Of a stretch of DNA of 64,000 nt, positions 1 through 64,000 are shown one piece after another. Origin of the DNA: Panicum virgatum (Eukaryota > Streptophyta > Magnoliopsida > Poales > Poaceae); NCBI RefSeq assembly GCF_016808335.1, contig NC_053147.1, positions 18,276,913 to 18,340,912 on the forward strand. Reading direction: 5' to 3'. Position numbers and translations under genes: made by a program. The notes under the pieces are model-generated. The model was not told where the DNA came from, ran no database searches, and worked only from the letters and a program-made list of their open reading frames with translations. Within the stretch, counting starts at the first letter, position 1; each line of letters opens with the position of its first letter.

Positions 1-1424
1 GCAGGTTACATCAAAAGAGTTGCATCCACCTTAGTCTTCGCCTCTTTACTCGAGGACGAGCAAAGGCTAAGTGTGGGGGTGTTGTTGACGGTCCTTAAGT
101 CAGGAATAAAGCCGTCAATTCCTACAGCTTTTCATAACATTCAATCACCAAACATAGCTATAGGGCTTATTGCTAACCATTTCCACGATTTTTGGTGATT
201 CTTGGTTTGCAGGGACACAAGTCGGGAATAACATAAAAACACGCAGAAGACACAACAGAAATACACAGAATATCGTTGTCTGCGTTACATATCCAAAAGA
301 GGCCCATTTGACCAAGCAAACAGACCAACCAATGCCGGGCACCACAAATCCTGAACAAGGAGCCCACAAGGAGTGCACCGCCCAAAGATGGGCCCAAACC
401 GCGTCAGTCGGGGTTTGGCCGAACCCATGGATGGGCTGATCCCCTTCTGAGGTGGTTCAGGCTCATCTTTGGTGGGAAGATCCCCCTTGTCCTCTAGAAG
501 GCGGTTATCAGTGTTCCCGCCCTTATCTCACCCAGGAACCAACCTATTAGGACTATAAAAGGGGCCTCCCTCACCCCTCTCAAGCCATTCCCCCTTCCAT
601 TCTCATACACTTCAAGGAGGAGAAGTAGTAGTAGTGTCCCAGTTGTATCTTTAGAGTAGGGAGTGTGCGAGGAGGAGGATCGGAGAAGAGCCAGACTTGT
701 CGGCCTCTCTTCGTCTTGTACATCGACGGGTACGAATCACTTGAGTAAGTATCTGGAGTTCATCTTCTGTTAAATTCTTGGTTAAGTATTCTTAAGTTAT
801 TTATTCATTTACAGGTTCATCGTGCGTTCTTGTCACGTATGCTCTGGTAGAGGACCCCTAATAAAGACGGGTAACCTTGTACACCGCTAGAGTAGTAATC
901 GAAGGATTAGACGTGGTATCTAGGCCCTAGATTGCCTTTGTTTGCCTCGTACTCTACAGTATTGCGGGGTAGACCGCAGGTGGTGACAGCCCTGTCGGAC
1001 GTGGTATCTAGGCCTTAGATTGCCTTTGTTTGCCTCGTACTCTACAGTATTGCGGGGTAGACCGCAGGTGGTGACAGCCCTGTCGGTCTGCTACGAAGCT
1101 GCTTCGTGGTTAGTGCACTCCCCCCTGTCCGGGTATGGCGTAGAGCAACAAGCCGGAGGTCCCTAACAGTACCTGGGTCAGATCGGTGCCCGAAGTGAAC
1201 GAGTAAAAGCCTAAGTCTACCTTACCTTGATCCATATCTTTAGATAAACCACACTACCCAAAACTCTCCTACCTCTTGTTCTCCGGGGTTAAACTAGCCA
1301 GAAGATCATTACACCTCCGTTCCCTGTGAAAATACGATACCCTGAGTACTCTCCGGGTGAAGTGCTACAACGTTATCTTCCGTGTGCTTGCGGATTATTC
1401 TGTGAATGTTAAGAAATACCAACA
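1..1424 (+). mobile_element. Element C: 3' end and 3' LTR of an Athila-type gypsy element
   Basis: Bases 1-82 are the last internal bases of a plus-strand element lying mostly off the left edge. They contain the ACTCGAGGACGAGC motif and a polypurine tract ending AGTGTGGGGGTGT, the layout also seen before the 3' LTR of element A. The LTR runs from TGTTGACGG at 83 to CCAACA at 1424 (1342 bp). It carries a TATA box (CTATAAAAG, about 551-559) and an internal 88-bp tandem duplication. The LTR is related, in opposite orientation, to remnant E at 2417-3686. It interrupts the polyprotein of element D right after a Val-Pro-Leu-Asp-Lys stretch. The expected target duplication is CTTGT (1425-1429), but its partner lies off the window. 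Confidence 0.82.
910..1085 (+). repeat. 88-bp tandem duplication inside the LTR of element C
   Basis: Two head-to-tail copies (910-997 and 998-1085) start GACGTGGTATCTAGG and end in CCCTGTCG. They differ at about one base (CCCTAG against CCTTAG), so the duplication is recent. The unit lies downstream of the LTR TATA box, in the likely transcribed leader of the element. Confidence 0.93.
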
Positions 1425-2390
1425 CTTGTCTAAGGGTACCCTTTTGACTTCGCACCCGTCTTTGAAGGTTATTTTTTCTTTTTCGTGCTTCTTCGTGACT
1501 GTGGTCTTTTCAGCTTCGAGGGCATGAACATTTCTTGGTCCCGGGGTTACACCTCGCTCAATGTCTCGGGCAAGTTGCTGATTGCCATGTATAGTAATGA
1601 TGCCTCTTGATGCCGGCATTTTCATACACATGTATAGTTGGTGCACTATAGCTTAGAACTTGTTCATGAGGCCCTGGCCGAAGATGGCGAGGTAAGGGTA
1701 GTTCATTTCGACAACATCGAATGTGATGTGTTCTGTTCTTGGGTTGGCGGTATCGCCGAATGACACTGGCGTGAGATTTTTTTGAGAGCTTCGACCCTTT
1801 TCCTCCGAACCCGATTAGAGGGATTTCGGCTGGCTGAAGAAGGTTTCTATCAATGTTCATTCTGTCGAAGTTGCTTGAGAAGATGATGTCTGCGGAGCTG
1901 CTAGTATCAACCAGTATTTTCCTGATAGTCCAGCCTTGAAGGTTGGCTTTGATCACCATCGCATCAGTGTGAGGGTAGATGTTGAGGCTCATGTCCTCCT
2001 CTGAGAAGGTTATCGGCATGTGAGACCAAGGAGTTTTCTTTGCCGGGGCGTCAACTAAGATGTTGTTGACTTGTCTGAAGTAGTCTCTGTGTTGCCTCTT
2101 GTTTTGAAATTCGAGAGTGGAGCCTCTCGAGATGGGCATAATCATGCCGAAGAATGGCAGTGCAGATGTTTGCGGAGGTTGGGAGCTTTGGGGCTCTTGC
2201 TTTGGGGGTTGACTAGGAGGAGGTGTTTGCGGAGGTTGGGAGCTTTGGGGCTCTTGCTTTGGGGGTTGACTAGGAGGAGGTGGAGGTAGTTCTTCCTGAG
2301 CCTGCTGTTGGCTCAAAGGTAAGGAGGGTGGTTTGGGGTAAGTTGGTGGCTGGGCGGTGTTGGCATTTATTAGCATCGCCACTAGGAGGG
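1425..2390 (-). pseudogene. Element D gag-pol fragment: gag tail and aspartic protease (Tat-like gypsy)
   Basis: On the minus strand, 2382-1558 encodes a Pro/Gln-rich linker and then a retroviral-type aspartic protease region (ISRGSTLEF, NNILVDAP, ILVDTSSSADIIF). After a frameshift near 1620 the frame continues (1646-1425) through a stretch with the GIITIHGNQQLARDIERG motif typical of Tat-type grass elements just after the protease. The catalytic Asp-Thr-Gly reads Asp-Thr-Ser here, so the enzyme would be dead. The segment is cut at 1424 by the LTR of element C and on the right by remnant E. It continues the gag read at 3687-4474, 14420-14541 and 25756-26390. It is a decayed, non-functional copy. 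Confidence 0.8.
2168..2282 (-). repeat. 57-bp in-frame tandem repeat in the Pro/Gln-rich linker of element D
   Basis: Two near-identical copies with a 57-bp period encode a duplicated 19-residue Pro/Gln-rich unit (core PPKQEPQSSQPPQ). Because the length is a multiple of three, the duplication left the frame open and may date from when the element was still active. Confidence 0.9.
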
Positions 2391-2394
2391 TTTG

Positions 2395-3686
2395 TTCCTA
2401 GCAACGCTGCCAGAAATGCTGGTATTGGTATGTCTTAACGTTTACAGAAAGATCCGCAAGTGCACGGATATACCATTGTAGTATTTCACCCAGAAGTATT
2501 TAGGGTATCGTTATTTATATTTTCCCAAGGGATGGCTAGGTTGTGTAAAGTGTATTTACAAGTTCCATAACCATGACATGTATGAAGTAAGATGAAGACC
2601 ACTGACTATATAGTGGTAAGTGATAAATGAATAATAATCAAGGGTAATGTGACACACATAGAACAGTCAACTCCTACACCGTACCCAAACGTCGGGGAGT
2701 ACGCTAACCGAGAAGCAGCTTCCCGGCGGACCGACAGGGCTGTCACCACCTGCGGTCCACCCCAGCCACACTGTGGTGTACCATCATATCCGAAGGATCC
2801 CGCAAACCCGGGAACCATGCCCGCATATGAAGTCACTACCCTAGCACCCCCCCGGGTCCCCCAGCCTTCAGATGGACAGGTAAGATGCTAAGGCAAGCCC
2901 AAAAGCACAACGAACTGATATCCTTACCCAGATCATCTGGTCTAAGCAAGCAACTACTATAACTTGATGAAGCACTGATCAAGGATAAGCATGCTAAGAA
3001 CATAGCAAGATAACCAAGAACGAACTCGATATGAATAATATAAAGAAAGTTGGAATACAAAGTCATACCAGAGGCCGAGGATTGCTCGCCGACCCCGAGG
3101 ATGACTGGATTCGCTAAAGAGATGAAGTACTATCCTAGCTCCACTACCCTAAGGAGTACGAGTCACAAGAGAGTGTAGAGAGAGGCCTTCAAGTGGTGTG
3201 TGTGGTGAGAGTGGTGGGAGGTCCTTTATATAGCTCTTGAGGTCGATTCCCGCCATCTCTAAACATGGAAATGTGCCAAACCGTCATTGGGAGGATAAGA
3301 TCAAGCTTCCCGCCAAAACTCAGCCTGAATGGCTAACTTGTGGGGTCGGCCGACCCCTTGTTGCCGCCTCTGGCCACCGTCCTTCTCTGGTACACTGCCT
3401 GGTGGGTCCTGATATCAGATGGTCGGTGCCGGGGCTTGGTTGGTCGGTTTGGTCTGGTTTGTGGGCCTCCTTTTCTCATGTTACGCAGGACACGATCGTC
3501 TGTGACTTCTGTCTGCGTATTTGTCGTTTTTTCGTCTTATTCCGAACTTGTGCTCCTGAAATCATAAATCTTCGAAAACAACTGTGGAGCTAGGTTAGTG
3601 ATAGAAATATGCGAGTAAGAGGTATAGTTTTCCTTCTTTTATGAGTATAGTTGACGGTCATATTTCACACTTAACGACCGTCAACA
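2395..3686 (-). mobile_element. Remnant E: LTR plus primer-binding site of an Athila-type element
   Basis: Read on the minus strand, an LTR starts TGTTGACGGTCG at 3686 and ends near 2417. It is followed at 2412-2395 by TGGCAGCGTTGCTAGGAA, a degenerate match to the tRNA-Asp primer site TGGCGCCGTTGCCGGGGA. The LTR is the same family as that of element C (shared GGTGGTGACAGCCCTGTCGG stretch). Only the 5' LTR and a few tens of internal bases remain. The boundary with element D lies somewhere in 2350-2394, and I see no second LTR and no clean target duplication. It is best read as a truncated insertion. Confidence 0.7.
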
Positions 3687-4474
3687 GGCAGGCCAGTTGT
3701 TTGGATATGGGTTATAGGAGAAGGCGAGCGTGGATTGGAAGGTTGGATTGTATAGTGGAGGTGCTGGCGGGAAGGGTGGTGCCGAAGGTCCTGATCAGAC
3801 TGTGTGGCTGACCATTTTTGCCTCTGTTTTCTCCTGCTTCCATTCGGTCTAATGTTTTCTTTTTTTCAGGACAAAAGTTAGTTGAATGATCCGACTCATT
3901 TCCATGGAAATGATAGAAAAACTTTTTCGGTCCTTGCGAAGGTCCGCGACCACTTTCGCGACCGTGTCCGCAGCCCCGGCCTCTGTGTCCTGTAGGATTG
4001 TGGCCTTGGTTGTTTTGTTGGTTTTCGGGGGACTTGTTTGGGGGAGTCATGAATGGGTCCTGATCTTGTTCGGGGTTGGTTTCTTGCGAAGGTTCCACGG
4101 GGAACACAAACTGCGGATTTCTGTTTGGATGGTTCCAGTTGTGTTTTTCAGCCTGCCTCATTAACCTTCGTTGTTCGACCCTCCGCCTGTGGTCTACATC
4201 TGATCTGGCGTATTTATCTGCTTCTGCATACAGGTCGCTTAGTGTTCTGGGTGGTTCTCTGGACAGGTGCGAAGCTAGCTGCCCCGGTAGCAGGCCGGCA
4301 ATGCACTAGGCGATCGCATCTCTTTCTGGGAAGTTTGGAATCAGGGTTTTTTTCTGGACGAACCTTCGGAAGTAATCATAGAGCGGTTCCTTGTCTCCTT
4401 GCAGACACTGAAAGATTTCGCCTTTAGCTGAGGCCAGCTTGAGATTGAACTCGGTGTCAAGTGAGAGTACCAAT
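3687..4474 (-). pseudogene. Element D gag fragment: C-terminal half with zinc-knuckle-like motif
   Basis: On the minus strand this continues the D gag. The open stretch 4161-3712 includes a basic Arg/Gly-rich run (GHRGRGCGHGRESGRG) and the nucleic-acid-binding segment FFYHFHGNESDHSTNFCP, a degenerate zinc knuckle whose first cysteine is lost (His instead). Upstream, 4474-4165 encodes the conserved gag core but contains a stop (AIA*CIAG region near 4300). It abuts element B at the CCAAT duplication (4470-4474 with 14420-14424). It is non-functional. Confidence 0.78.
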
Positions 4475-5936
4475 TGTTGACGTTCACTAATGCCCCCGAT
4501 TTGTATACCGCAAGCGCACGGTTCGTGGTAGCTTTTCCCTTAGAGTATTCCCCCAAGGTTTATCAATCCGTGGATCGACAATGAACTTACTAGGGTTTTC
4601 CATCTAATCTAACGGATCTATCCTAACATGAAGCATTAATTGCATATAAAAGGTGAACCTTTGATAAATATGAGTGATGTACGAAGGTTGATCTCATCCA
4701 TGAACATCGGTAAGGATAAAGCATGACCGAAGGCATGACTAAGCCTATCACACGCATTCTAGTTGTAGTTCTAGCTAAACGAGTAAGCTCAACATGCATC
4801 TCATCCAAAGCCTCTTTAAATCAAAACCTCCAATCCGATCCCTCGATACCCAACCTACTCTGTGGAGACGGCCTGTCACGACGCCCCCCTTTTCAACGGG
4901 ATACCCTGAAGCAAGTCGAACCTCCTTTGGGTAGATCCGGTATGAACTCCTAGCCACCATAGCTACAAGAGCACCCCATGCAATCTATCTCGAGAATAGA
5001 TCTAGGAATAAGCGCACCCAAAGCAAGAACGAAATCGAAAGAGGAGAGACATGATCGCTAAATAGATCGGATGACATGAAGACATTACTCACATAATAGA
5101 TTCGTTTGGATCGCCACCACCGCGTATACACCATTGACGACTCCAACTAGCTCATGAACTCCACCATGACACAACCACGCAGGGAGGCCATGGCGGCTAG
5201 GGATGGCCTAAGCCATCTCCTAAACAACTTCGAAGACTTGCGGCGGCCGTCGTCTCCCTCCGGTCTTGGCCCTAGGTTTTCGTCGAGTTCTGGTTGGATG
5301 GATGCTTCGAGTTGAATAAGGTGCAAGCTATTTATAAGCCGAGGAAGCCACCGGTCGAAGGGGAAGGCAAACCGCCTCAGAAAAGGGCTGGGCCGGCCGG
5401 CCCCATGGGCCTAGGCCGGTCGGCCTACCCCTTTTCGGGCTCGCCTCGGTCTCATCTTTGGCGTGTAGACTCCTCGCATCTTCTAGAGTTTCTGTCCTTC
5501 ACGATTGCACCCCTTTGGATGTTGTTATCTTGGAGATATCTTCGAGAAAAGGATAGGATAGGGAATCCTTCCTTAAATCTTCATTTGCTTTGCTTAATCC
5601 CGAAGTATCTTGATCTCATCTTCATGGGCTCGGTCCTTTGGGTCTTGGAGGATGGATGTGCATGAATATGCTTCGAATCAACATGGGCTTTGGTCCTTCC
5701 TTTGGGCTTTGGCCTTCGTCTTTCTCCGTGTTAGCGCTCGATCACGGGCCTCGTCATTTCATGCTCCAAAATAGGCCAAAAACCTGCAAAAACGAAATTC
5801 CTCCAAAATATATGTGCATATGTGAAAATGACCAATAATTAGGCCGGGGTTAGAACGGTTAGTGATTTTGATATTGAATTCATGCCATTATCAAGGATAA
5901 ACAAGGGATAAAATGGGTACTTAAGGAGCGCCAACA
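4475..5936 (-). repeat. 3' LTR of element B
   Basis: This 1462-bp LTR is downstream in element orientation. A minus-strand TATA box (TTATAAATA) lies near 5330-5338. It differs from the partner at 12955-14419 by about eleven substitutions counted by eye, all transitions, and one small indel near 5645. Confidence 0.93.
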
Positions 5937-8129
5937 TTCCCCCCATGCTTAAACCTTGCTCGTCCTCGAGTAAGTCCAGGAGCTTTGCTTCTAAAGAAAT
6001 CAGCGTTGCCCCTCAATGTCCTCTCTGCACTTAGTCATACATAACAAGACATATTGCTCTCTCAAGTATTTAGCATTTAAGTTCATGTTGTGACCGGCTA
6101 CTTTTTCATTATGGAAGATAGACTAGCAATTAAAGAACAAGCCACAATAATAAATAAATGCAATGCTCTCAAACTTAAGCGAACTTCAAACCTTTACCTT
6201 GTTTCATCGTGAAGAGTTTTCAAAAGAATGCATATCAAACATAAGTGAGGTTCTCTTGCAAAAGATCATGGAAATACTCATCTCATCAAGTCGCTCAAGC
6301 CTACATTATATTGTTTTCAACCTATTCTACTCATATATAAAAGTGGAAGGCTTATGTGGAGCTTGGTAGGTAAAAACAATCCTAGCAAAACATTATACTT
6401 GAAATATTATCAAACTAAGAGAGAGATCTAATGGGATTACCGAGACTAGTCAAAAAGGCCATTGGAAAATAATGTTGGAGAGGGGGAAAGATGAAACACA
6501 CACATTTAGATAGGTGGACATGTGCAAGTGGCAAATGGATGATCCCGAGACACAAATGAAGTTCTCGTTATCGGATTGCACATGGTTGGAAGATTTGAGT
6601 ATGGAATAATTCTTCAAAGTAACTTGGAAAATTAATGAAGCCAAAAAGAACTAAGGAGCATTTTATTCTTCTCTTTTTTTCTTTCATTTTTCTTTTCTTT
6701 TCTCCTTTTTTTTCATTTTTCTATTTTTCTCTTTCTTTTTGCTCCTTAGAACTTTTGATAACATAGAATACTTACCCAGCCATCCCCCCATGCTTGAACG
6801 AATGCTCGTCCTCGAGTATGAATAGTGGGAGAACCAACTAGCTAGGGTAAGTATCTCAAATTCACCTTCTTCTTCGTAAAACCGCTTGAAGGTGTGTTCC
6901 AGGATCAAAACCTTTCCCTCCCGCATACTGTCACTACACGAGGATAATCGGTAACGAACAACAAGAACACGATAGTTGATGTACTATAGGTAAACCATGC
7001 AAGAGCAAAGCAAACCCAAAGCCAAGTCGCGATTCTATTAGGCATCAAAGTATCTCCGAGGAGCCTTGTCTCCCAAAACTTTTCTTTATATGGTGCCCTT
7101 GATTCTTTTGATTCCGTCGAAATGATAATCCATACTCAAATTGGGTTGTGGTCAAGGAGGTAATCACAAAAAGATATTTTTGGTTTAGGGTGGATATCCA
7201 GCGGGGTTTGTAAAATTCCCGAAGTAGAAACTCACAATGCATGGATAAATAGGCTAGCAAAAAGAAGGTTACACAAAAAGAACGGAATGACCAGCTTCTT
7301 AGTCTCATACCAAAGAAATCAATCTTAATCCAACTCATCAAAATATAAGTTTGCAATCTAAGGGTTTCATCATGAAAGAATGTATATGTATAGGCTTTGG
7401 TAGGTAGAACTTTACAAGAGATTCACAAATGTAGATAGCATAGAAATTAAGTTTTCAAATTAAACAACACAAGGTGTAAGGTCATCGGTAGACTTAAATC
7501 AAAGAGCAACATAGAATATGTGGGTTTAGAATTTAGTCATTTAACCTCCACAATTAAAAGAGCCGGTATTTAATCATTTTAATTCCATTTAATTGAGAGC
7601 AAATGGTCAAGTCACATACAACATAGCGTAGGTAAAACAAAGCAGCAACTTTCATCATTTTTCCATAAGCATAAGGCATTGCCAAAATGTATCAATGTGG
7701 TGAGCACAAAGTGATGGTGATCCTACACTTATTGAAAACAAAAACAAAACTAGGTTGTCCTCCTAGAAGCCATGTGATAGGTTGAGAGATATATACAAAG
7801 GTTGCATCTATGGTTGAAGGCATATATGTACAAGCATTTAGAAAAAGAGAGAGTTGAGGAAGAATTACCGTCCTTCTCGATGCTCGTAATGAAGTGTAGC
7901 GCGGCCTCCCCCATACTTAAGCATTGTGCTAAGCATGGAAGAAGAATCATAAGCATCTTGTGGCAACCGTGATTATCTTACTCCATGAGATCTTTCTTCC
8001 TTGTCCACGAAATCCTCCCCCATGCTTAGCATGATGCTAGGCGTGGAAGGAGAAGATGGACCATCTTGAAATTCTTGAAGTCCTTCCCTCATGTGTATGA
8101 ATATCATCTTCAATGTATCTTCACCTTTG

Positions 8130-11100
8130 TTGCCTCAATTTCCTTCAACTTCTTCTTGTACTAAGTCATGGTCCCAATCATTGCTTCACGTCGTCGTCGC
8201 CACCTTCAATTCCTTGTTGTCTCATTGCTGCCGCATCTTCACGAACTTTTCTTTCAATTTCCAGAACAGAACCTGTACTAAAACATTGCTCCATTGCGAA
8301 GTACACGAATTTTTCTTTCCAACGAGTCCTTATTCGCCCAAAATTGATTCCGAACAAGAGAGTTATGTTCATTTTATCCAAGCACTGCAATCTGTCCCGA
8401 CGAATTTCAGAACGCGCAACGTCCAATGTTCTTTCCATATCTCCTTGTACGGGTCTTCAAATTCATTGATCTTGAATGCGTTGGAATGATAATTTGATGG
8501 AGCTTCTGAATATCAACTTTTTGCTTCTTGTACAGCTCTGAACATGTTCTCAAATTGGTGAAAACAGCTACGTCTTTCTCGGGTTTCGACGGTGTTGACG
8601 ATCTTGATTGAAATTCTTTTGGTCTTGAACTCATGGGAGCGCTTCTTCATACCTGCAAAACATTTTAAACACACACTACCCCCGGGGTGATGGTCGGGAG
8701 TAGAAACAAATGCCAACAAACCTACCATTCCTAAGATCTCAATTTGTGGCAAAGCTAGCTTAGCGAAACTAGTGAGTGTACGTGTGTGCTAGTGTAAATG
8801 CAAATGAGAGGAAGGTATATAAACAAAGACAATGTTTACACCTATTTCTAAACACCATGTTTACAACTAGATTGCCGAACTTCTCCATAGCCACAAAGAC
8901 TTATTTAACAAAGGTCAAAACACCATGTCTATCCCAAGATCAATAGGCCTTCATAGCACAAGAAAAAAAATAAAGCACATTGCAAAGCTTATAAACCAAC
9001 CAAATGCAACCTCATAGCTTGGTAACTAAATGATGATGGTCTTCAATCGTGTCTAAACACCATGTTTACACAAGATTGCAAAAAGGAAAATGCTCACGTG
9101 AAGCATTAACATGGATATGAAAGCTTTCATCAATAAAGTTGAGACCAAGCTAGCAAAATGAGTGCATGAACAATGGAATGGACGCAAAGTGCAAATGCAA
9201 AGTTAGCAAAAACAAGTGTTAGCTAGGTTGAAAGGACCTTTCGATGTTGTTCCGCATCTAGTTTATTCAAAAACAATTACTAAGAGTGACAAAAAAACTT
9301 CGCGGCACTTCATAAGAAGTGAGGCTTTTGTCAATGAAAAGGTTATTTATTGAAAAAGGATCAAGCAACCGAGCTAATAAGGTTTTAGAAGTAGGTTTAT
9401 GGGTTTCCTATATTTTTGGCTTAAAACAAAAATTTTGAAGAGAGAGTGTTGGGTATAAAAATTCTATCTAAGGTGGTTTCAAAAAAAACTAGAGAGAAAC
9501 AAGAGTTAGATTTTTTTTGAATGAAAAACATACCCTATGGTTTTGGGATTGCTCTATGAGTGGTTTTTCTAAGGGTTTTAGGATCTAAAAAATGAGGCTA
9601 GTCAATGTTTTTTTAGAAAAGGTTTTTTTTTAAATGCAACATGCAATGCAATGCAAGGGTGAGACGAACAACATGGTATGCAATGCAACACGGGGTGAGT
9701 GAATAAAATGATATGACATGATGAGGTGGTCTAAAACAAAACAAAAAGTTAGCCTAAGTTAACTAGCCACAAGTTTAGAATCAAAGGGTGGTGCAATGCT
9801 TCATAAATCTCTCTAAAAGGGACACAAAGAAAAAGACTCTAAACACTAATAGGCACACAAAAAGGTCTACAAGTTTCCCAAGATCAAATAACAAAGTGCT
9901 CCCTCAATAACATTTAGAATGAACAACATGAAGTTGTGGTTTTTGTTAGAGCAATGGTACAATGTTACTTGATATTCCGATTAAAGAGTGCAATGTAGAC
10001 GGTCATTTTAATATATAAAATAAAAGATCGGGTTGCCTCCCGCAAAGCGCTTCATTTAAAGTCATAGAGCTCGACTTTCTTACATACCTTCTCATTGATG
10101 CGAAGCCATGGTCCTTTATGCAAGAGGTGAAGGTGTTCCATGCAGCTCTTATTCCACTTCCCATATTGGACATGATCAATCACGCTTAATGGAAAACTTG
10201 CCCAATCGTCTCTCACATCATCGTCACCTCCTTCTTTGTTGTCCTTCGTCGCTACCTTTCTTTTCATGAATTTTCCTCTCTGTCCAGATTGGAAGTTGCA
10301 CCAACCAATTGATCCAATGCAAGGTGCACGAAATCTTCTTTCCAACAAGTCTTCATTTACCCAAAACGCATTCCAATTGAGGGAGTTATGCCCCTTTTTC
10401 CCCGTTACTGCAATCTGCCTCGTGCTGATTTCAGCACGTGCATCTCCGATGTTTGAGACATAGCTCCTCCCATGGGTTTTCAATTGTATCGATCATGGAT
10501 GCGTTGAACCGAGGACTTGATGGAGATCCTGAATATTCAACTTTCTTGCATTGCAAATCTCTGGACTTGTGCACAAAATTGATGAGGCTTAGCGACCTCC
10601 GTTCTTGAAACTTAAAGATGTTGATGACGGTGTTCAAAATTTTGGGCACAGTTTCCCTCCTCATCATTTGAGTTTCTTGTCCTGCATAGTTAGTGAAATT
10701 TGGGGCTTCTCCCGACATGTGCTCTTTTAGGGTCATGAGCTTGACCAAGCGCAAAGCAAGATCGAGATTTGCAATTATTTGTAAATATATGCAACATAAT
10801 CACATCCTCAATTAAATTTCATCAACAAGACATGGTGTAATTAAATACAACATGTGTTCCTTGCATAGCGCGGAGCTCATTATTAGGCAGAGGTTCTTTA
10901 AGCATGAAATCAACCTTCTCAAGAAACTCTAGCCTATCATCATGAAAAGAACAAGGCATAGAATTTAAACTTTCATTCCGACTATTGGTTCGAGCATGAG
11001 ATTTTTATCAACAAAACCAATAGAAGCTTGAGAATTCACTGTATACCTTAGCCTCAGAGCTTTTTCATACTCATTGGAGTCGTGGTGCTTTGTGCGAGAT

Positions 11101-12400
11101 GTCATCTTGATGCACTCTTCGTGGTCCGTCGTGATTTGCTTCTCACGTCTCTATGTGTTGAATGTTGCGCTCTTGTAATCCGTCGTGGTTTGTTTGCAAC
11201 ATCTTCATTTGTCTAAGGTCGACCGCTTGTGCCTTCATTTGCCAATGTCATTGGGGTTCTTCCTCTGCTCCAAGCCTCTGAATTTTATCATGTACGCTTG
11301 ATGAAAACATCGCCCAAGCTCCTCTTCATTGTTGTCATCGTCATCTCTTCTATCTTGTTCTCATCGCGTTGCTCCTGCCTCTTCTTCGTAGAATCTCTCC
11401 TGTACACTCAACAGAACATATACCAAAATATAGATCTATTGAAAATTTTATGAAATTACCTTTCCAACGAGTGGTCACTCTCTTTAAACGGAGTCCAAAC
11501 GAGAGAGTTATGACCGTTTTACTTTAGCGCTGCGTGCTGTCCAGAAAATTTCAGAGTGCACGACTTTTGATGTTTTGGCCATAACTTCTTGTGGGAAACT
11601 TCGATTGACTTAATTCTTGATTCGTTGGAATCGGAACTTCGTGGAGCTTTTGAATATCCAAAAATATTCTGCAATTTTCTTCTGAGGTCGAGCAGAATAT
11701 TGATGAGAATAGTATCTTCTTGTGAATTCATCCGAAGATGTCAATGATCTCAATCATGTGGTCTTTGGAGCGTCTTGTCGTGCGTCCTTGGCTTTAAGGT
11801 CATCACCATTGATTTACCAGCACATAGCATGGCTTCAATTATGTGTCTTCTCCATGATTCTTGCTTTACCCAAGGTATCGGGATTAGTGGAGGCCCCCGT
11901 GCTTTGTGTTGATGATCTGAGCGGTTTTCTTCCTTGATAGCATCACTCGACTAGAAGTATATCGAGCATCCCACTGGAGAAGATAGGTGGTGTCATGATT
12001 CTTCTAATCTTGTTGCCTCCAGCTTTGGTCAACTTCAAATCATCATCTTTTGTGCACTCGGCCTTCCAATCATCCTTTGACATCGTCATCACTTTCTCCG
12101 TTGTTTGCTGCTGCACCTTTCTTCGTTGAATTGCTCCTTTGTCCAGTGCAGAACATGTACCAAACTCCAAGCTCATTGTGAGGTGTATCAAATCATGTTT
12201 CCAACAAGTGGTCATTTACCCAAATTGGAACTCGGATGAAAAAGTTATGCTTGTTTTACTCCGGCGCTACGCTTCGTCCCGAGAGATTTCAGAACGCGCA
12301 GCATTGAAAGATCTTTCCATAACTCTTCACACCGATCTCCAAAATTAACAATTTTTGATGCGTTGGAAAGAAGACTTGATGGAACTTCATAATAATCTAT
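8130..12400 (-). repeat. Four diverged copies of a noncoding block inside element B
   Basis: A block recurs at about 8200-8520, 10240-10540, 11330-11665 and 12070-12400. Each copy shows in the same order a TTTCCAAC(G/A)AGT segment, a GAGAGTTATG-like segment, a T/C-rich stretch, a TTTCAGAACGCGCA-like segment, and GATGCGTTGGAA followed by GATGGA(G/A)CTTC. The copies share motif order but are strongly diverged, and none carries a long open frame. The function is unknown; it may be structural RNA or packaging sequence of the non-autonomous element. Sequence between copies is also noncoding. Confidence 0.72.
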
Positions 12401-12954
12401 TATTTCCTCATGGCACATATCTGATCTTGGACGAAAAACTCATCACAACAGCGACACTTCATAGATGATGATGATCCAATCGCACGATTTTCTTTTCGGA
12501 CATGCTTCATACCTATTGCTTGAGCAAACAAATCTTCCCAAAAACATTAGTCTTTAAAATCAATTGACATGGCAGTGTACCTTATTTATCATCTTTTGCT
12601 TTAGGGAGTGGGGACTCGATAGCGGATGCTGGGCCACTAACAAAAGTTAGCACCTACCACTAAAGAGCGAAACTTGATGTTATTCACATCTTGTCGAAGT
12701 GGATCTATTGTTTTCGATGTTGATGTCGAGAACTCCTCGATCGTCTTGTCGTCGATTGTCGAAGTTTGTTGGAGCGGGTCGTGGATTTCTCGAAGCGCAA
12801 GTTTAGTGTCTAGCTTTTTCCACCTGCTTTCAAGGACACGAACAAGAAAACAAGGGTATATGCAATAATAAAATTTAGGGTTAGTCCAAAAAAAATTAGA
12901 TAGATCGCCCTAGGGTTCGAGTTGCCGATCCCCGGCAATGGCGCCAGAAGAGCT

Positions 12955-14419
12955 TGTTGACGTTCACTAACGCCCCCGATTTGTATACCGCAAGCGCACG
13001 GTTCGTGGTAGCTTTTCCCTTAGAGTATTCCCCCAAGGTTTATCAATCCGTGGATCGACAATGAACTTACTAGGGTTTTCCATCTAATCTAACGGATCTA
13101 TCCTAACATGAAGCATTAATTGCATATAAAAGGTGAACCTTTGATAAATATGAGTGATGTACGAAGGTTGATCTCATCCATGAACATCGGTAAGGATAAA
13201 GCATGACCGAAGGCATGACTAAGCCTATCACACGCATTCTAGTTGTAGTTCTAGCTAAACGAGTAAGCTCAACATGCATCTCATCCAAAGCCTCTTTAAA
13301 TCAAAACCTCCAATCCGATCCCTCGATACCCAACCTACTCTGTGGAGACGGCCTGTCACGACGCCCCCCTTTTCAACGGGATACCCTGAAGCAAGTCGAA
13401 CCTCCTTTGGGTAGATCCGATATGAACTCCTAGCCACCATAGCTACAAGAGCACCCCATGCAATCTATCTCGAGAATAGATCTAGGAATAAGCGCACCCA
13501 AAGCAAGAACGAAATCGAAAGAGGAGAGACATGATCGCTAAATAGATCGGATGACATGAAGACATTACTCACATAATAGATTCGTTTGGATCGCCACCAC
13601 CGCGTATACACCATTGACGACTCCAACTAGCTCATGAACTCCACCATGACACAACCACGCAGGGAGGCCATGGCGGCTAGGGATGGCCTAAGCCATCTCC
13701 TAAACAACTTCGAAGACTTGCAGCGGCCGTCGTCTCCCTCCGGTCTTGGCCCTAGGTTTTCGTCGAGTTCTGGTTGGATGGATGCTTCGAGTTGAATAAG
13801 GTGCGAGCTATTTATAAGCCGAGGAAGCCACCGGTCGAAGGGGAAGGCAAACCGCCTCAGAAAAGGGCTGGGCCGGCCGGCCCCATGGGCCTAGGCCGGT
13901 CGGCCTACCCCTTTTCGGGCTCGCCTCGGTCTCATCTTTGGCGTGTAGACTCCTCGCATCTTCTAGAGTTTCTGTCCTTCACGATTGCACCCCTTTGGAT
14001 GTTGTTATCTTGGAGATATCTTCGAGGAAAGGATAGGATAGGGAATCCTTCCTTAAATCTTCATTTGCTTTGCTTAATCCCGAAGTATCTTGATCTCATC
14101 TTCGTGGGCTCGGTCCTTTGGGCTCTCTTGGAGGATGGATGTGCATGAATGTGCTTCGAATCAACATGGGCTTTGGTCCTTCCTTTGGGCTTTGGCCTTC
14201 GTCTTTCTCCGTGTTAGCGCTCGATCACGGGCCTCGTCATTTCATGCTCCAAAATAGGCCAAAAACCTGCAAAAACGAAGTTCCTCCAAAATATATGTGC
14301 ATATGTGAAAGTGACCAATAATTAGGCCGGGGTTAGGACGGTTAGTGATTTTGATATTGAATTCATGCCATTATCAAGGATAAGCAAGGGATAAAATGGG
14401 TACTTAAGGAGCGCCAACA
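12955..14419 (-). repeat. 5' LTR of element B
   Basis: This 1465-bp partner of 4475-5936 starts (minus strand) TGTTGGCGCTCCTTAAG at 14419 and ends CGTCAACA at 12955, followed by the primer site at 12946-12929. It would hold the promoter of the element on the minus strand. Confidence 0.93.
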
Positions 14420-14541
14420 CCAATTAGCTACTGGACCTTCGCAGGCCATGATCAAGGATTTTGTCATGGTGGGGTTGTTGCCGCCTGCCGAAGATATGGT
14501 GGCTTCGTAGGCCATGATGAACTGAGTAGGATCCACGGAAC
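14420..14541 (-). pseudogene. Element D gag fragment between insertions B and A
   Basis: This 122-bp island is host sequence for both insertions. It is bounded by the CCAAT duplication of B (14420-14424) and the GGAAC duplication of A (14537-14541). On the minus strand it encodes part of the gag core (FIMAYEAT, then a Gly-Gly, then SLIMACEGPVANWY), the conserved segment around the Trp of Ty3/gypsy gag. Its frame lines up with 25756 on one side and 4474 on the other once each insertion and one duplication copy are discounted. Confidence 0.85.
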
Positions 14542-15588
14542 TATTGGTGCTCCTTAAGAATCCATTTTATCCCCTGTTTAACTTTGATAATGGCATGAAT
14601 TTAATATCAAAATCACTAACCATCCTAACCTCGGCCCAATTATTGGTCGTTTTCACATTTGCACATATATTTTGGAGGTACTTCATTTTTACATGTTTTT
14701 GGCCAATTTTGGAGCATGAAATGACGAGGCCCATGATCACACAGTAACACGAAGAAAGACGAAGGCCAAAGCCCAAACAAAGGACCAAAGGCCATGATGA
14801 CTAGAAGCCCGTTCATGCACATCCACCCTCCAATGAAGCCCAAAGGACAAAGCCCACAAGATGAGATCAAGATACTTCGGGGCTAAGCAAAGCAAATAAA
14901 GATTTAAGGAAGGATTCTCTGTCCTATCCTTTCCCTCGAAGATATCTCGAAGATAACAACGTCCAATGGGGTGCAATCATGAAAGGGATAAACTCCAGAA
15001 GACTCCAGAAGACTTGGGGAGAAAGGAGAACGCGAGGCGGCGAAGGAATGGGCCAGGCCGGCAAGCCTAGGCCCATTAAGCCGGCCGGCCTAGGGACTTT
15101 CCAGGGCGCCTCGGCCTCCCCTTCAACCTAGGGTTTCTTGGAGCTATTTAAAGCCCCCTCCCCAAGGCTCATGCATCAAGTCATTCGGGAGACGACGCCA
15201 AGGAGCAGAGAAGATAGAGAAACACCTTTCGGAGAGCCGAGGGTCGTGCTAGTTGTCTAGGGGCTTCCCTAGCCGACGTGAGAACCTTGCAAGGAAGACC
15301 ACATCGGAGTTCTGGAGCTAGGATCATTCATGGTCAACAACATGTGCATGATCTAGGTGATCTAGATTGGTTATCTCTAACTTTCTCTTGCTACCTTCGG
15401 TTTTTGTCGCTTTTAGTAGATTAGATTCATTTTACACTATCTCAACACAAAGGATTCTCTATGTTAGTAGATTGTTTCTTGTATCTTTGGTTCTGTGGAT
15501 TGATAAACCTTGGGGGAATACTCTAAGGGAAAAGCTACACGATCCGTGCGCTTGCGGTATACAAATCGGGCGCTAAGGAGCGTCAACA
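14542..15588 (+). repeat. 5' LTR of element A (internally deleted)
   Basis: This 1047-bp LTR starts TATTGGTGCTCC, against TGTTGGCGCTCC in the 3' copy. Two segments present in the 3' LTR (about 25111-25156 and 25167-25498) are missing, both ending in short direct repeats. A TATA-like CTATTTAAAG lies near 15143. Confidence 0.88.
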
Positions 15589-15596
15589 AGCTTTTC

Positions 15597-15614
15597 TGGC
15601 ACCGTTGCCGGGGA
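15597..15614 (+). promoter_or_regulatory. tRNA-Asp-type primer-binding site of element A
   Basis: TGGCACCGTTGCCGGGGA starts 8 bases after the 5' LTR. It matches the complement of the plant tRNA-Asp 3' end (TGGCGCCGTTGCCGGGGA) at 17 of 18 positions. This primer type is characteristic of the Athila lineage. Confidence 0.85.
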
Positions 15615-15859
15615 ACCATCAATTTAAGATCCAATCTTACTTGCATTCGTAAATATTTCTTTTTCTTGTTTTTCTTTTTGACCTTTTTGTAGATCTCTTA
15701 TTTTTTGTGCTAACTAAAAAAACTAAAAAACAAATCTATTCCACGAAAATCAATCTAATCTAGATTTTGCTTTATTTTTCTTTTATGTTTTAGATCTTGT
15801 ATATTCATCTTTTAGATCTCGTATATATTTTTCCCTTTTTCACTAACCCCTAACAGGAG

Positions 15860-17140
15860 ATGGACGGGAGCCTCTCCAACAAACCCAAAAATTTTGTGGA
15901 TGATCCAGAAAAACTTTACAGGCAAAGGAGACGCGAAGCACGATCAAGGAAGTTGGAACTAGTAGATCTAAAAGACAAAGCCGACGGTTCATCGTTTTCA
16001 CCTCAAGCGACTCCACCAACAAGTCCAAGGGAGGCGCCACTTCACCAAGGGATGGCGCTACCGGAGCCGGAGCGTACGATCGGAGAGCTATGCACTCCGG
16101 ACATTCGGGACTTGCCAATTCAAAACCTCGACAACATTGGAGTTCCGTTCGAGATCAAGACTTCAATCATAAGGATGGTGCAAAGCTCGCCCTTCACTGG
16201 AAAAGAAGATGCTAACCTACATCTTCAAGCGTTCCTCCAACTATGCCGCACCTTCGACATGCAAGGGATGATTCAAGATCAAATGAGAGCGAGGCTCTTT
16301 CCGTTCTCTCTACTTGGGAGAGTGTTGCAATGGTTTCATTCTCTACTGCCGCACACGGTGCAAAATTGGGAGTCCTTGATGAAGGAGTTCATGACGGAGT
16401 TCTACTCGCCAGGCAAGACCCAAGTTTTGCGCAAGAAGATTGCTACATTCGCGCAAGCCCCGACGGAGACTATTGCGGAAGCCTATGAGAACTTCAATGA
16501 CTACATCCACGCCGCACCTCATAACAAGTTCTCAAGGGAGGATGTGGTCCAGAAGTTCTATCAAGGCCTCACTACTGCATCAAGGGGGATCATTGACGCA
16601 TCGGCCGGAGGTTCGATCATTGAGCTCAAGCTGACTCAAGTTTTCAAGCTATTCAAGAAGGTGGCGGACAATGATACATGGGCATTATCGGGGCGCCTAC
16701 GACCACTCCAAGCTGTGGGCGCCGCGAAGAGTGTATTGCAAGTGGAACGTGAAGAAGTGCTAGAAGGGAAGATCGACTCGCTCATGAGGAGGTTGGAGAA
16801 GATGGAGGTGGAAAAGAGAGAATCCCAAGCTATTGATTTGAAGGCGGCCGAAGCAAGGTCTACATGTGAAGAATGTGGAGAGTACGGCCATGTCCAAAAC
16901 AATTGCCCGGAGGAAGCCAAGATGCTCGACTACATGAAGAAGGGAGAATGGATCCTGCAATCCAACTTCCGCTACGGGCAAGGTAGACCTCAATTTAATG
17001 CAAGCTCTTCCATTCAAAACTTGGTGCCACTTCGTATACAATTGAAGGAGTTCATGGAGGAGCAAGGCAAGATCAACAAGGACACGTCACCAAGTTCAAG
17101 GCTATGGACAAGGTCTTGGAGAACATTGATGGCAAGGTGA
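15860..17140 (+). pseudogene. Gag of element A (Retrotrans_gag domain and zinc knuckle)
   Basis: An ATG 246 bp after the primer site opens a 426-codon frame. Residues about 90-260 form the Ty3/gypsy capsid domain (conserved LRMV-like IIRMVQSSPFTG, LHLQAFLQLC, then FPFSLLGRVLQWF). A CX2CX4HX4C zinc knuckle (CEECGEYGHVQNNC) begins near residue 335. The protein would form the particle that packages element RNA. The frame ends at 17140, while the logical continuation lies in frame +1 from 17104, so a frameshift breaks the gag-protease protein. Its translation looks otherwise well preserved, consistent with relatively recent activity. Confidence 0.85.
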
Positions 17141-18329
17141 CGGAGGTCGGGAGCTCTAACCTTCAAGTACTCAACATGATGAAGATGCTAGAGACGCAAG
17201 TAGCCCAGCTCGCCGGACGCTTATCTAGCAACGAAGGGAAATTGCTCGGGCAACCTCAAAGTCCGGAGACGGCAAAGGCAATTCAAACTCGCTCGGGAAA
17301 GGAGACCGAAGAACCCAAACACGCGGCAGGAGTAAGGAAGCCTAAGCCAAGAGTTGAAGTGGGGACCATTATCAAGGAGAAGGCGCCTACTCCTATGCCG
17401 GAGATAGTCACCGAAGAGCCGGAGTTTGAGCTACATGATAAAGACACCAAGATTCTTCCGCCAAGGCCACGATACCGCAAAGGTAAACATGAAGATGAGC
17501 ATTTCGACAAATTTGTTGACATGGTATGCAGGTTGAGCATCAACATGCCGCTCTTGGACGCTCTACAAGTTCCAACATATTCTCGCTACTTCAAAGATAT
17601 CATGGGAAACAAGCGCGAGATACCGCCAAGCACCGTCAAGCTAACCGAGGAGTGTAGCGTGGCAATCGCTAATGAAGCTCCTGAGAAGAAGAGGGACCCG
17701 GATGTCCTACCATCCCGTGTTCCATTGGATCTCTTATGTTCGAAAGAGCACTTTGTGATCTCAGCGCAAGTGTGAGCGTCATGCCAAAGAACGTGTTCGA
17801 GAAGCTACGCTTACCGGAGCCGGAGCCCACCGCCATGTGCCTAGAGTTAGCGGACAATTCTGTTCGCTATCCTTTGGGAATCGCTGAAGACGTGCCCGTG
17901 AAGATTGGAGAACACTTAGTCCCTGTTGACTTTGTGATTCTCGATATGGGAGAAGGGAGCAAGGCGCCTCTCATACTTGGGAGGCCTTTCCTCAAAACCA
18001 CAAGGGCGAACATTGACGTTGGCAAGGGGGAGATCAAGTTCGACATCAATGGCACCACAAGCGAGTTCAAGTTTTATCCACGCCTCGAGGTATGAAACAT
18101 GATCAATGTCAAATATGTTCCGCCTCACCGCCGTGTCACAGAGGAGAAGCCAAAGAAAGAGGAGGAGCCAAATAAGAAGGAAGCAAAGAAGGAGAAAGAA
18201 GTCGTCGCGTCCATCGCGACAAAGAAGATCGCTACACCCGTCAAGATAAAAGCTAGAAGCCCGCCTGTGAAGACCAAAAAGACGACTAAGCCGGAGGACA
18301 AACCCGCACCAAGGGTTGTGCGGAAGTGA
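17104..18329 (+). pseudogene. Gag C-terminus and aspartic protease of element A, frameshifted
   Basis: The gag tail continues in frame 1 at 17104-17775 (about 223 codons), ending in the strand before the protease active site. The protease follows in frame 3 (17736-18095) with CDLSASVSVMPK, a hydrophobic strand around VDFVILDMG, and ILGRPFLKT. After one stop at 18093 the same frame runs as a Lys/Glu/Pro-rich tail (18099-18329). The family normally has Asp-Leu/Ser-Gly-Ala at the catalytic site; here Gly is replaced by Ser. Two frameshifts, the stop and the substitution make it non-functional. No pol domains follow. Confidence 0.82.
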
Positions 18330-19778
18330 GTACCCAAGACTGCAGCGCCATCACCGAGCGTTGGTCCGAAGTGAAGAAGAAGAAAGTCCAGCTATAGACT
18401 ATAAACCAAGCGCTTTGCGGGAGGCAACCCATTCATCGAGTCAAGAATAAAGCTGCCGGGAGTTCAACCCATTCGTCGAGTCAAGAACAAGCTACCGGGA
18501 GGACAACCCACGAGAGGTTTGGGTAAGTGAGTCATGAATTTTGCTATGTAAGAACATGATAAACTTTTGAACAATTGGTCGTTCGGTCGAACAATTTGAT
18601 TTGGATTTTATTCGCTCGGTCATTTCGATTTTGTTTCTTATTTGAAACCAATGACATGAGCCATCCTATGATTTATTTGCCTCTTCTTGAGAAAGCCACA
18701 TCCAAACTTCCATACCCATTTTTGGCGACCGTCCTCTCCATGATGGCCGGACCAAGTTGAGATAAAAAGACACGAGTAGAGCCGCGCTTTGTTTATATTA
18801 TTCTTGATGCGTAGGTTCGCGCAAACATAGAGAGAATTTTAAGTTTCATTACCATAGGACTAGAATTTTCCTAACTTTAATTGTTCCCTTTTTCAAAATT
18901 TCTCTCTCATTTTGGCAAAATTAGAACCTAAACCCAAGACCCACGGTTGAATTCGAGATTGTTCGCTATCAATTCATGAAAGTGAACGGTTCCGGTGCAA
19001 CCAAAATTAATGTAGTCGGAAAATATTTTTCGACTTACAAATGTAAAGACGTTTTGATTCCCTTATGATTATTTATTTAAGCTCATTGCATGCTTCGAGT
19101 TAATTCTGAAATTTCGAAGTTAGAGGAGGATTCAACATTTAAGCATGATTTGGAGAAGGTTTATGTGCTTGATTAACATCTATTGATCAAAGTGAGTTCA
19201 CGGGAAGAAATTGTGCTCTCTACCTACCACCACATGCAAATAATCCAAAGAAGGGAGCAGCCATGCATGGGAAGGACATGAAATTTTCAGCAAAGATGGC
19301 ACCATGTGATGAATGATGAAGTATGGGACAAGGTGAATGACACAAAGTGAAGAAGTAATATTGCAAGTGGACAACAAGGACAAGGAAGGAGTGGTGCATG
19401 GGTTTTGGACGGTGCAAAGCATAAAAGATGTACTGGACAGAGATAAGAAATCGCACCAGGAAATCACCAGAGAAAGATGAAGTCGAGGAGGGCCAGGAAC
19501 ACCCTAGGTCGGCCGGCCCCATGACCCTAGGCCGGCCGGCCTGGCCTCTTTTTATGCCCTCTGGTGCTCCCCTTTCACAGGTATGCTCCTCACTCAATTC
19601 CTTACTCGTGTTCTTCAAGTTCATCACCCAGAAACTTAAGCTAGAACTCTGAAAAAATTCGTCCACCAAAATCAACTCCAAAAATCTCTGAAAATTCACC
19701 ACAAATCCTAGTTTGCTCCACTCTTCGATATATTGTTCTCCCACCGGCAAGAAAAAACCCCGGTGTGTTTGTTTTTGA
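18330..19778 (+). other. Noncoding interior of element A between protease and ORF-1-like gene
   Basis: There is no long open frame here. The GCGCTTTGCGGGAGGCAACCC motif is at about 18409-18429, followed by two imperfect repeats of the GGGAG(N)CAACCCA unit with a spacing of about 43 bp, up to 18512. A GGCCGGCC palindrome pair is at 19510-19548. In autonomous Athila elements the pol genes would sit before this motif, so this looks like the normal post-pol noncoding block after loss of pol. Confidence 0.7.
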
Positions 19779-20706
19779 GTGTGTGCAGCAAAGAGTCACC
19801 ATGAGTGGCTTCATGAAGTTCGTCACCGGGAGGAGAAGGACGCATCGGCAAGTTCTTCGCGGAGGCACTCGGTCGCCGAGTCTCCGCGGGGCATGGAGGT
19901 GGACAACCCCGCTCCGAGGAGCGACATGTTACTCCTTGGTGGGATGAGAAACCCAAGAAGTTCCTCCATGAGATTCACCGAAGGCGCGCCACCTCCTCCA
20001 CAGCGTTCGACAAGGTCATCCGCACCACCGCCATACAAGCCCAAGAAATCCGAATACGGGTTTACCATCTTGTCAAAGGAAGAAGAAGAAAGGCTCAAGT
20101 TCATGAAGGGAAGGCTTCGAGCAAACTATGATTTCGATGATGAAGCATTGGAGAAGTTGGGATTCCATAATGACATCCACAAGCTCTTGGAGAACATCGG
20201 TTGGAAGCTATTTCCGATGGTGTTACGGTAGACATGCAAGAAGAAGTGTCTTTGGAGATGTTCATGACTAAAGAAAATAACGGAGGTGGTGGATGATGAT
20301 GAAGTGCCATGTCTGAAATTTTGGCTCAAGAATGAAGAAAAATTCATCACTTATGGAGCAATAGGGAGTTTGCTCGGGTTCAAAAGCAATGCAAGTGAAA
20401 TGGTGGAAGTCGAAGATGGAGAGCTCGATGAGTTTTGGATGAAGATAGCAAAAGATGTCAATCGCCAAAGGAAGAGCATAAGTAATGTGATCCTCCAAAT
20501 ATTCCACTCTTGGGTGAGCAAAAGAATTCTCGGGAGGATGAGAGAATCAAAGGTCACCGACCAAGAATTGAATTGGATGTATGCAGCATTGTTGAAAAAG
20601 CAAGTGATTGATCCCACCTACATCATGGTTGATAGATGGGTTTGTGAAGCATCATCCGGCAAGGGAAAAGTTGGTTCGGGGTGTTATCTCACACTAATAG
20701 CCCGAG

Positions 20707-20986
20707 TGTGACACCCCTGCCCAGGGCTTAATAGGATTAATAGGATACTCATACCAACAAGTTGCAACTTCTTTTCCGGAAGCCAGTCTCCAAAGAACTC
20801 CGAGGTTAAGCGTGCTTGGTCTGGAAAAATTTGGGGATGGGTGACCGACCGAGAAGTTCTTCCCGGGTGCGCACAAGTGAGGACAAAGTGTGCAGAAAAG
20901 ACTGGTGTTGGTCTGTGAGGACAGTCTATGTCCTAGAAAGCAGCCAGATGTAAGCAGGCCCGGCCTCGGGGAGGCGGGACATTACA
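20707..20986 (+). repeat. Left LTR of Cassandra, with 5S-like segment (about 20784-20875)
   Basis: The 5S-like part includes AACTCCGAGGTTAAGCGTGC and GGATGGGTGACC in the order and approximate spacing of plant 5S rRNA, but the rest is too diverged to be a 5S gene. These segments may act as an internal polymerase III promoter. Confidence 0.92.
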
Positions 20987-21037
20987 GAATGGTATCAGAG
21001 CCGACTCTCACGGTTTCACGGGCACGTACGGGAGTAA

Positions 21038-21420
21038 GTGCGGAGGCATGAGCACGGGCGCGTGGGGGCGCAGATGCCACCGGCATGTGCACGGGCGCGT
21101 GGCGGGTCAGTGCACGGGCATCTGGGATGCGCCGTTGGCACTGGACGCACGGACGTGGCACATGGGCTGCTGGCACTGGACGTACGGGACGTGGCCAAGA
21201 GAGGACGTTCCTGGCTTGGGATTGACCTAAGTGCGGAGGCATGAGCACGGGCGCGTGGGGGCGCAGATGCCACCGGCATGTGCACGAGCGCGTGGCGGGT
21301 CAGTGCACGGGCATCTGGGATGCGCCGTTGGCACTGGACGCACGGACGTGGCACATGGGCTGCTGGCACTGGACGTACGGGACGTGGCCAAGAGAGGACG
21401 TTCCTGGCTTGGGATTGACC
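21038..21420 (+). repeat. 193-bp tandem duplication in the Cassandra interior
   Basis: Units at 21038-21230 and 21231-21420 both start GTGCGGAGGCATGAGCACGG and end CTTGGGATTGACC. They differ by about one base (CACGGGCGCG against CACGAGCGCG), so the duplication is very recent. The unit is GC-rich and itself contains shorter echoes (GGCACTGGACG, TGCACGGGC). Confidence 0.95.
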
Positions 21421-21453
21421 GATGAGGACGTCGGTCTCTTAAGGGGGTGAGCA

Positions 21454-21732
21454 TGTGACACCCCGGGCCAGGGCTTAATAGGATTAATAGGATACTCATA
21501 CCAACAAGTTGCAACTTCTTTTCCGGAAGCCGGTCTCCAAAGAACTCCGAGGTTAAGCGTGCTTGGCCCGGAGAAATTTGGGGATGGGTGACCGACCGGG
21601 AAGTTCTTCCCGGGTGCGCACGAGTGAGGACAAAGTGTGCAGAAAAGACTGGTGTTGGTCTATGAGGACAGTCTATGTCCTAGAAAGCAGCCAGATGTAA
21701 GCGGCCCGGCCTTGGGGAGGCGGGACGTTACA
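21454..21732 (+). repeat. Right LTR of Cassandra, with 5S-like segment (about 21531-21621)
   Basis: This copy is near-identical to the left LTR. The GTTAAGCGTGCTTGG and GGATGGGTGACC control segments are intact. It follows the polypurine tract and precedes the CCGAG duplication. Confidence 0.92.
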
Positions 21733-22489
21733 CCGAGCCATGAATCCGGAGTTAGGGGTGATCCAAAAATATTATGTCCCGGGAAGGGATATGGGGATTG
21801 AACATTTGAGGCAAGACCATTATATCGGAGGGGATGAAAAGAAGGGATTCATTATTTCCGAGACAGATATTTCCCTTCCCGATCAAAGGCTAAAATTATT
21901 CACAAGAGGAAGGACCGATTGGCGAGTTGAAAACATTGGAGCAAAGGTGAAGAAAACAAAAGGAGGAAAGTTGATTGAAGGAACATCGGCATCGGCACAA
22001 CAAGAAAATTTGGAGGTAAAGCTTCCACCACCAAGTTCCACTTATTGGAGGAATGAATTTCAAGGTGCATCAAGTGGACAAGGACACCCGCAAGGATGGA
22101 CGAGTCAATGGGAATGAAATCAAGATCAAGCATGGGGGCATGGTGTGACGGTGCCTCTACCGGCTTACCCGGCACCCCCACCATTTAGCAACTATGGCTA
22201 CCCACCCCCATCATACCAAGGAGAGATGCCCAACCCATCATTTGGAGCACAATTTTTTGACCTCCCTCAACCGGAACAAGGAATGAGAATCATGGGTGCC
22301 TATGCAAGAAGAAACATGGAAGACATAGACGCCATCCAGAGGCACACAAGCCAACTAGAAGATGGAACCGCAGGAATTGCATATCAAATGGGACTTCTAG
22401 GCCTAGCGCCACCAGAACAATTTGATGGAGGAGCAATTCAACAATATTATGACCAAGAATACAACGCAAGAGGCAATCAAGGAGAGTGA

Positions 22490-24310
22490 TCGACGACAAG
22501 ACCATGAATAAAATGCTCACACGTGTGGTTTGGATTTTTCTATTTCTTTTCATTTATTTTCAGCATGTGTGCAAGCTTGTGTGTGCGTAGCAATTTTCTA
22601 TTTTATTTTTCAGCATATGTGCAATTTGCTTTCTTTTGCTTTCATCACCATGATAAATAAATGCATCACCCACGCTTTAATGTTATGGTTAGTAATGATG
22701 ATAGAAAGTTTGTGCCATGTTAAAATATAATGATCGTTGCCGCCTTGTCTACTTTCTTGTGCTTGGTTTATGCATGTTTAAACTAATGCTCTCTCTAACA
22801 TGATCTGAAATTAATTAAATGCCGGTTAATTCTTTTGTGGAGGTTATGATAAATTAAGACCCATATCTTTTTATTCTTGCTCTCTTACTTAAGCTTGTCA
22901 AGGAAAATTTAATTTGGATTTAATTTGGAGCTACCTTGTCAATGATACCTTTTGCAATTGCTCTACCCTTCTAAAAGCCTAAATATTATATCATGACAAA
23001 CCATAGAGCAAGATTTATTTTTCAGATGAATTAATTCAAGATTTATCTTCTTTGGTACGTGACTAAGAAGCTGACCATTCCGTATTTTTGTGTACCTCTC
23101 TTTTGCTAGCCATTCTATCCATGCATTGTGAGTTTCTACACCGGGAACATCGCAAACCTTGCTGGATATCCACCTTTAACCAAAAACATCTTTTTGTGAA
23201 ACACCTCCTTGACCACAACCTATATATTGAGTATGTATTATTATTTCGACGGCAAAACAGTGGAATCAAGAGCAAATTTCAGTAAAACATAAGCTTGGGA
23301 AGCATCAAAGAGTTCGCAGCAGAAAAATCCGAAGAAGTGGAGGCCTACAGGCAGTAGGCCGGCCGGCCCAACACCCCTAGGCCGGCCGGCCTGGCCCTTT
23401 TCCTCCTCTGTTGGCTTCAATATTTTATGAGGAGATGCCCCCTTGAATTCCAAAGTTGAGTCCAGAGAATTGATACAAGTTTTGTGCACTCACTCCATCA
23501 GGTTATCATCACTTCATTGCTTGAGGACAAGCAAACGTTCAAGCATGAGGGGAGGTGGAGTAAATGCATTGTGTTGCCAACGGTTCTGAGGAGCAAAAAA
23601 GAAAAGAAAAAAATGAATGATGATGAAAAGCTCCTCGGTTCCTTTAGCTTCATTAAACTCCAGGTACTTTGAAGATTATTCTATACTCAATTATTCCAAC
23701 CATGTGCAATCCGATAATAAGGACTTCAGCTGTGCCTTGGGATCAACCGTTGCCATTTGCACATGTCCACCATCTAAAGTGTGTGTTTCATTCTCTCCCT
23801 CTCCACAAAGAAATTATTTTCCAACGGTCTTTTTGACGAGTCTCGGTAAACTCATAAGAAGTATTTCTTGTTTTGATAATATCTTGATTATAATATCTTT
23901 TGTTAGGACTAACCTTTCCAGAGCTCCAGATAAAGCCTCACACACACATATGAGAGAAAGAAAGGAGAAAGTTCTAGCAAGTTTGAGAGACAAGATGAGC
24001 TGAGAGTTTCCATGAGCAAATTGCAATGAGGTTTAAATTATTGATCTTGGTTTAGCATTACTTATGGAACTTACTTTCTTAATTCTGAGACTTGTTTAAT
24101 TTTGAGAGCATGTGCTTAATAATTGTGGGGAAGCTTTTAACTTGTATCTACCTTCCACATTGAAAAAGCTGGTTTCAACTTGAACTATTAACTGCAAAAT
24201 ATTTTTGGGAGCATTGTGTTTTCTCGTGTATGATCAAGTGCAGTGATTGGACACCGAAAGGCAACACTGATTTTTTTAATCAAAGACTTACTCGAGGACG
24301 AGCAAGGTTT
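22490..24310 (+). other. Noncoding 3' interior of element A
   Basis: No credible coding region is visible. The stretch 23088-23250 is homologous, in opposite orientation, to part of the interior of element B (about 7140-7270). A second polypurine-like block (TTGAGGACAAGC, then TTCAAGCATGAGGGGA) occurs at 23519-23553, upstream of the real one at 24291-24324. A GGCCGGCC palindrome pair is at 23358-23394. Confidence 0.65.
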
Positions 24311-24324
24311 AAGCATGGGGGGAA

Positions 24325-25750
24325 TGTTGGCGCTCCTTAAGTACCCATTTTATCCCCTATTTAACTTTGATAATGGCATGAATTTAATATCAAAATCACT
24401 AACCATCCTAACCTCGGCCCAATTATTGGTTGTTTTCACATTTGCACATATATTTTGGAGGTACTTCGTTTTTGCAGGTTTTTGGCCAATTTTGGAGCAT
24501 GAAATGACGAGTCCCATGATCACGCGGTAACACAAAGAAAGACGAAGGCCAAAGCCCAAACAAAGGACCAAAGGCCATGATGACTAGAAGTCCGTTCATG
24601 CACATCCACCCTCCAATGAAGCCCAAAGGACAAAGCCCACAAGATGAGATCAATATACTTCGGGGCTAAGCAAAGCAAATAGAGATTTAAGAAAGGATTC
24701 TCCGTCCTATCCTTTCCCTCGAAGATATCTCGAAGATAACGACGTCCAATGGGGTGCAATCGTGAAAGGGATAAACTCTAGAAGACTCCAGAAGACTTGG
24801 GGAGAAAGGAGAACGCGAGGCAGCGAAGGAATGGGCCAGGCCGGCAAGCCTGGGCCCATTAAGCCGGCCGGCCTAGGGCCTTTCCCGGGCGCCTCGGCCT
24901 CCCCTTCAACCTAGGGTTTTTTGGGGCTATTTAAAGCCCCCTCCCCGAGGCTCATGCATCAAGTCATTCGGGAGACGACGCCAAGGAGCAGAGAAGATAG
25001 AGAAACACCTTTCGGAGAGCCGAGGGTCGTGCTAGTTGTCTAGGGGCTTCCCTAGCCGACGTGGGAACCTTGCAAGGAAGACCACGTCGGAGTTCTGGAG
25101 CTAGGATCATCAAGATCAAGATAGGGTCTTGGTTGTGATCTTGTGATGTACAATCATTCATGGTGAAGTTACTTGTGATTCCGAATCTTTAGCGACCATG
25201 TTCTCTCTTTCGATTTCGTTCTTTTCTTTGGATTTGCTTCATCCTAGATCTATTATCGAGATAGATCGCTTAGCATGATCTTGTAGTCGTGGTGACTAGA
25301 GGTTCATGGCGGAACTACTAAAGGGGGTTCGACTTGTTTATCATGCTTCGGGGTAGCTTAGTCCAAAAGGGGGCGTCGTGATAGTGAGTTGCTTTAGTAA
25401 GACGGGTTATCGAAGGATTGGATTGGAGGTTTTGGTTTAAAGATGCTTTTCATTGAGATTCACACCTATCTTGCTTCACTACATCTAGCTTTGAACTACA
25501 ACATGTGCATGATCTAGGTAATCTGGATTGGTTATCTCTAACTTTCTCTTACTACCTTCGGTGTTTGTCACTTTTAGTAGATTAGATTCATTTTACACCA
25601 TCTTAACACAAAGGATTCTCTATGTTAGTAGATTGTTTCTTGTATCTTTGGTTCTGTGGATTGATAAACCTTGGGGGAATACTCTAAGGGAAAAGCTACA
25701 CGATCCGTGCGCTTGCGGTATACAAATTGGGGCGCTAAGAAGCGTCAACA
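24325..25750 (+). repeat. 3' LTR of element A
   Basis: This 1426-bp LTR begins TGTTGGCGCTCC right after the polypurine tract and ends AAGCGTCAACA before the GGAAC duplication. It is full length relative to the LTRs of element B, with which it shares family but not identity. Confidence 0.9.
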
Positions 25751-25755
25751 GGAAC

Positions 25756-26390
25756 CATTGTACATTGGAAGCTGTATTGGCTTGTAGCCCAGCGGCCATG
25801 GTGTGTGCTGCAATGCCGCGGAGAGTCTCGAGCTTGGGTCGTATGTGCTGGCCGAAGGTGTGACGTATTGCTCTTCGAAGGTGTGACTGGTGCGAATGTT
25901 TTGGACTTCATTCTGATGCGAGGCCCTATCGGAGGGTGTTGTGGGGGCTGTTCACGATTGGTCTAAGTGCTTGCACAATCCTATTGCATTTTGGCAATTT
26001 CTGTCTGCATGGCTGCTACCTTGCGTTTGGCCTTGGCCAGTTGGTTTGCTCGTTGCAACGCAATTTATTGTGTGGCCAGCTGTTAGGCGAGGATTTCCTT
26101 TTGCCTCTCCAAGGCTTGTAGTTGGAGGGTCACGATGGTGAACTCATCGTGGTTGGTCCCCGAAGGTCTTGTGACTTCGGGCGCAATGTTTTGTGGCTGG
26201 TTTTTCGAAAGTGGGAGTTGTGTGGATGGGTGCTCCGGGTTCGGGGGTCATTTTGGTTTTCCTCCGCAGGAGGGTCTGTGGGTTTCCTCTTTTGCGGTGC
26301 CATCGAGGGTTGGTTTTCGGGCTGAGAACACGGTGAGCGCCCTTGTTGGGTTCTCGGCTTCCTGATCACCCAATCGATGAGCATACACAA
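25756..26390 (-). pseudogene. Element D gag fragment: N-terminal part
   Basis: On the minus strand the start of D gag can be followed from about 26384. It has a Lys/Pro/Asn-rich head (MAPQKRKPTDPPAEE), then a Gln/Ala/Arg-rich stretch (LQALERQK, then ATQ, then ANQLAKAKRKVAAMQ) that would be helical, then a linker. Several in-frame stops are present. It is separated from its continuation at 14541 by element A. Confidence 0.72.
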
Positions 26391-26860
26391 AGGTAAGACG
26401 AGACAAAGTGGCAGGGTATCGCCTTCGTAATAGCACGTGTCCAGTACAGATTGGTTGGGGGTATTTATACCCCTAACCTTTGCTACATAATGACTATAAT
26501 GTCTTTTACCTGCCCGGAATATTCCGCGAATATTCCGAGCCGAATGTCATTTCATACAGGTTGGAGTGTACAAATTGTCTTTCCTATCCGATTCGTAAGC
26601 GAGACGTTGCCCCGAAGGTATTATAGGACCTTTGGGTTCGAAGCGACCTTCGGGCGCTTCGGGTGACCTTCGGGAGCTTCCGGAGACCTTCGGGTGCTGA
26701 GGCAACCTTCGGGTTCCTGGCACCTTCGGCTGTATTTGGGTCACCTTCGACCGTCTTGCCTGCCCCGTTTTGTACCTTCGGGCAATCTCCGACCTTCCTT
26801 CGAGACGGTGGTCCCAAAACATTTTACCTTTTATCCGGCCACATAAGTGATGCACTTTTT
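26391..26860 (-). mobile_element. Element D 5' LTR region (approximate limits)
   Basis: It lies immediately upstream (minus strand) of D gag. It contains GGGGTATAAATACCCC (26457-26472), a TATA box inside a short palindrome, and a run of seven ACCTTCGGG-like repeats (26629-26770). The exact LTR ends and the primer site could not be fixed, and the partner LTR is off the left edge. Sequence to the right of about 26860 no longer looks repetitive. Confidence 0.5.
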
Positions 26861-27266
26861 TAAAACTGCGCGGTTGTTTTTAACATAACAATAACATGGT
26901 TGATTTCCATAACATTGGGTTCGTGCAAGCATAGGCTAGTCACGCACTCACGAGGCCATTTTCGATCGTGTACCCGTATGTTTGTATCCGTTCCGTATAT
27001 CCTCGGGGTCCACATGCGCGTCGCTCTCGGCGCCCGTGACATTGCCGTGCGCTCTCCTTTCTAACCAGCTACGATCCGGTACATGCCAACGCTATCCGGC
27101 TATCCCCTCCCCCCGGAATGTCCACAGCTGGCGAGCGGGCACGGAAAAGCGAGAGACTGACTGCTGCCGCTGCCGAGGTCTCGTTCCAGAAAGACGCTGT
27201 CCGACGTGGACAAGTGGCGGAGCGCCATTGGCTGGCGGGGACGCGGGGCCCGGCGCCCAGGCGGGG
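26861..27266. other. Intergenic, no gene seen
   Basis: Unique-looking GC-rich sequence from about 27000. No open frame with family resemblance and no structural RNA is visible. Confidence 0.5.
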
Positions 27267-27560
27267 CCGTGTTTGGTTTGAGTGTGAAAAAAATTTAGTG
27301 AAACTTTTCGCAATTTTGACCATTAGTTAGAGGTATTAAATAAAATCTAACTACAAACTCACCTCCGCAACCATGGTACTGTAGCATTTGTTGTATCTAA
27401 TGAAGCATTTGATCGTACGATTAGAGCTAATTAGGCTCATTAGATTCGGCTTACAAATTTACATCTATCTGTGAAAAAATTTTACAAATAAATTTCGTTT
27501 AATATGCCATGCATAAAAGATTCCTTGGTGAAAAAAATAATGGTTTCTAACCAAACACGG
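27267..27560. mobile_element. Grass MITE with CCGTGTTTGGTT terminal inverted repeats
   Basis: The termini are CCGTGTTTGGTT and AACCAAACACGG. The interior carries the ACTGTAGCA and AATTAGGCTCATTAGATTCG motifs common to a widespread grass MITE family. It is 294 bp and noncoding. I could not find a convincing target duplication. A related copy lies at 63356-63600. It sits about 1.5 kb upstream of the PP2C start. Confidence 0.72.
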
Positions 27561-29098
27561 AGCTCGCCTCCCTCCGCAGGGGGGCGGACCAACCTCCGCC
27601 CTCGCGCTGGTTCAACGTGTCGGGCGCAGCGCGCTGGAGGGCGAAAAGACTTTTGGAGCGGGAGATCTGGTAGGGGCACCACGCCTGCTTACCCAGCCGA
27701 GGGCTCGAGGTGACACGTGGCCCCGGGCGATTGTTTGGGTCGTCAGGTTACACGGCAGGTGGTGCGAGTCAACTCACGACCCGGAATGACTCGATCGAGA
27801 GCAATCAACGTCGCGAGATATCTTGAGATCTTTGAATATTCTTGCGGGCTGGGAGGAGAAACTTATATTGGGAAATAACATTCGGATTCCCTTTTGTATC
27901 TAGTATACTCGTGTCTCAAAAGCTGGAAGAGGTTCTTGTTTATTTTAATGCTACAAGTTGGGAGTAGATGTGATATGGTTTGTACAAGTACAACAACAGA
28001 CAATTTTGGCTATTGCAAATATCTTCCTTGAGTAATGATGCGCTTGGTCGCTTGAACCAGGTTAAGTACAGCCATGATAGATGAGTAAAACATAAGAGAG
28101 TACTTGGAGTGGTACATAAGAAAATATTTATTAACATTGAAGACCGTATAATTAACAATTAAACATGGCAAGCCAGTTTCAGTGAGAAATGTCATCGACT
28201 CATTCCATACTAGTTATCAAGACCGAGAACTTGATAGCTCTGACACACTCCGTTATGTTAATACTAACACTTCTTATCCCATGAAACATCCCCTCCTGAC
28301 TCTGCCATGTCAACAATTTTACTGATTTGGTATGATATTTAATGATTATATATAATACTTCTATAACATTTTACTTGGAGATTTGACCTAAAACATATTC
28401 GTTGAACGGCACGAACAATTATGCTACATACGTCCACGTACCCTACCAGGAAAGACAGGACGAATCCGTACTCCCCCAAGTGTCAGGCTCCTTGTGGAAA
28501 TCGAGCTTGCACCTACGGAGTACTCCTACGCAGGACCACACCGGTAGTCTGGCGCCCACTGACAGGCCGGCACGAGGTGGTCTCACGCATCGCGGCTCCA
28601 CATGCGGGCGAGTGGGAGCGCAACAGGTGTGCCCGGGGTGGCGTGAAGGTAGCAGAAACCGGGGCGCGCGGACGCGACAAACAATATCAAGCGCCACGCG
28701 GACCCTCCCCAGCGGCGTGACGGGGAGACCTGCCCGACACGGCGCCCCCCCCCCCCCCCCCCCCCCACCCCCCGGCCAATCACCTCCTCCCACCTCGCCG
28801 CCTCCTTCTCCTCCCCTCCCCTCCTCTCCCTTTCTCTCCTTTCCCCTCTCCTCCCCTACGCGCGCGCGCGCACACCACCGTTCCATTCCACTCCCACCCT
28901 TCACCTCCTCTCCACCCCCCCCACCTCACCCGAGGCTATAGCCGAACCCTTGCTTGCTCCTCGCCTCCGCCACTTGCTCCTGCTGCTCGTGTATTGGGGG
29001 GCGGCGTGCTGTCTGGAGCTCTTCTGTCTCGCAGTGGTGGTTCCTCGGCGGCGCGGTGGGCGGGGGAGTTTTTTTTTCTATTTTGCTGGGATTTTTCG
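27561..29098 (+). promoter_or_regulatory. Upstream region of the PP2C gene
   Basis: This interval has no gene. It contains a G-box/ABRE-like GACACGTGGCC at 27712-27722, ACGT cores near 28428-28438, a run of 22 C at 28745-28766, and a pyrimidine-rich tract (about 28785-28860) followed by a (CG)n stretch at 28859-28871, typical of grass 5' leaders. ABRE-type elements would fit the ABA-induced expression usual for clade-A PP2C genes. The transcription start is not determined. Confidence 0.5.
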
Positions 29099-31306
29099 AT
29101 GGCGGCGGCGGCGGCGATCTGCGTGGAGGACGAGGCGGCGTGCGCCGCGGCGGAATGCGCGGGGATCGAGAAGCTGGATCTCGCCGCCGCGGGCGGCGGC
29201 GGGGCCGCGGGCGGTAAGAGGAGCGTGTACCTCATGGACTGCGCGCCGGTCTGGGGCTGCGCGTCCACGCGCGGCCGCAGCGCCGAGATGGAGGACGCCT
29301 GCGCGGCGGCGCCGCGGTTCGCGCACGTGCCGGTGCGCCTGCTCGCCAGCCGCCGGGACCTCGACGGGCTGGGCCTCGACGCCGACGAGCTCCGGCTGCC
29401 CGCGCACCTGTTCGGCGTCTTCGACGGCCACGGCGGCGCCGAGGTACGCGGGCTTGGAAACCCGTAAAAAGGCACTCGATCGATCTGCTTGCCTGCAGCC
29501 TGCCCCATGATTTGACAATTCGTCGCTTCGTGTTGCTGTGCAGGTGGCGAACTACTGCCTGGAAAGGCTCCAGGTGCTCTTGAGCCAGGAGCTGGGCCGG
29601 CTCGGCAAGGATTTGGGGGAGGTGGACATGAAGGAGCACTGGGACGAGCTGTTCAGCAAATGTTTCCAGAGAGTAGATGACGAGGTGTCAGGGCGGGTGA
29701 GCAGGCTCGTTGGCGGTGTACAGGAATCCAGGCCGGTTGCTCCGGAGAACGTGGGCTCCACAGCGGTTGTCGTGGTAGTGTGCTCATCTCATTTGGTGGT
29801 TGCGAACTGTGGAGATTCACGGGTTGTGCTCTGCCGAGGGAAGGAGCCAGAGGCGTTGTCCATTGATCACAAGGTAAGTTTTTATTTTGTGTGTTGGTGC
29901 CTGAGATCCATCCTGAGTTCTTGTGCCTGACACTTGTTGTTTCAGCCTGACAGGAAGGATGAGCGGGCGAGGATCGAGGCCCTGGGAGGCAAGGTCATCC
30001 AATGGAATGGTTACCGAGTGTCCGGTATACTTGCTATGTCGCGATCAATAGGTATGAATATTTATTCATGTGCTTGATTTAGGTAAAATAGTTTCCTTTA
30101 TGGTTTTTGCACATGAGAATTTGCAAAGCTTCTGCTGCATGATTAAGAGTATTTAATTAGGTGAAATAGGACTTTATAGGGATCAAGTCTATGTTGGGAT
30201 TAATTTTGTTGCATGTGATAATCATAGGATGTTGCAATATGATGTCACAACTTCCTAGGGGTGTTACTGTTGTTTATGTTAGACAAGCATGTTGATGAAT
30301 CAAATGGAGTATTATTCCATATGACCTAGGCAAATTTTACTCTGGCCATTTTTTGTTGAAAGATTCTGTATTGCGCTAATGGTGATTTTTGCTAGATGCT
30401 ATGTTTGTGTGACAGGCATTTTGTAAGATGAGAAATTTCTATGTGCCTTGTTCAATTAACATGATATACTTGTTTCATATTAAAAAAAATAAATGCTTAC
30501 TCGATCAGCAATTTGGGTTGGAATAACTTGTCTCTATGTGAGATAGGAAGCATGTTAGACTTAATACTCTTCTGAAATCATTTCTGGAATTTGACTGCCT
30601 GGATATTGGCTCTAATGCTATCAATGAAGTTGTAAAACAGCCTTATATATATTTCTATGATAGAACTCAGACTGCAGATTTGATTAGGAAAAGCAGTTAC
30701 TTCTCCAAAGTAGAAAAGCCATCTTTTATCGACGCCACAAAGGTGTCTGCAGCTTGGACCATGCCTAACAATGGGTCTTGTTCACAATTCTTGCCCTACT
30801 CAAATCAACTTCACTATTGCATTTAACATTTGGACAATATTGTTCCTCCAATTTCACCTGAAAATTTAGTTGAACCAACAGTTCAGCTGATTCTCTGTGC
30901 GTTGGATAGCGCTCGTCCAATTTTTGTGTTACCTTCTAACTTGAACTTGGAAACACTTATTGCAGGGGATCGATATTTGAAACCGTTTGTCATTCCAAAA
31001 CCAGAAGTTACAGTCATTCCTAGGGCGAAAGATGACGACTGCCTCATTCTTGCAAGTGATGGACTGTGGGACGTTGTATCGAATGAAGAGGCATGCAAAG
31101 CTGCACGGCGACAAATACAGTTATGGCACAAGAACAATGGCGTTACAGCATCATTGTGTGATGAAGGTGATGAGTCCACTGATCCTGCTGCACAATCCGC
31201 TGCTGATTATCTTATGAGGCTCGCGTTGAAGAAGGGGACAGAGGACAATGTCACTGTCATTGTGGTCGACTTGAAGCCTCGAAAGAAGCTAAAGAACAAC
31301 TCATAA
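29099..31306 (+). CDS. Clade-A protein phosphatase 2C (ABA signalling), 4 exons, 373 aa
   Basis: Exons are 29099-29443, 29544-29873, 29946-30051 and 30966-31306 (1122 nt, one open frame, all GT-AG introns). The enzyme is a Mg/Mn-dependent Ser/Thr phosphatase. Clade-A members dephosphorylate SnRK2 kinases and are inhibited by ABA-bound PYR/PYL receptors. Visible motifs are MEDA near 64, DGHGG at 109-113, GSTA at 186, NCGDSR at 203-208, SRSIGD at 257-262, ASDGLWDV at 290-297 and GTEDN at 351-355. Trp245 in [11 protein letters not shown] aligns with the receptor-lock Trp of ABI1. The basic tail ([10 protein letters not shown]) and overall sequence closely recall rice OsPP2C50, from memory. The start at 29099 was chosen because it begins the family-like Ala-rich N-terminus; an in-frame start at 28994 would add 35 implausible residues. 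It is convergent with the myosin gene, with 566 bp between stop codons. Confidence 0.95.
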
Positions 31307-31872
31307 CATGAGCTGGATTCATCAAGAGTAGCTGACCATGATATGTCCAAAGAGTTCATACTGCTAGTTGGTCGTCCGCCTGAGACTTGACCCACAGTTT
31401 TTTTTCCGTTGGGCCTCAAGAATTGTACATGTATATGCTAGATGCATTTTCAATCTAGGGGGGCATGATGTTTACCCCCCCCCCCCCCCCCCCAGTCGTT
31501 GGATTCTGGTGGCAAAAATGTTCTCAAGTCATCTTCTACCTTGAGCCCTGGCACTTAGTATACCCCTTGTAATGCTGTATGATAGCCGAACTTGTAAAGA
31601 GCCAAGAGGCTGAGACAGTCACTGAAATTAACATATTGTTACCTTTATAAGGCCAACCCAATCGGTTGTATCCAATGAAGCTTTGTATTGCAAGTACCCT
31701 GTGTTGGTGAGCGCGCCTGTGTTGTGTACCCGCAGAGTGGAAGGAAGGGATGAGCATAGGGAACACAATTTTCTTAACAAGTCAATGAGATAAGAAAAAA
31801 TAAAAGAAATTTTGAATCTTGCAATCTCGTACAAATTGGGGGGCTCTTTGAGGAGAGTACTACGTATTGTCT
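31307..31872. other. Shared 3' intergenic space of PP2C and myosin
   Basis: It holds the 3' untranslated regions of two convergent genes. A run of 19 C lies at 31475-31493. No other feature was found. Confidence 0.7.
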
Positions 31873-34686
31873 CTACTGCAATATAAAGGTAAAGCCCTGG
31901 TTCTCGCGGATAAAAGGTAGCAGGTCATTAATTGACGTCTCCTCAATGTTTAGCATGGACTTGGCAATATCTTCAAGTGAAAAGGGTATGCTGCCAAGAG
32001 GAATGAAACATTGAGTGTACCCAAGCAAATATCATTTGGGGGACATGAAGACTAGAGCCTGTAAATTGTCATGGAACAGACCTGGAATCATCATCCAGAA
32101 GAACTGAAAAGCTGGAGACGCTATTTGGTTCCTCACGCATTGTAGCTCTCATGCTTGATATGAACTGTGAAAAGTAACGGAATTAAACGAAGGTCACCAG
32201 ATTTTCAAACCAAAACAATCTATAAGACTAAAAGGATTAAGGCCTATAGTCTTGCCTCAGCTGAAGTTACATTCGTTCCATTTACATCGTCCCAATACAT
32301 ACCAACTATCCTCTCTAGCTGCTGCAAACTGAGATCCTGAACAAATAGCTAAATCAGTACGGAATACAGTGTCAAGTCAAAATGACCCATGATTCTTGGC
32401 AAAGTGTACACTTACCGGGCAAATATCATTGCGTATCTCATCCCATGTCCTTATTGGCTTTAGAGAAATTACCTGATGAATGAAAGGGATAGGGAGAATA
32501 TTTGAGAGAAGGTAAATTTCAGACAGTTCAGATTGTCCCCAACAGTCACAAAGGTTTTCTTCTTCTTAAGGGAAGATGATACAAACCACGAAGTCAACAG
32601 CTTGTCTTATATACCTCAGTGCTGCCCATGCGGAATCTGCAAACTGGTCAATACGAATCATAAATTTGCAGAAGTTAATTTTTCTTTTTAAAAAGAGATT
32701 GTAAAATGAGCAGGTTACAGAGAAACTGTAGTTGCACGGTGCTAGTTTAAAAAAAATGAGATATCCTGGGTTGTCACATAAATGCCAGATATGTAGCACT
32801 GCAAAAGGGTCCATCACTCCATTTTGTTAGCTTGGGGTGTAACGTTTTAAAGACTAGGTTTTGTTAACCATTAAGAACAGCGAACCTTTGTAATTCTGTA
32901 ATTTACTCTTGAAGATGTCAATGCTTTTATAGCATAAGGGTTAGCTCGTCGTGGGAGGGGGTTTAAACCCTGATGGCACAAAAAAGTAGATCCCTCGCTG
33001 TCAACCCCCCACCCAAACAAAAAATAGTGGCAGGGTGCCGGCCTATGATAATGTTGGGGTCCTAGAGGGGTAGTAGCAGAGGTCACTGCAGCTGGAGCCC
33101 TATAAGGGTGAAGCTGGGGTTTTCTCGGTCGATTAACCGATAGCTTCTTTTTAGTACAATACCATAAAGCCGCGTTTCCCCACCACCCATCCTTTTTTTC
33201 TTTTACTCTTGAAGATGTATCCTAGTACAACAGAATAATAGAGTAGTGAACCACCTCTCGACTGACATCATTGCACCAATGTTTTAGTTGAGTTAGTCCA
33301 TCTTTGATGTATTGCCCGTTGCTATAGGAACAACACTCACGTCGCAAGAGGAGCCTGTTTTCAGATAAAGAAGACCAAACATGGATTAAAGTGAGCTGTT
33401 CATACTTCTAACAAGATTTCTCGAATACACTTCTAACAAGATAACATGATAGGACGACCAAAAAGCAATTACCTGTTAAATAATTGTACATTGACCATAG
33501 AAAATATCTGGGTAAGCAATTTGTGGACCAAAATTGTGGGAACCTACAAAATAAGCACATTATGACATTTTTATAATACTGCAAATGGATAATGCATTGA
33601 TGATTGTGTTTGTTCAGCACCTACATGATTGGCTCTGAGAACATGCAGATAGTTGTTGAAAATTTTCACGATGCTCAGCCAATGCATGAGTTGTTCCTGT
33701 TGGCCAAAACCGCTAGCAGGAGACAGCGAGGCCTTTGCTTGAGTCGAGTAAGAAGTTCTTGGATCCTAAAGATTTAGAAATTCCCCAGATTTTCAATGGA
33801 CAAAGTTTTCATAATGGATGATTCCTTTGGTCAAGAAGTGTGGTACCTGGATACACAGCTCAAGTAATGGGTTTAGCTCCTTCTTCATTCTATCGCTTAT
33901 CATTCCGTACACCTTTTCAATCTGATCCACTAGCTGCTGTTTGAAGAGCAAAGCTGGATATTTTGCTTCAATTTGGTGAAACCCAATAGCTCCATCGATT
34001 TGAGCACTGAAATAAGCAAGTCCATTGTTTGGAGCTTGATTGGCTTGAAAAATCCTCTCGCATGAAAATCTTCGTCTATGTGGAGTTGAGACTGTTGTCC
34101 TAGAGACTTTAAATGAACGTTGCAGTAGAACTGATAGTGTGGACAAGTTGGATAACCAATAGGCCAGCACCCTTGTATCATGTTGAGCCTTGAAGTAAGA
34201 ACATCGATTAATATTACACGTACTGGAAACTTCGATGCATAAAGGTGTATCATATAGAATTACAAGGTGCGGATTATGAGCTACTGGAGTACTGCTACAT
34301 TCTAAGGAGCTTAAATAAAATAAAGAGAAGTGCTACAAACCTCAGTTGCTGAGTTTACAACTTGTATAATAGTGTCAAAGACACCTGTCTTTGCTTCTTC
34401 AAAAGATCTCCAATGAAGAAGACAATAGAATATAAGAGGAGCAGCAATTGGTTTACTGCCAGAAAATCCAAGATACTGGGTAATGTATTTCAGCAATAAC
34501 TGCTGATGATTCAGGGGTTGCTGGTGCTGAAAAGGCTACCAAAAATAACAAAATTGTCATTCAATGCTAAAGATTCATAATAAATTTAACAAGAAGAGAA
34601 TAACAAACTCACACCTGATATACTTCGTTAAGTAACCTTTGCCCATTTTCATAATCCTTGTAGCTTATCAAATCAGGGGAACTGCC
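31873..34686 (-). other. Myosin globular tail (dilute domain), exons 39-49
   Basis: Residues from about 1719 to the C-terminus form the cargo-binding tail. Recognisable segments are [76 protein letters not shown] and the end [13 protein letters not shown]. Intron 47 (after 32256) starts GCAAGA, a GC-AG intron. The stop TAG is at 31875-31873. Confidence 0.9.
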
Positions 34687-37600
34687 CTGCATTTTTTAAA
34701 ATAAAATATTCAAGATCTAAATAAATTTATATAACAAATCGAAAGACATGCAGCCCTGTTAAAGAAAAGAATGATATGCAGCCATATGCTTGGTTAAACT
34801 ACCATTGAGGCTCTTGTTTCTGTTGGACCAAGTGAGGACTTCATTTCAGCATATGCTGCGTTGCCATTTAAAATATGACCATTTTCTTGACATCTCTGTT
34901 GAAATTCATCTACTAGTTCAGATTTAAATATCATCAGCAATTGAAATTGAGCTCTACTGAAGATATATTACATGGATCATACTGATTTTAGAGCATGCAG
35001 CTTGAGACTTGGCGGTAGATGGAGGAGTCGTAATTGCTTGTTGACGAAGCGCTTGATTTTCGGACTCTAAGTTGGCTGATTTGACTTCTAACCTATGTTC
35101 GTGGAAAGATAGGAATAATAAAAAGTTGGCCACATAAAGACAAGCAAGATGTAGCCAAATGAAACGAATTGCCACATGGAAGAAAGTTATTTTGTGGCTA
35201 TGCTACCTTTCTAGGTTCTCGTGAAGCTGAGTAACAAGTTTACCAGAATCTTCAATCTTCTTCACCAAATCATCATTTCTTTTTAGGAGGTCTTCATTTC
35301 TTCTTATTAGATTTTCATTTCTTCCATGAGTCTCAGTATGTACATTTTTTACAACAGCGCCTTCTTGTTTCTCCATTCCAAAGTTAGACAATCTTGATAT
35401 GGCATCTACTTGAAGCCTAATTTGTAAAGACATTAGTCTCCAAAAGGATGATAGAATATAATTTGATGGCACTGTAGTTGACAATTAGATAAAAGCAAAT
35501 TAAGATACCAACTTCTGCACAGTATCTTGAAGCTGGTGGGCCCTGTATTCACTATCCCTAACTTTCTTAAATAACACATCATTTCTCTCCTGAGCTTCAA
35601 CAAGGGACCTCCTGATTGTTTCATTTTCTTGTCTTTCAGCTTCCAATGAAGCTGCCATATCCTCCTTAATCCTGTTTTGGAGGCATAAACAACAGCCGCA
35701 ACTTCATAATGTTTGTTTTGACCGAATGCAACTTCATGATGTTGATTAATAATAATGCACATCAGGAAAATTACAAGGATTGAGAATAAAAAAGGAGAAT
35801 GCATAAAACCAAGGTGTTGTGTGATGCATGCTATAGAGCGATAGATGAAAAGTTCCAATCTATCTTAGAAACTCATAAATGCACTTCTATTTTTATTTTA
35901 TGCTGCTACCATTCTTTCAACTTTAATAGGCTTTCAATACACAAAGACAGTCTGCATGCATGCATCACATGTGTGCCATCATCAATGTCTCACTCACTTT
36001 GCATATATATATTTTTAGAACATGTGACACCTATTATGTAAACAGGTAGTGTGACATAAGAGTGTCGTGGCAATATAATTATGATACTATATTTAATATA
36101 GAGGGACATCTAGGTGCTACGTTAACAACACCAGAGGACAAATAGGTGTGATTTTTAGTCTGGAATCAAGTGCCTTATAACATTGATTTTGTAACATGAG
36201 AAGAAATTCGAAAAAAAATATATGAATTTGGTACATGCAAAATAATATACCAGCTAATTTGAATATTTATAGTAAAGTTGGGTGGTCATTTGAAACATAT
36301 CATCACTTTCTTTTTAGTTTTTGAAATTCATTTTTTTTTTAAAAACACATCACATGCTCAGAAGGGAGAAGTATAGGCATGTACTTGTAATATAATATCC
36401 ATAAAGCTTTATTGAAGGTACATACGAATTTATAGTGTTTTGAAGATGCTCAACTTTTTTGTTGGCTTCTTCAGTTTTCATCAGTAGCTCTTCATTTTTG
36501 TATTCACTCTCAGTAAGTGCTTTCTTCAATGCATCCTTCTCACGTCTCTCAGATAGCAGCAAAGCATCTTTTGCTGTATTATCACCAAGCCTGCGATTGA
36601 TCAACTATTATGTCAAGTACCATCTACATTTACGTAAGCACACTAACTACATCAACATCAACATCAACAAAGCCTTTTAATCCCAAGCAAATTGGGGTAG
36701 GCTAGGGTTGAAACCCAACAAAGACCATTATTCATGGTTCTGGCACGTGAATCGCGGCTTTCCAAGCACTCCTATCCAAGGACAAATCTCTAGGTATACT
36801 CCAGTCTTTCAAGTCTCTTCTAATTGTTTCTTCCCATGTCAACTTCGGCCGGCCCCTGCCTCTCATATTACCGTCGTGCTTTAGGATACCACTATGCACT
36901 GGTGCCTCTGGCGGTCTCCGTTGGACATGTCCAAACCATCTCAGCCAGTGTTGGATAAGCTTTTCTTCAATTGGTGCTATCCCTAGCCTATCCCGTATAT
37001 CATCATTTCGAACTCGATCCATCCTTGTATGCCCACAAATCCAACACAACATGCGCATTTCTGCAACACTTAATTGTTGGACGTGCCGCCTTTTTGTAGG
37101 CCAACATTCCGCACCATACAACATTGCCGGTCTAATCGCCATTCTATAAATAAACATTCACAGATCCGAACACAGTTTAATGAAACAATAGCTGTATAAA
37201 GTACCTTTGCACGCTGCCCTGAAGAAGACCAATTTTTTTGTCAACATCCTCAAGCTTCTTTAGAAATTGCAAATTTCTTTCTTGACTTTCAGCTTGTGCT
37301 TTCATGGTTGCATTGTTTTGTTCTCGTTCTCTCAACATTAAAACCTCTGTAGCAGATGCGTTTTCCTGAAGCCTATTCTCAGGTAGAAATATGGAGTTGA
37401 TTCAAAAATTAAAAAAGATAATCTTCTGATAGAATTCATATCCCTAGAGGTTGCTAGGCAGACAACAAGGAATGATTATGGACCTCTCAATAGTTAGCTG
37501 AAGCTGAAATATATTTTTATCATGATCCTGAATTTTCTTGATTAACTCCTCATTTCTCCACTGAGTTTCAGTTAGAACTTTCTTGGTCATCTCATGTTCT

Positions 37601-40600
37601 TGTTTTTCTGATAACAAAAATGCATCTTTGGCAGTAGCATCTGCTTCAAACCTTTAGAAAACACAATGAAAGGTCACTATCATAGTGTAATGATAATATT
37701 GATAAATAAGTTGAGACATGCATCCTCTGAAGAGAAAGAATCAGACCTCTTGATGGTATCTTCCAATTGTTTTCTTGTTTCTTCGGACTGTTGTGACTCG
37801 TGAATTAATTCAGTGATCTTTTTCCGGGCATTGTCTACATCTTTGTTAGTTGTTTTGTGTTCTTGCCTTTCTACTTCCAACAAAGAGTCTTTCTCTGCTA
37901 TGCATTCTTCTAGTCTATGTGCAAAGAAAAAAAAATCCTCAAGCAATGGCAGACCATAAATGCTTCTAACAAATGGAATCTAACCTGCTAACTGAATCCT
38001 CAAGCATATTGATTTTTTTAGCTGAATCCTCGAGACTTGTCATCAAGTCTCGGTTCCTCCCTCGAGCTTCAGTTAATGCTTTTGTTGTGCAGTCGAGATT
38101 TTGTTTTGTCTTAAGAAGCAAAGATTCCCTTGCTGTTGCATGCTTCTCAAGTCTAAATTCATTGAGGAAAAGGAAACATGTGTTAGATCATAAAGTTGAA
38201 AAATACAGGAGTATCTCACTTAAGTTGCACATATTGCATTATGCTTCAGTAAACAAAGCCCAGCTATCCAAATAGTAGAAGCATGATAAGAACCTCTGAG
38301 CATTCTCCAACATCTTGTTTATAGTTTTCTCGCTATCATCAACTTTCCAAAGCAATTCCCAATTTCTTTCCTGAGCTTTCAAAAGTGCTTGCTTGGTTTC
38401 ATCATGCTCTTTCCTTTCTGCTACATATAAGCCATCCCTTGTGGTCGCATTTTCCTCACACCTGTATTCAGTGAGCAGAAACTCTAATACTGCCAACTCA
38501 TTATAGAGGATAGAAATAAAGATATGAATAAAGGCAGAGGCTGCATTGCAAAAGTTGTTAGAAAGGTAGAAAATAACGCCCACACAAAACTATGACCAAT
38601 CCTCTATACCGTACACATCATCACCATGACTTAAATTATACTTTTGATCCTTCATTTTCAAAGAGGTACTGATAATGAACCTATGGGACTCCCTTTTCAG
38701 TTTCATGAAATCATAAGTACCTTGCTCATGAATGAATTTTTTTTAGTATATGATTAACTTGAACACCAATTATTCTTATTCCTTCCAAACAAAAGAAAAA
38801 CAAATCATACCATCACCGATTGTTGAAGTATGCTAACATTGAGGAATTAATGTAACATGAGAAAATAACCTTTTCAAAGAATCTTGAAGCAAATCATTTG
38901 TCCTATTAGCATCTGCAAATTTCTTCTGCAGTACTTCAATATCCTGTTGTGCTTCAGCTAATTGTGAAAAGATTGCAGTACTCTGTTGTTTTTCAGCTAA
39001 CAATGAAGTCTCCAATGTTGTTGCAGTTACTTCGAGTCTATGTTAATTGAAAATAGAAATCAGCATTGTCGTTTTACAATTATGATATTATAAAAAATAA
39101 AAAACATTGGAAGGAGTTTAGAACTGAAGTCAAGCATGGATGAACTCAAGGACAGGAAAAAAGCAATTTTCGGAATCATGCAATTTACCTTTGGGTGTTG
39201 TCTTGGAAGTTACTAATGTCTTGTTCAGCTACTTTAATTTTATTGAGTAGTTCCTCGATTTTTGCATGAGCTTCATTGAGTGATTTCTTGGTTGCCTCAC
39301 TTTCTTGTCGTTCTGTAAGTAAAGTAGACTCTCCCTCAATTAAGATTTTTTGCAGCCTGTGTTCATGAGGAAGAAAATTAATGAAGTTTAAGTAAACTAA
39401 ATGGTCCTATATTTCTACATAGTTGTTGAGAATCACAGATAATAGTACTTTTGCAAAGATTATATGAGTGTATGGCAAATCTTATATTTCTTACTAAAAT
39501 GACCTTTGTACAGCAGTCTGAAGCTCTGTGGATTTTCCATTGGTATCTGCAATTTCCCTCAGTAGTTCTTCCACCCTTTGGTGTGCTTCACTTAGTTCCC
39601 TTCTAGTAGTCATGTTTTGTTCCTTTTCCATCATTAGTGAAGACTCTAGTTCTGTCACATTCTTTTCAAATCTGTATTCAACGGACAGGAAGAAAGTTGT
39701 AGTTTCAGAATAGAAAGGATGAGACTTAATTTACTTTATTGTAATCAAGTATAAGATACAAAAACGTATCAGCACATTCTACAACATAAGAAATGGAACT
39801 AAGAGAAAGGTTGGAGTTAGTTGTATTAGTGGGCCTTTGCGGATTAACAAAAAAGCATGCTCTCCTCAATCTTCAATTCTCTATTACTTATTAATTTATA
39901 TCTTGAGTTTCAACGAGTAACCAGAAGTAAACTGTCATTTATATTTGCAATCTTTAGCTCCCTTAAGCTGTGACAAAACTAGATATTATGAACTCAACAA
40001 AGAAATAAACTAGTACTGAGAGCTACCTGCTCTATCACAATGATCACTAGGATGATGAAGTGCATTCGGACAGTTTTATATTTTTTTTCTCATACACACA
40101 GGAGAGCTGCATATCATTATATTAAGAAGAATAAAAAAAGGAAACAGCCTTGACAACAGATACACCCATTCTCTAGGATTTGAAGGAACAAACACGCATG
40201 TGAACAACAAGAGATTTGGTCGAACAGGTTCCCGAAGCAAACATATTAGTTTAACAGAGTATTTGATTTCCTTGCTAGTACTTCATCTCACTTTTGAGTT
40301 CTTGATAGTGCGATCTTATTTGTTCATGTCAATATCTTTTAGCTAGTGTGATCTTAATATATGTTTCATGTTACCTGGTACATTCTACTGCAGAACTGCT
40401 TGTCTGAAATTGCAATTACTAGTGTCAAACAAGCATTTCAATGAACCAACAAATCTTTAGTGCCCAAATATTATCTTAGTATTGTAATGTGGTTTAGCAA
40501 TGACAAAATAAATCCAGGTAGCATACAAGGTCAGCATTTTAAATATGTGTGACTGCGTCAAAAAGCATCCATGTCCGATACATGTGCTCATAGAAGAATT

Positions 40601-43600
40601 CGTTGGTAAATTGCATAAGGTTTTCAAAAGACATCCTTTTATGACAGACCTCTGCATCAAAGCAGCAATGTTAAGGGATACGTTTGGTGGTCCTATCCTG
40701 AAAGGAATATTACTTTTTAGTTTTGGTTGTTTAAACAAATTAAGGCCTAAAGTCACTGAGTAACCTACCTCTTCACAGTACCTCTAAGTTGCTCCATGTT
40801 TTCATCTGCAACCACAATTTTTCTAGTCAATGCATCATTTTCTTCCTGAGCATTCACAAGTGCACTCTTAGTTGCACTATTTTCTTCTCGTTCTCTTAGT
40901 AGTAGAACCTGTCAAAGTCACAACCATCCATAAAAAATAATATCATGCCATAGATAAATAAGTTACATCTAGCATCAGATTCTAATCAAACATGGATATA
41001 TTATATAATGGGTTGTTCTTTTTATTGTTTACCATGAAACAAATGCTGTAATTGTATTTCATTTGATTAGAATGCAATAATTTAAGCCTTGCCAATCTAC
41101 GCAGTTGAGATAAATCCTATGTTGATTTAGGGAAAAAAGTACAAGACCTTCAGCTCCTCAACTTCATTAGTCAATGAAGTGATCTTTTCTCTTTCTTGAG
41201 CCAAAGCTTCTTCAATGGCCCTTTTGGCTAATTCTCTTTCCTGCATCTCTGTGGCTTCTTCCACCCGCCGCTCCATTTCACGAAGAGCAGCCTGTAGTTT
41301 GGAAATTTCTCCTGCTTTGTTCTTCTCTAGATCAGTCTGAAAAGGTGATATTATGTGAGAATAAATTCTCCAGTTAATTCATCCCACATTATCCTAATTC
41401 AAGAGCAGCAACTACCCTAAGTTTCTTTTCCAAGCCTAAACGGCTAGTCAACTCTTCAACATGCTCCTCAAGTTTCTCCTTCTCCAACTTTAGGGCTTCT
41501 GTGTCCCTTGCAGCCTACAAAATGTACCGACAAATAAATGAAAATATACAGAAATAGCATGATTAAAAACAATGATACAACTGCTTCATCCATACCATTT
41601 TGAGCTTTCTGAGTTCGCCTCTAGCAACCCGTCTTCTCCATGCACACTGATAAATTAACACTGATCTCTTAATTTTACAATAGTTAGAATAATCTCTATG
41701 GCATCGCCACCAAGCCTGCAGGCAACCATTCTCAGAGTGATATTTAAAATATGTCCATGTAAAATATGAAAGTTGGAGGTTGTAACTAGCTTTCCCTTGG
41801 ATAAAATAGAGTGAATCTGTGGTCTACCTGGATACGAATAGAGGCTTTATTTTGTTTTCTGATATTGAATTCCTTATAAGCACCAAACACCCTTAATCCT
41901 GCCTGCAGCGTAATTGCTGAAGAGCGTAACTTAGAATAAGAGTTCCAAGCAACATAGCAGCGGTAACTTTTCTGTATTTGCAATGCCGCAGCTTGTTTTC
42001 TCATTAGAACACGTAACTTACAAGCGAGTATTACTGCAATAGTTAATGGTACTCTCAGTATACGATATGATCTGAGTAATGAGCATTGTTTCTACTTGGG
42101 ATACCAACTAACAATACCTTACCTCTAACAAAAGATTGAAAAGATATTGATGTCTTGCGTAATACAAGGAATTTCTCACGAGCAGCATGAGTGCGAAATC
42201 TACTCTGAACAGCTCTAGCTGCTTTATTCCGCACTTCAGTTCTTCTAGCATCTAATTCAGCCATCTGACCAGCTCTCAGGAACACTTTTGTTCTTCCAAT
42301 CTGTCACGGACATTGACAACTTAAAATATCATGATGATATTTCATTATATGTATACGCTGAAAGCAGACGTTTCTGCCATGCAATTGTATAAAAGAACAC
42401 ACCACGCAGAGTAGTTAGCTATTACTGTAGGAGAGTAGGATTGGTGTAATGTTGTGGATTGTATTGCATTGAGACCTAAGCCGGTATATATTGGGGTACA
42501 TGACTTGGAGGGCAAGCCTCCTACTGTATGGTAGAGTCCGGATACAATCCTAACTACCTATTATAGAGATATCCCAAATATACTCTAATATCCCCCCACA
42601 GTCACAGCGGGAGCACCGCAGACGGTGAGACTGGAGAAGAAGCCGAAAGCAAGAACCAACGGACTAACATCCCTCCGCAGTCATAACGTCGGTGTGGTAC
42701 GGATGCTGCGACTGGAGAGAAACTGGCGAAGCCTCATGCGGATGATAGCCCTTTGTGCCGATGTCGAGGTAGCCGAGGTGGAGGGTGAATAGCCATGGTC
42801 GACGATGCCGCGCATAGGGTAGCCGTGGTCGACGTAGAGCTGTTGAGGTTGCCGAAGACGAGGTAGCCGCACATGAAGCCGCGGGCGCACGAGGAGGCGC
42901 CATGGTGGTGGCGTAATGGAGAAGACGCCGGAGACGAAGATGGCGACGCGTCGAGGCAGTCGTAGAGGAAGCGATGCCGAAGTCGATGCAGTCAGGCCAA
43001 CGGGCGACACATGCCCGGGTTTGCCAGGCTCGGGAATGCGCCGGGGATGATGGGCGCGCACCGGTGTTGCCAATACCGGACGTACAAGGGAGGATGCACA
43101 ACCAGACGCTGTCGCCAGGAGAACCAGCAGAGAAGACCTCCATGGCGGTCGCAGGCGTAGAAGAAGGCGAGATAAAAGATGCCAACACCTGCTGTTGCTG
43201 GAGTAGACGAAGTAGTCGGGGACGAGATGGCGACGCTGGCGACGTGGTTGTGCTAGACGAAGCGAGGGGAACCCAGATTTTCTAGCACAAGGCCGAATGA
43301 TCCGGATGACGCGGCGGCGGCGCTCAAAAGAGACGGCGAAGAACTCGTACAGCTTGACGAAGACCATGCGCGGGGCGCGCAGAGACGAGTCGACGATGAG
43401 GTCGGGGACGTGGTCGACGGCGGTGAGGAAGCAACGGCGGAGAAGACCACGGGGTGATGCCACTGCTGCCCGAAGAGGCGACGCAGCGACAACCCTCCGT
43501 GCTTGGTGAAGGGCGCGCTCGACGAGGACGGACATCACGGGAGCCGGGTGGATCACGCATATCGGCTGATCAGACCGAGTAGCGTGAGGCGAGACGACGG

Positions 43601-46600
43601 TGGGCGAAGTCGGTGAAGGCGTCCCAATCAGTGAAGGTCGACGTGCGGATGAGGCGGCGATGTAGGTGGCGGCACAAACGAGCGCCCCCTAGGGTGCCGG
43701 CTATCTTGCCATGCCGTAGGGTCGGAGAGGAAGAAGAGGCCGGTGAAGTCGACGCCGACATCGAAGTAGAGGCGCGAGGTCGACGGGCGGTGGGCGACGC
43801 AATCCCGATCTATGATCGGGCAAAAGATAAAAGATTGATGCAGCAGCAGCTCGTGTAGTACCTCCAGGTGTGCCTAGCCCATCCCTTCATCCTCATGTTT
43901 TCTGCCTCTCACGGTTGACACAACAGCCACGGGAGAAAGAGAAAACACAGAGGAAGCCAGGGAGGGGCCAGCGAACGGCGTTGTGGAGGAGGACGAGGCG
44001 GATCCGCGGCGGATCCCGCAGAGGCGGCGGCGCCCGGCGGCGGATCCCGCCAGGGCGGGCAGCGAGCCGCGGCCCGCAGGGGGGCCGGGGCGGCGGATCG
44101 GGCGCCCGGCGGCGATGGAGGGCCCTAAGTGACACGGGATCCGGGCGGGGTGCACGGACCGCAGCGCGACGGGGCTGCGAGGTGGAGATGCGACGCCTCC
44201 AAGGAATCCGCCAGCGACGAGCAAGGCACCTCGCGGGACCCTGCTGCCACCATGGCAGCACGGGTAGGTCGCTGGTGCCGCGGGGAGACCGCTGCTGCCG
44301 CCGCGTCAGCGCAAGTCAAGGTCGTCAGCGACGGATTCCATGGCGGCTGGGCGGAGATACCTTCAATCCACTGCTGCTGACGCGATACGGCGGGTCGGCG
44401 GCGGACTAGAGGATCCGCCGCAAAGGAGGGGCGCTGCCCCTGGCGGAGGTCATGGACGACCTCCCCGGGGGCGCGCTACTGGGCCGTGGAGGGGACGCCC
44501 TGGATAGGCGCCGTGGGAGACGGCCGGCGGCGAGCAGGAGGCAGGGGCGCGACGAGAGGCAGCGGAAGGTTTAGGTCAGGATCTGAAACCCTAATCTCGT
44601 GATACCATATAGGAGAGTAGGATTGGTGTAATGTTGTGGATTGTATTGCATTGAGGCCTAGGCCGGTATATATTGGGGTGGTACATGACTTGGAGGGCAA
44701 GCCTCCTACTGTATGGTAGAGTCCGGATACAATCCTAACTACCTATTATAGAGATATCCCAAATATACTCTAATAATTACATACTCTGCTTGTTGGCAAT
44801 AAAAATATAAATCAACAATAGACAAAAAAAAACAGCTGATGGAGTAATGGTGCTAACCAAAATCATCAGGTGCTAGTGCTATAAATCAGTTTTGGAAAAA
44901 ATCATAAATAAAATATGGACCAATGTTATTCACACGAAGTATTCCATTTACATCTTTGTTATTTACCACATCATAGACTGTTGTTACTTGACGAGAACAA
45001 GCAATGCGTGTTTTACTTGACTGACTTGTTTTGTTATATAAGTAGAAATGAAAAGAATGTAGGCATATGACACAAATAAAGGCATATAACATAAACAATC
45101 ATAAACATAGTTTTCTTCACCTGATAACCATGGAGTTCCATCTTGTCTAGAATCTTTTGGCACGACACCTTTTCATTGTTTCTATCAGATATAAGAGAAG
45201 AGTTATATTTTGCTATCAGATCTGGGAAAAAATATTTTGCTACCAAACTTGTTAATCTAGGCCATGTGCTCTCTATATACATACAAACTGAGCCTATGAG
45301 ATTAGAACTGCAAAGAATATTTGTTTTCACTAAAAATAGCACACTCGAGACTTCTCCCAAGAGGAAGAAAAGACTTTAAGGTGTACTATGCTAGGTATGA
45401 TGACAATGCAAGAAAATGGATACACGTTAGCGCCACGGCTTTCGTGATAATTGCTCATTTCATTGAAGCAACATCGGCTTCGTATGCTCAAACTTAATGC
45501 TCCAGATCATCCACTTCCACCTTGAGTTTGAAGGATAGGTCCCTCGCTCCCTCGCTCGCTCCCTCCCTCCCTCCCTCAACTCTGCGAGGTCAGTAAAAAA
45601 ATTGAGTGCTCACCTTTCTATGAAAATTTCAGGAGCAAGAATGCGAAACCGACAGAGAAAATCATGAAATATTTTTCTTGTAGGATATCCAGCACAGCTG
45701 ATTCTAATAGCTTCAAGAACACCCTGAAATGCCAACAAACCATTAGAGTATACAATGGTGCTTCTAAGGAAAATTTGCCATGAGTGATCTGTTGCTTACT
45801 GAACACCGAAGTTGTTGCAGTACACTGATGTTCTCAAATGTAGTAGGCTTAAGAATATTGTTGGGCTTAATGCATCTAATGTAATGAGGTTCAGTAGAAC
45901 TCAATGTCTCCATTAGTTCTTGGAGTTGCCACTGGGAGTTACATGGAAGTTATCAGATAATAAATGACACTAGCAGATAATAAATGACACTAGCCCACAA
46001 TACAATGATTTTACAAGAAACATAGCTCTATGGTCGAACAAAATTATATATTCTCTTCCCTTCCTCCATCAAGTATTATGCATTTACTTTCTAGATTAGT
46101 TGTTTCATATCCTACAAATATAATACATTTCTACGACACCCCATGTCCAAAATCCGCTCATAGCTCAACTCACTGATGAGGCAAGCCCTTGCGTGCACTT
46201 CACCTACCTAAAAAAGGTTTAGCTTGAAGGTGTTATGTGTTAGAGTATATTAGGGATATCTCTATGATGGACTATGGATAAAAACCCCCACCCCTCCCAC
46301 TATAATACCTGGGTTTTATGGTCGGGTTGGCTAGGTGGGGCGCGCTAACATGGTACCAGAGCCGAGGTCCCGGGTTCGAACCCACCCGGCCACACATTTC
46401 CGCTGCGCGATTTTCCCTGCGCCTCTCGTGTGTTGAGACCTGCTGCGGGCTACGCCGGGCACTAGAACCTGCTGCGGGCTACGCCGGGCTCGCACGCCGT
46501 AGGGGGAATGATGGACTATGGATAAAAGCCCCCACCCCTCCCACTATAACACCTGGGTTGTATGGTCGGGTTGGCTAGGTGGGGCGCGCTAACACTCTAT

Positions 46601-49600
46601 ATTAGGTAGATTAAGATTGTATCCGTATCCTACCCATAGTCACAAAGTTCCTGGGTCGACCGGGTCGAGGAACGGGGTCGAGGGTCGTCACTTTATAAAA
46701 TTGTGGTACGAAGGGGGTATACCTCTATGGAACGATAAATTATTATGTGGAACGCGACCCTGATTCATCGGGTCGATATCTTCGGGTCCATGTGTCTTTA
46801 TAAAAACAAAAACTATAAATGTGGTACTAATGAAGAAATTAATCTGCTCAAGCATATAAGAAACGTATAAAAGAGTACATTTCGACCATACTACACGTAT
46901 TCAGCTCATTTTCTAACAAAAACCACACCAATCCACTGTCATTAACCTCCTTTTCCCAATTAAATCTGCAAACAATGGGGCTGCGACCCCTTTCAAACCG
47001 GGACGCGATCCAACCTTGAATGGGACACTGATCCTCTTCGACCCCGACCCTCGAATCGGAACGGCGATCTCGGGTCGTGGGACGAGGCATCGACCCCGAA
47101 TCCTGTGACTATGATCCTACCATATCTGTAGAAGAGGCTACTTGCCTTCCAAGTCATGTGCGATCCTCATCTCTATTCCTCCCACATGGTATCACGAGTT
47201 TAGATTTTTTATCTAGGGTACAAACCCTAAAGCTTCCGCTACCCGACGCCTCTTCTCCTCCACGCCACCGGTCGGCAGTCATCCACTGTGTGCGATCTTC
47301 GCACCCCCTCTCCGGCCATCTAGCGCGCCCCCGGGGAGATCCCCCTATGAGGATCTCTGCTGGGGCAGCGCCCCTGTTTAGGCAGCGGATCATATTGATC
47401 CGCCCGCCACCATCGTCTTGGTCGCAGTAGCAAATCAAGATCTCTTTGCGCAATCGTCGTCGCCTTGGATCCTCACCGCGTGGAGGCAGATGGAGATTGC
47501 CCCATCCAGTGCCATTGTGGTGGCGGCCGGGTCCAGCCACGCCCAGATCCACGTCGCCATGGAGGCGGCCAGATCCGGCGCGTCGCTGCTGGGCAGATGT
47601 GCCCATCTCCACCACATCATCTCCAACCTCGCGCGTGCCCATTGACCTGCGTCGTCGCTGGCTGGAGCCGCTCTGGCTCTCCTCCTGCTGGCGCCCTCTT
47701 ATGGGTTCTTCGAGCGCCGTGGCCTCCGCCTGTGCTGCGCGGGGTTCCGGCAGTGGGCGGTCGGCTCCACCTCCTAGGCTGCATCTGAGGGCAGGGCAAC
47801 GCATCGCCTGGACTGGATGCGGGCAGTAGGCGGCCGGATCCACCTTTGCTGCTCGAGGCCTCGCGGGGGAGAGTGCAGCCGCCGTGCGGGACGCCCCTCC
47901 TGCCCTGCTCTCCGCTCGTATGAGATGAGACGAGGATAAGGGTAAGGAGGCTCATTGCTAGGTGCACCCCGTACGTGAGATGCACATGAAGGATCACGTA
48001 TTGGCTGCTACTGTATCCTTTTTGGTTTACCCGATCACTGATCGGGATTGCGTCGCTCACCGCCCGTCCACCTCGCGCCTCTACTTCGACGTCGGCGTCG
48101 ACTTCACCGGCCTATTCTTCATATGGCGATATGGACAGTGTCCTAGGGGACGCCCGTCTGCACCGCCCTCCTCGCCGCTTCGTCCGCACGTCGACCCTCG
48201 CCGGCTCATCATCGCCTCCACCGATCGGGACGCCTTCGCCGACTTCGCCCACCGTCGCCTCACGCTACTCGGTCTGATCAGCCGACATGCGTGATCCATC
48301 CGGCTCCCGTGACGTTTGTCCTCGTCGAGCGCGCCCCTTCACCGAGTACAGAGGGCTGCCGCTGCGTCGCCTCTTCGGGTAGCAGCGCCGCCACCCGTGG
48401 TCTCCTTCGTCTTGCATCTTCACGGCCACCGACCACGTCCACGACCTCGTTGTCAACGACGGGCAGCTGCGCCTTGTGCGCATAGTCTTCGTCAAGCTGT
48501 TCGAGTTCTTCGCCAACTTATACGACCGCCGCCGCCGCGACCACTATGCCAAGCTAGCTGGCCTTGGGGCTAGTGCTTGGCTGCTCTATCTCTACGCTTC
48601 GTCTAGGACGACCTCGTCGCAACCACCATCGACTCTACTTCGCCTACTTCGTCTACTCCGACAACCGCGGGCGGCTCCGACTTCTTCTCCCTCGCCGTTC
48701 TACACCGCAACTGTCGTCGAGACCTCCTCTGCTGGTCCCCTACATTCTGCGACTTGGTTGTGCGCTCTCCCTTGTACGTTCGGTATTGGCAACACCGGCA
48801 CGTGCCTTCGTCCCCGACGCGCTACTGGGTCTGGCAAACCCGGTACTCGCCTCGACTTTGGCGGTTTGAAGGCGTCATCCTCCCTTCGTCCTCGACGCAT
48901 CAACATCTTCGTCTACGGTGCCTCCGCGCAACCACTGTTTGACGCCCCCTTGCGCGCCAACGGCTTCATGTGCGGCTACCTCTGCATCGGCTACCTCGAT
49001 AGCTACGTCGACCACGGCTACCCTACGTATGGCATCATCGACCATGGTTACTCGTCCTCAGCTCGGCTACCTCGACATCGGCACAAAGGGCTATCATCTG
49101 CTTGAGCAACCTTGTTGGTTTCCACTCCAGCCACAGCATCTGCGGCGCACTGACCGTTGTGACTGCGGGGGGATGTTAGTTTACCGACTTCTCTCCAGTC
49201 TCACCGTCTGCGACGTCCCGCTATGACTGCGGGGGGATGTTAGAGTATATTAGGGATATCTCTATATTATGTAGATTAGGATTGTATCCGTATCATACCA
49301 TATCTGTAGGAGAGGCTACTTGCCTTCTAAATCATGTACCCCTATATATACAGTCCCAAGGCTCTGGCTAATACAATACAACATTATACACATCCAGTAG
49401 ATTAGGATTGTATCTGTATCTTACCATATCTGTAGGAGAGGCTACTTGCCTTCCAAGTCATGCACCCCTATATATACAGCCCCAAGGCTCAGGCTAATAC
49501 AATACAGCATTATACACATCTCTATTCCTCCCACACTATGTTTCGGAACACAAAGGATTGACTCTCACCTACCTAAATCTCCGTATGGTACTAATATGAC

Positions 49601-52600
49601 CATGATAAGGCAGCTACTGATGGACTGAGGTATTATATTTACTCTAGATTTGAGGCCAAGTGGATCTCTAAGAATTTAGTTCTCAAAAGACAACCAAAGT
49701 CAAACCTCAGGTGAACAAATGGAACTTCCTCAGGAATTTTTCTCCAACCAACTTTGATATGGAATTGCAGGCATAATAATCAAGTAGGACTGTAGGAGAA
49801 TCATACCTTGAAGCGAGTAGCAATGGAAGTCTTTGATGCTTTTGTGTTCTCCTCTAGTACCGATGGGAATAACCCTGACACAAATGAGCACCTGGAAGCA
49901 TTAAGTAACTCTTGATGTTCTACAACTACATAGTCTCTGTTTTTGTCCAGGAAATGGTCAGACTGATAGGTTACCTGGAAAAGAAACATGAAATTTAAAG
50001 GAATGTACTCGACCAAATGTACTGAAAGGAACGCTATATTGTGAAGAATTCTTACTTCTCCCGCATAATGTTGTATGGTAAATGCAGTGCGAGAAAGCTT
50101 TGGCTTACTAAATCTTTTGTTATTCTTGAATTTCTCATACAACTTCTGGGAAAATGATTCATGTGTGCATTTAGGAAACATACTGGTGCACAAAGAATAA
50201 ACCAAAAAAATTCCATTAAAAGAATTGATTCAGAAATAGAAATAAATAGTTCTCTTCGTAGCACGAAGGAAACAATTTATGATGTGCTTTTTATATTATC
50301 AAATACAATATAAGAAGTTCAGACTCACCAAGCTTCATCAAGAAGTGCAATAATTCCACCAGGTTTCTGAACATAAAGAGAGGAGATAGGAACATTGAAC
50401 TTTAGAAATGAAAAAATATATAAAAGGATAATGAGAATACACATTCATGTTAGCCCCTAGCACTACCAACCATGTTTCTTTTTTAGACCACCATCCAATG
50501 TTGTTGCAAAAGAAATTGTCATGCACAATGTCTCTGGTGATTGTAATGATAAGTTAGGAAATACCAAATAGCTCCAAGTCCACAAAAACGTAGTAATGCA
50601 GAATTGTTAGAAGAAAATATATTGCTTAATAATACAGCCCCTTTTGATAATTTTGAACACAGAAGGGCTACATTGGAATGGCTACAAGGGATAAATAAAA
50701 GCCTTATACTGACTGAAATTGCACCTCACAAACGTTTGATGAGAAAAGGAGAGGCAGGTTGCAACAATGCATTAGAAAAACACTTGGGGGCTTTGTATTA
50801 AGAAGAAAGTACTGAAAGTAGGCACCCAAATTCGCCTTGGCGAGGACTTGAATTTGCATACTTCCACACCCTCAATCACCTGAGTTAGGCTCAGCTTTGC
50901 ATTCACAAAACAGCATAATAGCTCATACATAGGCTACAGTTCTGGAGACTGACCAATGATACTTTTTTTTTTCATAAAGCTGTTTTGGATGCATTTGTGG
51001 GAAGGCCTACTTTCATAAAATCCTAAGCAGAATTGGCAGAAGTTCAACAACACTACCACACCCACACATTGTCCACAACCGCAGCGAATAGAAACAAGCA
51101 GCTATCTCTTCAAATAGATGCCCTCTCAAATAAAACTAAAGAAATCACAACATACCTTCTCAATCAAGTCCAGAACATCTTGGTTGTCGACAAATTCTAT
51201 GTAACTCCAGTCAATCTGCTCCCTGTTGTACTCTTCCTGCTCCATTTTAAAAACATTCTGCGATGACAAATACTAACTCTTTTACCAACACATAGAAGCA
51301 AAGAGAAGTATAATATCATGAACATCCAAACATTTCTTCGACAAGTACCTGATTAAAATGCTGTTGGAGTTTTTCGTTGGTGAAATTGATGCATAATTGT
51401 TCAAAGCTGTTTCCATAGTACGATAAAGACATGAGACATCCATAAATGGACTTCAATTGTAAGTTGAAATCATATTTTAGTAAATAATTTACCTATTAGT
51501 CTTAAAACTTTCAAAACCATAGATATCAAGTACTCCAATCAATCGGTCGGAGGATGTATCTTGTCCTATGGATGCATTTAGTCTGTTTACAAGCCTGCGC
51601 ATGGTACAAGCACATACACTTACAAGGGTGCACTACGTACATGATTTAGGAATTAAGTACATGGTAGTATTTTGTACCAGTCAAATAGTCGAGAATATAT
51701 TTGCTTTGCTAAGCCATCCCTACTAACAGTAGCGGAATTAGGATCAACTGTTGTGGTTATAACGCCTTCTGGTGTATTTATTTTTCTCTTTATCAATGCA
51801 TTCTCCAGATTCCCGCAATCGCACCTGTAATCAGAATGCCACAATGCATCATAGGTTATAAATGTGAATGTAGCGTATTAGGGCTTAGGTCCCTATCGTA
51901 CTCCCTTTCATGTTCTGTATTTGACAAGAAAGAAAGAAAATTTGTAAAAAAAACTATAAAAGGATGGAGGAGATATTAGACATACATCAAGAGATCTGCT
52001 GCTGCATTAAGATGAAACCTAGCTTTCTCATCCTTTAGTAAAGATGAATCTACCTCTCTCCCTTTCACAAAACTGATATTCCCAAGGTGGAGAATAGCAG
52101 CAACTACCCGGAATGTAGCCTCCTGCAATATAAATGAATTAACAAAAAAGGTTATATGCACATCCACATCATATATTTGGTTGAGAAATTCTTGTCAGAA
52201 ACCTGCTCCTGTTCAGTAATGCCAACTGTATTCATCGCACTTCGTGTTGCAAGATACTCCTTAGCATCACTAATTTCGTCAAGTTTAATGCACGTGGATT
52301 GGTTGAGATAGTGAAACGATGACGGGTCAGCCAGCTTATACCTTTTGATATCCTGCCAATATGGTATATACATCAGCAAAAAAACTGGAGACAAGACCAG
52401 TCAATCATATCGAGATAGGAAATTTACCTCTGATGGTGCTGCACATAGGAAGTAAAAGCAATGATAGTTTCTCTCTGGACTATTGATTTGGCAAACACGA
52501 GATCTTTCAAGCAAGTATGTTCTAATGGCAGTGCCTGATATCTTCCCACTCTTATCAAATTGGATTTCAACAAATTTGCCAAATCGACTTCATCATGTCA

Positions 52601-55424
52601 TCAAAAATAAACAAGTGTGTGAGGAAATTTTCTCTCTCTTCAACTATGAAGATTTAGTTCTATTCCATATTTAAACATTTTGATGACCCATACTAAATAG
52701 CTTTCAAACAATTGTCTTATAAGACTCAAAGTAGTGCAAGAAGATCACCTTGAGTTGTTATTACGAACAGTCTTTGCATTGCCAAAGGCTTCAAGGACTG
52801 GATTAGACTGCACGCAAGGTGTAATTAGATATCAGATTAGTTTCAAGTTAAACTAAATATGGCACAATACTTTAAAAGCCTCCAGTGCATTTTGGACATG
52901 CAGGACATTATTGTTAACAACAACAAGAAGTTGTGTTTCCTAACTTACTTCTAAAACTTGTTGTTCAACTGTCCTCCCTCCTGTTCTAGATCGTCCACCC
53001 AAAAAAGCAAGATATGTCATAAGCATCTTTGTGGTTTCAGTTTTACCAGCACCACTTTCACCGCTCACCAAAATGGAGTTGCTCTTTCCCTCATTCATCA
53101 TCTGCCTGTTTCCTTATTCAAAAGAATGTCACAAAAGTCTCTATCAATATTATTGCCACACTTCACTGTAAGAAATCATTCACCACTGTTACTGTAGGCA
53201 TTCACCTGTAAGAAACATCGGCAATTGCAAATACATGAGGGTCTAGCTCACCAAAATTTGCACCTTTGTACTTCTCCATAGTATAGGGATCAGAAAGATG
53301 AGGCAGCCTTTGGAATGGATTAATTGCAATCAGAATATTGCCAGTATAGGTCTGGAACTCAAAAAGGGAAAATCAGAATTAAAAAAATTGGCAAAAACAA
53401 ACTTCTTTGCTTTGATCATTTTCAAGTGACAATAATTTAGTGAAAAAAATACTCACATATATGATATTTTTTGCATATCGAATAGCAAGATTATTTAGAA
53501 CACCAGGTTCATGCAAGTATGATAGCCGTGTCATGTCATCAATGCCATTAGATGGCACTTCCGTGTCCTTTGTATGAATGTCAGATATGCTCACAATAAC
53601 CTGGTTTCATGGAATACAAGAAATGGCACAGGTTGTACAACAGATAATATATGAATATGGACAAGTCTCAATAAACAAGGGAAAGTTTGCATACCCAGAT
53701 GCAACTCAAAGCAAAATGTGAATATCCCCTTCTAATTGTTTCATACTTTAAAAAGGCAGTATAATTGTACTTTTCTAAAATTAATTCTTAAATTTATTAC
53801 TAAGCAATGCGCAATTTGATTTTCCTAAAGATCCAAATCATGTACAGACTAGGTTTTGACATGGATCTCCATGAGTAAATAACAGGGTAGAAATCACAAG
53901 GCCCGCATCTTCCCTCTATTATACTGCATAGGGCACCGTTGCGGATGATAATACAAAAAAAACTAGACCTGCGAGGGGAGACTGCCCCCATGAGATTACA
54001 CTAAGAAGGAGACCTTCTCACACAGGTCTAGAAAATCCCCGAACCCCTGCCCCACCCGTACATAGTGGCCCGTTACCGGTGAGAAAGGCCGGACCCCAAC
54101 TATGCTTTGGACATGGGGCAGGCGAGGGGATTTTTTTTTTTTTGCAACGCGCAGATAAACTGCGCCACCTCCGGCCAAGAATCCGCTCCCCATGGGAGTC
54201 GAACTCTGGTCGGCAGGGTGCCTAGCACACAGTGTCACCATCTGTGATGTTATTGATGCAGTTATTTGCGCATAGTTAGACATTTAATTCAGGCCTTTCT
54301 TCTATAACGGTAAGGGTATATCACTATTCTCTCTTTTTCATCAAAACATATCTAAGTAATTGTTGTTACCATATGATCAAACTTTTTCATTCACCACTGA
54401 ACCATGTAAGATCAACAGGTAACATAAGACATATGTACCATCTTTCCATTAGTAGCACGGACATGGACGTTTCGATCTTCAATTCTGAAAATCTCACCAT
54501 CGATCCAAGCAAGATCTTTATCCTCCATCCATATATGAGAGCCTACCACAATTTTTAATGTGGAAGCCTGCAGACAAGACAAGTCAAAACCTCCAGCATG
54601 TCTGGAAAGTCCATTTTCTTTCACATGACAGTCTTGTTGGTAAACAAAATGGAAGTACACCTCTGTATAAAGTTCATTACAATAGGTGCATAAGGACAGA
54701 ACACCATAAGGATTTAGGGACTAACCTATTATACTTAATGGCACATAGCATGATACAGGGCTCATTACTGAAATGAGCTAACTGTTATGTCAAAGGACAA
54801 GGTTGCCATGCAGAAAAAGTCAGAACAATAATCTTGATTGGTGATACTTGCCCACAATAATCTCGATTGGTGATACTTAACCTAGTTTCAGGGAAGTTAC
54901 ATGAGACTATGAATTACTAGTATACCATTAATTTCATCATCAAACTAAAGTTTCAGTTAATGCCCATCCTTCTATACACTTATTCCATCATACTGTAACA
55001 ATACCTATAAATATGTATTCATCTCATCAAATTGGACCAGAGAGTGAGAGCAAAGACGGTTGTATTTAAGTTGAAAGTGCATTCTACCATTAGGCTCTGC
55101 TAACTATTGGTCCGAAATCTGAATACCCTATCGATCAAACACTTTAACTACCCCCACATAACTACATCAAAGGAGGCTGACGATCATATGTACTGGGGAA
55201 TTCTGAAATTCCAACCAACTAGGTCACTCGTACACCAAATCCTCCAAAACTTCCAATGCAACAAATACCCACATTGTCCCACCTTAACCCTGACCCCAAC
55301 TTACAGTAACTCAATAAAGTCGCATGACGTGCGGGTACGCACCGTAGACGGCACCACCAAGAACAACGGAACTCCATGTTCATGCGAGAACCGGAGCACG
55401 AACAGTCAAACCTACACTTACCAT
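31873..55424 (-). CDS. Class XI myosin with expanded coiled coil, 49 exons, 2155 aa
   Basis: This is an actin motor that carries organelles. Exons, minus strand: 55424-55422, 54567-54439, 53600-53457, 53351-53206, 53105-52949, 52807-52749, 52587-52428, 52352-52203, 52122-51986, 51824-51678, 51594-51493, 51406-51349, 51257-51156, 50366-50329, 50182-50056, 49974-49807, 45931-45800, 45723-45614, 45181-45121, 42300-42123, 42033-41828, 41715-41596, 41514-41416, 41336-41148, 40908-40769, 39671-39504, 39356-39189, 39037-38870, 38461-38294, 38152-37985, 37914-37747, 37651-37484, 37372-37205, 36590-36426, 35671-35513, 35416-35207, 35092-34972, 34895-34803, 34686-34615, 34535-34341, 34188-33847, 33765-33625, 33543-33473, 33354-33255, 32643-32590, 32472-32416, 32336-32256, 32164-32082, 31990-31873. 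The sum is 6468 nt, one open frame. Domains in order: N-terminal SH3-like, motor, six IQ motifs, long coiled coil, dilute-type tail. Known plant class XI myosins are near 1500 aa. Exon 1 carries only the ATG. Exon 35 (donor GTTGGT) and exon 1 are the least certain calls. Confidence 0.92.
32900..33180. mobile_element. Possible tRNA-derived SINE fragment in myosin intron 44
   Basis: TTAGCTCGTCGTGGG resembles an A box and GGTTTAAACCC a B box with tRNA-like spacing near 32940-32978. A T-rich stretch follows at about 33190. There is no clear duplication, so this is weak. Confidence 0.35.
35207..40908 (-). repeat. Array of tandemly duplicated coiled-coil exons (exons 25-36)
   Basis: Exons 26 to 33 are each exactly 168 nt (56 codons, eight heptads) and all begin and end in phase 2 with a split Arg codon. 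Exon 25 (140 nt) and exons 34 (165), 35 (159) and 36 (210) are clearly related. Shared positions include Arg-Leu/Phe-Glu at the start, Ala-Thr, Leu-Leu, a central GluLys/ArgGln-Glu, Ala-x-x-Arg-Asn near the middle, and a closing Gln/Lys-Arg. The copies are well diverged at DNA level, so the array is old. Every copy keeps an open frame and intact splice sites, which points to selection on length and register. Inferred effect: a stalk about 600 residues longer than in ordinary plant myosin XI. Confidence 0.9.
36651..37160 (-). mobile_element. 3' fragment of an RTE-like LINE in myosin intron 33
   Basis: The minus-strand frame 37157-36732 (141 codons) encodes the C-terminal part of a LINE reverse transcriptase: MLYGAECWP, then [11 protein letters not shown] and [21 protein letters not shown]. 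It is followed by a tail with a short (TTGATG)n repeat (36651-36669), the 3' signature of RTE-type LINEs. The copy is 5'-truncated, as is normal for LINE insertions. It lies inside the intron between two of the 168/165-nt coiled-coil exons and in the same orientation as the myosin. It is not expected to be active. Confidence 0.78.
41596..42300 (-). other. Myosin neck: six IQ motifs, exons 20-22
   Basis: After the converter ([16 protein letters not shown]) six IQ-type segments follow at about residues 740-875. Cores visible are [48 protein letters not shown] and the tryptophan-rich AWWRCHRDY (spanning exons 21/22), ending with [11 protein letters not shown]. They would bind calmodulin-like light chains. 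Six is the usual class XI number. Confidence 0.85.
42426..44775 (-). mobile_element. Element G: non-autonomous LTR element in myosin intron 19
   Basis: Short LTRs of about 165 bp (42426-42590 and 44608-44775) flank a GC-rich 2-kb interior. In minus orientation the LTR starts TATTAGAGTATATTTGGG. The primer site TGGTATCACGAG is at 44607-44596 (resembles the initiator tRNA-Met site TGGTATCAGAGC) and the polypurine tract is TGTGGGGGGA next to 42591. The target duplication ATTAC is perfect (42421-42425, 44776-44780). No standard retrotransposon protein is encoded. A conserved peptide-like segment ([10 protein letters not shown] then an Arg run) is shared with element F. It inserted in the same orientation as the host gene. 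Confidence 0.9.
45539..45577. repeat. CTCC/CTCG microsatellite in myosin intron 18
   Basis: A CCCTCGCT repeat grades into a CCCT repeat near the 5' side of exon 18. It is a simple repeat of no evident function. Confidence 0.8.
46265..46594 (+). mobile_element. 330-bp TRIM/SMART-like element nested in the LTR of F
   Basis: Two 86-bp LTRs (46265-46350 and 46509-46594) start TGATGGACTATGGATAAAA and end GCGCGCTAACA. Between them are a primer site TGGTACCAGAGCC (46351-46363) and a polypurine stretch GTAGGGGGAA just before the right LTR. The 5-bp duplication CTCTA is perfect (46260-46264, 46595-46599). The 158-bp interior holds two copies of GCTGCGGGCTACGCCGGGC. This is one of the smallest possible LTR elements and encodes nothing. 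Confidence 0.93.
46635..47113. mobile_element. hAT-like MITE nested in the LTR of F
   Basis: The terminal inverted repeats are CATAGTCACA and TGTGACTATG, followed inward by GGGTCGA-type repeats on both sides. The 8-bp duplication ATCCTACC is perfect (46627-46634, 47114-47121). It is 479 bp and noncoding. The 8-bp duplication length fits hAT transposases; a 9-bp reading fails because the ninth base differs. Confidence 0.85.
53990..54245 (-). mobile_element. Possible tRNA-derived SINE in myosin intron 2
   Basis: On the minus strand a B-box-like AGAGTTCGACTCC lies near 54210-54198 in a short GC-rich body, followed by an internal A-run (54145-54133) and a 3' end near CTTCTTAGTG. I found no A box or clean duplication. 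It could also be a fragment of another repeat. Confidence 0.4.
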
Positions 55425-55855
55425 GAGGCACGCGTTCGAACACTATTGCCCTTGTAGGTGACGTCGAATCGAGGCAGGCGGCGGCGTTGTCTCCCCGCCT
55501 CGGGCCGCCCGCCGATCGCCTCGCCACCGTGCGGGAACAGGCCGGGCACCTGGTGCAGTTCGTCTCGAACGCGTGCTTGCGGAGGCGCGCAATGACAGCA
55601 GCGGAGCGAGCGGAGATGGAAGGGACGCGGAGGAGGAAATGTGGGGCGCAAACCGGACACCAGAGGCCTCATCCCCCCTATCTATTTTTGGTGTTAGAGC
55701 GGGGGTGTAGGTGGTAGGGTGCTAATCGGATCGCTCGGGCTACATGAGGCGCGATTTGGGGCGGCGGGAGCCACCCGACATGCACCACCACCGCCATGGC
55801 TTTCGCCGAAGGACGGGGGAGGAGAGGGAGGGGGACTGGCGAGGCTGGCAAGCTA
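55425..55855 (-). promoter_or_regulatory. Upstream and 5' leader region of the myosin gene
   Basis: This GC-rich stretch is on the 5' side of the start-only exon. The last leader bases, the ATG and the donor read CCTCATGGTAAGTG on the minus strand. Class XI myosin genes commonly carry only the start codon in exon 1. The transcription start is not defined. Confidence 0.5.
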
Positions 55856-56078
55856 CTCGCTCCGTTTTTTTTTATATGACATCGCTAATTTTTTTAACTA
55901 ATATTATTTAATTAATCAGTTAGTTAAATAAAATAAAATTAATATCTTTATGTCTATTATTAAAAATCTATTAAATCTAATTTAAAGATTTGGATATTTG
56001 CATAAATATTTATAGAAAAGATAAATAGTCAAATGAAGAAAAAAATTAATGATGTCGTATATTTAAAAACAGAGGGAG
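55856..56078. mobile_element. Stowaway-type MITE
   Basis: The termini CTCGCTCCGTTTTT and AAAAACAGAGGGAG are inverted and flanked by TA on both sides (55854-55855, 56079-56080). The interior is AT-rich, and the element is 223 bp. TA duplication plus the CTCCCTCCGT-like terminus define Stowaway (Tc1/mariner) MITEs. It lies just upstream of the myosin gene. Confidence 0.9.
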
Positions 56079-56488
56079 TAGAATAAGTGGAGGGGTGGTG
56101 GAGAACTGTAGTAGCCGGTGCGTTGGGGGGCTTGGTGCCGGTGTGAGTGTGTGACCGTTGGCGTGTCAGCGTGTGGTAAAGCAATTCCGGAATGTGTCGA
56201 CATTTAAACGAATTTCAAAAATTGCGTGCCTTTTGCACTAGAATCATCCAAAAATCTCTTGGACAAGGATATATTATTTTTTGAGGAACAACAGATTATA
56301 TAGACGTCACAACTATATGTTGCACGCACTACAAATTTCTCAATGGCGTCTGAAGGTTTTCTTGAACAGGGTGCAAGACTTGCATCAGAGACTCGATAAA
56401 TATATTATGCATGCAGCAGGATCTAAAGTAGGAGAGAGATAATGGACTTGCATGTGAGCATAAAAAGGACCATCAAACAATAAAAAGA

Positions 56489-56605
56489 GAGGCGGGTGAG
56501 CTCTAGTGGCTCCTTGAGCCCACTCTCACGCCGGCAACCCGGGTTCGAGCCCCGGGGCTGGCACCGGGGGGGGGGGCCTTCGTTGCCCCTCTCAGTGAAA
56601 AAAAA
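56489..56605 (+). mobile_element. tRNA-derived SINE with 13-bp target duplication
   Basis: A 117-bp insertion is flanked by perfect copies of AACAATAAAAAGA (56476-56488, 56606-56618). It has an A-box-like TGAGCTCTAGTGG, a B box GGTTCGAGCCC at about 56549, a G-run (56566-56576) and an A-rich tail. The long duplication and tail indicate LINE-driven retroposition of a tRNA-like RNA. Confidence 0.88.
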
Positions 56606-56689
56606 AACAATAAAAAGATGATTAGACTTGCATGTGAGTACGAGTAATAAAATTAAAAAATTGTAGTTTAAAAACCAAACATCTAACTA

Positions 56690-58135
56690 AAAAAATGGTT
56701 TTTAGTGTGTGGCACACCCTCAAAATATGATTTTGTGCGCAGCACACTCTACTCTTCGATTTTGTCTTTGTCACACCACAAAAATGTGATTTGGCACGTA
56801 GCACACCATCTCTAATAAACTATCGTTTTCCATCCCAGGAGGTGAGAGAAGCATTGGAGAAGGACAAAAATACCCCTAGATTCACCAGCTCAGCTCCGTT
56901 TGCTCAAGAGCATCCGTTCGTTTCAACCTTATCCCCGAGGGTCGTAGCAAGCGGCGGGAGCGGGCGCACGGTGCCAGCGTAGCCAGATGGGCGCGAGCGG
57001 GTGTTGGCGCGCGGCGGGAGGGCGCTGGCGCGAGGCGGCCGGGAGCAGGCTCGCGGCGGGCGTGGACGCACGCCGTCGGCAAGGGCAGGCTCGCGCGGCA
57101 GGAGGGCGTTGGCACGCGGCGGCCGAGAGCAGGCTCGCGGCGGGCGTGGACGCGCGCCGCCGGCAGAGGCAGGCTCGAGCTTCTGCCAGCGCGAGGGTGG
57201 AGGCCGGCGACGACCGCGGGCGTGGAGGATACCGCGACCGCGCCGCCCGTAGAGGAGCTCACAACCGCGCCGGCCGTCGCGCGGAGCCGGCGACCGCGCC
57301 ACCCGTCCGTGCGCGGCCCTGGCGACCTCCATGTGCGCGGCGACACTGGTGGTGGCGAGAACGAGCCAGATGGCGACGGCGAGCAGCACAGCCGTGGTCC
57401 TTGCGGTTGAAGGGCCCGCCGGGTGCGAGTCGGCGGCGGCGCGGGGCCTCGGCGAAGACGATGCGGACCGGCGGCGAGGGGCAGGCAAGGCGCGGACCGG
57501 CGGCGAGGGGCAGGCGAGGCGCGGACCGGCGTCGAGGGGCTGCGGCGGCGAGGAGATGGTTTGGCGCGGACCGGCAGCGGTGTGGACCGGCGGCAAGGCG
57601 TGGATTGGCGTCGAGGGTCCACGGTGGCGTGGACCGGTGTCGAGTGGCCACGGCGAGGCGCGGGCCGCCGCCGTTGGGGCGCGAGGTGGGGCGGCCGCGG
57701 GAGGCCGCGATGGGCGCGAAAGGGAGGAGATGGAGGGGAAGAGAGAAGAAGAGAGGGGAGTAAGAAGATGACAGGTAGGCGAGCCGACCATGCCGCTCCC
57801 CCGTGCCGGCTTCCCTGCGCGCCAGCCGCCGCAAGATTGGAGGAGGGGAGGAGCGCACGAGGTGGCGGCGGGGAGGGTCGGAGGGAAGTGTGGCACGGGA
57901 AGAGGGAGGGGAGGTGGCGGCGGATGGGAGGGAACAGCGGGAAGAAGATGACAAGTGGGACCAGAGGCAAAATGGTTTTTTTACACCATCTCTAAGCTAA
58001 AATTGATTATTATACTCAGCATGGTGTGTTGGAAACAAAATTGTAATTTTACAATGTGTCGGAGACAAATTCAACTTTCACAGTGTGCTTCACACAAAAC
58101 CAGTCTTTGAGAGTGTCCTGGATACAAATTTTCAA
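56690..58135. mobile_element. Pack-MULE-like insertion with GC-rich core (approximate ends)
   Basis: AT-rich flanks of about 150-170 bp (56690-56830 and 57990-58135) are imperfect inverted repeats, each made of units with GCACAC and GATTTTGT-like motifs. They surround a very GC-rich core (56890-57960) unlike either neighbour. This layout fits a Mutator-like element that has captured GC-rich sequence. The core has long overlapping frames (up to 362 codons on the minus strand), but their translations are Pro/Arg/Ala-rich with no domain and the same composition in several frames, so coding is doubtful. Exact ends and a 9-bp duplication were not found. Confidence 0.5.
57007..57180. repeat. GC-rich tandem repeat in the Pack-MULE-like core
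   Basis: Two imperfect copies of a unit of about 93 bp contain GAGCAGGCTCGCGGCGGGCG and GTGGACGC(A/G)CGCCG. A second cluster of shorter units (GGACCGGCGGCGAGGGGC) follows at 57465-57650. Confidence 0.8.
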
Positions 58136-58249
58136 AAAAAAAATAGAGTACACTTGGACCACGCAGTCCAAGTGCATCGGACTAAATGCGGTAGTGGAGA
58201 GAGAAGTCAGTATGTACATTGTTCATTACATATTGGGTCACATTTAGCT

Positions 58250-59404
58250 ACATAGAGTACAAAAATACAATAATATGTCACCTTGCCATGGCCATCATCA
58301 CCAAAAACATTACAAGCACACAGTGTAGATTAACGTGACAGACTGACAATATATCATCGTGATGCCAAGATTAACATACAAAACCAGTTGGAGCATCAAA
58401 GAAACCTTTTTTAAAAACGGAGAATCAAAAAAACCTTTAGTGGTAGTTCTAAACTTTATTTTATTTCTTTTTCTGTACAAAGGATAGATAATTGTGATAT
58501 GCAAGGATCACACAGTAATCTGGATGGAAAAAAAGCATCATATATAAATAAAATATCACAGAACAAAACTACATGTGATTCTCTCAGGAAAAAGAACACA
58601 AGCATGCATGTTATCACCCGATCGAGTCTATAGAAAACGTAGCAAGACAACGATGCGGTGCAACTTGTGCCGTGCACGCATACAGAAGTGGAGATATTCT
58701 TGCGGGTCCACCGTACCGGAACCAAAACGACATAGCGAGCGGCCGAAGATGGAATTAAATTAAAGCAAGGAATGCCAATATATATAGTTTCATTTCTTCG
58801 ACGATCTCATCTTCATACCCCCTCGTGCACAGTCAGTTTGATGATTAATCATGAGATTTCTATTACTCATGCTGATTAGAGACATGTTATCGCGTGACTT
58901 TACACGAGCGTTGCTTGGTTTGCAAAATCTCACGAGTAGTTCCGATCCACCACTTGCACAAGTAGCACAACTAGATAAAAAGATGGAAAAGGAACGAAAT
59001 TGCTAGCGATCGTCGGGATCGATGAACAACGGACAAAACCTCTGTACATCTTATTGCACGGTCAAGGCAGCAGTATATAAAATGCTACATTCCCCCAGTA
59101 TTTCAGATGATCATCTCAACTGATACTCGTGGGATCCCTCAAAAAAAAAAAAACTGATACTCGTGGGAACAAGTGATGTGGGGAAAAACCTCCTGAGCCA
59201 GCATGAGAGCAGCCGCACACTATTCATTCGATCGCAACAGCCGGCGGCCGCCGAAAAGGACGGGGGGAAAAGAGGACGAGCGCTAGATCCCAAACGATCC
59301 ACCTCCAGAAACCGACCCAGATCGTCACCTATTCTACAATACTATACTGATCGACTAGCTATCTGGCCGCCGGCTTACTTGGACGTACGCACGGCCGGCC
59401 GGGG
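58250..59404. other. Intergenic, including the likely WRKY 3' untranslated region
   Basis: No gene, RNA or defined repeat is recognised. The stretch next to 59404 would be the 3' untranslated region of the WRKY gene. A short duplicated phrase (CTGATACTCGTGGGA) flanks an A-run at 59118-59168. Confidence 0.5.
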
Positions 59405-60414
59405 CTAGTTGAGGGAGCCCGGCGGCGGCTGCGTGCCGGCGACGAAGAAGCGGCCGGAGGCGGCGTCCTGGCTGGCGTAGTACACCGTGCTGGGGCTCAC
59501 GTGGTTGTGCGTGCCCTCGTACGTGGTCACCACGTAGCTGGGGTCGTCCTTGTCCCGCTCCACCCGCTTCTTCACGTTGCACCCTTCCGTCGAGCACCGG
59601 TAGTAGTTCCTGCGCGCGCACGCGATGATACGTCAGTGTCCTCGTGTCGTCGAGACGACGATGGCTAGAGCCAGATCGTGATAAAAAAATGTACTAGTAC
59701 TAGAAGCTAGTAATTAATTGCGATGAGCGAGCTGATCCATCATTTCTTGAATGATTGATTTGATCGGATTGTCGTGCACGTCTGATCGATGATCAGGATG
59801 AGCGACAATTCCCGTTTTGTCGATTGCGGATTACCTTGGGTTGGGGCTGTTCTTGACGGACTTCTTGCCGTACTTCCTCCACTTGTAGCCGTCGTCCAGG
59901 ATCTCGACCTCCGACCTCGTCCGGAACGCGATCCGCTCCGTCCGCGGCCGCTCCGGCACCGCCTCCGCCGCGCTCCTGAAATGCCCAATCGAAGGCGAGC
60001 CCGGCCGGTTTCAGAATCCAGACCAATGACGACGATGAGCTGGGGAAAAAAACTCAGGCAGAGCTGCCAAGTGACGCACGCCACCACTCACCTGGCGGCA
60101 TGTGCGGCTGCGGCCGCACTGATCGCGCTGCCAGCAGCGGGCGGGACAGGGGGCGGCGCGCCGTCGGCCGCCGCGGAGAACACGCCTGGCGCAGCCGCCG
60201 CCCCCGCGCCGTCGTCGAAGAGGAACTCGGAGATGTCGAACTGGTCGGCGAGCGGCGGCGCGGGCGCGGGCGCGGCGCCGAGCGCAGCGGAGAAGCTGGA
60301 CGCGGAGCTGGAGGTGGAGCTGCCTCCGTGGGAGAAGTACGAGGACATGGAGGCGGCGTCGCCCGCCGGCGCCGGGTGGTGGTACAGCACTGGGCGCGCC
60401 CCGACTGCCGCCAT
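59405..60414 (-). CDS. Group IIc WRKY transcription factor, WRKYGKK type, 3 exons, 222 aa
   Basis: Exons are 60414-60092, 59975-59835 and 59609-59405 (669 nt, one open frame, GT-AG introns). It is a nuclear DNA-binding regulator. The domain covers about residues 133-191: WRKYGKK at 140-146, then zinc ligands Cys160, Cys165, His189 and His191 (CX4CX23HXH), typical of group II. The second intron falls after the codon start of Arg155 (NPR/NYYRC), the conserved intron position of most WRKY domains. WRKYGKK replaces the common WRKYGQK, as in AtWRKY50/51, and usually alters W-box preference. The N-terminus is Ala/Ser/Pro-rich with an acidic DISEFLFDD patch. A TATA-like CTATAAATA at about 60450 is only 35 bp before this ATG, so either the promoter is the CTATAAG near 60690 or translation starts at Met23 (60348). 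It closely recalls rice OsWRKY7, from memory. Confidence 0.93.
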
Positions 60415-61174
60415 GACCGGCCGGACCACCGCCGCGGGAGCTTCGTATTTATAGCAGTAGCGGCCCGAGCTCGGAGGGTCGGCGAGCTGCCGGTGTGCAT
60501 GGGGAGCGAGGGGATGCCGACGGCTGGTGGATTTGTAGCTGCAGCAGGAGGTGGCGGGGATGGGTGTGTGGGATTTGGGGGGATCCGGCCGGTCGGCTTC
60601 CCGGTGAGCTTCCTGGGCGGGGAGAAGGTTCGGAGCTGCTGCGGGGGTCGCCGCGCGCCGCCGCTTGCCCCCGCCCGGCGTGCCACTTATAGCAGGGGTG
60701 GAAATGTCCGCGGGGCACGACCCCAGCGGTCGTCGCCACGTAGTGCCGCCGCCTTTCAAAGGGGGGTCGCGTGGTCCGGTCCTCCCGATTCAAGCCGTTT
60801 TCAATTCCTTTTTGCTGGTGCTGGGATCATGGACTGCGGCCGGAACAGTGGAACGGGTCGGTCATCGGTGAGGCCATGGTACATATGGATGGATGGATAC
60901 ATGAATTGCACCATGTGCTTGTGCCCTGGGGATGTAGTTTATGCGCACTAGAGCTTAATAGTCCGTGTACCTGGAAAAAAAAGTTAGCAGTGTTTTGGAA
61001 AAAAATATGTTGATAATGAAATTTCATGAAGTGGCTACAATTTAGAGCTTAGATTATAACACGATGAGACCGTCCTTACAAAAAAAAAATTCTGTCTTTG
61101 TTTTGAGAAATGGAGTTGTCCATCACCTTATCATTCTCACGTTTTTACTTTTCTGGGAATGACATGAATGGGAC
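60415..61174 (-). promoter_or_regulatory. Upstream region of the WRKY gene
   Basis: GC-rich up to about 60780. Two minus-strand TATA-like sites are CTATAAATA (about 60452-60444) and CTATAAGTGG (about 60693-60684). The second would give a leader of roughly 240 nt. Beyond 60780 no motif stands out. Confidence 0.45.
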
Positions 61175-62149
61175 CAGTGTTTTCCTTACCGATCGGTAAC
61201 CGCCGGTTACCGCCGATTTTTACCGATACCGCTACTAGGCGGCAACCCATACCGATGGTAAATTTCGAAAAATTTCGCCCGAATTTAAAATTTTCAAAAA
61301 TATTTGAAATAAAAAAGGAAAAAATATGGTAAGAAAGTAGAGATGACATACATCATTCTAATATAGAACATGTTCAAATATTTGACTGTTTGGGCACTCA
61401 AAAAAATAAAAAAAACTTTCCGACCGGTAATCCCGAGCGGTATCCTCTAATCCCGAGCGGTATTCGGCGTTTTCCGAGCGGAAATCGGCGCGTTTGGACC
61501 GGAAACCACTGCATTGTGAGTATTTCTTGATTTTACATTGATTTTTAGATGTTTGTTGTGTAGCTATATTCAAAAACATGTGTTCATATTAGCTATATGG
61601 ATCCATTTGTTCATGGTAGTTGGATGTTAATTTGTTCATTTTAGCTTTATGTATATATGTGTTCATATTTCAAATATGTACATATATTTTCATTTGTTCA
61701 TTTGTTCATTTGGACCGGAAACCACTACTATGTATTATATATATTGACAATGATGGTTTGTGAGGACTATGGTTGTGATGATTTGCATGGACTATTGTTG
61801 TGATGATCTATATGGACTATGGATGTGAATTTCTATTTTTATGGATATGAACTTCTATTCTATGTATGTGTAAATGTTATATAATTGTTTGATATATACC
61901 ATCAGTAATGATATTTACAAAATTACGGTGAAATGCTGCCAAAATTTTTAATTTTCCAAAGTCATACGGTGTTTACCGGTTAAAAACGACGGTTACCGGT
62001 CGGTAAACATCGATTACCGGTCGGTAAACAACAGTTACCGGTTTTTTGAATTTGAATTGTCATTTCGAGCGGTTTTCGGCGATTTACCGCCGGTTTACCG
62101 ATACCGCTAGTTGGCGAAAATCGTTTTACCGTCGATAAGGTGAACCCTG
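61175..62149. mobile_element. Non-autonomous hAT-like element with GTTACCGG repeats
   Basis: The ends are CAGTGTTTTCCTTACCGA and, inverted, CAGGGTTCACCTTATCGA. The 8-bp duplication AATGGGAC is perfect (61167-61174, 62150-62157). Both subterminal regions are packed with ACCGGTAACC-like and CGAGCGGT-like motifs, and the middle is AT-rich. It is 975 bp and encodes no transposase. The CAGNG terminus and 8-bp duplication identify the hAT superfamily. Confidence 0.92.
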
Positions 62150-62157
62150 AATGGGAC

Positions 62158-63355
62158 TAGCTACCAACACATCATCCTTCAATCCTCATAGACTGACTAG
62201 CTTTAACAATCAGTAATGATCCACCCACCCAACCTAATGTTACCAGTCTATGATATAGTAGTTGATATCATTCTATATGAGATATATAATTCCTCAAACC
62301 AAGCACCCTATAGAGTTTTAACTCATATCCACCTTCTCACCTCACATTTGACATTTGTTATCCCTCGCTGCCACAAAATTCATCAAATAAAAACAAGATT
62401 AACCATGACGAAAGATGACCATGCTCGCCAATGGTTTTTATTGACTCCCTTATTTTACTAAAATAGTTCACTGCTTCTACTATCTGTAAAACAAATTTTG
62501 AGCGGTTTCCTGAAGTTCGCATAGGCAAGAACCCACTCCCCCTAGACCAGGTGCCCACAAGAAAATCACCGCGATGTGCTGCAAAATCGTTCACCGTCGC
62601 CGCCCTCCGCGCCGGACGGCCCTACAAACCTATTGTACAGTTATTCGAGCGAAGCTAAATGCAGGACTGCAAACAGATGCTCCTAAAAGATCTACTGTCT
62701 CTCTTTAGTTCAAAAGTTTATACTGATTTTTAAAATGAAAGGTTATTTTAAAAAAATTAGTATAATTTTTTGAACTAAAAAGAAAGAATGGTAAAAGCAC
62801 TCACTTGCACCTCTAGCCGAATGTCCAAAACGACATCGCTTTCGTTCATATCCAGGTCGCTATTCGGACTGCGTATTAAACTCGGAGGCACGCCGTCGCC
62901 GTCATCGATCTCAGAAAATTGTATACTGCTCAATTAACAAACCAAGCTAAGCCAAAACGTGCAGCGTGAAGACGGATGTCTGGCCAAACCAGCGCGATCT
63001 AGAAGCCAGCCATGGGGGGCTCCTCCTCGCCGGATTCTGCGCAGCTTCCTCGGGTAAAATTATTCGCCGGAGGCTCGTGCGAGCGCTGCGTCACCGGCCG
63101 GCCGGCCGATCCATCTCCCGAGCCAAGCTGTGGCGCGCCCCGGCCCCGTCCCTGTCGCCGCCGAATCCGCCTTGTGGCTGGCGCGAGCAGCCGATCGGCC
63201 ACGGCACGGCTGACTACTTCTGCCAGGAGCCCACCAGGACTCTTGCTTCGCTTGCAGTGGTCTGGGCTTTTTACGTGACCTCACTCAGAGTGGACGACGA
63301 CGATGCCTCGACCAATCTGTCGCCCGGCCGGGGTTCGACGGGCAGAGAAGTCTAT
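62158..63355. other. Intergenic, no gene seen
   Basis: AT-rich to about 62500 and GC-rich from 62980 to 63330. The frames in the GC-rich part have no family resemblance. GGCCGGCCGGCC occurs at 63095-63106. Confidence 0.45.
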
Positions 63356-63600
63356 GGCCTTGTTTGTTTGGTTTTGTAAGAATCCGTACATTTTTCGAAA
63401 AGAGAATCTCGCATGCATGTTGTACTAAATGAAGTCAATTTGCAAAATTTTTTTAGAGATTGGTGTACCTTTTCGCGACGAATCTAATGACAGTAATTAA
63501 TCGATAATTAGCTACAGTGATGCTACAGTACCATCCTCTAATCGTGCGATTAAAAGCCTCATTAGATTCTTTAGGGTCACTAGCGCGGGATTATAAAGTT
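63356..63600. mobile_element. MITE-related fragment, same family as 27267-27560
   Basis: It starts GGCCTTGTTTGTTTGG and carries TAGCTACAGTGATGCTACAG and CTCATTAGATTC, motifs shared with the element at 27267. A matching inverted terminus is not evident on the right, so it is partial or diverged. Confidence 0.5.
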
Positions 63601-64000
63601 GATTTTATAAACTGATTTTGTTTGACATCATAATTAGTGATCAAAATTGTTATTATTTCTAATACGCTACAATTGTAGCACAACCAGCCTATGCCTCCGG
63701 GGATGGTGCGCGGGCGCGGCGGCGAGCCGGCGAGCACGTGCGAACTAACACTGGCGGCCGGCCGGGTGCAGATGCATGTGTCGCCGTCGCTGGCAGGCGG
63801 TCTTGTTCGTGTCGTGTCAGGGCCTCCGGGGCTAGCTCGCAGGACGCACACGTGACGCATCGATCGCTTGACAGGGCCCGTCGCGAGGCGGCGGACGCAA
63901 CTGATCTCGGGGCGGGGGTGCGCGTGGGGCAGTGCACCTGGCGCGAGTGAGACGAAAGCAGCACACGACCTCCGGAGAAGCAAACAGAGCAGTGGCAATC
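63601..64000. other. Right edge, no gene assigned
   Basis: From 63690 the sequence is GC-rich with short overlapping frames on both strands and no recognisable domain. A gene could begin beyond the window. Confidence 0.4.

What the first reader, a model, noticed from the sequence alone, without database searches (positions are those of the whole stretch)
37205..39671. Eight consecutive 168-nt, same-phase exons build a giant coiled coil in a plant myosin XI
Exons at 39671, 39356, 39037, 38461, 38152, 37914, 37651 and 37372 (start positions, minus strand) are all exactly 168 nt, all split an Arg codon in phase 2, and each encodes 56 residues, which is eight heptads. Related exons lie on both sides. 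The predicted protein is 2155 aa, whereas known plant class XI myosins are about 1500 aa. Serial exon duplication in register with the heptad repeat would lengthen the stalk without breaking frame or register. The scale of this expansion looks unusual and may be grass-specific.
Basis: partly seen in the sequence, partly recalled or inferred. Interest (0 to 1): 0.88.

Follow-up and report, generated by a model that had tools for sequence, protein, structure and literature searches.

The report
Exon array lengthens a grass myosin
A switchgrass motor-protein gene carries a row of near-copies of one small exon that together build an unusually long stalk; this was described in grasses in 2013, but published gene models suggest that a sister gene varies its stalk length by leaving such exons out, which still needs testing.

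Summary
Confirmed to the base: eight consecutive minus-strand exons of exactly 168 nt, phase 2-2, AG/GT borders, open frames, in an intact 49-exon class XI myosin gene (2157 aa) of, by inference, Panicum virgatum 3N. Three related exons follow (165, 159, 210 nt). One heptad register prevails through the eight (43 of 59 windows) and shifts at the 165- and 159-nt exons. The array is under purifying selection (omega about 0.26); two of three listed models of the 3K homeologue contain all 11 array exons.

This is known: Myo11E1 of Mühlhausen & Kollmar 2013, who describe same-frame exon clusters in Myo11E1 (exons 25-36) and Myo11E2 (25-40) and name P. virgatum data among those used. My exon numbers coincide.

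Not found in print: many deposited Myo11E2 models lack whole array exons, nearly always from six central ones (f30-f35), so lengths often differ by 56 residues across grasses. Stalk length may be tuned by splicing. This rests on gene models; I saw no reads.

The parts
31873..55424 (-). Myo11E1 gene, 49 coding exons, 2157-aa open reading frame
   Evidence: exon model by hand from splice sites and frame, no stop inside; Pfam Myosin_N 9-52, Myosin_head 65-719, DIL 1978-2081; 47 of 47 exon peptides queried (exons 2-13 and 15-49) matched in the homeologue on C3; exons 1 and 14 were too short to query
41148..41336 (-). exon 24 (189 nt), coiled-coil exon before the array
40769..40908 (-). exon 25 (140 nt, phase 0-2), first exon of the published cluster
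   Evidence: in another class XI gene of the same genome one coiled-coil exon stands where this gene has twelve (from matches and open frames, splice sites not checked)
39504..39671 (-). array exon 26, 168 nt, phase 2-2
39189..39356 (-). array exon 27, 168 nt, phase 2-2
38870..39037 (-). array exon 28, 168 nt, phase 2-2
38294..38461 (-). array exon 29, 168 nt, phase 2-2
37985..38152 (-). array exon 30, 168 nt, phase 2-2
37747..37914 (-). array exon 31, 168 nt, phase 2-2
37484..37651 (-). array exon 32, 168 nt, phase 2-2
37205..37372 (-). array exon 33, 168 nt, phase 2-2
36426..36590 (-). array exon 34, 165 nt, phase 2-2, one residue short: preferred heptad register shifts
35513..35671 (-). array exon 35, 159 nt, phase 2-2, three residues short: preferred register shifts again
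   Evidence: the Oryza glaberrima and Brachypodium copies are 56 residues
35207..35416 (-). array exon 36, 210 nt, phase 2-2, with three near-identical 7-residue units ([21 protein letters not shown])
   Evidence: also 210 nt in the three other genes scanned
31873..35092 (-). exons 37-49, end of the coiled coil and globular tail with the DIL domain

Best explanation
The locus is the switchgrass 3N copy of Myo11E1, a class XI myosin. Its stalk was lengthened when a coiled-coil exon was duplicated in tandem again and again, each time with flanking intron. The unit is 168 nt, phase 2-2 and 56 residues (eight heptads), so each copy adds about 8.3 nm of helix (at 0.1485 nm per residue, established value) without changing the reading frame or the heptad register. 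Shown here: the intact gene, exact unit size and phase, one prevailing register, purifying selection, array formation before the Myo11E1/E2 split, and deposited models of the homeologue that join all array exons. Inferred: that the protein dimerises through a stalk of roughly 117 nm (residues 879-1669) and that the long stalk places cargo or tail far from the motor.
For: Exact exons; intact 49-exon model and domains; the homeologue has the same 11 array exon lengths; two of three listed 3K models, P0001 and P0002, contain all 11 array exons letter for letter over the array; a 1973-aa maize protein (P0025), taken by its length to be the ZmMyo11E1 of PMC3935558, where six genes were completed by RT-PCR, contains all array exons but 26, with exon 34 partly aligned; omega 0.26 (0.17-0.47) over the eight exons and 0.28 (0.18-0.44) over exons 26-36, against 0.09 in the motor; hydrophobic power at period 3.5 is 5.29 against a shuffled mean of 0.18, reached in 0 of 2000 shuffles; 11 of 11 array exons have colinear best matches in Myo11E2; exon tree groups by position; a tree of the motor and neck (residues 1-878; 21 proteins, no outgroup) puts the window with the 10 Myo11E1 rows, 100/100.
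Against: No transcript of the window's own locus was seen. One of three listed 3K models (P0007) lacks exon 27, so inclusion may not be constitutive. Hydrophobic core positions are patchy: in the unit, heptads 3 and 5 have few core residues, and 16 of 59 windows prefer another register, so parts may be weak coil. I ran no standard coiled-coil predictor and no structure prediction.
Confidence: 0.9

Rival explanations
1. The array is a splicing-tunable ruler rather than a fixed stalk: symmetric 168-nt exons are cassettes that can be left out in many combinations, so the stalk varies in steps of eight heptads. This is chiefly a property of the sister gene Myo11E2 and weakly of the window gene.
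For: Of 24 switchgrass-labelled models, all reproduce my genomic exons letter for letter over the array; 21 (20 of Myo11E2, 1 of Myo11E1) lack whole exons. Among 124 Myo11E2 proteins, f30-f35 are absent in 22 to 49 proteins each, while f27, f29, f36, f38 and f39 are absent in none. Models under two kinds of name for the same chromosome, taken to be RefSeq isoforms and the JGI locus PVAP13_5KG475400, show it. For Myo11E1: P0007 lacks e27, Miscanthus models lack e29 or e26+e27.
Against: Gene models, not reads. Donor strength is not significantly lower in array introns in any of four genes (p 0.06 to 0.15) and the listed donors of one Myo11E2 copy do not single out f30-f35. PMC3850447 argues for constitutive splicing, though from cDNAs covering exons 21 to 27. 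27 of 47 Myo11E1 and 31 of 124 Myo11E2 proteins lack no exon.
Confidence: 0.45
2. The exons are mutually exclusive alternatives, one chosen per transcript, as in other arrays of similar exons.
For: Similar length, phase and sequence; raised and set aside in PMC3850447.
Against: Models join all 11 (P0001, P0002) or all 15 (P0067) exons from 26 on; every one of the 171 aligned proteins keeps several array exons.
Confidence: 0.02
3. The array is a decayed, unspliced copy.
For: None found.
Against: No stops, intact splice sites, same lengths in the homeologue, purifying selection, presence in deposited models of the homeologue.
Confidence: 0.01
4. The stalk is in part a stable single alpha-helix rather than a continuous two-stranded coiled coil.
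For: Charges alternate with period 8: power 9.0 (11E1) and 17.6 (11E2) against a null of 0.37 and 0.35, reached in 0 of 500 shuffles; opposite charges at i,i+4 outnumber like charges 50 to 13 and 100 to 26. Core positions are weak in heptads 3 and 5.
Against: About 36% (11E1) and 38% (11E2) charged residues, low for single-helix domains (recalled), and a strong heptad pattern. Repeated units inflate every harmonic of 56; taken one exon at a time the period is below p 0.05 in 4 of 8 (11E1) and 9 of 14 (11E2) exons.
Confidence: 0.15

Closest known systems
Myo11E1 of grasses (Mühlhausen & Kollmar 2013, PMC3850447; maize ZmXI-8/ZmMyo11E1, PMC3935558)
   Same: Exon cluster 25-36, same frame, long coiled coil; exon tree and motor tree place the window here.
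   Different: Nothing that changes the kind. In this copy exons 34 and 35 are 165 and 159 nt and the codons split at their 3' ends are Ser and Lys.
Myo11E2 of grasses
   Same: Same array, colinear exon by exon.
   Different: Four more array exons (26, 30, 31, 35 in 11E2 numbering); in switchgrass 14 exons of exactly 168 nt on both homeologues; deposited models often lack some of f30-f35.
Another class XI myosin gene of the same genome (C5, 36.5 Mb; subtype not assigned)
   Same: Exon order around the stalk.
   Different: One coiled-coil exon where the window has twelve, as judged from matches and open frames.

Membership tests
Myo11E1 | class XI domains: SH3-like, motor, IQ motifs, coiled coil, DIL | tested here: met
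   Myosin_N, Myosin_head and DIL over cut-off. IQ motifs were not reported for the window protein at E 0.001 and are assumed from homology.
Myo11E1 | cluster of similar exons numbered 25-36 | tested here: met
   my model, built from splice sites and frame after I had seen the passage, gives exons 25-36, the span in PMC3850447
Myo11E1 | identical reading frame of the inserted exons | tested here: met
   exons 26-36 are all phase 2-2
Myo11E1 | identical split codons at the exon borders | tested here: inconclusive
   Arg at 10 of 12 junctions, Ser and Lys at the other two; whether the published rice exons are strictly identical there was not checked
Myo11E1 | exons correspond one to one to Myo11E2 except 11E2 exons 26, 30, 31 and 35 | tested here: met
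   11 of 11 colinear best hits leaving exactly 26, 30, 31, 35; tree by position (the f28 group is weaker, 76/91)
Myo11E1 | motor domain groups with Myo11E1 | tested here: met
   21 proteins, residues 1-878, unrooted, no other subtypes included
Myo11E1 | all cluster exons in one mRNA | tested here: inconclusive
   models of the 3K homeologue only, two of three with all exons; no reads seen
two-stranded coiled coil | heptad pattern of hydrophobic residues | tested here: met
   with weak stretches; dimerisation not testable here

The most novel reading that the evidence does not exclude
Grass Myo11E2 is a motor whose stalk length is set by splicing: six central, symmetric 168-nt exons (f30-f35) are cassettes whose removal shortens the stalk in steps of 56 residues (eight heptads, about 8.3 nm), keeping frame and register, with the same zone used across grasses. 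Myo11E1, the gene in the window, may be the sister in which a short form became fixed, since it lacks f26, f30, f31 and f35, and Myo11E2 models lacking f30, f31 and f35 are deposited for Panicum, Setaria and Sorghum.
Probability: 0.45. Interest if true: 0.65.

Novelty: already known. Interest (0 to 1): 0.4.

Why it matters
The array itself is a clear, published case of a protein lengthened by serial exon duplication in register with its own structural repeat. If the cassette reading of the sister gene holds, one gene would supply motors of graded stalk length, and the effect of stalk length on transport could be tested within one natural gene.

Tried and rejected
Weak splice donors as the cause of exon skipping: array donors score lower but not significantly in any gene (p 0.13, 0.06, 0.14, 0.15). 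Position +3 is a purine in 16 of 52 array donors against 118 of 140 others, but array donors share ancestry and homeologues are near-duplicates, so this is not independent evidence. A myosin II-like 28- or 56-residue charge repeat: not found (28 and 56: p 0.40 and 0.77 in 11E1, 0.71 and 0.71 in 11E2; a 14-residue period in 11E2 reached p 0.025); the strong period is 8.

Overlap of the four exons missing from Myo11E1 with the six cassette exons: 3 of 4, hypergeometric chance about 0.17 (worked by hand), so only suggestive. Faster evolution of f30-f35: omega 0.53 (0.27-1.14) against 0.24 (0.13-0.42) for the other Myo11E2 array exons; the intervals overlap.

Synteny with the Myo11E2 loci by the neighbouring PP2C gene: present beside the homeologue on C3, no match in the fetched C5 and C14 stretches, so a whole-genome-duplication origin is not shown here. 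Non-grass monocots were not tested, because the protein search lists only the best 120 of 365 and of 363 hits. A sorghum long-read paper (PMC4931028) was searched for the word myosin only: 0 occurrences in the main text.

Limits of the counts. In one search, choice among overlapping exon candidates carried a bonus for 168 nt and for good splice letters; the borders are backed independently by the deposited models, for 3K, 5K and 5N. P0066 (Alopecurus, 2388 aa) was scored as lacking f30 and f31 beside a 112-residue insertion, an alignment artefact, so true counts are 48 and 45, and 32 proteins would lack nothing. P0111, P0128 and P0054 are partial or truncated. Species labels were typed by hand from the two listings. 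'With and without' in one species can mean different gene copies in polyploids; only for switchgrass was it checked by chromosome. Proteins are clusters at 90% identity, so counts are of models, not of independent events.
Full report
What was checked. I built the whole gene by hand from splice sites and frame: 49 exons, minus strand 55424 to 31873, 2157 residues, no internal stop, with one GC donor after exon 47. Pfam finds the SH3-like N-terminus, the motor (65-719) and DIL (1978-2081). The array is larger than eight: exons 26-36 measure 8 x 168, 165, 159 and 210 nt, after a 140-nt exon 25. A mechanical scan for phase-2 open AG..GT segments, scored by a profile of the window's exons 26-35, finds 30 overlapping candidates over 25 bits on this strand, none on the other strand, none in 30 shuffles and none in the two other minus-strand stretches scanned.

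Which genome. The window lies on contig C12 of a 1.13-Gb genome. Its homeologue lies on C3, whose length equals that of the contig carrying a protein named PVAP13_3KG321543 of Panicum virgatum. C3 is therefore taken as switchgrass 3K, and C12 as 3N (inference). By the same match C5 is 5K and C14 is 5N.

Homeologue and sister genes. The C3 homeologue has the same 11 array exons at the same lengths. A second pair of genes on C5 and C14 has 14 exons of exactly 168 nt plus the 210-nt exon (the choice among overlapping candidates favoured 168 nt, but deposited models confirm the borders for 3K, 5K and 5N). In another class XI gene of the same genome a single coiled-coil exon stands between the counterparts of exons 24 and 37 (from matches and open frames); its subtype was not assigned.

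Register. Hydrophobic residues follow a 3.5-residue period strongly (power 5.29; shuffled mean 0.18; 0 of 2000 shuffles as high). Of 59 sliding windows of 35 residues wholly inside the eight exons, 43 prefer one and the same register; the other 16 prefer another, mostly one that shares a core slot with it. The preferred register changes at exon 34 and again at exon 35, the two exons that are one and three residues short. The core is uneven: within the unit, heptads 3 and 5 have few core residues. Charges alternate with period 8 and favour opposite charges at i,i+4, a feature of stable single helices (recalled), so parts of the stalk may be held by within-helix salt bridges.

Selection. Between 3N and 3K, omega is 0.26 (0.17-0.47) for the eight exons and 0.28 (0.18-0.44) for exons 26-36, against 0.09 in the motor and 0.13 in the tail. 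Between 5N and 5K exons f26-f39 give 0.35 (0.22-0.59). Single exons vary: exon 26 has dN 0.065 and dS 0.028, exon 32 dN 0.075 and dS 0.083, too few sites to judge. Myo11E1 and Myo11E2 motors differ by dS 1.09. The array as a whole is constrained, less than the motor.

Origin. Each Myo11E1 array exon has its best match in a Myo11E2 exon in colinear order, 11 of 11, leaving 11E2 exons 26, 30, 31 and 35 without a partner. A tree of 78 exon peptides from switchgrass, two Oryza species, Brachypodium, maize and Zizania, with one ordinary class XI exon, groups by position rather than by gene or species; the f28 group is weaker (76/91), and the f29 and f31 groups are broken only by the tandem copies that I had labelled apart (only 56 columns). 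The array was thus in place before the two genes split and before these grasses separated. Growth continues: maize Myo11E2 models on two contigs carry two extra copies of exon f29 (98%, where the cut was one residue out of step; zero-length branches), and Zizania latifolia has a second f31-like exon, 68% identical. Exon 36 also holds three near-identical 7-residue units.

Known or not. Mühlhausen & Kollmar 2013 (PMC3850447; section 8 read whole, passages) describe this: Myo11E1 and Myo11E2 of Liliopsida have insertions of ten and fourteen exons with identical reading frames and split codons, clusters 25-36 and 25-40, corresponding exon by exon except 11E2 exons 26, 30, 31 and 35; Panicum virgatum is named among the data used by permission. 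Wang et al. (PMC3935558; abstract, sections 14, 15, 16 and 19 and passages read) list ZmMyo11E1 at 1973 aa and ZmMyo11E2a at 2641 aa. My results repeat theirs in one further assembly.

What may be new. I aligned all 171 proteins listed by two searches (120 of 365 hits and 120 of 363 hits) to the exon maps. Of 124 Myo11E2 proteins under 35 species labels (one without a name), 31 lack no exon. Missing exons: f30 in 49, f31 in 46, f32 in 27, f33 in 30, f34 in 22, f35 in 30; f26 in 2; f25, f28, f37 and f40 in 1 each; f27, f29, f36, f38 and f39 in none (the Alopecurus row P0066 is an alignment artefact, so f30 and f31 are really 48 and 45). Many lengths lie near 2386, 2330, 2274, 2218, 2162 and 2106; others do not, partly because of truncated models and the maize and Zizania gains. 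For f30 and f31, 12 species labels each have models with and without the exon, not checked by locus except in switchgrass. All 24 listed switchgrass models equal my genomic exons letter for letter over the array: 3 with every array exon, 21 with whole exons missing, 20 of them Myo11E2 with exons missing only from f30-f35 and one Myo11E1 (3K) lacking e27. Of 47 Myo11E1 proteins, 27 lack none; e26 and e27 are missing in 8 each, e28 in 5, e29, e30, e31 and e36 in 1 each; some of these may be true exon losses rather than splicing.

Reading. Exact exon borders, agreement of differently named models and recurrence in many grasses speak for real exon skipping in Myo11E2. But these are predicted models; I saw no reads. 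PMC3850447 inferred constitutive splicing from two cDNAs covering exons 21-27, which do not reach f30-f35, so the two do not conflict. Against a simple splice-site cause, array donors are not significantly weaker than others. Searches of the held library (rows listed 20 of 129, 20 of 25, 12 of 960, 1 of 1, 12 of 271, 15 of 71, 15 of 4,557) showed, by title and start of abstract, no other paper that appears to describe it; the library lacks most subscription journals, so this is weak evidence of novelty.

Verdict. The open question worth following is the cassette zone of the sister gene.

Noticed in passing
window 42428-44775 (intron 19) and 46264-49520 (intron 16): LTR-like direct repeats (163 and 166 nt; matching pieces 97% and 100% alike) bound a 2.3-kb stretch in intron 19; related sequence lies in inverted orientation in intron 16 (arms 74-94% complementary). 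Transposon remnants, described only.
   Followed up: partly
window 36735-37157, intron 33, minus strand: 141-codon open frame that looks like the end of a LINE-type reverse transcriptase (recalled; no Pfam match for its last 136 residues). The same intron in the C3 homeologue is only about 125 nt, so it is an insertion in the window copy or a loss in the other.
   Followed up: partly
window about 29100-31306, plus strand: A protein phosphatase 2C gene lies tail to tail with the myosin (PF00481) and is kept beside the C3 homeologue.
   Followed up: partly
window 32256, end of exon 47: A GC rather than GT splice donor is used in the model to keep the frame intact.
   Followed up: no
maize proteins P0046, P0047, P0049, P0050 and others: Two extra tandem copies of exon f29, nearly or fully identical to it: a recent exon triplication in Myo11E2.
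   Followed up: partly
Zizania latifolia protein P0048: An extra 56-residue unit, sister to f31 (68% identical): an independent array gain.
   Followed up: partly
stalk of the window protein and of Myo11E2: Strong 8-residue charge period with opposite charges at i,i+4.
   Followed up: partly
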